Source: an uncultured Erythrobacteraceae bacterium (GTDB taxonomy: Bacteria; Pseudomonadota; Alphaproteobacteria; Sphingomonadales; Sphingomonadaceae). Taken from it: a stretch of DNA of 37,774 bases. Below are positions 1 to 37,774 of the stretch, in pieces; within the stretch, counting starts at the first letter, position 1, and the number at the start of each line of letters is the position of its first letter. The notes below the pieces were generated by a model. The model was not told the origin of the DNA. It was given only the letters and a program-made list of their open reading frames with translations, and did not search any database. The position numbers were made by a program, and so were the translations under genes. The stretch covers positions 1 to 37,774 of the forward strand of contig CATMNW010000002.1 of assembly GCA_950071875.1 (NCBI GenBank). The letters run 5' to 3'.

Positions 1-516
1 CCGCTTCTGACACCGGAGATGTGGGAGCCAATGCCCGGCCTGCTGACCGGCATCATCCTGGCACCCGATGGGGCGGTTTACGTCTCGAACCTCGGCAATG
101 CGCTGGTGAAGCTCGAACGAGCCGATACGGCCCAAGTCGATTCCTCTCTGGACAGCGTGCTGGCCAACCGGACCGAGGTTGTTCTCGAGGCGATCAAGTC
201 GGGAAATACCGAGCCGATCCTCGCGCTTTACACCGACGATGCCGTCTTTTCGCCCTCGGGGTATACGCTGCTGAGCGACCGGACGGCACTCGCTGCCTTC
301 TGGGAAGGCGTTGCCGAAAGCGAGGCCGCCGATGCGACGTTCGACGTCGTGTCGATAAGGCGCCTCGGGCCCGACGCCTTCACCGAATTGCAGAAATACG
401 AAGTGTTCGACGCCGAGGGCACCTCACTCTTCGGTGGTTATGCCTTGCTGCTCTGGGTTCGCGAGGATGGCCGCTGGCGGATGGCTGCCGATGTCTCGAA
501 CGAAGGGAACCCGTAA
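1..516 (+). CDS. 3' part of a larger protein: beta-propeller-like tail (ILAPDGAVYVSNLGNALVKLE) followed by a SnoaL/DUF4440-like domain; open at the left edge
   Basis: Frame open from base 1 (PLLTPEMWEPMPGLL...); C-terminal half has NTF2/SnoaL-like pattern (ILALYTDDAVFSPSG...GRWRMAAD). Confidence 0.6.
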   Translation, partial: PLLTPEMWEPMPGLLTGIILAPDGAVYVSNLGNALVKLERADTAQVDSSLDSVLANRTEVVLEAIKSGNTEPILALYTDDAVFSPSGYTLLSDRTALAAFWEGVAESEAADATFDVVSIRRLGPDAFTELQKYEVFDAEGTSLFGGYALLLWVREDGRWRMAADVSNEGNP

Positions 517-517
517 G

Positions 518-1285
518 GTGTCCGTTTTCGAGGGAAAGGTCGCCATTGTCACCGGTGCCAGCAGCGGGATTGGCAAGGCAACGGCGCTGATCCTGGCCGA
601 GCGCGGAGCCACGGTCGTGGTCGCGGCGCGCCGCACGGAGGTGCTCGACGAACTGGTCGCGCAGATCGAACAGGCGGGAGGCAAGGCAAGCGCTGTCGTC
701 ACCGATGTCGCACAGGCCAGCGACGTCGAAGCGATGGTGGCGCATGCGGTAGACACGCATGGACGGCTCGATCTTGCCGTCAACAACGCGGGCATCGGTG
801 CCGAGGTCTATCCGCTGATCGACACGCCAGACGATTACTGGGACCGCGTGATGGCGGTAAACCTTCGCGGCAATTTCCTGTGTCTCAAGCATGAAGCGCG
901 CGCCATGCTGGCGGCGGGCAATGGCGGATCGATCGTCAATATCGGATCGGTCAACACGTTCCTGGGTTGCCCCGGAGCCAGCACATACACCGCGTCCAAG
1001 GCCGGCCAGTTGGGGCTGACGACCTCCGCCTCCGCAGAGCTGGCCGAACACGGCATACGCGTGAATCTGCTGTGCCCCGGCGTCATCCACACGCCGCTGC
1101 ACGAACAGATCAAGGGCAATCTCGGCGCCGAAGCCTTCGATGGCATTCGTCAGCGCAAACATATGCGGCGCTTCGGGGAGCCAGAGGAAATAGCGCGCTG
1201 CATCGCCTTCCTCTGCTCCGAAGATGCCAGCTTCGTGACCGGCACTACACTGACACCCGACGGCGGCTTCCACCTATCTTTGTAA
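518..1285 (+). CDS. SDR family oxidoreductase
   Basis: VSVFEGKVAIVTGASSGIGKATA (TGxxxGIG), NNAG, YTASK; GTG start at 518 immediately after the upstream stop. Confidence 0.9.
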   Translation: MSVFEGKVAIVTGASSGIGKATALILAERGATVVVAARRTEVLDELVAQIEQAGGKASAVVTDVAQASDVEAMVAHAVDTHGRLDLAVNNAGIGAEVYPLIDTPDDYWDRVMAVNLRGNFLCLKHEARAMLAAGNGGSIVNIGSVNTFLGCPGASTYTASKAGQLGLTTSASAELAEHGIRVNLLCPGVIHTPLHEQIKGNLGAEAFDGIRQRKHMRRFGEPEEIARCIAFLCSEDASFVTGTTLTPDGGFHLSL

Positions 1286-1295
1286 GGAGCACACC

Positions 1296-1700
1296 ATGAC
1301 CAGGGCACTGGAGATCGTGCAGCAATTCTATGCTGCCGTCGGCACTGGCGACAAGGACACAGCTGCATCGCTGATGGCCGATGACGTCCGCTGGATGGAG
1401 GCGGAGAACTTCCCGCTGGCGGACCGCAATCCCTATGTCGGCGCGCAGGCCGTGCTCGAAGGCGTCTTCGCGCGGTTGGGCGACGTGCTGGACGATTTCG
1501 GCGTCGAGCCGGGACGTTTCATCGCGGACGAGACCAGCGTCGTGATGGAAGGCCGTTACACCGGCACCGGGAAGGCGACCGGGCAGCCCTGCAACCCGCA
1601 GGTTGTCCATGTCTGGACTGTCGAGGATGGCAAGATCGCTACCTTCCAGCAGCATATTGATACACTCGCTGTCGCGCGGGCCACCGGCAAAGCGCCATGA
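1296..1700 (+). CDS. NTF2-like/SnoaL nuclear transport factor 2 family protein
   Basis: IVQQFYAAVGTGDKDTAASLMADDVRW...HVWTVEDGKIATFQQHIDT. Confidence 0.75.
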   Translation: MTRALEIVQQFYAAVGTGDKDTAASLMADDVRWMEAENFPLADRNPYVGAQAVLEGVFARLGDVLDDFGVEPGRFIADETSVVMEGRYTGTGKATGQPCNPQVVHVWTVEDGKIATFQQHIDTLAVARATGKAP

Positions 1701-2944
1701 GCGAGGCGGTCGCCCCGATTACTGCGAAAGACAGGGTCGGGGAGCTCGACGTGCTGCGAGGCTTCGCCTTGCTCGGAGTAATGACGATCAACCTGTGGGA
1801 ATTTGGCGGCGAGAGCGTCACCATCACCGCCGATCAACTTGCCGCATTACCCAACGCCGCGCTCAACAGCTCGATCGAATTCTGGCTGCGCCTGTTCGTT
1901 TCCGACAAGGCCAACACCCTGTTCGCCTGCCTGTTCGGCATGGGGTTCTGGATTCAAATGGAGCGCCTGGAAGCACGCGGCGCACCGTTCCGCTCGATCT
2001 ACTTCCGGCGTGCCGGCATCCTCCTGATCTTCGGCTGGCTGCACTTCTTTCTGCTGTTTTCCTGGGATGTCCTGCATGTCTACGGGATCGCCGCTTTCAT
2101 CCTGCTGTTCAGTCGCAAGCTGTCAGCGCGCACGATGCTGGTCGTCGGAGGGGCGCTGCTCCTGTTTGCCAAGCCTCTGATCTCCGGTGTTTTCGAGTGG
2201 TCCGGCGTTTCGGTCACGCTCGATGCGATCACTTCCGCCGATAGCGAAGTCTTGGCCCGCCAGGCCGCAGCGCAGTCAGGCGATTTTGTCACCTTCATGA
2301 GCTTGATGGCGGAAAACAACTGGCTCGGCTGGATCATGAACGGCGGCCTCGTTGCCTGGATCGCATACGCTACCGGGAGGTTTTATATCGGCGCGTGGAT
2401 CGCGCGAAAGGGGTGGATCCAAAACGCCTCGACGAATCTCGCGCCGTTCCGCCGGGTATTGTGGCCCACCCTGGTGCTTGGCCTTGCGCTGGAAGCGACC
2501 CATCTCCTTACCGAGAATGCCGAGCCGGGCACCACGCTCTCGGCGATCAGCGCATGGGGCGGCATTCTTCACGCCTTGGCGACGCCGCTGATTGCAATCG
2601 GCTACGGCTGCGCGCTCATTCTCCTTTTCAATGGCCGGTCCGCCAAGTGGCTTGTCGCCCCGTTCGGAGCGGTGGGGCGGATGGCGCTGACCAACTATGT
2701 GCTTCAGAGCATTGCGATTGTCCTGATCCTCACCGGGGTCGGGCCTGGACTCGCCTTGGCTGGCAAGGCCGGCATCGCCACCTTCCTGCCACTGGTGGCG
2801 ATTTTCTACGGGGCGCAAGTTCTGATCAGCAATTTCTGGCTCAAGCGCTTCTCTTACGGCCCGCTCGAATGGGTCTGGCGCGCGCTAACCTATGGTGAGC
2901 GGCCCGCGATGCGGCGATCGACCTCCGCCATGATCGCGCAATAG
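1697..2944 (+). CDS. DUF418 domain-containing membrane protein (YeiB family)
   Basis: RVGELDVLRGFALLGVMTINL N-terminus, multiple TM segments, C-terminal FSYGPLEWVWRALTYGE; ATGA overlap with previous gene. Confidence 0.9.
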   Translation: MSEAVAPITAKDRVGELDVLRGFALLGVMTINLWEFGGESVTITADQLAALPNAALNSSIEFWLRLFVSDKANTLFACLFGMGFWIQMERLEARGAPFRSIYFRRAGILLIFGWLHFFLLFSWDVLHVYGIAAFILLFSRKLSARTMLVVGGALLLFAKPLISGVFEWSGVSVTLDAITSADSEVLARQAAAQSGDFVTFMSLMAENNWLGWIMNGGLVAWIAYATGRFYIGAWIARKGWIQNASTNLAPFRRVLWPTLVLGLALEATHLLTENAEPGTTLSAISAWGGILHALATPLIAIGYGCALILLFNGRSAKWLVAPFGAVGRMALTNYVLQSIAIVLILTGVGPGLALAGKAGIATFLPLVAIFYGAQVLISNFWLKRFSYGPLEWVWRALTYGERPAMRRSTSAMIAQ

Positions 2945-3250
2945 CCAGCGCCCCGCTTTCTGCCAGTCCACGTGCCCCGCCCATCTCGCTCTCATCGAGA
3001 TGTGAGAGCGTTTCTCCTGTGAAGAGGAGAACGGCAAACCAAGCCGCTGCTGCGAACATGAGGGATCCGCCACGTGCCGGACGGGCACCTGGGGTGTTTG
3101 TCGTTCCGGCAAATCGCCCCATCGCATCCGAGCAAATATGACGATCGAAACGACCGCTTTGGTCCTTTTAAGTGCAGCCACGAATGACCGAGATTAGGGC
3201 GCAAAACAGTCATAGTGTGAAGTGTAATCGGGCCCGCTGGCAAGCCACGG

Positions 3251-4174
3251 TCAAGCGACTGCTTCACTCTTGAGCTTCTCAAGCCTTACCGAGCATATAT
3301 CATGGACAACGCGGCCGAGCTCCTCGACCTGCTCTCCGAGCCATTCGAGTTCCTCCTTGGTGATGCGGTAGTGCTGTGAGTAGCGGGCCTTCACGTAGGC
3401 TTCTTTGAGCTTTTCAAAGCGCGCCCGATCGCGGCGCGTATCGCGTGGCCAGACATAGGTGAGGCGTGGATCAATCCTCTCCGCTTGGGTGCGCAGAAAA
3501 CCGAGGTTGTGCACGTGCGGCGTGTAGAAGGTGCAGACCAAAAGCACGCAGTGATAGAGGAATTCGGCGGATTGATGCATGTCAAACGCTGCCGGTTTTA
3601 GAAACCCTCGCTCTCGACCCACCTTTGATAGCTCGTATCGCTGCATCGCGGTTGGAAACCACTCGTCGAAATACTCCTGCGCCATCGCGAGTGCCTGCTC
3701 GGGCGTTTTGGGCTTAGGCTTATGCAGTTCGGTGTCGTCTGCCTGGTAGAGCGCCACCCCGTCTTTCGCGACATCCATGAAGAAGTAGCGCCCGTGCGCG
3801 AGGCCGTCGTTCACTTCCTGCAATGTGTGGACGATAAAATTCACCGGCGTGTTGAGGGTCTTGGTGACGCCGTATTCGCGCATCAGCCGGTCATCGAGCT
3901 TGGACCAGTACTTGATGCGGTCAACCAGACGCTTGTCATTGACGATAACAAGCAGATCATAGTCAGACTGGTAGCCCTTTGCAGTATGGGGTTCATCGAC
4001 CCATGTTCCGCGTGCATAGCTGCCGTACAGAATGACCTTGAGGATGCGCCCGGCCTTCTTCCAGTCGTGCCTCGCCAGCGCGAAGGCGTCATCGAATTCT
4101 TCGAAGATAAGCTGCACCACGCGCTCAAGCTCGCGCTGTTTTTGCGGTGGCAGATGATCGAGTTCGGTGCGCAT
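3251..4174 (-). CDS. Single-chain nucleotidyltransferase (MNT) + HEPN domain protein
   Basis: MNT motif ILYGSYARGTW...SDYDLLVIV; C-terminal HEPN-like region with HQSAEFLYHC and KARYSQHYRIT; start ATG at 4174. Confidence 0.85.
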   Translation of the reverse strand: MRTELDHLPPQKQRELERVVQLIFEEFDDAFALARHDWKKAGRILKVILYGSYARGTWVDEPHTAKGYQSDYDLLVIVNDKRLVDRIKYWSKLDDRLMREYGVTKTLNTPVNFIVHTLQEVNDGLAHGRYFFMDVAKDGVALYQADDTELHKPKPKTPEQALAMAQEYFDEWFPTAMQRYELSKVGRERGFLKPAAFDMHQSAEFLYHCVLLVCTFYTPHVHNLGFLRTQAERIDPRLTYVWPRDTRRDRARFEKLKEAYVKARYSQHYRITKEELEWLGEQVEELGRVVHDICSVRLEKLKSEAVA

Positions 4175-4347
4175 AACACAACCTCTAGCAAGCAGTTGGA
4201 ATAGTTGCACCTATAGACTGGCGCAGCGGCATTTCGCCCTGCTCCAGAGCGCACCTCTGCTCTCACCCAACCGCAACATTTAACTAAGGTCTGCGCGTCT
4301 TCACGCGCGGTGTTGTCGTGAAGCCATCGAAGCGCGCATCCAATGGA

Positions 4348-4788
4348 CTATCGGTCAGTTTCCGCTTCATCATGTGCTGGCCCCAGACGAATAAGCTCGT
4401 CGGACAGGTGCTTTCCCGTTTCCATTCTGCGCGCCAGCGCCTCGACGAGATGGCTGAAGCGTTTCTCGGCGTCGGCGCGTGCTGCCGCAGAGGCATCGCC
4501 GCCGAGCGCGGGCGTGACTTCGAGCCAGCGTCTCAGGTAAAGAGCAAATGCCTCGTTTCCGACCTCGACGTGATAGTCGAGCTTGTCGATCTGCCGCGAA
4601 ATCCGGTCCAACCGGCGGCTGAATGCCGCCTCGAGTCTCTCCGACCCATCGGGCGATAGGAACGAAGCTATCGCGGCTTCCACCACCGAAGCCTGCGATA
4701 CCCGCTTGCGTCCGGCAAAGTCGGCCAGTTGCCGCGAGAGAGCGGGCGGCAGGCGGAAAGTGTGCTTGATGCGGTTGCCCTTGCTCAC
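4348..4788 (-). CDS. CopG/ribbon-helix-helix family protein adjacent to traG
   Basis: HTFRLPPALSRQLADFAGRKRVSQASVVEAAIASFLSPDG; 4-bp overlap with the TraG ORF. Confidence 0.75.
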   Translation of the reverse strand: MSKGNRIKHTFRLPPALSRQLADFAGRKRVSQASVVEAAIASFLSPDGSERLEAAFSRRLDRISRQIDKLDYHVEVGNEAFALYLRRWLEVTPALGGDASAAARADAEKRFSHLVEALARRMETGKHLSDELIRLGPAHDEAETDR

Positions 4789-6776
4789 AAGTCGATCCCG
4801 TCATCGGGGTCGAGCGCCGCCCGCTGAGCATTGGCGCGCATCTGGTCGGCGATCCGGCGGTTTCTGCTCGACTCTTCGTCATCGCGCCGATCGTCGAACT
4901 CGAATTCATTGCGCGGTGGCGATGCCGCGGGCGCTATATCCTCGTGCTGGGGAAGTTCGGGCTCGCGCCGGACACCGCCATCAGCGACCGTGTCGCGATC
5001 TTCCAGCTCAGCGGCATCCGACGCGACAAGCGGTTGCTTGGGTGCGCGCGCAATCACCCCTTCCCATTCTCCGGCGTCGGGCTGACTGGGCGATTGTTCA
5101 GCCATCGGCGGCGGCTCGACCCGTTTTGCCAATCTGGGATCGGCATAATAGCGCGCCTTCTTCGCCCGGATCGGATGCGCGCCTGCAAGCATCACAATCT
5201 CGTCGGTATCGGGCAGCTGCATGATCTCGCCCTGGGTGAGCAAGGCCCGGGCGGTTTCGCTGCGCGAGACCATCAGATGACCAAGCCATGGCGAGAGCCG
5301 GTGCCCAGCGTAATTCTTCATCGCGCGCAGTTCGGTCGCGGTGCCAAGCGATTCAGAAATACGCTTCGCCGTGCGCTCGTCATTGGTCGCAAAACAGACC
5401 CGGACATGACAATTGTCGAGGATCGCATTGTTCTGACCGTAAGCCTTCTCGATCTGGTTGAGCGATTGCGCGATCAGGAATGCCTTGATGCCGTAGCCTG
5501 CCATGAAGGCAAGCGCGCTTTCGAAGAAGTCGAGACGGCCGAGCGCTGGAAATTCGTCAAGCATCAGCAGCAATCGGCGTCGATCCGATCCTTCGTTCAG
5601 GTCTTCGGTCAGGCGGCGGCCCAGCTGGTTGAGAATGAGCCGGATGAGCGGCTTGGTGCGGCTGATGTCGGACGGCGGCACGACGAGATAGAGTGTGACG
5701 GGCCGCGCCGGATCGACGAGATCGGCGATCCGCCAGTCGCATTGCCGCGTGACTTTCGCGATCACCGGATCGCGGTAGAGGCCGAGGAAGGACATCGCGG
5801 TTGAGAGCACGCCCGATCGCTCGTTTTCCGACTTGTTGAGCAGTTCGCGTGCGGCGCTCGCCACGACCGGATGGACGCCTTCCTCTCCCAGATGCTGCGT
5901 AGCCATCATTGCAGTGAGCGTCGTCTCGATCGAGCGTTTCGGGTCGGACAGGAACGACGCCACTCCGGCCAGGGTCTTGTCGGGCTCGGCATAGAGGACA
6001 TGGAGGATCGCTCCGACCAGCAAGGCATGGCTGGTCTTTTCCCAATGGTTGCGCCGTTCGAGTGAGCCTTCGGGATCGACTAGCACGTCGGCGATGTTCT
6101 GGACGTCGCGCACTTCGTTAATTCCCCGCCGCACTTCCATCAGCGGATTGTACGGCGCCGAGGCTTCATTGGTCGGATCGAACAGCAGCACGCGGCTGAA
6201 ACGCGAACGAAAGCCTGCGGTGAGTTCCCAGTTTTCGCCCTTGATGTCGTGAACGATGGCCGAATGCGGCCAGGTCAGCAGCGTCGGGACAACGAGGCCG
6301 ACACCTTTGCCGCTGCGCGTCGGGGCGAAACACAGCACATGCTCGGGTCCGTCATGCCGTAAATAGAGATTGGCATGGCGACCGATCACTGCGCCTTTGC
6401 CGCCGAGTAGCCCTTCGCGGGCGATCTCGGAGCGGGTTGCCCAGCGCGCGGAGCCATAGGTCGCGCTGGTCCGGGCCTCGCGGGCACGCCAGACCGACAT
6501 GGCGATTGCCACAACCACCGCAATCAGACCGCCCGATGCGGCGATCATCCCGCCGGTTTCGAATATTCGCGGAGCATAGGCCTCGTAGCTGAACCACCAC
6601 CAGAAGATCGAATATGGCGGATAGACCGGGTGACCAAACGCGGTGAACCATGCTGGACCGAGCTCTTGCTGGTAGCCGAGCGTTGCAGCAGTCCATTGGG
6701 TGGCCGCCCAGACTCCTGCGAGCGCCAGCGCAAATACAGCCAGGATCTGGCCCCACAGGATCTTGGTTGCCGACAC
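4785..6776 (-). CDS. traG: Conjugal transfer coupling protein TraG/VirD4
   Basis: Walker A CFAPTRSGKGVGLVVPTLL, Walker B LLLMLDEFPALGRL, IAQSLNQIEKAYG; GTG start at 6776 behind a GGAGG-like RBS. Confidence 0.93.
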   Translation of the reverse strand: MSATKILWGQILAVFALALAGVWAATQWTAATLGYQQELGPAWFTAFGHPVYPPYSIFWWWFSYEAYAPRIFETGGMIAASGGLIAVVVAIAMSVWRAREARTSATYGSARWATRSEIAREGLLGGKGAVIGRHANLYLRHDGPEHVLCFAPTRSGKGVGLVVPTLLTWPHSAIVHDIKGENWELTAGFRSRFSRVLLFDPTNEASAPYNPLMEVRRGINEVRDVQNIADVLVDPEGSLERRNHWEKTSHALLVGAILHVLYAEPDKTLAGVASFLSDPKRSIETTLTAMMATQHLGEEGVHPVVASAARELLNKSENERSGVLSTAMSFLGLYRDPVIAKVTRQCDWRIADLVDPARPVTLYLVVPPSDISRTKPLIRLILNQLGRRLTEDLNEGSDRRRLLLMLDEFPALGRLDFFESALAFMAGYGIKAFLIAQSLNQIEKAYGQNNAILDNCHVRVCFATNDERTAKRISESLGTATELRAMKNYAGHRLSPWLGHLMVSRSETARALLTQGEIMQLPDTDEIVMLAGAHPIRAKKARYYADPRLAKRVEPPPMAEQSPSQPDAGEWEGVIARAPKQPLVASDAAELEDRDTVADGGVRREPELPQHEDIAPAASPPRNEFEFDDRRDDEESSRNRRIADQMRANAQRAALDPDDGIDL

Positions 6777-6983
6777 AGTCGCCTCCTTTCGCCCAATAAC
6801 AGGAGGCAGTTGTAACGCCGGTATCAAGTTCGAATGCGTGTGATCGGGGTCCAGCGTAGCCAAAGAAGCAGGAGGAGGGGTCGTTGCACCACGGATCAAT
6901 CCAGCGCGACTGGCACGGAACCCGCTTGCTGGACCCTGTGCCGGATAAGAGAACAAGGCTATGATTTGCTAACAAAACCCGAC

Positions 6984-7922
6984 ATGTTAAGTCTTTCCGG
7001 TATCATGGTATCCGAGAGACCATCGACCACTCCTGCGATTGTCGTGCAGCTTTTGCTGGGCATGGCACTCTTTGGCAGTGCAACGCCGCTCAGCAAGTTA
7101 ATCGGGCAGCAGTTCTCGGTCTTCACAGCGTCATGCATGCGCATGCTGATCGCTTGTCTGGTCCTTGCTCCATTCACATGGCTGCTGACGAAAAGGTTTG
7201 CTCATGCGAAGCGGTCGGACTGGTGGGTGATTGCCGCGATCTCATTATTCGGGATGGTCGGTTTCACCGCAGCCATGCTTTTTGGCATGCGTCTCACCAC
7301 AGGCGTGATTGGCTCCACGATCATGAGCGCGACACCGGCAGTGACTGCCGCCGCGGCCGTAGTTTTCTTCGGTGCCGCAATGAACTGGCGCACATCGGGA
7401 GCATTGGCCCTTGCGGTCGCGGGGATCGTGATGATCAATCTGCTGCGAACCGGGGGAAGCGGAGCCACCGAAGCGCCGATTCTTGGCGCAGCGCTTGTCG
7501 CAATGGCCGTGTGCTTCGAGGCAGCCTACACCCTGCTTGCACGTAAACTTTCCGACGGGATCAGCTCGCTGGAAGCAACACTGGCCGCATCGCTCATTGC
7601 CGCTTTGCTCTTTGTCGTTCTGGCTTTTGTTTTCGATTCCCGACCGTTCGATTTTTCCGGCGTAAGTCGGGATGGTTATTTCGCGCTCGCCTTTTGGGGT
7701 GCGGCCACAGGAGGGCTCGCTCCTGTTCTTTGGTATAATGGTGCCCGCAAAGCGCCAGGAGCACTCACGGCAGGTGCGATGGCAGTCATGCCCCTTAGCG
7801 CGCTTGTCCTATCTTACGTCCTACTTGGCGAATCCTTTCGCTGGTCTCACCTATTGGGCTTCGGGTTGGTTTTCGCAGGGCTTGTCCTGATGATAGTCGA
7901 GCATGCGAAATCGGCAGATTAG
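6984..7922 (+). CDS. DMT family (EamA) transporter
   Basis: Approx. ten hydrophobic segments with EamA repeat pattern (LFGMVGFTAAMLFGMRLTTGVIGSTIMSATPAVTA...); start ambiguous (6984 or 7005). Confidence 0.85.
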   Translation: MLSLSGIMVSERPSTTPAIVVQLLLGMALFGSATPLSKLIGQQFSVFTASCMRMLIACLVLAPFTWLLTKRFAHAKRSDWWVIAAISLFGMVGFTAAMLFGMRLTTGVIGSTIMSATPAVTAAAAVVFFGAAMNWRTSGALALAVAGIVMINLLRTGGSGATEAPILGAALVAMAVCFEAAYTLLARKLSDGISSLEATLAASLIAALLFVVLAFVFDSRPFDFSGVSRDGYFALAFWGAATGGLAPVLWYNGARKAPGALTAGAMAVMPLSALVLSYVLLGESFRWSHLLGFGLVFAGLVLMIVEHAKSAD

Positions 7923-7977
7923 TGAGAATGAGATGTCCGTCCCGCCCAGCCGCTGAGACAGAGTGAGCGTCTAGAAC

Positions 7978-8706
7978 CTACGCGGCCTCCCATGTAAATT
8001 CAGGACTACCCGACCAGGTCAGACGGTACAGGGCACCCTGCGTCACCGACTGCACGACATTGGGCCATAGCGCCGCGATGCAGGTCCCGTCCGGATGGCG
8101 AACCGAGGAATAGATGATGCCGTTATGACCTTCGGCGCGGGCTTGCGCTGCCAGGGCATTACCGACGGGATAGCCCTTGTTCTTTTCCGGATCGAGCGAT
8201 GGGTGGCCGGGCGTTTCGCGCAGATCGAGAAAGATGCCGGACATACTTGCAATCATCTCGCCATATTCCACCACGGCATTGAAATCGCCTGCATCCGCCA
8301 ACGCCTGGGTCAGGTGATGTCCGACCTCGGCGAGGCAGGTTTCGACCGCCAGGGCCGCGTACCAAGCCCCGCGATTTGCGGGGTTAAATCGCCCCGGCTC
8401 GCGAGGTTTGGCGTAAGCGAAACTCGCATTGATGAACTTGGCATGCGGCACGCCGTGCACCAATTCTTCGGCGCTAAGGCCGCCATGGCCGCGCTCCTCG
8501 GCTATCAGGCGCGAGCTAGTCGCTCCTTCGATCTCCGCAAGCAGCGTAAGTTCATCGTCATCGTCAGCGAGCGGCGCCATCACCGCGTCGCGCAGGCGCG
8601 CACTCGAAACCAGCCGGATGGTGCGCTCGAACGCTTCTCGTTTGGTAGCCAGATCTGCCGAAAGCAATTCGGGATCGCTCTCAGAGCCCGCCACGAAGCG
8701 CGTCAA
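7978..8706 (-). CDS. RES domain toxin
   Basis: RES-family pattern FNPANRGAWYAALAVETCLAEVGHH...GIIYSSVRHPDGTCIAALWPN. Confidence 0.85.
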   Translation of the reverse strand: MTRFVAGSESDPELLSADLATKREAFERTIRLVSSARLRDAVMAPLADDDDELTLLAEIEGATSSRLIAEERGHGGLSAEELVHGVPHAKFINASFAYAKPREPGRFNPANRGAWYAALAVETCLAEVGHHLTQALADAGDFNAVVEYGEMIASMSGIFLDLRETPGHPSLDPEKNKGYPVGNALAAQARAEGHNGIIYSSVRHPDGTCIAALWPNVVQSVTQGALYRLTWSGSPEFTWEAA

Positions 8707-9112
8707 TATACTGGCGGGTTTCGAGCATACGCGGGATACCGCCTTCGATCATTGCCTGGACTGGCGAAAGCCGGTCGAACACAGGTGCCGTATTGACGAG
8801 CCTGGGCCAGCGATCGGCCATGTCGTCGGCAAACAGCAGATGCAGCCCCTTGAACAAGCCGATCAACGCCGAAGCGCGCGTCAACTGGTCCTGGCTAAGC
8901 GCGCCCTCCCAAGTTCCGGCCTTCATCCGGTCCCAGGTGCTTTCAGAGACACCGAGCAGCGCAGCGCCCTCGGCATTGCTGCCACCCCAGGCGTCGACAA
9001 GTCGCAGAACGGCTTTGACCGCCGCGCCCGTCAGGCGGTCACGATCATCACTGGCCGCGAAGGTCTGAATGCCTCGCGGTGCTTCGGCTTGCTCTAATGC
9101 TATACTTGTCAT
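8681..9112 (-). CDS. Xre/MbcA/ParS-type antitoxin (DUF2384)
   Basis: HTH-like LLGVSESTWDRMKAG and C-terminal RLSPVQAMIEGGIPRMLETRQYIDALRGGL; overlaps the RES ORF by 26 bp. Confidence 0.85.
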   Translation of the reverse strand: MTSIALEQAEAPRGIQTFAASDDRDRLTGAAVKAVLRLVDAWGGSNAEGAALLGVSESTWDRMKAGTWEGALSQDQLTRASALIGLFKGLHLLFADDMADRWPRLVNTAPVFDRLSPVQAMIEGGIPRMLETRQYIDALRGGL

Positions 9113-9184
9113 ATCGCATCTCCTGATGCTTTTATACGCATCACATGGTGTTTCGTCAAGGACAGATTTGTCTGCACAGCCCCG

Positions 9185-10927
9185 TCAGACAGAAGGCCCC
9201 CGCGACCGGGTGAAGCTCCAGTCAACACCGCCGCGTTCGTTGACCCTGCCAGTGACCGTCTGGCCCAGATGGCGCTCCAGGTCCTGTCGCCAGGGGACGA
9301 GCTGGAAACCTACACCGTTGTCGATCATCGCAAACCGGCCCGAAGCGAGTGTGACGCGTTCCCGATACACGCCTGCGACATGATCCCCGGAAGTCGCGCT
9401 CTGCATGGTGCTTGCGTGACACGAGGCGAGCGCATCGCTAGCCGCGGCCAGGTCCCGTTCGCGCAGAGTGCCCAGCAGATTGCGAGCATAGACGATCTTT
9501 TGCCCCTGACGGTTCGCAAGACCTTGCTCCAGGAGGACGTCGGCCCGCTTGCCCAATGCCTCGCGCACCTCCGACCCGAACCCGCCTGCCACGGACTTGA
9601 GGTGGGGCGATACGAGTTGCCGATCAAGCCAGGTCGCACCGTTTGCACCGATCTGTCTTTCGAGAGCGAAGTCGGAGCGAACAAGCAGGCTCATCTGTTG
9701 CCGGCCTTTCCGATCGGTCCATGCGCTCGTCTCCACGATGGCGCCCGGTGCGGCATCACCTGTCCGCTCGAGGTCGGGAAAACGCAGGTGGTGAATGCGC
9801 CCATCGGCCCCGTCGACGATGGCGTAGGCCCTGCCAGTAAGCTCGTCATGCAGCCCGCGCTCGACGAGCCTGCCAATCACACGCTCGCCGTTCGCATCCT
9901 CATGCAAAGCCAGCCGCGCCGGGTGCGCATCCAAGCCTTTCCCGGTCATGGCCCGGTGCATCGTTTTGATGATGTCGCCGCGTTCTCCAAGTGCCCGAAG
10001 CGTGGGCTCGATATCGGATGCCAGCGTCCAGCTTGCTGGTCCCACCTGCTCAGCCAGTCCCATGCGTTCGAGGACCTTGGCGCGTCCAATCAAGATCGAG
10101 CGATCCTTACGTGCTGCCGAACCGGCTTCGGGCCGCAGATCGATCTCGCCAAACGCGCCGCGTTGCTTGTGCAGGCGGCGATCGAGACTGGTCCAGCGTT
10201 CAGCGTCAACCTCGCGCGCCAGAGCATTGAGGATATCACGTTCGCTGCGCGGTCCCAGCTCGATGGTCACGCGTTCCTCGGCGCGGGCGCGCATCCCCTC
10301 GCTGATATAGGCGCGGTCGATCACAAGGTCCTCGCCGCCTGTCGCGACGCCGCGAACCAGCACATGGATATGCGGATTGTCGGTGTTCCAGTGATCGACG
10401 GCCACCCAGTCAAGCCTGGTGTCGAGATCGCTGGCCATATCGGTCATCAATTCACGCGTGAAGGCGCGCAGGTCGCCCATCTCGTTGGCATCCTCAGGAG
10501 AGACGATGAAGCGGAAGTGGTGCCGGTCGTCCTCGCAGCGATCGGCAAAGCTATCCCCATCGGCCTGGTCGGAAGCGACATCGAACATCTGGCCATGCGA
10601 TCCATCCTTCGTGACACCATCGCGCTCAAGATAGGAGATGTGACGCGCGAGCGGCGCCGAGCGGAAACGCGCACCCCCATGCCGCACAACGCGGGCCTTG
10701 ATCACCACACGGCGCTGGACGGGACTTCGGCGGAGTCCGAGTGCCGCATGTCTGCCCCGACCGAAATGGCCCGTTCCCGTCCGACCCTTGCCTTGGTGAA
10801 GCGGTGTGTGGCCGGCCCGTCGAGATGACTGAAGAACGCGGCCGACCAGCGTACTGGCTTTGCGATATTGGCGCTCCCCGCTGTCGCCCGAGCGACCCGG
10901 CCTGACGTTGAAATCCTCGTCAGCCAT
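9185..10927 (-). CDS. rlxS: Relaxase/mobilization nuclease, RlxS/DUF3363 type
   Basis: RHISYLERDGVTKDG...HHFRFIVSPEDA...DHWNTDNPHIHVLVRG (relaxase HxH motif); downstream DUF3363-like region. Confidence 0.88.
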   Translation of the reverse strand: MADEDFNVRPGRSGDSGERQYRKASTLVGRVLQSSRRAGHTPLHQGKGRTGTGHFGRGRHAALGLRRSPVQRRVVIKARVVRHGGARFRSAPLARHISYLERDGVTKDGSHGQMFDVASDQADGDSFADRCEDDRHHFRFIVSPEDANEMGDLRAFTRELMTDMASDLDTRLDWVAVDHWNTDNPHIHVLVRGVATGGEDLVIDRAYISEGMRARAEERVTIELGPRSERDILNALAREVDAERWTSLDRRLHKQRGAFGEIDLRPEAGSAARKDRSILIGRAKVLERMGLAEQVGPASWTLASDIEPTLRALGERGDIIKTMHRAMTGKGLDAHPARLALHEDANGERVIGRLVERGLHDELTGRAYAIVDGADGRIHHLRFPDLERTGDAAPGAIVETSAWTDRKGRQQMSLLVRSDFALERQIGANGATWLDRQLVSPHLKSVAGGFGSEVREALGKRADVLLEQGLANRQGQKIVYARNLLGTLRERDLAAASDALASCHASTMQSATSGDHVAGVYRERVTLASGRFAMIDNGVGFQLVPWRQDLERHLGQTVTGRVNERGGVDWSFTRSRGPSV

Positions 10928-11167
10928 GCTCAAAATTGACGAGCGACGGCGCATTTAGCGCTGAAAAATATGCAGAATTTGAAGGAACCGACAGCAGAGC
11001 AATGCCGGAGACGGCGCTAATTACCCAGAAAAACCAACCACATGCAGCCCGGACGACGGCGCTGCTTTTATCTCGCCATCCTCTCTTACCCTTTCTGACC
11101 AGCCCGCAACCCGTTCGCAAAACTTCGCTAGCGGACGACGCAGAACGCAGGGATGCCCGCCTGGCTG

Positions 11168-11848
11168 TCATTGGTCGGCAACTGTCGATATGGGCGCGAA
11201 AAGATCATGCGCGGGCCGTACCGGGCGGACAAAAGCGGTGCCCGAGGCCTCCGGGAGACCCCGATCGCCGGGGGCATAATCCGAAGTGGAAACAGGTGCA
11301 TCGGGCGCGCCCGGAGCGTCCGCAGAGTGTGAACCCGCCGCGACGAAGATGCGCTCGATCTGCAGCAGGGGCGCAATCTTCGCGACATAGCGGCGGGTTT
11401 CGAGGGGGAGCGAACGCCGTCCTGCAAGCCAGGCCTCGTAGCGCCCCGGCCCCGCATTATAAGCTGCAAGGAAGCCAGCTACACCGTAGCGGTCATACAT
11501 TTCGCGCAAGTACGATGTGCCCGCGAGGATATTGTCGCGCGGGTTGAAAGGATCGCTGCCGAGCGAGTACCGATCGCGCTGGCGCGCCCAGGTGCCAGGC
11601 ATGAGCTGCATCAATCCCATCGCGCCTGCCGACGACACTGCGCGCGTCCGGCCCGCACTTTCAATGCGGATCACGGCATAAATCCAGTGCTCGGGAATGC
11701 CGAAGCGCTGCGAGGCCTCGCGCACATGTGCTGCAATATCGATCGAATCTGGGTGCGTTTGCGCTGCGCGCGATTGCCCGCTCGCTTGCAGAGGATACGC
11801 GAGCGCCAGCGCGGCGAGAAGCGCGGTTAGTGCGATACCGAGGCGCAC
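11168..11848 (-). CDS. Lytic transglycosylase (SLT domain), conjugation associated
   Basis: Signal peptide; IPEHWIYAVIRIESAGRTRAVSSAGAMGLMQLMPGTW...AAYNAGPGRY. Confidence 0.92.
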   Translation of the reverse strand: MRLGIALTALLAALALAYPLQASGQSRAAQTHPDSIDIAAHVREASQRFGIPEHWIYAVIRIESAGRTRAVSSAGAMGLMQLMPGTWARQRDRYSLGSDPFNPRDNILAGTSYLREMYDRYGVAGFLAAYNAGPGRYEAWLAGRRSLPLETRRYVAKIAPLLQIERIFVAAGSHSADAPGAPDAPVSTSDYAPGDRGLPEASGTAFVRPVRPAHDLFAPISTVADQ

Positions 11849-11851
11849 GGT

Positions 11852-12184
11852 TCAAGCCTTGCTGGCGCGCTGCGCAGGGCGCGACCACGTCAGAACGTGG
11901 GAGCCGTCATCGGATGCGAACAGATTGGCGCGTATTGGCCGGGCGAATGCCGGATCGTCGATCAGCACCGCGACAAAGTCGCCGGCTTTGTCGCCGACGC
12001 GCTTCCAGCCCGCACCAATTTCGTAGACGGCGTCATTGTCACCCACCATGATCCGGTAGTCCGGCGCATTCTCGGTTTCGGACGGTTGCGCAGGTACGAG
12101 GGCGAGCCTTGTATCGAGTGTGAGCGTCTGCAAGCGCCCTTCGAAGCCATCGCGGGTCGCTGTGAATGTGCCGATATATGTCAT
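11852..12184 (-). CDS. DUF736 family protein
   Basis: MTYIGTFTATRDGFEGRLQTLTLD...YRIMVGDNDAVYEIGAGWKR...DFVAVLIDDPAF. Confidence 0.9.
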   Translation of the reverse strand: MTYIGTFTATRDGFEGRLQTLTLDTRLALVPAQPSETENAPDYRIMVGDNDAVYEIGAGWKRVGDKAGDFVAVLIDDPAFARPIRANLFASDDGSHVLTWSRPAQRASKA

Positions 12185-12762
12185 TGATCGTCTCCTTGGT
12201 TGTTGATTGAGGTTGCGGTGATGCTTGGCTGCGCGAACCAGATATGCGCGCCGTCACCGTGCTCGTCGGTCCAGACAGGGCTGGCCCGGCCAAGCAAGTG
12301 ATCGCGCGCGATGGGTCCGAAATAGCGCCCGTCGAAGCTGCCTGACGCGCGCCGGTTCATGACGAATATCTGGCCTGCTGCGATGGTCCGGCAGCCTTGC
12401 CAGACCGGCAGAGCGCGCCCGATACTGTCTGCCGAGCGCGCCACACCGGCGCGCGCACGATTGATGGTGATGGTCAGACCCTGCCTGCAGACAGTGTCGC
12501 CGGGACGTGCCGCGATTTCCTTCAGCAGCGGAATTCCCGTCGGCAGATAACCGCGTGTCGCAAGGTAATCGCGCAGCCGAGGCGGCGGATCAATCGCCAC
12601 GCGCTCGCCAACCTGCAGACCTGCCGTACCGCGGATATGATACAGTCCCGTCGGCACGCTGGCGGTCGCATTCCAGATCAGAACGCGCGAGAGTGGCAGC
12701 ACGGCGCTGACCAATGCGGCAGCACAGACAGTGCCCGCGATGAGGACCGTTCGACGCTTCAT
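12181..12762 (-). CDS. traF: S26 family signal peptidase, TraF type
   Basis: IWNATASVPTGLYHI (catalytic Ser), DPPPRL, LLKEIAARPGDTVCR, SFDGRYFGPI; 4-bp overlaps with both neighbours. Confidence 0.9.
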   Translation of the reverse strand: MKRRTVLIAGTVCAAALVSAVLPLSRVLIWNATASVPTGLYHIRGTAGLQVGERVAIDPPPRLRDYLATRGYLPTGIPLLKEIAARPGDTVCRQGLTITINRARAGVARSADSIGRALPVWQGCRTIAAGQIFVMNRRASGSFDGRYFGPIARDHLLGRASPVWTDEHGDGAHIWFAQPSITATSINNQGDDQ

Positions 12763-13238
12763 GGCCGAAGATTCCGGTAGCGCAGCCAGACGCGGTGCCG
12801 GTCTGGATGATAGGCGCGTGGCGGCATTCCAGCTGCAAGCCGGTTGTGCATGTGCCGCCAGTGGTCGGGCGCTACCTCACATGGATCGGTGCCACCTGCA
12901 TCGATTGCATCGATCAGGCCAAGGACCTGGCGCACCTTTGGCCAGCCCCGGACCGAGAGCAGTATCTCTGCGCCCGGATCGACTTGCGGAAGCGTGGAAT
13001 AGGTGTCGCCAGCTGCGACCGCGCGCGCAATTGCGAGAGCCGAATGGATGGTGCCATATTCGTTGGACGCCCAGCGCACGAAAGCGAAGAGCTGCCCCGG
13101 CTTATAGCTTTCGACCCGTGTCCTGCGATCGATGATGCGCTGACCGACCGGCTTGCCGAAACGCAGCCAGTCTTCGCGCAGGCCTTCCTGCCACACCAGA
13201 GTGACGTGGGTCAGCGGCGGATCGCCATCACACCGCAC
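12759..13238 (-). CDS. DUF2840 family protein
   Basis: DWLRFGKPVGQRIIDRRTRVESYKPGQLFAFVRWASNEYGT...DPCEVAPDHWRHMHNRL; probable GTG start at 13238. Confidence 0.85.
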   Translation of the reverse strand: MRCDGDPPLTHVTLVWQEGLREDWLRFGKPVGQRIIDRRTRVESYKPGQLFAFVRWASNEYGTIHSALAIARAVAAGDTYSTLPQVDPGAEILLSVRGWPKVRQVLGLIDAIDAGGTDPCEVAPDHWRHMHNRLAAGMPPRAYHPDRHRVWLRYRNLRP

Positions 13239-13296
13239 GGCGCTGCTGCGCGGCGGTGCCAGCCAGTCGGCCGTGCACAGGCGCGGCGACGTTAGC

Positions 13297-13315
13297 AGGA
13301 ATCGATAAGATTCCT
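13297..13315. repeat. Perfect inverted repeat AGGAATC-gataa-GATTCCT upstream of the DUF2840 gene
   Basis: 7-bp arms read directly from the sequence. Confidence 0.6.
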
Positions 13316-13374
13316 TGTTAGGATAGTTAAGGAGCTCGCAAGGCCAGCATTTCTGCGGGTTTGCGCTGCATTTC

Positions 13375-13440
13375 GGTTCCCGATAGTCCGAACTTGCGGT
13401 TCCTGATAGTCCGTGCGCGGGGGTTCCTGATAGTCCGAAC
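13375..13440. repeat. Three iteron-like direct repeats GGTTCC(C/T)GATAGTCCG(A/T)(A/G)C at 13375-13393, 13398-13416 and 13422-13440
   Basis: 19-bp units, start-to-start spacing 23 and 24 bp, ending 1 bp from the repA stop codon. Confidence 0.8.
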
Positions 13441-13441
13441 A

Positions 13442-14323
13442 TCACACCGACTTGTCCACAGGAGGCATGCCGATGCGCCGCCGGGCGACATCGAAGGGAT
13501 CGACAGGAATTGCCACGAAGCTGAGCCGCTCGCGGCCCAGCTGGTGGTCGAGCGAGAGGGTATAGCCCGGGAGCGGTTGGCGCCGGACGATTGCGCGCAT
13601 CTCGAAAGCGAACCGTTTGAGCGGTGAAAGCGCACCAGATTTGAGGTGAAGATGGGCAATGTCGAAGCTCCATCCGCCCTTTTGTTTGCCGCCATGTTTG
13701 CGCACGATCCGGTATAGCCAGCGCTCCAGGCCCCCGGTCAGCGTGAAATAGGCCGGGTCGATCGTGAGTACGAGCGCTCGGTCGATGACCGCTTCATAGA
13801 GCCAGTCCGGCACGATCATCTCGATGCCGAGCGCGCGGCCATTGCCATCGAGGCATTCGCGCCATTCGTTGATCCAGGAAAAGCGGTGGCGACGGCGTCC
13901 GCCCAGCTGGCGGATCGATGTCGCGATGCTGGTCGATTGCAGCCTGTCGAGCGCGGCTTTCAGTCGCTCATAGGCGGCCTTGCCGGTACCGCGGCGGGTA
14001 AAGGCGAGGATTTCATGCGGGGTGGCGGCAATGAGCCGCGACGTCGGCTTTCCGGCATCGCGCGCCTCGACGATCTGGCTGGCCACCCAGATCAGCACAT
14101 CGGCGTCCCATATGGTTGCCATGCCATGTTCGGCAGTTGCCTCGACAAGAATTGAGATGTCGCCCATGCGAAAGTCGATGGGCTTCACCCGCTTCGATTT
14201 GGCGAGGCTGAAAAAGGGCCATGCCATCAGGTCCTGCGCATCGCGCGCCGCGATTGCTGCGGAGGTTCCGACGAACAGATCGAGCTGCTGTGCTGCGCTG
14301 GCAAAGGTCGTGCGGGCCGTCAT
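13442..14323 (-). CDS. repA: Replication initiator protein A (RPA family)
   Basis: QDLMAWPFFSLAKSKRVKPIDFRMGDISILVEATAEHGMATIWDADVLIWVASQI; position next to iterons and RdfS-like gene. Confidence 0.9.
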   Translation of the reverse strand: MTARTTFASAAQQLDLFVGTSAAIAARDAQDLMAWPFFSLAKSKRVKPIDFRMGDISILVEATAEHGMATIWDADVLIWVASQIVEARDAGKPTSRLIAATPHEILAFTRRGTGKAAYERLKAALDRLQSTSIATSIRQLGGRRRHRFSWINEWRECLDGNGRALGIEMIVPDWLYEAVIDRALVLTIDPAYFTLTGGLERWLYRIVRKHGGKQKGGWSFDIAHLHLKSGALSPLKRFAFEMRAIVRRQPLPGYTLSLDHQLGRERLSFVAIPVDPFDVARRRIGMPPVDKSV

Positions 14324-14334
14324 TGAACAGGCCC

Positions 14335-14607
14335 TCAGCGCCGAACCGGGCCGGTGTAGCCGTCAATCCTTTTAGCGGGATGGACCACGCCCTTGCCCGG
14401 ATCGCTGGTCGAGCGGCGCAGCCCTTGTTCGGCCCAGGCATCGAGATCCTCGCGCCGGTAGACGATCCGCCCGCCCAGCTTGTGGTAAGCGGGACCGGTC
14501 CCGTAGCAGCGGTGTTTTTCCAGCGTACGCGGCGATAGGCCCAGATGAACGGCAGCATCGGGCGTTCGCAGAAAACGGGGGCGAACTGGTTCTGGAACGG
14601 CGGTCAT
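14335..14607 (-). CDS. Helix-turn-helix excisionase/AlpA-RdfS-like protein
   Basis: RFLRTPDAAVHLGLSPRTLEKHRCYGTGPAYHKLGGRIVYRREDLDAWAEQG. Confidence 0.85.
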   Translation of the reverse strand: MTAVPEPVRPRFLRTPDAAVHLGLSPRTLEKHRCYGTGPAYHKLGGRIVYRREDLDAWAEQGLRRSTSDPGKGVVHPAKRIDGYTGPVRR

Positions 14608-15096
14608 GGGTAATCTCCGCAAAACATGGGGTGGATGGTGCGGCGAGCTGCCGCTTGTTGCAGAGAGTGATGGCGGGCAATTGGTCCCATGGGGGAGCGA
14701 CAGAACTACGCGAGAACAATTGTCGCCCGTGCCTTGCTGCCCTGCCGCCAAATATGTGTCGCTGACCGTGCGGACGCACGAGAGTCCATCGTCCACCCGA
14801 TCATGAGCGATGCCCCCAACAAGCTCCGCACCGCGAACAAGGCGGCGGCAAAGGATCGCGTGCGGAGCCAGGGACCGGGACTTGTCGGTCCCGCCAGCTT
14901 CGCGCCGGTCCGACCCGCTGCCGGTTCGCAGTGCGCGCGGGGCCCAAAACGAATATGCCGCGCCCTCAGGAGCGCTGCTGGAGGCAGCGCGGGACAGAGC
15001 GCGTCCCCAGCCCCGCTCCGCTTTTCGCAGCCATCCCTCCTGCATGCGGACACGCAAAAAGGCAGGAACCGGAGAAGGCTCCTGCCCAATCGCGCG

Positions 15097-15315
15097 TCAG
15101 AACTCGAGCATCGCACCGGGCACAGTATGCACTATGCGGCTTGCCAGATGCGCCGGCAGCGCATTGTAGTCGCCCTCATCGAAGGCGAAGTGACCGAGAT
15201 CGTCATCCTCGACGACGTGCTGGTCAAAGAAGCTGTGCAAAGCACGCCGTTCGGCAACAGCCAGAGCTGCGAAATAGCTGTCCGAGCTCTGTACAGATTG
15301 AGTGAGTGTAGCCAT
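15097..15315 (-). CDS. Small hypothetical protein
   Basis: 72 aa ORF starting MATLTQSVQSSDSYFAALAVAERRALHSFF with AGGAGG RBS just upstream. Confidence 0.55.
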   Translation of the reverse strand: MATLTQSVQSSDSYFAALAVAERRALHSFFDQHVVEDDDLGHFAFDEGDYNALPAHLASRIVHTVPGAMLEF

Positions 15316-15568
15316 GATATCCTCCTGATGTCTGCCTTGAAACGGCAGGAGGACCGGCAGACGGGCGTGCAGGTACCGGGTCACAGGATCGCCCGCACGG
15401 GCGACCACGAAGTGGCGTTGGGGGAAACGATTTTGTCGAACTGCAGCGCAGCTAAAGGAGGCAAAATGGTGGGGCCCCGCCGTCCTTGATGCGGTGGCTG
15501 CACGCCCGTCATGATCAGATTTCCGTGGGTCAGCCCCTCCCCGCTCTTACGCTCCTGAACAACACAAG

Positions 15569-15601
15569 AAGGGGCCCTGTCCGGTGAGGACAGGACCCCT
15601 T
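15569..15601 (-). terminator. Terminator-like hairpin downstream of ssb
   Basis: AAGGGGCCCTGTCC-ggtga-GGACAGGACCCCTT, 14-bp arms with one mismatch, T-rich on the minus-strand 3' side. Confidence 0.65.
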
Positions 15602-15624
15602 CGGGAGAGATCGACTGGGAGAGA

Positions 15625-16035
15625 TCAGTCGATTTCGGGAGCGTCGCGATTATCGCTCTCGCCGCCAGATTCACCGCTCTGAGGGTTGCCGCGCGAGAGA
15701 AAGTCGACCTTGTCGGCGAGAATCTCGCAGCCGTACCGCTTCACGCCGTCCTGATCGTCCCACTGGGTGTAGTGCAGGCGGCCCTGTACCGACACCAGCT
15801 GGCCTTTCGAGCAATACTGCCCGACCGTCTTGGCGAGGCCGTTGAAGCAGGTCACGCGGTGAAATTCGCTGTCCTTGGCGGTGTAGCCGTTTTCATCCTT
15901 GTAGGTCTTGCCGTCCTTGTCGCGAGCGGGGCGATCGGTAACGACGGTGATCCCGGTGACGCTGGTCCCGCTCTTGGTTTCCCGTGTTTCGGGATCACGG
16001 GCAATGCGGCCGGTGAGGATAACGATATTGGTCAT
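15625..16035 (-). CDS. ssb: Single-stranded DNA-binding protein
   Basis: MTNIVILTGRIARDPETRETKSGTSVTGITVVTDRP...VTCFNGLAKTVGQYCSKGQLVSVQGRL. Confidence 0.9.
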   Translation of the reverse strand: MTNIVILTGRIARDPETRETKSGTSVTGITVVTDRPARDKDGKTYKDENGYTAKDSEFHRVTCFNGLAKTVGQYCSKGQLVSVQGRLHYTQWDDQDGVKRYGCEILADKVDFLSRGNPQSGESGGESDNRDAPEID

Positions 16036-16570
16036 GATAAATTCTCCTTCAGCTCTCAACCCGGAAACCATTTCCGGCTTGCGACCGTCGATGAGAAACA
16101 GGGCATGGGAGGACTGCACCGCAGGCGCGCAGCGCCAAGGGAAACCCATTTACGCCGGGTGGTGCGGGCAGCCCGCGCAGCGGGCAACACGGCCGGAAAG
16201 AAAATGGGTTGCCGGGCTCAGCTGACCTGGTTCAGACAGGTTCGCATGAAAAGCCGGACTGGGTTCGGAGTGGGCATGAAGGCAGCGCAATGGTCCAACG
16301 CTTTATTCGCAGGCCGCGGTCCCTCCGCTTGCAGCAAGAAGGTCCATGAAATTGCGGGCAGCGCCGCAATCATCAGGATCCTCGAACTCAGCTCAAGGTC
16401 AGAGGCAGACCCAAGCCTATGAGGCAACCCCCACCAAGCGAAGCGCTTCACCCGGTCTTGCTCAAAGCCGAAATCGACCCGGCAGCGCTCGATACCCAAG
16501 GCCATCATCTCGGGGCTAACCGGCGACACATCGGTTGCAAGGACATGACGTAAAAGGAGATCACTGCGAG

Positions 16571-16753
16571 TTACGGTGACAAGCTAGCCTTTTTCATTTC
16601 TGCGCCATCAGGCGTTACGTTGCTTGCATCAGAGCGTTCGGTACTATCGCGTTTGTCACATGCGGCTCCCACAGCTTCTTGCGGTCCACAGGGCAGCGCG
16701 CCGCCTTCATCTTCCCATCGCAAAAGGTCTCTATCCTTCTTCTCGATCACCAT
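16571..16753 (-). CDS. Possible small hypothetical protein
   Basis: 60 aa ORF MVIEKKDRDLLRWEDEGGALPCGPQEAVG; weak support. Confidence 0.3.
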   Translation of the reverse strand: MVIEKKDRDLLRWEDEGGALPCGPQEAVGAACDKRDSTERSDASNVTPDGAEMKKASLSP

Positions 16754-16947
16754 ATGGAATTCTCCAAATTGAAGCGGCGACGCAGCAGTCAATCATCGCA
16801 CCGGGCAGAGGCCGAGCGTCTACAGCACCAGTATTATCATAGCTCCGATAGCACTGTTCCGGTCGCCCGTTCGGGAGGGGGATGACACTTGCACGACACA
16901 ATATTCTTTCAGATCGCGGCTCTCCTGAAAATTGCCTCGTGCAGAAG

Positions 16948-16982
16948 AAACCCCGCGCATGAGCGTATCATACGCGGGGTTT
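16948..16982. terminator. Strong hairpin, possible terminator for the 17.5-17.1 kb minus-strand unit
   Basis: AAACCCCGCGCATGA-gcgta-TCATACGCGGGGTTT, 15-bp arms with one mismatch. Confidence 0.6.
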
Positions 16983-17088
16983 CAAAGCGGCCCAATTGCA
17001 CCTGCGACCCGCAGGGCTCCGGGGGGACGTCGGGACCGCCTGTTCGGTGAGCGATGTAAAAGACGCTCGATGTTCTTTCCCGCTCGCG

Positions 17089-17496
17089 TCACATGTCTTT
17101 CATGTCGTGATCCGGCATCGTCCGCATATCGTGACCTGCATGCGGGTCGGCGGGCTCGGCTGTCGGCGTGACCGCGCTGGCATCTGCCGGTAAAATTGGC
17201 GTCACTGGTGCCGCGCGCGAGTTGCCGGAGCGCGGCCTGGTTGAGGCCTCGCCCATGCTCTCAGGGGAAGTTCCTGCGGTCACTGACTGCGTCTCGCGGT
17301 TAGCATCCGAGGAATTTTTCGGACCCTCAACATCGAGGGAAGCTGTGGCAGCCGATGGCGCAGCTCCTATGCCCATTGGCGCCTGCGCGTCAGGCGCCGA
17401 AACCTGCGCTTCGTCACACCCGGCGAGGAAAAACAGGGCAGCCACGGCTGGAACGAGACCGGTGGCTGTCATCTTCGATTTGCTTTTACGCATCAT
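17089..17496 (-). CDS. Putative lipoprotein with C-terminal His/Met-rich tail
   Basis: Lipobox ALFFLAGC; C-terminus DPHAGHDMRTMPDHDMKDM. Confidence 0.65.
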   Translation of the reverse strand: MMRKSKSKMTATGLVPAVAALFFLAGCDEAQVSAPDAQAPMGIGAAPSAATASLDVEGPKNSSDANRETQSVTAGTSPESMGEASTRPRSGNSRAAPVTPILPADASAVTPTAEPADPHAGHDMRTMPDHDMKDM

Positions 17497-17504
17497 ACTA
17501 TCCT

Positions 17505-18161
17505 CTACAGCCAAGATATGCCGAGATGGTTCTGGCCATGCGCCAGTTCGCCTCCGAGGAACCCCTGGGCGAGAATGAGCACAGCCATCGAAGCAAGCGC
17601 AATGCGCAGCATCGTCCGGCTTTCCGGGCGGCGGTGCGCGAGCGCGGCGAGTACAACACCCAGAACGGCAATGAGCATGCCGTTCCAGCGATGGAGCTGC
17701 ATTGCCGTATCCCCGCCAAACCACAGTCCGGTGTGTATCCACCCGAATATGGCCGCAATGACGGCGCCGCCCGCACCGCCGTAAATGAGCACGCGTACCG
17801 CAGGCTCCAAGCCGGCCCCTCTTCGCTTACCGACGAAGAGCTCGGCCAGCGCGGCCATCAGAAACAGGGCAATCGGGAAATGTACCGTGGCGGGATGCAA
17901 TCTCTTGAGCACACCAACGAAGCCCTCCTCGTTCACATTGGCGGTCTCTCCCGATGCTTCGTCGTGCCCGCCGGAAGCATGAGCGTCACCCGAAGCGCCA
18001 TTCGATAGCTCCTGGGCTTCACCGGAATTGTTCACTGGACTGGCTGTCGCAGGCGCAGCTGCGCTCTCGGCCCCGCCATGCGCTTCGTCGCCATGCGCGT
18101 GGACCGGGCTGACCCAAAGAAGACTTGCGCAAACAAGCGCCAACAGTTGGATTGGCTTCAT
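17505..18161 (-). CDS. DUF2231 family membrane protein with His-rich N-terminal region
   Basis: Signal peptide, HGDEAHGG...HASGGHDEASGE, LHPATVHFPIALFLMAALAELF, multiple TM segments. Confidence 0.8.
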   Translation of the reverse strand: MKPIQLLALVCASLLWVSPVHAHGDEAHGGAESAAAPATASPVNNSGEAQELSNGASGDAHASGGHDEASGETANVNEEGFVGVLKRLHPATVHFPIALFLMAALAELFVGKRRGAGLEPAVRVLIYGGAGGAVIAAIFGWIHTGLWFGGDTAMQLHRWNGMLIAVLGVVLAALAHRRPESRTMLRIALASMAVLILAQGFLGGELAHGQNHLGISWL

Positions 18162-18209
18162 ATTGACGAGTGCCCTTTCTAGGCGGCTTTCCGCTGCCCT
18201 ACAGATTGT

Positions 18210-18238
18210 TACGCATCTGGAGATCTCACCCCTCAAAA
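18210..18238 (-). promoter_or_regulatory. ECF-type promoter element upstream of the DUF2231 gene
   Basis: TTTTGAGGGGTGA-GATCTCCAGATG-CGTA (minus strand); same layout as five other sites. Confidence 0.7.
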
Positions 18239-18374
18239 CAGTTTTCTGAGGGTGGGCCAGCGCAGGAGTTATGCGATTTTGTGTGCTCGGGCGATTGCAC
18301 GTCTGTCCGAATTGCGACCCATTGCAGCGAGCGAAGCCCGGGGGAGCGTCAGCACCGATCCGGGCCGCCGGTTC

Positions 18375-18764
18375 CTAGTCTTGCTGCGCCATATCCTGCT
18401 GGGCAGCCATCTGCTCCATCATATCGTGCATCATCGTCATGCGCTGGTGACAGGCCGCCATCATATCGGCGTTGCCCCCCTGCATCATGCCCGCCATGTG
18501 CTCCTGCATCTTTTCGCGGTGCTCGGCCGTCAGCCTTTGGCGTTCGGCGGGATCGCTCGCGGCGCGGGCCTGCTGCATCAGCGCGCGCATTTCAGCCATC
18601 TTCTCACGATGGGCTGTCATGGCCTCGGAATCCTGCATCATGTGGCCACTGTGATCCTGCTGCTGTGCTACAGCTTGATTTGCATGGTCATGCTGCTGCT
18701 GTGCCATTACCGGGGAGGCTGTCAGGCCAGTGGCGAGCAAGAGGGCCAAGGCTGTGCGGTTCAT
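18375..18764 (-). CDS. Small exported Met/His/Gln-rich protein, probable metal binding
   Basis: Signal peptide MNRTALALLLATGLTASPVMAQ; QQHDHANQAVAQQQDHSGHMMQ, HMAGMMQGGNADMMAACHQRMTMMHDMM. Confidence 0.75.
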   Translation of the reverse strand: MNRTALALLLATGLTASPVMAQQQHDHANQAVAQQQDHSGHMMQDSEAMTAHREKMAEMRALMQQARAASDPAERQRLTAEHREKMQEHMAGMMQGGNADMMAACHQRMTMMHDMMEQMAAQQDMAQQD

Positions 18765-18818
18765 GGTCGAATTCCCTTCTTTGGTCAGGTGGTGGATGCC
18801 TTGTGCATTCATCACCTT

Positions 18819-18847
18819 TACGCAGCGAACGTCGCTCCCCCTCAAAC
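18819..18847 (-). promoter_or_regulatory. ECF-type promoter element upstream of the Met/His-rich protein gene
   Basis: GTTTGAGGGGGAG-CGACGTTCGCTG-CGTA (minus strand). Confidence 0.7.
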
Positions 18848-18993
18848 AATCACGCAAGAGATGGTGGCGGCGAAGGGCAGGCCAACAGCCGAGCCGGTTG
18901 CAGCATTACTGATTTTCAGCCACGTTTCCGGCACAAGCCAAGAGAAAAGAAGGAGACGGTCATGGTATCAGAAAAGCCGCCGGGAATGCTGCG

Positions 18994-19281
18994 ATGAGCG
19001 CGGTCAACGAAGACGGCAGCTGGGAAGTCCCGGAACCGGACAAGGCCGAACTGGTGCAGATGCGCATTCGTCTCATAACGCTCGAAAACATCGTTCTTGG
19101 CCTGCTGTCCGGAGCGAGCAGTGAGCAGATCGAACAGATCAGAAAGCGCGCGGACATGATTGAACCGCGTCCCGAGGCGAGCAGGCACCCTCTTACCGAA
19201 CTGGCAGCAAATGACATGCGCAAATTTCTTGACCGTGCTGCTCGGCTTACCGACAACGCGGATCATGGAGAGGCTGAGTAA
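18994..19281 (+). CDS. Hypothetical protein
   Basis: 95 aa ORF MSAVNEDGSWEVPEPDKAELVQMRIRLITLENIVLGLLSG; amphipathic helical pattern. Confidence 0.55.
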   Translation: MSAVNEDGSWEVPEPDKAELVQMRIRLITLENIVLGLLSGASSEQIEQIRKRADMIEPRPEASRHPLTELAANDMRKFLDRAARLTDNADHGEAE

Positions 19282-19365
19282 TCCGGCAATGCAAACGCGA
19301 TCGAGGACCGAAAATGCAGGCCAGGAGCGGCTTTGCGATGCACATATCTGTGGAATCATGGCAAG

Positions 19366-19806
19366 GTGACCAGAACCCATTGGCTAGTCTATATTTGCGG
19401 CAGCTTGATCGCGTTCGTCTGGGAAATCTACCAGATGCCGTTTTTCGTTCCGGGCAATCTCGAACCCTATGAACAGACCATTCGTTGCGGCATTGCGAGC
19501 CTGGGCGATGGACTTATCCTGCTCGCAGCGTACACGCTCGCAGCCATGAAGGGCGGGCGCGCCTGGTTTCGCCAAGGCGCCAGGATATCTTATGCAATAT
19601 ACTTCGGTTTCGGCCTTGTCGTTGCAATCGCTGTCGAAATCATGGCGACGTCGCTACCGTCAGACAGCCTGCTGAGCTGGCGCTATAGCGATCTGATGCC
19701 CCATGAACCATTGACCGGCATGGCTCTGATCCCGATCGCGATGTGGACGATCGTGCCTGCGCTGACGATCCTTCTGGTTCGGTTTGCTCAAACCGAGCGC
19801 AACTGA
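19366..19806 (+). CDS. Hypothetical multi-TM membrane protein
   Basis: VTRTHWLVYICGSLIAFVWEIYQMPFF... with about four hydrophobic segments. Confidence 0.6.
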   Translation: MTRTHWLVYICGSLIAFVWEIYQMPFFVPGNLEPYEQTIRCGIASLGDGLILLAAYTLAAMKGGRAWFRQGARISYAIYFGFGLVVAIAVEIMATSLPSDSLLSWRYSDLMPHEPLTGMALIPIAMWTIVPALTILLVRFAQTERN

Positions 19807-19819
19807 ACTGAAAGCAGTC

Positions 19820-20572
19820 TCAACGAGCGACTTGGCCATGTCTCGCCCGGCGCTTAGTCCTCGGGAACCTGTTGGCCAGCAAGACGAAGCCCGAGATCGC
19901 GATAATTGTCCCGCCGATGCCGAACAGCAAAAGCCACCAGCTGTTGATCCGGTCGCGCTGCGTCCAGTCCATGATGTGCAGCCCCCAGATGAAATCGAAG
20001 AACCGCCACGTGTCGCTTCGCGCGGAGAGGACCGCACCGCTCGATGCATCGACATAGACGCGCGTGTTAGCCACGTCATTATAGGTGATTTGCCATGCAG
20101 GAAACGGGCCCCTGAATTCGGTGCCAACGCTTTCGTCGACCAGGCGCGCCGCATGGATGGATGTTTGCGGACCGACCCAGGCGCGCCGCGCAATTGAACG
20201 TGCCGTGGCTGCGGGAATGGGAGATAATATCCGACCGCTTTGTGGCTCATGCAGGCTCACGGCGCCATCGGTTCGCCGCACCTCAGTGACAGTCTTGCCA
20301 TCAAGAACCCGGGTCGTGATTGCGGTAATGTCATCGCTGTCGGACAGCCATCGCGGGATGGCGGCATCGTCGGGAAGCGTCTGTGCTGCGCGCGAGATGA
20401 CATGCTCGGATCGCACTTCCTCCAGATCGAGAAAGGACATCAAAGCTCCGGTGCCCATCCACAAAAGCACCTGGAGGCCGACGAAGATCGCCAGCCATTT
20501 GTGCAGCTTGCTGCCCAGGACATGCAGGCGCAGCTTGAACGAGCGTTTCGCCACTCGGTTGCCCCCTCGCAC
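19820..20572 (-). CDS. PepSY-associated TM domain protein
   Basis: LHKWLAIFVGLQVLLWMGTGALMSF...NDVANTRVYVDASSGAVLSARSDTWRFFDFIWGLHIMDW. Confidence 0.85.
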   Translation of the reverse strand: MRGGNRVAKRSFKLRLHVLGSKLHKWLAIFVGLQVLLWMGTGALMSFLDLEEVRSEHVISRAAQTLPDDAAIPRWLSDSDDITAITTRVLDGKTVTEVRRTDGAVSLHEPQSGRILSPIPAATARSIARRAWVGPQTSIHAARLVDESVGTEFRGPFPAWQITYNDVANTRVYVDASSGAVLSARSDTWRFFDFIWGLHIMDWTQRDRINSWWLLLFGIGGTIIAISGFVLLANRFPRTKRRARHGQVAR

Positions 20573-20577
20573 TCCGA

Positions 20578-21141
20578 TCAGCGGTTGCGCGGCGCGCGCG
20601 ACGAGGAATGATATTGCACGATCTTCCAGCCATCGGCGTCATGGGCAAGTACGGATGTGGCCACGCCCTCGCGCTCGATAACCCGACCATCCGTCAGTTC
20701 GATCCGGTAGGTGTAGGTTTCGCGCCCGTAAGCGAGATGTCCCATGCGGGTGACCGCGACGGTCGGATCACCGAAGGTGAAACTTGCAATTGCATCCAGT
20801 TCGGGCCCGAGATGATGCTCCATGTAATGCGTGAAGCTACCTTCGTCCTTGCCGTTCTCGTAAACGAAAGATTCGTCGGCAAAAAGAGCGTCCATTGCGT
20901 CACCGTCGCGGGCAACCAAGGCCTCACGGTAGGCGACCAGAGCCGCTTCTGCACCGGCGACATCGTCGTTCATGGCCGCCATGTGATCGGCATGGTTCAT
21001 GCCTTGCGCCGAATGGTCCATCTCCATCGCTTCAGCTTGTTCCTGATGCGCCGAATGATCCATGGTCTGCGCCATCGCCGGTACTGCGGAAACTGCGAGG
21101 GCCGAAGCCATCAAACCTTGAATGATCATCGAATTCTTCAT
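20578..21141 (-). CDS. Exported DUF4440/SnoaL-like protein with Met/His-rich N-terminal segment
   Basis: Signal peptide, MDHSAHQEQAEAMEMDHSAQGMNHADHM, then SnoaL pattern ALVARDGDAMDALFADESFVYENG. Confidence 0.8.
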   Translation of the reverse strand: MKNSMIIQGLMASALAVSAVPAMAQTMDHSAHQEQAEAMEMDHSAQGMNHADHMAAMNDDVAGAEAALVAYREALVARDGDAMDALFADESFVYENGKDEGSFTHYMEHHLGPELDAIASFTFGDPTVAVTRMGHLAYGRETYTYRIELTDGRVIEREGVATSVLAHDADGWKIVQYHSSSRAPRNR

Positions 21142-21156
21142 TAGTCTTTCCTTTTT

Positions 21157-22434
21157 TTAGAACCAGAACCGGACACCGACGACATAGTTCGTCACGCTCG
21201 GGTCTTCGCCGGCCGCACGGGCATAGGCGGCACTATCGCCTATCCGCCATTCCTGAGAGACGCCGATATACGGCGCGAATTCGCGTGCGAATTCATAGCG
21301 CAGGCGAAGGCCTGCTTCGATTCGGTCGATCCCCGCGCCAACTCCCAGCTCCGGAATATCCTGAGCCGAAAGTGCAAGTTCCGCGCGCGGCTGAAGGATC
21401 AACCGCTGGGTGATGCGCTGGTCAAGTTCGCCCTCGATGCGGGCCGTCACATCGCCCTTGCTGGAAATAAACGCCGCAGCATCGACTTCGAACTTGTAAG
21501 GGGCAATACCCTGGATGCCGATCACCGCATGGGTGCGTTCAGGTCCGGTCAAGTCTTGTCGGACACCAGCCTGGAAGTCGAAAAAGGGTGCGATGGCGCG
21601 GCTCCACAGAGCCTGCACCTCGGCCCCTTCGATCGGTTCGCCGAAGCTGCCCTCGCCTTCCGATTTGAACCAGAACTTATTGATATCGCCGCCGTAATAA
21701 CCCTGAACGTCCCAAAGATAGCCGTCCGCGCCTTCGCGCGCCCGGTATTCCACGCGGTCGCCCTGTATCCATAGCCGCATGCCGCCATCGGTTTCGCGGA
21801 CCAGCTCCTGCCGGGCTTCGTTCATGGCTTCCTCGCCCCAAATTGCAATACCGGCGCGCGCGGGGCCGCTGCCAGCTTCGGGCGGAGGCGGGAGGAGCGG
21901 GATCATATCGTCGGCAGACCCTTGCATTGCGGAATGATCCATTCCCTGCATGGCTGGTGACGGCGCGGAAACCTGGCCCATCTGACTGTGGTCCATCTGG
22001 CTGTGGTCCATCTGGCTGTGGTCCATCTCGCTCTGGCTCGCCTGGCCTTGAGGCATATCGCCATGATTCATCTGGCTGTGATCCATTTCCATGGATTCCT
22101 GACCGGACTGCGCCATGGGCATCTCCATGCCCGAACTTTCTTCACCTTCGGCCATCGCCCCTTGGCTCATCTGCGAATGATCCATGGTTCCGTGATCCAT
22201 CGCCGGTTGGTCGCTGGCGGTCGGCTCGCAAGCGCCGTCCGCAACGGCATGGCCCATGTCCCGATGGCGCTGCGCTTCCTGCGCACACCTGTCCGCAGCA
22301 TCCTGGCCCGTGACCGGCTGAGCCCCGGGCTGGGGTTGACTGGTGTCATGCCCGGCATGCTGTGCCGAAGCCGGTGCCGACAGCATCGTTCCGGCAGCGA
22401 GCGAGGCAAGCAGGCTTGCTAGAAAAGTCTTCAT
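21157..22434 (-). CDS. copB: Copper resistance protein B
   Basis: Met/His repeats plus C-terminal outer-membrane domain ERTHAVIGIQGIAPYKFEVDAAAFISSKGDVTARIEGELDQRITQRLILQPRAEL...VGVRFWF. Confidence 0.93.
   Translation of the reverse strand: MKTFLASLLASLAAGTMLSAPASAQHAGHDTSQPQPGAQPVTGQDAADRCAQEAQRHRDMGHAVADGACEPTASDQPAMDHGTMDHSQMSQGAMAEGEESSGMEMPMAQSGQESMEMDHSQMNHGDMPQGQASQSEMDHSQMDHSQMDHSQMGQVSAPSPAMQGMDHSAMQGSADDMIPLLPPPPEAGSGPARAGIAIWGEEAMNEARQELVRETDGGMRLWIQGDRVEYRAREGADGYLWDVQGYYGGDINKFWFKSEGEGSFGEPIEGAEVQALWSRAIAPFFDFQAGVRQDLTGPERTHAVIGIQGIAPYKFEVDAAAFISSKGDVTARIEGELDQRITQRLILQPRAELALSAQDIPELGVGAGIDRIEAGLRLRYEFAREFAPYIGVSQEWRIGDSAAYARAAGEDPSVTNYVVGVRFWF
21979..22023. repeat. Tandem 15-bp repeat within copB, three units
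   Basis: catct(g)(a/g)ctgtggtc at 21979-21993, 21994-22008, 22009-22023, encoding (DHSQM)n. Confidence 0.85.
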
Positions 22435-24248
22435 GCTTCGCTCCCGTCCGGATTGGCGACCGTGACGATCTGAAACATCCCGGCGTGCATGTGGTAAAGA
22501 AGATGACAGTGAAAGGCCCAGTCACCCGGCTCGTCGGCAGTCAGGTCGAATTGGGCGCTGCCGCCTGGCTGCAGGATTACCGTGTGCTTCAAGGGCTGGC
22601 GATCCGCAGGGGCACCATTGACCAGTTCGAAGAAATGACCGTGGAGATGGATCGGATGCGCCATCATCGTGTCGTTGATGAGCTTGACCCGTACCCGCTC
22701 GTCATAGGCAAAGCGGATCGGTTCGTCGGAGACGGCGGAAAACTTCTTGCCGTCGAACGACCACATGTAGCGCTCCATATTGCCGGTCAGATGGATTTCC
22801 ATCCGCCGGGACGGAGTTCTGCCTTCCTCGTGCGGCCTCAGCGCGCGAAGCTTGCGATAATCGAGCGTGCGATGGGGCACATCGGCAAGGCCAATGCCCG
22901 GATCGCCCATGCGATCGACCGGGTTCATCGATACCATGTCGAGGCCCGGGCCGACCTTCACGTCAGGCGGAAGGCGCGACGTATCGCGCATCTGCATGCC
23001 AGACATGCCTGCCATCCCCGCCATTGCGTCGCCGTTCGGCGCTCCGCTCGAACCATGATCCATGCCCGCCATGGCACCATCGGTTCCATGATCCATCCCT
23101 GACATGTCACCACCAGTGCCTGCACCGTGGTCCATACCGCTCATGCCCATGTCGGCCATGGTGAGCAGCGGCGGATCGCGCAGCGGAGGTATAGCTGCGC
23201 GCGCGCCGGGCCTGCTCGCCAGCGTCGCGATGCCCATGCCAGAGCGGTCCATCGACTCCGCCACCAGCGTGTAGGCCGGTTCCTCGCGCGGGGTGACGAC
23301 AACGTCGTAGGTTTCGGCGACACCGATCTGCAGCTCATCGACCTCGACCGGTTCGACATTCTGTCCATCAGCCTGAACCACTGTCATGGGTAGGCCGGGG
23401 ATGCGTATATTGAAGAAAGTCATCGCGCCGGCATTAACAAAGCGAAGGCGCACCCGCTCACCCGGCCGGAACAGATACTCCAGATTGTCCAGCGGGCCAT
23501 GGCCATTCAGAAGATAGGTATAGGCCGCGCTCGATACGTCGAGGATGTCAGTCGGCATCATGCGCATCTTCGCCCACATCCGCCGGTCCTCACCCGACAG
23601 CGGATAATCATCCGTCCAGGTGTTCTGGTTGTAGTTGAAGTAGCCTTCGCCCTTCTTGAGCTTGTCGAAGATCGCGTGCGGCGACATGTCGCTGAATTCG
23701 CTCAGCACCACGATATATTCGCGGTCGGCCTGCACCGGATCGGGACCTGCGGGATCGACCACGATCGCGCCATAGTGGCCCGCCTGTTCCTGAAGGCCGC
23801 TGTGCGAATGCCACCAGTAAGTTCCCGATTGCCGCACGGGAAATTCGGCGGTGAAGGTCTCACCCGGCTTGACGCCGGGGAAGCTCACTCCCGGAACGCC
23901 ATCGAGCTCAAATGGTACGAGAAGCCCGTGCCAGTGAATGGACGTATCTTCCTCAAGCTGGTTATGCACGTTTAGCCGGACCGTCGTTCCTTCCTGCAGG
24001 CGCAGGAGAGGTCCTGGAATACTGCCATTGACAGCGATCGCGCCGCCGCGCCTGTTGCCGCTTGCGAAGGCGGACCGGGCTACGGTGAGGTCGATATTCG
24101 GCCCCGCCACCTCGTCCAGTCCCTTACGGGCATTTCCCGCCAGGAGGTCACCGCCGCGCGCCCAGGCCGGCATTGCTCCGGCAAGGCCAAGCAGGCCCAT
24201 CCCGCCTGCTCCCGTACCAAGGAATTTGCGTCGATTTACGGAAATCAT
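22431..24248 (-). CDS. copA: Copper resistance multicopper oxidase CopA
   Basis: Tat-type MISVNRRKFLGTGAGG; HWHG, HSH, MDHG-rich insert, C-terminal HPIHLHGHFFE and HCHLLYHMHAGM copper motifs; start 24248 preferred over 24272 because of RBS and promoter position. Confidence 0.95.
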   Translation of the reverse strand: MISVNRRKFLGTGAGGMGLLGLAGAMPAWARGGDLLAGNARKGLDEVAGPNIDLTVARSAFASGNRRGGAIAVNGSIPGPLLRLQEGTTVRLNVHNQLEEDTSIHWHGLLVPFELDGVPGVSFPGVKPGETFTAEFPVRQSGTYWWHSHSGLQEQAGHYGAIVVDPAGPDPVQADREYIVVLSEFSDMSPHAIFDKLKKGEGYFNYNQNTWTDDYPLSGEDRRMWAKMRMMPTDILDVSSAAYTYLLNGHGPLDNLEYLFRPGERVRLRFVNAGAMTFFNIRIPGLPMTVVQADGQNVEPVEVDELQIGVAETYDVVVTPREEPAYTLVAESMDRSGMGIATLASRPGARAAIPPLRDPPLLTMADMGMSGMDHGAGTGGDMSGMDHGTDGAMAGMDHGSSGAPNGDAMAGMAGMSGMQMRDTSRLPPDVKVGPGLDMVSMNPVDRMGDPGIGLADVPHRTLDYRKLRALRPHEEGRTPSRRMEIHLTGNMERYMWSFDGKKFSAVSDEPIRFAYDERVRVKLINDTMMAHPIHLHGHFFELVNGAPADRQPLKHTVILQPGGSAQFDLTADEPGDWAFHCHLLYHMHAGMFQIVTVANPDGSEA

Positions 24249-24283
24249 TGAATGCGGCTCCTGATGTGACATACACCCACCCT

Positions 24284-24312
24284 TACGCGCCTGTCAGCTG
24301 TACCCCTCAAAG
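24284..24312 (-). promoter_or_regulatory. ECF-type promoter element upstream of copA, overlapping the 3' end of the ECF gene
   Basis: CTTTGAGGGGTAC-AGCTGACAGGCG-CGTA (minus strand). Confidence 0.7.
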
Positions 24313-24869
24313 TTTTTGACCCGTTCTCTCAGCCGGTTGCGCGCACGATATATGCGCGTCTCGATCGCCTTCTCGGTCGTGCCGAGCAACGCGGCGGCTT
24401 CGGCCTGGCTTCGGCCTTCGACACTTACGAGCACAAGCGCTTCGCGCAGGCGTATGGGCAACCGCCCGATCTCCGCCTCGACGAGCCTGAGTTGCTCACG
24501 GCTCGCTGCAAGGTTTTCGGGATCGGGCGTGTCGTCGGCCACCGCCTGTACCTCGTCGGAACTCGGAAAACCGAAGAAACCGACGACCTTCCTTCGGCGA
24601 AGTCGGTCGCGACACCGGTTCAGGACAATTGTTGTAAGATAAGGGCCGACGGGCTTGGAGGCATCGAGACGATGCCGGGTGAGCCAGACCGATGCGAGGC
24701 TATCCTGGACCACGTCCTGAGCGGAGGAGGAAGACCCCAGCATGCGCGTCGCCAGCGCAATCAGCCGCGCGATGTGGGCTTCGACAAGAGACGAAAACGC
24801 CTGCCTGCTGCCGGCCACGACCTGCGCGACAAGTATTTGTTCTGAATTGCCCCCCTTTTTTACCGGCAT
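24294..24869 (-). CDS. ECF RNA polymerase sigma factor, CnrH-like
   Basis: Sigma2 region ARLIALATRMLGSSSSAQDVVQDSLASVW and sigma4 LPIRLREALVLVSVEGRSQAEAAALLGTTEKAIETRIYRARNRLRE. Confidence 0.93.
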   Translation of the reverse strand: MPVKKGGNSEQILVAQVVAGSRQAFSSLVEAHIARLIALATRMLGSSSSAQDVVQDSLASVWLTRHRLDASKPVGPYLTTIVLNRCRDRLRRRKVVGFFGFPSSDEVQAVADDTPDPENLAASREQLRLVEAEIGRLPIRLREALVLVSVEGRSQAEAAALLGTTEKAIETRIYRARNRLRERVKNFEGYS

Positions 24870-24875
24870 GCGGGG

Positions 24876-25310
24876 TCAGCTGCGCGGGCTGTCGGTGAGA
24901 GCTTTGGACACTTGCTGGTCAAATCGTCTTTGCTGATCGGGGTCGAGAATTTCACGCATGTCGAAGACATGGCGGACCGTTGCTTTTTGGAGATCGCCCA
25001 TGCGTGCATGAACCTCGTCGATGGCCGCCCCCACCCTGGGTCCGTATTCGTGTTCGGCTTCCATCGCCTGCGCGAGTTGGGCGTTGGCAGCGCGCGCAGA
25101 GGCCTCGAGCCTGGCCCGTTCCACAGCGAAGCGCGCTTCGAGTGCCTCAAGGCGTTGCTTCTGCTCGTTGGTTAGCGTGAGTTCATCATGCACGAACGCA
25201 TGCAGGCCCGTATCAGCATCGTGATTGGCCCAGCGATCCGCGCCGAGCGCACCGAGACTACCGGCGAGCGCCGCGAGCAGCACCGCGAGGGCAATATGCA
25301 ATTTCTTCAA
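24876..25310 (-). CDS. Periplasmic heavy-metal sensor, CnrX-like
   Basis: N-terminal TM; HAFVH (HxxxH), NEQKQRLEALEARF, RHVFDM (HxxxM), LDPDQQRRFDQ. Confidence 0.85.
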   Translation of the reverse strand: MKKLHIALAVLLAALAGSLGALGADRWANHDADTGLHAFVHDELTLTNEQKQRLEALEARFAVERARLEASARAANAQLAQAMEAEHEYGPRVGAAIDEVHARMGDLQKATVRHVFDMREILDPDQQRRFDQQVSKALTDSPRS

Positions 25311-25313
25311 TGT

Positions 25314-25610
25314 CTAGCGCTCCACATGCAGCAGCTCGGAGGGCGAGAGCCGCTCTCCGACAATGATGCTATCTGCTATGCCAGGTTGGGAACCAGCAAA
25401 TTGTGCAGGCCACCCGCTGGTGCCTGCACCGGCTCCCAGGCCGACGACGAACAGGCCCGCGAACAAGGCCATCCTGCGGCGTCTTTCAACGATTTCGCCA
25501 AGCTGGCCTGCCCGTTGCCACACGCCGGTCATGAAATCGTCCGGAACTTTGAAGGAGTCCTGTGTGCCCAGCGTCCCAAGCATCGCATCGAGTGTCTGAT
25601 TGTTACGCAT
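25314..25610 (-). CDS. Probable membrane anti-sigma factor, CnrY-like
   Basis: 98 aa, single TM (MALFAGLFVVGLGAGAGTSGW), located directly upstream of the CnrX-like and ECF genes. Confidence 0.65.
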   Translation of the reverse strand: MRNNQTLDAMLGTLGTQDSFKVPDDFMTGVWQRAGQLGEIVERRRRMALFAGLFVVGLGAGAGTSGWPAQFAGSQPGIADSIIVGERLSPSELLHVER

Positions 25611-25640
25611 CCATTGCTCCTGTCGGTTGCCCGCTTCCTA

Positions 25641-25669
25641 TACGCGATAGAATACCCGAACCCTTAAGT
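25641..25669 (-). promoter_or_regulatory. ECF-type promoter (divergent variant) upstream of the anti-sigma/sensor/ECF operon
   Basis: ACTTAAGGGTTCG-GGTATTCTATCG-CGTA (minus strand). Confidence 0.6.
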
Positions 25670-25674
25670 TTCTT

Positions 25675-25703
25675 TTTTGAGGGCTGCGGCCCGGCTGTGC
25701 GTA
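25675..25703 (+). promoter_or_regulatory. ECF-type promoter upstream of the methyltransferase-DUF411-DUF5676 unit
   Basis: TTTTGAGGGCTGC-GGCCCGGCTGTG-CGTA. Confidence 0.7.
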
Positions 25704-25732
25704 TCAGAACGTGCAACGAACAATAGCGAAGG

Positions 25733-26440
25733 TTGTTTGAACAGATCGGAAATTATGTGGTGAAAAATGCACGCCTCACAAAAGTGGAACGGGAGTTCAC
25801 TCCTCTGCTTGGCCACAGCTGGCTCACACCGCTCTACGATCGTGCGATTGGCGTTTTCACGCGCGAGGCGAAATGGCGCCGGGAGATCGTCAAACAGGCT
25901 CGAGTAAAACCTGGCGACAAGGTCATGGATGTAGGTTGCGGCACGGGGACGTTGTTGCGAGCCTTCATGACCAGCTGCCCCCAAGCAGATTTATTAGGCG
26001 TAGAACCCGATCCGGCAGCGCTTGCGATCGCACGGCGCAAGCTTGGTCCTGCTGCGGGCCTCGTTCGATGGCACAACGGATTTCTCGACAGTCTCGACCT
26101 TTCGGGTGATCGGCGACCCGATACGATCGTCAGCTCGCTTGTTTTGCACCAGGTTCCCGTGTCGCAGAAGCGCGCGATCCTCGAGCAAATGGAGGCCTTG
26201 CTAGCTCCTGGCGGCATGGTGCTGATCGCTGATTACATGCGCCAGGACCATCCGCTCATGCGCGCAATGTTCCGCGCGACCGTTCAGCTTCTCGACGGTT
26301 TACCAGACACCCAGCCGAGCGCTGACGGAGCAGTCGAGAAATTGCTAGGCGAAATTTTCGCAAGCGCAGAGCTGCTCGCTCAGATCCATACCGCAACCGG
26401 AACCATTTCGCTCTGGCGCGGCTCCAAGAAAGGCATGTAA
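25733..26440 (+). CDS. Class I SAM-dependent methyltransferase
   Basis: VKPGDKVMDVGCGTGTLLRAF; TTG (25733) or a slightly downstream GTG start. Confidence 0.88.
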   Translation: MFEQIGNYVVKNARLTKVEREFTPLLGHSWLTPLYDRAIGVFTREAKWRREIVKQARVKPGDKVMDVGCGTGTLLRAFMTSCPQADLLGVEPDPAALAIARRKLGPAAGLVRWHNGFLDSLDLSGDRRPDTIVSSLVLHQVPVSQKRAILEQMEALLAPGGMVLIADYMRQDHPLMRAMFRATVQLLDGLPDTQPSADGAVEKLLGEIFASAELLAQIHTATGTISLWRGSKKGM

Positions 26441-26441
26441 C

Positions 26442-26909
26442 ATGATCAAAGACAATCCATCGAAGCCGCTGCGGCGTTCGCTGACGGCATCGGTTCTTCT
26501 CACGCTTGCGGCCTGCTCGAATGCCGCACAGGCCGCCACCTACACGATGTTCAGGGACCCGGGATGTGGTTGCTGCCTGAGCTGGGCAGGACATGTCGAG
26601 GGCGGCATGGAAGCAGAAGTGGCTTCGGTCGATACTGACGATATGAGTGCGCTCAAGGCAGCCAAGGGCGTACCGCAGGATATGTGGTCGTGCCACACAA
26701 TGGAAGTCGAGGGCTACATCATCGAAGGTCATGTGCCCGCCGAAGCGATCGCGCGGCTCCTGCGCGAAAGGCCCGAGGGCGTGACCGGCCTCGCCGTTCC
26801 CGGAATGCCGCTAGGCTCCCCCGGCATGGAAATGGGCGATCGAGTGCAGCCCTATGAGGTCATCGCTTTCGGTCCGGACGGCCAGAAAGTCTTCGCATCC
26901 TATCCGTAA
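26442..26909 (+). CDS. DUF411 domain metal-binding protein
   Basis: MFRDPGCGCCLSWAGHVE...MWSCHTMEVEGYIIEGHVPAEAIARLL. Confidence 0.92.
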   Translation: MIKDNPSKPLRRSLTASVLLTLAACSNAAQAATYTMFRDPGCGCCLSWAGHVEGGMEAEVASVDTDDMSALKAAKGVPQDMWSCHTMEVEGYIIEGHVPAEAIARLLRERPEGVTGLAVPGMPLGSPGMEMGDRVQPYEVIAFGPDGQKVFASYP

Positions 26910-26950
26910 ACGCCGACCAGCCCAGATGACGGTAATTCAACAGGAGAACC

Positions 26951-27214
26951 ATGATGTCAGAGCGTTCGCTCAAATCCTCGATCATCGCCTGGGGCTGGAC
27001 ACTCAGCCTGTTTCTGCTCGTCAGCTATTTGATCTGCATAGCTTTCGGCCTGCTCGCGCCCGAACGGTTCCATATGCATGAGGCCTGGGAACCGCTGCTT
27101 CCCGGATACGAATGGCTGACTCTGCCTGGATTTCTCGCAGGCGCAATCGGCAGCTTCTTATATGGGTGGTACATCGCGGTGATCGTGGTGCCGTTATACC
27201 GGTACTTCAGATAA
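26951..27214 (+). CDS. DUF5676 family membrane protein
   Basis: SIIAWGWTLSLFLLVSYLICIAFGLL...WLTLPGFLAGAIGSFLYGWYIAVIVVPLYRYF. Confidence 0.8.
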   Translation: MMSERSLKSSIIAWGWTLSLFLLVSYLICIAFGLLAPERFHMHEAWEPLLPGYEWLTLPGFLAGAIGSFLYGWYIAVIVVPLYRYFR

Positions 27215-27349
27215 CGCTTGAGGAAATCAGACTGGCTTGAAACGGCGCTCTATCGATCGGAACAAGCACTTGGTTCCACGCGGGTGTCGGATGCGACAAA
27301 AGAAGGCTGGCGACACCAATCAGAATGACGCCTCGACAGGAGACGAACA

Positions 27350-28162
27350 ATTTCGCGATATCGATCCAGCGACGATAGACGGGGTCTGCTCCTGCACACC
27401 GCCATAGGCGCAGTCATGGGTTTCGCGATCCTTCATCCGGTGACGACACTTGTCTACTGGTATGAATTCGGTGCCTCGAATATTGCCGCCCAAAGCAACG
27501 CGCTCGCTTTTCTGCTTGACCGTCTGTCTTCGGCATTCGCGTTTGAAATGCTAACGATGAGCGCTGTGTATGTGGCGTTGGGCGCTGCGATCGGGCTGGG
27601 GTTTGGTATTTATCACAGCCGCCTTTTGGATGAACGCTCGAAAGTTCGTTTCCTCGAACGCGAGCTTGAAGAAGAGCTACCTTTGCTCATTGCCCGGGGC
27701 GAAGGAGAGCATGTCGAGTTCAAGTCGTCTATGCGTTGGGACAGACGCGAAGAGCGCGTAAACCGGCGCCTGCAGCAGGTTGTCGTGAAGACAATAGCGG
27801 GTTTTCTCAACCATGAAGGTGGCACGCTCTTGATCGGCGTGGAAGATGACGGGACTGTTGCGGGCATTGAAGCGGATATGCGAACGCTCAAGCACGCGAA
27901 CCAGGATGGATTCGAACGACTTTTGATGGACACTGCAAGAGACGCCCTGGGCGGGGATGCTTGTGCCCTGGTCCATAGTCGTTTCCATGGGCTTGGCGGG
28001 CTGACCGTTTGCAGGGTGATCGTCGAGAAAAGCGTGCATCCGGTCTACTACACCGAAGGGGGTGTCGCTCATCTCATGCTGCGCACCGGAAACAGTACCC
28101 GGGAGCTGGATGTTCGCGAAGCTCAGGCGCACCTTCAACGAAGAGAAGCCGGGCCGATGTAA
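27350..28162 (+). CDS. Membrane protein with C-terminal AlbA_2/Schlafen-like ATP-binding domain; probable ATT start at 27350 (first canonical start 27416)
   Basis: TM segments then GEGEHVEFKSSMRW...IAGFLNHEGGTLLIGVEDDGTVAG; upstream in-frame RGLLLHTAIGAVMGFAILHPV and AGGAG 7 nt before ATT. Confidence 0.7.
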   Translation: MSRYRSSDDRRGLLLHTAIGAVMGFAILHPVTTLVYWYEFGASNIAAQSNALAFLLDRLSSAFAFEMLTMSAVYVALGAAIGLGFGIYHSRLLDERSKVRFLERELEEELPLLIARGEGEHVEFKSSMRWDRREERVNRRLQQVVVKTIAGFLNHEGGTLLIGVEDDGTVAGIEADMRTLKHANQDGFERLLMDTARDALGGDACALVHSRFHGLGGLTVCRVIVEKSVHPVYYTEGGVAHLMLRTGNSTRELDVREAQAHLQRREAGPM

Positions 28163-28207
28163 CTATAACCCGGTCGCACACAGGCGCCTGGAGTCTCGCA
28201 GAATCTT

Positions 28208-28236
28208 TTTTGAGGGGTGAAGCCCTGCCGAACGTA
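28208..28236 (+). promoter_or_regulatory. ECF-type promoter upstream of the APC-glutaredoxin-channel-DUF305 unit
   Basis: TTTTGAGGGGTGA-AGCCCTGCCGAA-CGTA. Confidence 0.7.
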
Positions 28237-28246
28237 CTGTTCGGCA
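28226..28246. promoter_or_regulatory. Perfect palindrome TGCCGAAC-gtact-GTTCGGCA overlapping the putative -10
   Basis: 8-bp perfect arms; candidate operator. Confidence 0.5.
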
Positions 28247-28287
28247 ATGATGTTTCTCGAACGGGAGGACATCCATAGGGGAATGTA

Positions 28288-29640
28288 TTGCAAGACCATG
28301 GTCACGATCGAACGGGCAATACCGCAGGCTCCATAACGCTGCTGGGCGGCATCGCCATGGGCACCGGCGTTATGATCGGTGCAGGCATCTTCGCACTCAC
28401 CGGGCAGATCGCCGAACTTGCCGGCCCCCTCTTTCCGCTATCCTTTATCGCCGGGGCGCTGGTCACTTCATTGTCGGCCCACAGCTACATCAAGATGTCG
28501 AACAAATGGCCGTCTTCGGGCGGCATCGCGATGATTTTGCAAAAAGCATACGGGCCCGGCGTCATCGCCGCATCAGCCTCGCTGCTGATGGCGCTGTCTA
28601 TGGTCATCAACGAAAGTCTCGTGGCAAGGACCTTCGCAACATATGCGCTGCGTCCGTTCGATCTCGAGAGCAGCGGATGGCTCGTTTCTCTGGTAGCGCT
28701 CGCTCTCATTATCTTTGCCTATTTCGTCAATGCAGCGGGCAACAAGTCGGTTAGCGGGTTTTCACTTATCATGTCGGCGATCAAGATCGGCGGCATTGCG
28801 CTATTTGCAGTAGCTGCGATCTGGGTGAGCGGTTTTTCATCAGGAGCATTCTCGCAGCCTGTAGCGCTGACCAACGCAGAAGCCCTGGTCGCCTCGGTTG
28901 CCTTTTCGATTCTCGCTTTCAAGGGCTTTACCACGATCACCAATAGTGGCGGCGAAATCGTCGATCCGCACAAGAATGTAGGCCGCACGATCATGATCTC
29001 GATTGGCATCTGCATCGTGGTCTATCTGCTCGTCGCTGTTGCGGTGGGCTCAAGCCTCAGCATCTCCGAGATTATCGAAGCACGCGATTATTCACTGGCG
29101 GCGGCGGCGCGCCCGGCACTTGGCGATCTCGGTTTCTATTTCACCGTCGCGATCGCGATCGCTGCCACCACGTCGGGCGTCATCGCGAGTGTTTTTGCGG
29201 TGTCGCGGATGCTGACGATGCTGACCGATATGAAGATGATCCCGCATAGCCATTTCGGCATGAGCGGCGGGATCCGCAGCCACATGCTGGTCTATACGGT
29301 TGTCGTTGCCGGAACGCTGGCCGTATTGTTCGATCTTTCCCGTATCGCATCGCTGGGCGCCTTCTTCTATCTCGTCATGGACATGCTGGTTCACTGGGGC
29401 GTCCTGCGCCACCTGCGCGGAAAAGTCGGCGCACGCGCCTCGGTGCTTCTCGCTGCACTCGCAGCCGATGGCGTGGTCCTGGCAGCTTTCACTGTCGCGA
29501 AATTGCGCAGCGATCCTGCCGTCGTGGCCTACGCCGTGATCGGGATCGCCGCCGTTTTTCTTGGCCAATGGTTCTACCTCTCGCGCAATCCCGGCGCACC
29601 AGCATCGCCCGAGAACGATGGAACGGGAGAGGCGAGTTGA
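28288..29640 (+). CDS. APC family permease
   Basis: GGIAMGTGVMIGAGIFALTGQIAELAGPLFPLSFI; about 12 TM segments; TTG start. Confidence 0.9.
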   Translation: MQDHGHDRTGNTAGSITLLGGIAMGTGVMIGAGIFALTGQIAELAGPLFPLSFIAGALVTSLSAHSYIKMSNKWPSSGGIAMILQKAYGPGVIAASASLLMALSMVINESLVARTFATYALRPFDLESSGWLVSLVALALIIFAYFVNAAGNKSVSGFSLIMSAIKIGGIALFAVAAIWVSGFSSGAFSQPVALTNAEALVASVAFSILAFKGFTTITNSGGEIVDPHKNVGRTIMISIGICIVVYLLVAVAVGSSLSISEIIEARDYSLAAAARPALGDLGFYFTVAIAIAATTSGVIASVFAVSRMLTMLTDMKMIPHSHFGMSGGIRSHMLVYTVVVAGTLAVLFDLSRIASLGAFFYLVMDMLVHWGVLRHLRGKVGARASVLLAALAADGVVLAAFTVAKLRSDPAVVAYAVIGIAAVFLGQWFYLSRNPGAPASPENDGTGEAS

Positions 29641-29642
29641 CC

Positions 29643-29756
29643 ATGCACTTCCTTTCCAGGTGGGAAGCTCTCGAGGCGGGCTCCACTGCACAACCGTGCC
29701 CGGCTTGCGCATTGCCCAGTAGCGCCATCACGAAAAACAAACGGAGCGAATTATGA
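29643..29756 (+). CDS. Candidate small ORF (37 aa) with CPAC motif
   Basis: MHFLSRWEALEAGSTAQPCPACALPSSAITKNKRSEL*; starts 2 nt after the APC stop and overlaps the next ATG by ATGA. Confidence 0.4.
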   Translation: MHFLSRWEALEAGSTAQPCPACALPSSAITKNKRSEL

Positions 29757-30502
29757 CGACCCGAACAGCGACGGTTTACCGCATGGTGATGGAGGATCAC
29801 GTTTGCCCCTATGGTCTCAAGACGATCGATCTCCTCAAGCGACAGGGATTCGAGATCGACGACAATCACCTGACAAGCAGGGAAGAGACCGACGCGTTTA
29901 AAGACAAGCACGAGGTCGAGACCACGCCCCAAACCTTTATCGAAGACAGGCGCATCGGTGGCTATGACGATGTGCGCGAATTCTTCGGCAAGAGCCGCTC
30001 GCAGCCCAAGGAGGGCGAAACCAGTTATCAGCCGGTCATCGCGATTTTCGCGGTGGCGCTGCTGCTCGCGCTCGGGCTGAGCTGGGCGTTCTTCGACAAT
30101 CTCTTTACCGTGCGCGCGGCAGAATGGTTCGTGAGCCTGTCGATGACCTTGCTGGCTGTCCAGAAGCTGCAAGACGTGCGCAGCTTCTCGACCATGTTCC
30201 TCAACTACGATCTGCTGGCCAAACGCTGGGTCCCCTATGGCTTCGTCTATCCGTTCGGTGAAGCCGCCGCAGGTATTCTCATGACCGCTGGCGCACTGAC
30301 CTGGCTTTCTGCTCCGCTAGCACTGTTTATCGGGACTATCGGCGCTGTCAGCGTATTCAAGGCGGTCTATATCGATAAGCGCGAGCTCAAATGCGCCTGC
30401 GTCGGTGGCAGCAGCAACGTGCCGCTTGGCTTCGTCTCATTGACCGAGAACATGTTCATGATGGGCATGGGTCTGTGGATGGGCGCAAAGGTCTTCCTAT
30501 GA
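29753..30502 (+). CDS. Glutaredoxin domain fused to a MauE/DoxX-like membrane domain
   Basis: VYRMVMEDHVCPYGLKTIDLLKRQGFEIDDNHL...TTPQTFIEDRRIGGYDDV then TM region with KCACVGGSSNVPLGFVSLTENMFM. Confidence 0.88.
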   Translation: MTTRTATVYRMVMEDHVCPYGLKTIDLLKRQGFEIDDNHLTSREETDAFKDKHEVETTPQTFIEDRRIGGYDDVREFFGKSRSQPKEGETSYQPVIAIFAVALLLALGLSWAFFDNLFTVRAAEWFVSLSMTLLAVQKLQDVRSFSTMFLNYDLLAKRWVPYGFVYPFGEAAAGILMTAGALTWLSAPLALFIGTIGAVSVFKAVYIDKRELKCACVGGSSNVPLGFVSLTENMFMMGMGLWMGAKVFL

Positions 30503-30912
30503 TCATTGCGCTCATCCTTGCCGTCGCTCTGTTCCTCTTGGCTATCGCCTCACACCTCGCGATCCTTGGTGTCGGCCACCGCCTCCTTGGTCGCAGGCGA
30601 GACACGCTGGCCAAACTTGGCGTCTCGCTGCTCGTCCTCAGTTCGCATTTTCTGGTCGCAATCCTTTTCGCGGTCGGCTTCTGGCTGGGCGCGGAATGGG
30701 ATCTTGGAGGGTTCGACAAGGCCCCGACAATGGACTGGATGGACTACTTTTATTTCTCGCTCATCAACGTGACCACGCTTGGTCTGGGCGACATCTATCC
30801 GACCGACCACCTGAGGGTGCTCGCCGGCATCGAAGCCCTGACAGGCTTCGCACTCATCAGCTGCTCGGCGCAGCTATTCTGGACCATGATGCATGAAGGA
30901 GAAAAAGCATGA
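30499..30912 (+). CDS. Two-TM ion channel-like protein (Ion_trans_2 type)
   Basis: Pore-like YFYFSLINVTTLGLGDIYPTDHLRVLAGIEALTGFALI flanked by hydrophobic segments. Confidence 0.8.
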   Translation: MIIALILAVALFLLAIASHLAILGVGHRLLGRRRDTLAKLGVSLLVLSSHFLVAILFAVGFWLGAEWDLGGFDKAPTMDWMDYFYFSLINVTTLGLGDIYPTDHLRVLAGIEALTGFALISCSAQLFWTMMHEGEKA

Positions 30913-31436
30913 CTGAGAAGACGCGCCACTCGGACAAGGGAGGGGGAGGCAGCTACTGGCGGTTCATGGCCATGGTTTCGACCTCAACCGTGATCATGTT
31001 CTTCCTGATGTATGCCAACACCTTCACCGTTGACGATATCTTCTGGAGCGAAACCCGGTTCTGGATGATGTTCGTCATGGGCGGAATGATGATGATCGTG
31101 ATGCTCCTTTTTATGTGGGGCATGTACAAGGACCGGACTAAGAACTTCATCATTCTTGGCGTCGGTGCCGTCGTGTTCGCCCTCGCTCTGTGGTTGGTGC
31201 GCAGTCAGACCACCGTCGACGACACCGAATATATGGCAGCGATGATCCCGCATCACTCGATCGCGATCATGACCAGCGAACGCGCAAGCCTGAAGGATCC
31301 TAGAGTGCGCGAACTCGCACAGGCCATCATCGTCGCCCAGCGCCGCGAAATCGCCGAGATGAAATATCTGATCAACGATATCGAGCAGAACGGCCCGCGG
31401 ACCGAAGAACGCCTGCCAGAGGAGATGCAGCAATGA
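30909..31436 (+). CDS. DUF305 domain membrane protein
   Basis: EYMAAMIPHHSIAIMTSERASLKDPRVRELAQAIIVAQRREIAEMKYLI; Met-rich TM region. Confidence 0.9.
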   Translation: MTEKTRHSDKGGGGSYWRFMAMVSTSTVIMFFLMYANTFTVDDIFWSETRFWMMFVMGGMMMIVMLLFMWGMYKDRTKNFIILGVGAVVFALALWLVRSQTTVDDTEYMAAMIPHHSIAIMTSERASLKDPRVRELAQAIIVAQRREIAEMKYLINDIEQNGPRTEERLPEEMQQ

Positions 31437-31921
31437 AAAACTTCGCGCTTATAGCGGCCATCGCATTGCCGCTCGCCGCCTGCAATTCCAACACGGCCCC
31501 AGGCAATGACCGCGAGGCACAGCTAGATCCGCCCGCAATTGCGGCCCCCATTAAGAATGCAGCCAGTGCGCTGGCAAATGTCAGCCCCGGCCTAATGCTT
31601 CCCGAAACCATGAATGGCGCAGATATCGCTGCGCTGGGCGCGGAGAATTCCTGTCAGTTTCGTCTGACCGAAATTGCTTTCCCGTCCTTCGTCTACGACG
31701 ATAGCGGCCAGGGTGCGGTCAAGATCAACGGTACCCTTATTCCGGTCACTGCCGATGGCCCGGACAGCTATTCGAACGGCGAGCTTCGCATCAGGACGCG
31801 CATGCTGGATGATGAAGGCGATGCGGGCCTGCAGATGCAGGAGATGATCGTGGCTGCGCCGAGAGCCAAGGATGAATTCGGCTTCTGGGGCTATACCACC
31901 TGTCCCGGCGGCGGAACCTGA
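31433..31921 (+). CDS. Hypothetical lipoprotein
   Basis: Lipobox IALPLAACNSN; 4-bp overlap with the DUF305 gene. Confidence 0.7.
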   Translation: MKNFALIAAIALPLAACNSNTAPGNDREAQLDPPAIAAPIKNAASALANVSPGLMLPETMNGADIAALGAENSCQFRLTEIAFPSFVYDDSGQGAVKINGTLIPVTADGPDSYSNGELRIRTRMLDDEGDAGLQMQEMIVAAPRAKDEFGFWGYTTCPGGGT

Positions 31922-31929
31922 TTGAAGCA

Positions 31930-31965
31930 GGGCGGACGGGCGAGCGATGGCTCGCCCGTCCGCCC
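31930..31965 (+). terminator. Terminator-like hairpin at the end of the APC-to-lipoprotein unit
   Basis: GGGCGGACGGGCGAGC-gatg-GCTCGCCCGTCCGCCC perfect 16-bp arms, followed by GATTTTT. Confidence 0.75.
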
Positions 31966-32015
31966 GCTCAAGCTGATTTTTCTTGCAGACATCATTTCTG
32001 AAAAGGAGCGATCCC

Positions 32016-32720
32016 ATGCCCGATACCAGGCCGATTGCTGTCTTCGGTGCCGGCGGTAAAGCAGGCACCGAGCTTTTGAAGCATGCCTTTGGCCGTGACG
32101 TACCGATCCGCGCCTTTGAACACAATCTGCCCGAGCCGAGCGAGCGTATAGGCGAGTTCGAATATATCGACTGCGATGTTCTGTCGGATGATTTCGCACA
32201 GCAGCTCGATGGATGCCGCGCGGTGATTTCCACTCTCGGTGTCGGGTTTGGTCCAAGCAATGCCATTGATCCGCCACCGCTTTATACCGAAGGAACGCGG
32301 AATCTGCTCGAAGCGATGAAGCAAACCGACATAGACCGAATTGCCGTGATCTCCGCAGCGTTCGTGGAACACCAGTCGAGCGTTCCTGCCTGGTTTGAGC
32401 TGACGGCCAAGCCTGCACTGTTCAACATCCTGGAACAGATGCGTGCAATGGAGGCGATGCTGAGTGACGCTCCGGATGTCAGATGGACTGCTGCGCGGCC
32501 CGGCTGGTTGCTTGACGAACCCTATACCGGCGAAGCGGTGATTACCGACGAACGTCTGGCAGATGGTTGCTTTAGATGCCGTCATGCGGATCTTGCAGCA
32601 AGCCTTCTCGAGTTTGTACTCGAAGACACCTGGATCAACGCAAAGCCTGCCATCGGTCGGCCCGAAAACGAGAGCTTGGAGAGCCCTGCCGCCATCAAAG
32701 CCGAGCTGGGGATCGATTAA
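32016..32720 (+). CDS. NAD(P)H-binding (atypical SDR) family protein
   Basis: RPIAVFGAGGKAGTELLKHAFGRDVPIRAF. Confidence 0.85.
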   Translation: MPDTRPIAVFGAGGKAGTELLKHAFGRDVPIRAFEHNLPEPSERIGEFEYIDCDVLSDDFAQQLDGCRAVISTLGVGFGPSNAIDPPPLYTEGTRNLLEAMKQTDIDRIAVISAAFVEHQSSVPAWFELTAKPALFNILEQMRAMEAMLSDAPDVRWTAARPGWLLDEPYTGEAVITDERLADGCFRCRHADLAASLLEFVLEDTWINAKPAIGRPENESLESPAAIKAELGID

Positions 32721-32790
32721 GCCTGGTACCAACGATTGAGGCGAATCGGACTGAACATCACAAATTTCGAGTAGGACACAAGGAAGCCGT

Positions 32791-34143
32791 ATGTATTTCG
32801 AGACGATCAAGACCCCGGGTCTTTCGCAACTTTCCTACATTATCGGTGCCGGCGGGCAGGCTGCGGTCATAGATCCGCGCCGAGACTGCGAAGTCTATGT
32901 CGACAAGGCCCGCGCCGAAGGACTGGAGATCACCCATATCTTCGAGACCCATCGCAATGAGGACCTCATCAGCGGATCGCCGATCCTTTCCGAAATGACC
33001 GGCGCGAGGGTCTATCACGGGCCCAATCCAGCAGGCGAAGTCGTGTTTGCCGAGACTGCGCGCGAAGGCGATTGCTTTGAACTGGGACAACTGAGAATCG
33101 AAGTGCTCGAAACGCCCGGTCACACTGACGACCATCTCGCCTTTGTTATCCATGACAGCGAATATTCCGAAGGACCGGTTGGCGTCTTCACCGGCGATGC
33201 GCTGTTTGTCGGCGATGTCGGGCGAACCGATTTCTATCCCGAACGCAAGGAGGAAGTTGCCGGGCTGCTGTACGATTCCCTGCAAAAGATTTGCCGTCTC
33301 GGAGACCAGGCAATCATTTACCCGGCGCATGGCGCGGGTTCGGTCTGCGGATCGGGTATGGCGGACCGGGAATTCTCCACGGTCGGCTACGAGCGCCGCA
33401 ACAATCCGCGCCTGCGCATCTTTGATCGCGACGAGTTCATTCAGGCGAAAATTGCAGAGCACCATTACCAGCCGCCGTATTTCCGGTTGATGGAGCGGCT
33501 TAATCTGGAGGGCGCAGATGCTGCGCCGCGCATCATGCGCCCCCGCCGGATGGGGCTCCAGCAAATTACCAAGAGCGGCGCTGACCACCTGATCGACGTT
33601 CGTGAACCGCTTGGCTATGCCGGCGGCCACCTGCCGGGCGCGATGTGCCTTCCGGTGGGAATGATCCCGGCTTTCGCCGGGTGGTTCATCACCGAGGGCG
33701 AGACGATAGCGCTGGTCGCCTCCGAAGAAGACCAGCTTGCCGAGGCGATGGCGCATCTGGTGCGCATCGGTTTTGACAACATCATTGGTGGTTACGTGGG
33801 CGTCGTTCCTGCAGCTGCACAGGGCGCGGCGATGCGCAGCGTTCCCATGATCAACACCGATGAAGTCGCGCAAAGACTCGACCAGAACGGCGGCCAATGG
33901 ACCTTGCTCGATGTGCGTGATCTCGAGGAGCGCCAGCAAACCAGTATCGATGGCTCAGAACATATCTACGTCGGCGAGCTGAATACCCGCTGGAAAGAGC
34001 TAAAGCAGGATCATCACTACACGCTGATGTGCGCCAGCGGGATGCGCGCGAGCGTTGCTGCGGGCTGGCTGGCCAGCAAGGGTTTCGAGCACCTCGACAT
34101 CTATCTTGGTTCCATGGGGGCGTGGAAGAACGCGTCCGGCTGA
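32791..34143 (+). CDS. Persulfide dioxygenase-like MBL-fold protein fused to two rhodanese domains
   Basis: MYFETIKTPGLSQLSYIIGAGGQAAVIDPRRD...HTDDHLAF...FTGDALFVGDVGRTDF; C-terminal LMCASGMRASVAAGWLASKGF. Confidence 0.9.
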   Translation: MYFETIKTPGLSQLSYIIGAGGQAAVIDPRRDCEVYVDKARAEGLEITHIFETHRNEDLISGSPILSEMTGARVYHGPNPAGEVVFAETAREGDCFELGQLRIEVLETPGHTDDHLAFVIHDSEYSEGPVGVFTGDALFVGDVGRTDFYPERKEEVAGLLYDSLQKICRLGDQAIIYPAHGAGSVCGSGMADREFSTVGYERRNNPRLRIFDRDEFIQAKIAEHHYQPPYFRLMERLNLEGADAAPRIMRPRRMGLQQITKSGADHLIDVREPLGYAGGHLPGAMCLPVGMIPAFAGWFITEGETIALVASEEDQLAEAMAHLVRIGFDNIIGGYVGVVPAAAQGAAMRSVPMINTDEVAQRLDQNGGQWTLLDVRDLEERQQTSIDGSEHIYVGELNTRWKELKQDHHYTLMCASGMRASVAAGWLASKGFEHLDIYLGSMGAWKNASG

Positions 34144-34182
34144 AGCGCGTAGCTTGAAGCGCGAAACTCTTGCAAAGCACGT

Positions 34183-34204
34183 CAAAATCTTTTGCGAGAT
34201 TTTG
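34183..34204. terminator. Possible bidirectional terminator between convergent genes
   Basis: CAAAATCT-tttgcg-AGATTTTG perfect 8-bp arms. Confidence 0.4.
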
Positions 34205-34235
34205 CTCGTATGTGGCGGGTCAGCGTGCTCGTCGC

Positions 34236-34682
34236 TCAACTAGCGGCGCGACCGAGCGCCGTATCCATTGAATGACTTCCTGGTCCGCGAACGAAGACAA
34301 ATGCCAGCGCCCCCAGGATAGCGATATTCTTGAGTAGCGGGCCTGTGTGGCCAGGGGCGATATGGATCGCGAAAGTTATCGGAACGAGAGTGAGAAATAG
34401 CGCGGTGCATGAGAGCCGAGTCATCCACCCCAAGGCCAGCGATGTGCCTGCACCGATGAACACCAAGCCAGACAGCCACAAAAGGATGGACGCATCACCA
34501 ATTAAAACAACATGATCTTTCCATGGCGACAATGCCATCCGGTCGAGCATATATTCATGCGCAAGAAAATGCCCCACTCCGCCGATGACGAATATGAGGC
34601 TCAAAGAGAGGCGGAAGACCGGATCGATCAATCGCACTTTTGTGGCCCATGTCGCTAGGTTGTTTTCGACATTCCGGATCAT
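34236..34682 (-). CDS. DoxX family membrane protein
   Basis: DPVFRLSLSLIFVIGGVGHFLAHEYMLDRM...GASILLWLSGLVFIGAGTSLALGW-like TM pattern. Confidence 0.8.
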   Translation of the reverse strand: MIRNVENNLATWATKVRLIDPVFRLSLSLIFVIGGVGHFLAHEYMLDRMALSPWKDHVVLIGDASILLWLSGLVFIGAGTSLALGWMTRLSCTALFLTLVPITFAIHIAPGHTGPLLKNIAILGALAFVFVRGPGSHSMDTALGRAAS

Positions 34683-34723
34683 AATGTACCCTCCACCCTC
34701 AGGTTGATGCATCGACGGCAAAC

Positions 34724-35632
34724 TTACTGGGTGCGTGGACCTGTTTCTTCGGGCGGTGTTTGCGGTTCACCCAAAACGTTGACCGGCAGTTTCAGATAGA
34801 TCGTGCCGTTTTCTTCTGCGCCAGGCATGTTCCCACCACGAATGTTGATCTGGATTGATGGCAGGATGAGACGTGGCATACCCAGCTGTTCGTCGCGCTC
34901 CTCTCGCATGGCCACAAATGCATCCTCGCCGATCCCGGCGTGGACATGGATGTTGCTGTGCTTTTGGTCTTGTACCGTAGTTTCCCACCGATGCTCCGAG
35001 CGGCCTTCCGGTAGGTAGTCGTGACACATAAACAGCCGCGTCTCGCCTGGTAGCTCGAAGATCCGGCGAATAGAGCGATAGAGCGTACGTGCATCGCCGC
35101 CGGGAAAGTCGGCGCGCGCCGTGCCGTAATCGGGCATGAACAGCGTATCGCCGACAAAGGCGGCATCGCCGATAACATAAGTCAAGCACGCGGGCGTATG
35201 TCCCGGCGTATGGAGTGCCCGAGCCGATATGGTGCCCAGGTCGAAGCTGTCATTATCGGCAAACAAATGGTCGAACTGGCGCCCATCGCGCGGCAGGTCC
35301 ACCCCGGCATTGAAGATCGGACCGAAGGTATTCTGCGTGACGGTGATCTGGCTGCCGATAGCGAGTCTGCCGCCTAGCGCGCTGCGAATGTAAGGTGCGG
35401 CGGACAGGTGATCGGCATGGACATGGGTTTCCAGTATCCACTCACATTTGAAACCCTTCTCCCGGACGAAATCGATCACCTTATCGGCGGACTTTGTCGC
35501 GGTTCGTGCCGCTGCGGCATCGAAATCGAGCACCGGATCGATCACCGCGCACACCTTGGCCGCGGGATCGGACACGACATAGGTCACCGTATTGGTATTT
35601 GTGTCGAAAAATGCCTCTACGTCAGGTTTCAT
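34724..35632 (-). CDS. MBL-fold persulfide dioxygenase-like protein (Blh/ETHE1 type)
   Basis: TNTVTYVVSDPAAKVCAVIDPVLDFD...ILETHVHADHLSAAPYI...HTPGHTPACLTYVIGDAAFVGDTLFMPDYGTARADFPGG. Confidence 0.92.
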   Translation of the reverse strand: MKPDVEAFFDTNTNTVTYVVSDPAAKVCAVIDPVLDFDAAAARTATKSADKVIDFVREKGFKCEWILETHVHADHLSAAPYIRSALGGRLAIGSQITVTQNTFGPIFNAGVDLPRDGRQFDHLFADNDSFDLGTISARALHTPGHTPACLTYVIGDAAFVGDTLFMPDYGTARADFPGGDARTLYRSIRRIFELPGETRLFMCHDYLPEGRSEHRWETTVQDQKHSNIHVHAGIGEDAFVAMREERDEQLGMPRLILPSIQINIRGGNMPGAEENGTIYLKLPVNVLGEPQTPPEETGPRTQ

Positions 35633-35675
35633 CGAAAGCTCTTTTTGTATGCAGGTTGAAGGCGGGTCGGAGTGA

Positions 35676-36128
35676 TCAGTCCTGCGCTCGGTCGACGTAA
35701 TTACGGACAAAATCTTCCAGCGCCGGTTCATCGCAAACGAAGCCCATATCCGCCGCTTGCTGCAGCGTCGCGTCGCCGCCCATTCCCTGTTGCGCCGCCA
35801 GATGCATCATTGTGAAGGCCCCTGCGCGCTTGCCCGAAGCGCAATGGACCAGCACCGGCTTCGGGAGCGCTTCGACGCTGGCCCTGAATTCATCGACGAG
35901 TTCATCCGACATGGCGCCGCCCGCCACCGGCAGGTGACGATATTCGAGGCCAAGCGATGCCACAACTTCACCTTCCCGGTCCGGGGCGATTGGCTGATCC
36001 GCCTCATCCTGGCAGCGCAGGTTGACGACGGCTTTGTAACCATCCTCCGCCAAGGCGCGCAGGTCGCCCTCGGAAGGCGGAGCAGCCGAGACAGCGAAAC
36101 TGTCGTTGAGGGTCTTGATGTGGGTCAT
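35676..36128 (-). CDS. DUF442/beta-lactamase-hydrolase-like phosphatase-fold protein
   Basis: LNDSFAVSAAPPSEGDLRALAEDGYKAVVNLRCQDE...PVLVHCASGKRAGAF. Confidence 0.88.
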   Translation of the reverse strand: MTHIKTLNDSFAVSAAPPSEGDLRALAEDGYKAVVNLRCQDEADQPIAPDREGEVVASLGLEYRHLPVAGGAMSDELVDEFRASVEALPKPVLVHCASGKRAGAFTMMHLAAQQGMGGDATLQQAADMGFVCDEPALEDFVRNYVDRAQD

Positions 36129-36197
36129 AAGGAATATCCTGGATCTGGCTCAAAGCTCCCGGCCCGCAATAGCGCGGGGGCAGATTACGATTGACTT

Positions 36198-36219
36198 TAT
36201 ATGCACACCTTCGCATATA
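36198..36219. promoter_or_regulatory. Candidate BigR/SqrR-type operator between divergent DUF442 and ArsR-family genes
   Basis: TATATGC-acaccttc-GCATATA, perfect 7-bp arms. Confidence 0.55.
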
Positions 36220-36226
36220 TGCAAGT

Positions 36227-36559
36227 ATGCAAGCCGAAGATATTCGCAAACAAGCCGAAAAGGCGGTGACCCTGCTCAAGGCATTGGGCAGCCACAACCG
36301 CCTGATGATCGCCTGCCAGCTTGTGGAGGGCGAGCGCAGCGTGGGCGAGCTGGCCAATTTGCTGGAGATCGGTGAAACCGTCGTCTCGCAGCATCTTTCG
36401 CTGATGCGCAAGGACGGTTTGGTCGCAGCGCGGCGAGACGGTCGCTCAATCCACTATTCCCTGTCCGGCGATGCGACACGGCGTGTGCTGGAAACGCTTT
36501 ACGCCATCTATTGCAGTCCGGACGGCGAAGCCGGCAGCAGGCCCGGCGAGACAAGTTAA
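36227..36559 (+). CDS. ArsR family regulator, BigR/SqrR-like
   Basis: LLKALGSHNRLMIACQLVEGERSVGELANLLEIGETVVSQHLSLMRKDGLVAARRDGRSIHYSLSG...LYAIYCSP; two Cys residues in BigR/SqrR positions. Confidence 0.88.
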   Translation: MQAEDIRKQAEKAVTLLKALGSHNRLMIACQLVEGERSVGELANLLEIGETVVSQHLSLMRKDGLVAARRDGRSIHYSLSGDATRRVLETLYAIYCSPDGEAGSRPGETS

Positions 36560-36578
36560 TGACGGCTGCGCCCGCCTG

Positions 36579-37379
36579 ATGGATATCGGTCTTGTTCAGG
36601 CGTCATTGTCGCTAGCCTCAGGGCTCCTCGTGGGGTTCTCGCTGGGTTTGATCGGCGGCGGGGGATCGATCCTCGCCGTGCCGCTATTGATCTATGTTGT
36701 CGGCGTTCGCGACACACATGTCGCAATCGCCACATCCGCTGCCGCCGTGGCCGCGAGCGCCTTGGCCAACCTGCTGTTACATGCCCGTGGCGGCAGTGTG
36801 AAATGGCGTTGCGCAAGTCTTTTCGCGGCATTCGGTATTATCGGTGCAGCGGCGGGATCGACTATGGGGAAGATGACACAGGGCGATCTCCTGCTGGGCC
36901 TGTTCGGCTTGGTGATGATCATTGTCGGCCTGTCGATGATACGCGAAAAATCGGGTGGGTCCGACCCGGATGTCCGCCTTACCGCAGCGACCGCATTGCG
37001 GTTGACCCCGCGGCTGGCGGCCGGTGGGTTTGTTGTCGGCGCACTGTCCGGCTTTTTCGGTATCGGCGGCGGGTTCCTGGTGGTGCCGGGCCTGGTTGCC
37101 GCGACGGCCATGCCGATCCTCAATGCGATCGGCTCTTCGCTAGTCTCCGTAACCGCTTTCGGCGCCACCACGGCCGCCAATTACGCATTGGACGGGCTGA
37201 TCAATTGGCCGATCGCCGGGTTCTTCATTGGCGGAGGCGCGATGGGGGGCTGGCTGGGAACCTGGGCCTCGCACAGCCTCGCGGCGCGCAAGCGGACGCT
37301 AACATACATTTTCTCTGCAGTCGTGATCCTTGTCGGTGTGTTCGTCACCGGCGAATGGGTAACGACGGCTTTGTTGTGA
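36579..37379 (+). CDS. TauE/SafE family sulfite/sulfonate exporter
   Basis: FSLGLIGGGGSILAVPLLIYVVGV...GFFGIGGGFLVVPGLV duplicated TauE motif. Confidence 0.9.
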   Translation: MDIGLVQASLSLASGLLVGFSLGLIGGGGSILAVPLLIYVVGVRDTHVAIATSAAAVAASALANLLLHARGGSVKWRCASLFAAFGIIGAAAGSTMGKMTQGDLLLGLFGLVMIIVGLSMIREKSGGSDPDVRLTAATALRLTPRLAAGGFVVGALSGFFGIGGGFLVVPGLVAATAMPILNAIGSSLVSVTAFGATTAANYALDGLINWPIAGFFIGGGAMGGWLGTWASHSLAARKRTLTYIFSAVVILVGVFVTGEWVTTALL

Positions 37380-37395
37380 TCGCCGCCATTCGGCG

Positions 37396-37774
37396 TCATG
37401 TGTCCAGGCGCAGGCTCCGCAGCCGCAGCGCATTCGCGATCACCGATACAGAAGAGAGGCTCATGGCCGCCGCCGCGATCATGGGACTCAGCAGCAATCC
37501 GAAGAACGGAAACAGCACGCCTGCGGCGACCGGAATGCCAAGCGTGTTATAACCAAACGCGAAGAACAGGTTCTGCCGGATGTTGCGCATCGTTGAGCGC
37601 GACAGCACGATGGCCTGGACTACCCCTGTCAAATCACCGCGCACCAGAGTCACGCCTGCGCTCTCAATCGCCACATCGGTGCCGGTACCCATGGCGATTC
37701 CGACATCTGCAGCGGCCAGCGCGGGGGCATCGTTGATGCCGTCTCCGGCCATACCGACGCGGCGGCCTTGTGCC
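37396..37774 (-). CDS. Copper-type P-type ATPase, C-terminal part (runs off the right edge)
   Basis: [39 protein letters not shown]...[15 protein letters not shown]. Confidence 0.92.

Follow-up and report, generated by a model that had tools for sequence, protein, structure and literature searches.

CnrYXH, which belongs to the cnr nickel and cobalt resistance of C. metallidurans plasmid pMOL28, is encoded in the order small membrane protein, periplasmic sensor and ECF sigma factor; one promoter precedes the operon, and a second, where the sigma gene ends, leads into the first effector gene. The mapped CnrH promoters read GAGGG-N17-CGTA for cnrC and AAGGG-N17-CGTA for cnrY, and the start sites of both cnrCp and cnrYp lie 9 nt after CGTA (PMC9045368; PMC11647585). 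The TSS upstream of cnrY is labelled RpoD-dependent in PMC11647585, and a CnrH-dependent cnrYp was mapped at the same distance by primer extension (PMC9045368). The NccYXH-type module of Ralstonia plasmids is the same module, with GAGGG-N17-CGTA as the promoter of its efflux operon.

We analyzed a 37,774-nt stretch of DNA (the window) from the genome of a marine bacterium of the genus Qipengyuania (Sphingomonadales), in which a sigma factor and a sensor homologous to CnrH and CnrX are encoded in this same order and with a predicted promoter at each of the two corresponding places (Table 1). The best PDB match of the sigma factor was CnrH (4cxf, E 8.8e-27), and its identity to CnrH of C. metallidurans was 38.8% over 91%; the best PDB matches of the sensor were NccX (4clv, E 1.8e-18) and CnrX. 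The third protein, a candidate anti-sigma factor, agrees with CnrY in position, size and the presence of a single hydrophobic segment, carries the conserved motifs FMxGVWxRAG and LSPxxLLHV, and is homologous to unnamed proteins at the same position in other alphaproteobacteria (97.8%). It had no match in Pfam, NCBIfam or PDB and is not detectably CnrY, with hhalign probabilities of 0.2% and 5.5% against CnrY/NccY profiles. Among the neighboring genes, the copA start was trimmed to what is most likely the correct codon, an ATG with AGGAG ahead of it, and the Met/His-rich protein had no family match in Pfam or NCBIfam. Megablast against plasmids matched only pieces of the island, copA and the APC gene among them.

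Table 1. Genes and predicted promoters of the copper island, in positions of the window
Feature	Position	Strand	Basis or sequence
CnrH-like ECF sigma factor, 191 aa	24294..24869	-	Pfam Sigma70_r2 + r4_2
Periplasmic metal sensor, CnrX/NccX type	24876..25310	-	Pfam Metal_resist
Candidate membrane anti-sigma factor, 98 aa, one hydrophobic segment	25314..25610	-	CnrY position
copA, multicopper oxidase	22431..24248	-	TIGR01480, 777.8 bits
copB	21157..22434	-	Pfam CopB, E 2.2e-85
SnoaL_3/DUF4440 and PepSY-TM genes, copA operon	19820..21141	-	Domain matches
Met/His-rich periplasmic protein	18375..18764	-	Sequence; start trimmed to 18764
DUF2231 membrane protein	17505..18161	-	Domain match; start trimmed to 18161
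SAM methyltransferase, DUF411 and DUF5676 genes	25733..27214	+	DUF5676 slightly below curated cut-off
APC permease, glutaredoxin/MauE, ion channel, DUF305 (CopM-like) and DUF6692 genes	28288..31921	+	Domain matches
Predicted autopromoter, anti-sigma/sensor/sigma operon	25641..25669	-	CTTAAGGG-N16-CGTA(TAGG), AAGGG box, 18.0 bits
Predicted divergent promoter, methyltransferase-DUF411-DUF5676 unit	25675..25703	+	TTTTGAGGG-N16-CGTA, 29.0 bits
Predicted promoter, copA-copB-SnoaL/DUF4440-PepSY	24284..24312	-	CTTTGAGGG-N16-CGTA, 33.1 bits
Predicted promoter, DUF2231 membrane protein	18210..18238	-	TTTTGAGGG-N16-CGTA, 31.7 bits
Predicted promoter, Met/His-rich periplasmic protein	18819..18847	-	GTTTGAGGG-N16-CGTA, 25.4 bits
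Predicted promoter, APC permease-glutaredoxin/MauE-ion channel-DUF305-DUF6692 unit	28208..28236	+	TTTTGAGGG-N16-CGTA, 28.2 bits

All six sequences that a preliminary description of this DNA had put forward as ECF-type promoters were found exactly where and on the strand it placed them, each range consisting of a 13-mer, a 12-mer and CGTA, the first four bases of what was then called the -10 element. They were also said to lie upstream of the first gene of a unit, and with starts trimmed, 29-54 nt separate the end of CGTA from each start codon. The window contains exactly five matches to GAGGG-N16-CGTA; the sixth site has AAGGG. About 0.13 such matches were expected (Poisson P = 3e-7); dinucleotide shuffles of the window gave a mean of 0.13 and a maximum of 2 (300 shuffles), and the spacers from N0 to N300 other than 16 gave a mean of 0.07 matches each, again with a maximum of 2. 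When 121 sites of other genomes were used to train a weight matrix, with the window sites left out, it recovered exactly these six, at 18-33 bits; nothing else in the window exceeded 6 bits, and the top score in 20 Markov windows was 10.8. A pattern search of the genome's own assembly (2.66 Mb, 76% complete) gave two further TTGAGGG-N16-CGTA matches (C85 and C92), which we rejected as regulon members and which are probably due to chance, given their scores (7.7 and 11.4) and their antisense position within genes. At -35 the strongly conserved core is TGAGGG, preceded by T-rich bases; at -10 the core with support is CGTA, and the next base is often A or T. An association of the -35 variant (T or another base before TGAGGG) with residues of the sigma recognition helix was discarded, as the groups did not separate cleanly.

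The conservation proposed as a check was found: 80 related loci, belonging to 19 named genera, hold 302 sites, and 297 of these precede orthologues of genes in the window, with the N16 spacing kept and the spacers diverged. In these loci TGAGGG-N16-CGTA occurs 259 times, compared with a mean of 1.8 at other spacings, none at N15 and two at N17. Between distinct orthologous sites, pairwise identity is 0.92-1.0 for the boxes and, for the spacer, mostly 0.30-0.46, the box figures being derived from pattern-found sites, a bias limited by coverage (75/77 copA genes). The autopromoter, whose AAGGG equals that of cnrYp, has its orthologue ahead of the antiY gene in 71/79 loci. The copA site, found in 75 of the 77 loci having copA, overlaps the sigma gene at its 3´ end and occupies the position of cnrCp in C. 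metallidurans; the sigma stop codon is the TGA of TGAGGG in 10 of 17 relatives, and others keep the box in a different frame. The remaining sites were kept upstream of methyltransferase orthologues in 34/45 loci, before the APC unit in 45/68, directly upstream of DUF2231 in 42 of the 71 loci having an orthologue, and before the Met/His-rich protein in 18/18; the site of this last gene is also kept where the gene lies about 30-60 kb from the sigma gene (L099:8537-, L100:7459-). The spacer is N16 in most sphingomonads and N17 in Caulobacter, and a further family of the order has retained N16 sites next to the sensor at a sigma identity of 28-31%.

The sites also follow the sigma factor and the sensor from genome to genome. 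Among Qipengyuania genomes, at least two sites were present in 25/25 whose sigma reaches 60% identity or more and in 2/24 without the sigma, and across 201 genomes of the order the mean was 2.5 sites with the sensor and 0.65 without it (reversed-pattern control, 0.4). At the class level, all four loci with sigma, sensor and copA have sites, and a plausible site is missing near 24 of the 25 ECF sigmas that are not accompanied by the sensor.

Since the six sites are genuine, show conservation across many related genera and match mapped CnrH promoters, we conclude that the entire copper island is very probably activated at once by a single CnrH-like switch. From sequence comparison we hold it highly likely that the sites are CnrH-class promoters read by the CnrH-like sigma, with the mechanism as follows. 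Without metal, the small membrane protein would hold sigma; binding of metal, most likely copper, by the CnrX-type sensor would release it, and the freed sigma would direct RNA polymerase to its own operon, giving positive feedback, and to the methyltransferase/DUF411 unit, copAB, the Met/His-rich gene, the DUF2231 gene and the APC/DUF305 unit. If sigma acts at all six promoters, one signal would switch on the entire island. The suggestion in the preliminary description that this sigma reads the sites is supported above all by the identity of the boxes with those of the mapped cnrY and cnrC promoters, and also by conservation at orthologous positions, co-occurrence with sigma and sensor, and near-absence at unrelated ECF sigmas. 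Its prediction of start sites 5-9 nt after CGTA agrees with the 9 nt of the homologous C. metallidurans system (PMC9045368; PMC11647585). The term copper/redox regulon stands in its first half, copper as the output being well supported by the gene content; the redox half is weak.

That copper is also the inducer is what we infer. The sensor might instead answer nickel/cobalt or several divalent metals, with the copper genes forming part of a broad metal response. The metal-ligand positions of CnrX, H36, H40, E57, H113 and M117 (alignment A4 numbering), are invariant in 16/16 of the sensors from copper loci as well as in the three rows of CnrX/NccX. Met123 is a metal ligand of CnrX (PMC7689651). 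The window's sensor keeps the ligand set of the nickel/cobalt sensors, and Sphingobium sp. ba1 in 10 mM nickel raises copA, copB and copC, which its authors left unexplained (PMC5557971). Both points are consistent with a broader inducer, but all 16 aligned copper-locus sensors carry an extra H-x2-M pair (H101 and M104 in the window protein) that is absent from the nickel/cobalt sensors, and the targets across the order are copper genes, at other loci also copC, copD and genes for Cu-binding proteins, with a P-type ATPase gene in Caulobacter. We therefore consider an inducer other than mainly copper rather unlikely. A wider proposal, which we offer tentatively and at somewhat less than even confidence, is that a nickel/cobalt-type CnrX sensor has turned into a copper sensor, marked by the H-x2-M pair, while sigma and promoter grammar stayed unchanged from Beta- to Alphaproteobacteria, so that the copper regulons of an order could be read from sequence.

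Another regulator, for instance a response regulator of the CopR type, could also use the boxes as operators, or they could be promoters for another sigma, in either case adjoining this sigma by coincidence. Copper genes elsewhere are often under CopRS or CueR, but the sites have one asymmetric orientation, a constant distance to starts and -35/-10 geometry, they are identical to the mapped CnrH promoters, and they accompany this sigma and sensor while being nearly absent around other ECF sigmas; sigma-70-like promoters in the island did not exceed shuffled expectation. Such a coincidence is very improbable. Close relatives do share sequence by descent and short motifs do recur randomly, but chance or common ancestry without function was refuted, and its likelihood is negligible, by the fixed spacing against all other spacings, the diverged spacers, the box kept as the frame of the overlapping sigma stop shifts, and the retention of sites beside distant sigmas.

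A search of the open-access literature found no CnrH-type copper regulon in sphingomonads, and no expression, TSS or binding reports for the organism or its family. If recognition by the CnrH-like sigma is correct, sphingomonads and erythrobacters would control copper resistance through an ECF sigma whose promoter code can be read, and not through CopRS or CueR alone. The code would give regulon members directly and link them to copper, among them the poorly understood DUF2231, DUF411, DUF5676, DUF305 and DUF6692 proteins, the methyltransferase and the APC permease. The sister sensors, for nickel/cobalt and presumably for copper, would form a pair in which the metal choice of periplasmic sensors could be studied, and a CnrH-type copper regulon offers a possible reason why nickel raises copA, copB and copC in Sphingobium sp. 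ba1.

Several other ECF sigmas respond to metals. SigAb of Acinetobacter baumannii is copper-induced and likewise has its own anti-sigma genes, a small direct regulon and autoregulation, but its promoter is GTCAAC / CGTT and it controls copper genes indirectly, and the accessible part of the report does not mention a CnrX-type sensor (PMC12153292). CorE of Myxococcus xanthus is a copper-responsive sigma that drives a multicopper oxidase gene, but a Cys-rich C-terminal extension lets it sense copper directly, and it has no anti-sigma (PMC10141476). We rejected a CorE-type assignment for the window sigma, which ends in ...RERVKNFEGYS without such an extension and is preceded by the sensor and membrane-protein genes. 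SigmaF of Caulobacter crescentus is an alphaproteobacterial heavy-metal sigma with a small regulon, but it differs in its promoter (GTAACC-N16-CGAA) and in its metals, chromium and cadmium (PMC3511200). The NccYXH-type module differs in its N17 spacer and its heavy-metal RND efflux output. CnrYXH shares the [GA]AGGG and CGTA boxes with the window, but the spacer there is 17 nt rather than 16, the promoters are two rather than six, and the output is CnrCBAT nickel/cobalt efflux rather than copAB and other copper-associated genes. With a sigma and sensor homologous to CnrH and CnrX, CnrH-type boxes and a copper output, the system is therefore very probably a CnrYXH-like switch governing a six-promoter copper regulon, a variation on the known CnrYXH type.

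All six promoter sequences listed in the preliminary description were found in the window exactly as given (see table). By pattern count, GAGGG-N16-CGTA occurs five times in the 37,774 bases, and the sigma-operon site, with AAGGG in place of GAGGG, is the sixth. Spacings from 0 to 300 other than N16 gave a mean of 0.07 matches each, and dinucleotide shuffles of the window a mean of 0.13 matches to GAGGG-N16-CGTA. A weight matrix trained on 121 sites from other genomes (the window's own sites excluded) recovered these six at 18 to 33 bits and nothing further above 6 bits; the top score in Markov windows was 10.8. Two more TTGAGGG-N16-CGTA matches were detected in the organism's own assembly (2.66 Mb, 76% complete), low-scoring and antisense within genes. 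Nearly every unit of the copper island is served by the six sites, two small plus-strand genes (18994-19806) being without any such site. With starts trimmed to plausible ATGs, the start codon lies 29 to 54 nt downstream of the end of CGTA at each site. We also noted a 9-bp inverted repeat, TGCCGAACgTActGTTCGGCA (28226-28246), that shares bases with the APC promoter's -10 box and may act as an additional operator or form an RNA hairpin; AACGTACTG is seen again at many orthologous APC sites.

Coordinates of candidate promoter sites, regulators and genes adjoining the copper island in the window
Feature	Position	Strand
Autopromoter of sigma operon	25669-25641	-
Divergent methyltransferase/DUF411 unit site	25675-25703	+
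copA site	24312-24284	-
DUF2231 site	18238-18210	-
Met/His-rich protein site	18847-18819	-
APC permease unit site	28208-28236	+
CnrH-like sigma	24294-24869	-
CnrX/NccX-type sensor	24876-25310	-
98-aa anti-sigma candidate	25314-25610	-
Type IV coupling protein (T4SS-DNA_transf)	4785-6956	-
DUF3363/relaxase-like protein	9185-10954	-
DUF2840	12759-13673	-

Conjugation or mobilisation genes adjoin the island. After it, 32791-37379 encodes a rhodanese/metallo-beta-lactamase fusion, a second metallo-beta-lactamase and a TauE/SafE exporter, and the weight matrix found no CnrH-type sites there.

The sites are kept in related genomes, a check proposed in the preliminary description. Relatives were gathered via the sigma protein (61 genus genomes, 80 named loci and one class-wide set), the named loci covering 19 named genera, including Qipengyuania, Erythrobacter, Croceicoccus, Novosphingobium, Sphingobium, Pacificimonas and Stakelama. 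All 80 carry at least one site. TGAGGG-N16-CGTA matched 259 times in these loci, with no match for N15 and two for N17; other spacings above a few matches mostly reflect one repeated sequence each. A site lies 5´ of copA in 75/77 loci, of the anti-sigma candidate gene in 71/79 and of the Met/His-rich gene in 18/18. Among distinct orthologous sites, pairwise identity was 0.92-1.0 for the boxes and mostly 0.30-0.46 for the spacers (0.72 for spacers at the Met/His-rich gene, from six distinct sites only). Two genomes keep the layout at targets some 30-70 kb away from the sigma, and Q. citrea H150 (locus L070) keeps it in a second, rearranged copy. This copy is a diverged version of the entire regulator-copA system, 68 kb from the first, with 62-63% sigma identity, altered gene order and retained motif sites. 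The copA site spans the 3´ end of the sigma gene. The sigma stop codon is the TGA of TGAGGG in 10 of 17 relatives, TGAGGG is in another frame in the window and other relatives, and the gene ends ahead of the box in two. Since the frame of stop and box varies, the copA box is kept independently of reading frame.

Sites also co-occur with the regulators. At least two exact sites were present in 25/25 Qipengyuania genomes with the sigma (≥60% identity) and in 2/24 without it. Across 201 genomes of the order, the mean was 2.5 sites with the sensor versus 0.65 without (reversed-pattern control, 0.4). Some other families have a higher background, and in these too sites adjoin the sensor. In one such family of Sphingomonadales (f8), sigma identity is 28-31% and the DNA is richer in AT; sigma and sensor are flanked there by N16 sites, and some sites lie near DUF411 and APC homologues. 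For 29 class-level loci, sites were found in all four having sigma, sensor and copA; the 25 ECF sigmas without the sensor had no CGTA-intact site, bar one low-scoring match.

For C. metallidurans pMOL28, primer extension placed one promoter 24 nt upstream of cnrY and another 25 nt upstream of cnrC, and CnrH was needed for nickel induction (PMC9045368). In the plasmid sequence these promoters read TCAAGGG-N17-CGTATAAG and CCGAGGG-N17-CGTATAG, and the start at 53286 (PMC11647585) and the cnrC start each fall 9 nt past the A of CGTA. Because the boxes agree, we assign the window motif to the CnrH promoter class, as a predicted CnrH promoter whose spacer is shorter by one nucleotide. Spacer length is lineage-dependent: N16 prevails in most sphingomonads, N16 and N17 occur together in one Sphingorhabdus locus, and Caulobacter loci have N17. 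Two Caulobacter plasmids (L223 and L224) carry the same module, N17 being the spacer ahead of the anti-sigma candidate, ahead of a copper-binding protein and, in L223, ahead of a P-type ATPase. The earlier suggestion that the CnrH-like sigma reads the sites is thus supported by conservation, co-occurrence and the cnrY/cnrC match, which, with the sites themselves, also support the predicted promoter identity.

The closest solved relatives are CnrH for the sigma and NccX and CnrX for the sensor. In the place of CnrY, the window encodes a 98-aa protein with a single hydrophobic segment and with conserved motifs; in profile comparison it matched alphaproteobacterial counterparts (97.8%) and gave no match to CnrY profiles. 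By analogy with CnrYXH (PMC7689651), the membrane protein would most likely let the sigma go once the sensor binds metal, and the freed sigma would then most likely fire all six promoters, with positive feedback. The target genes point to copper as the likely inducer. CnrX ligand positions are retained in all sensors aligned, and an H-x2-M pair (H101, M104 in the window protein) is present in 16/16 copper-locus sensors (alignment A4), its positions being E and A in three Ni/Co sensors (CnrX/NccX); this pair may set copper selectivity. There is room for a broader response: in Sphingobium sp. ba1, 10 mM Ni raises copA, copB and copC, for which the authors give no explanation (PMC5557971), and a copper regulon under a CnrX-type sensor would explain it.

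Collectively, the window system works like CnrYXH as far as comparison goes, its sigma and sensor being members of those families. Promoters lie at the same two key positions as in C. metallidurans, with AAGGG at the autopromoter in both, but the spacer is N17 there and N16 here, the anti-sigma candidate is not recognizable as CnrY and the output is not that of cnr. Because of these last two differences, we do not class it as a plain CnrYXH member; it is a variant of the CnrYXH kind, itself already known.
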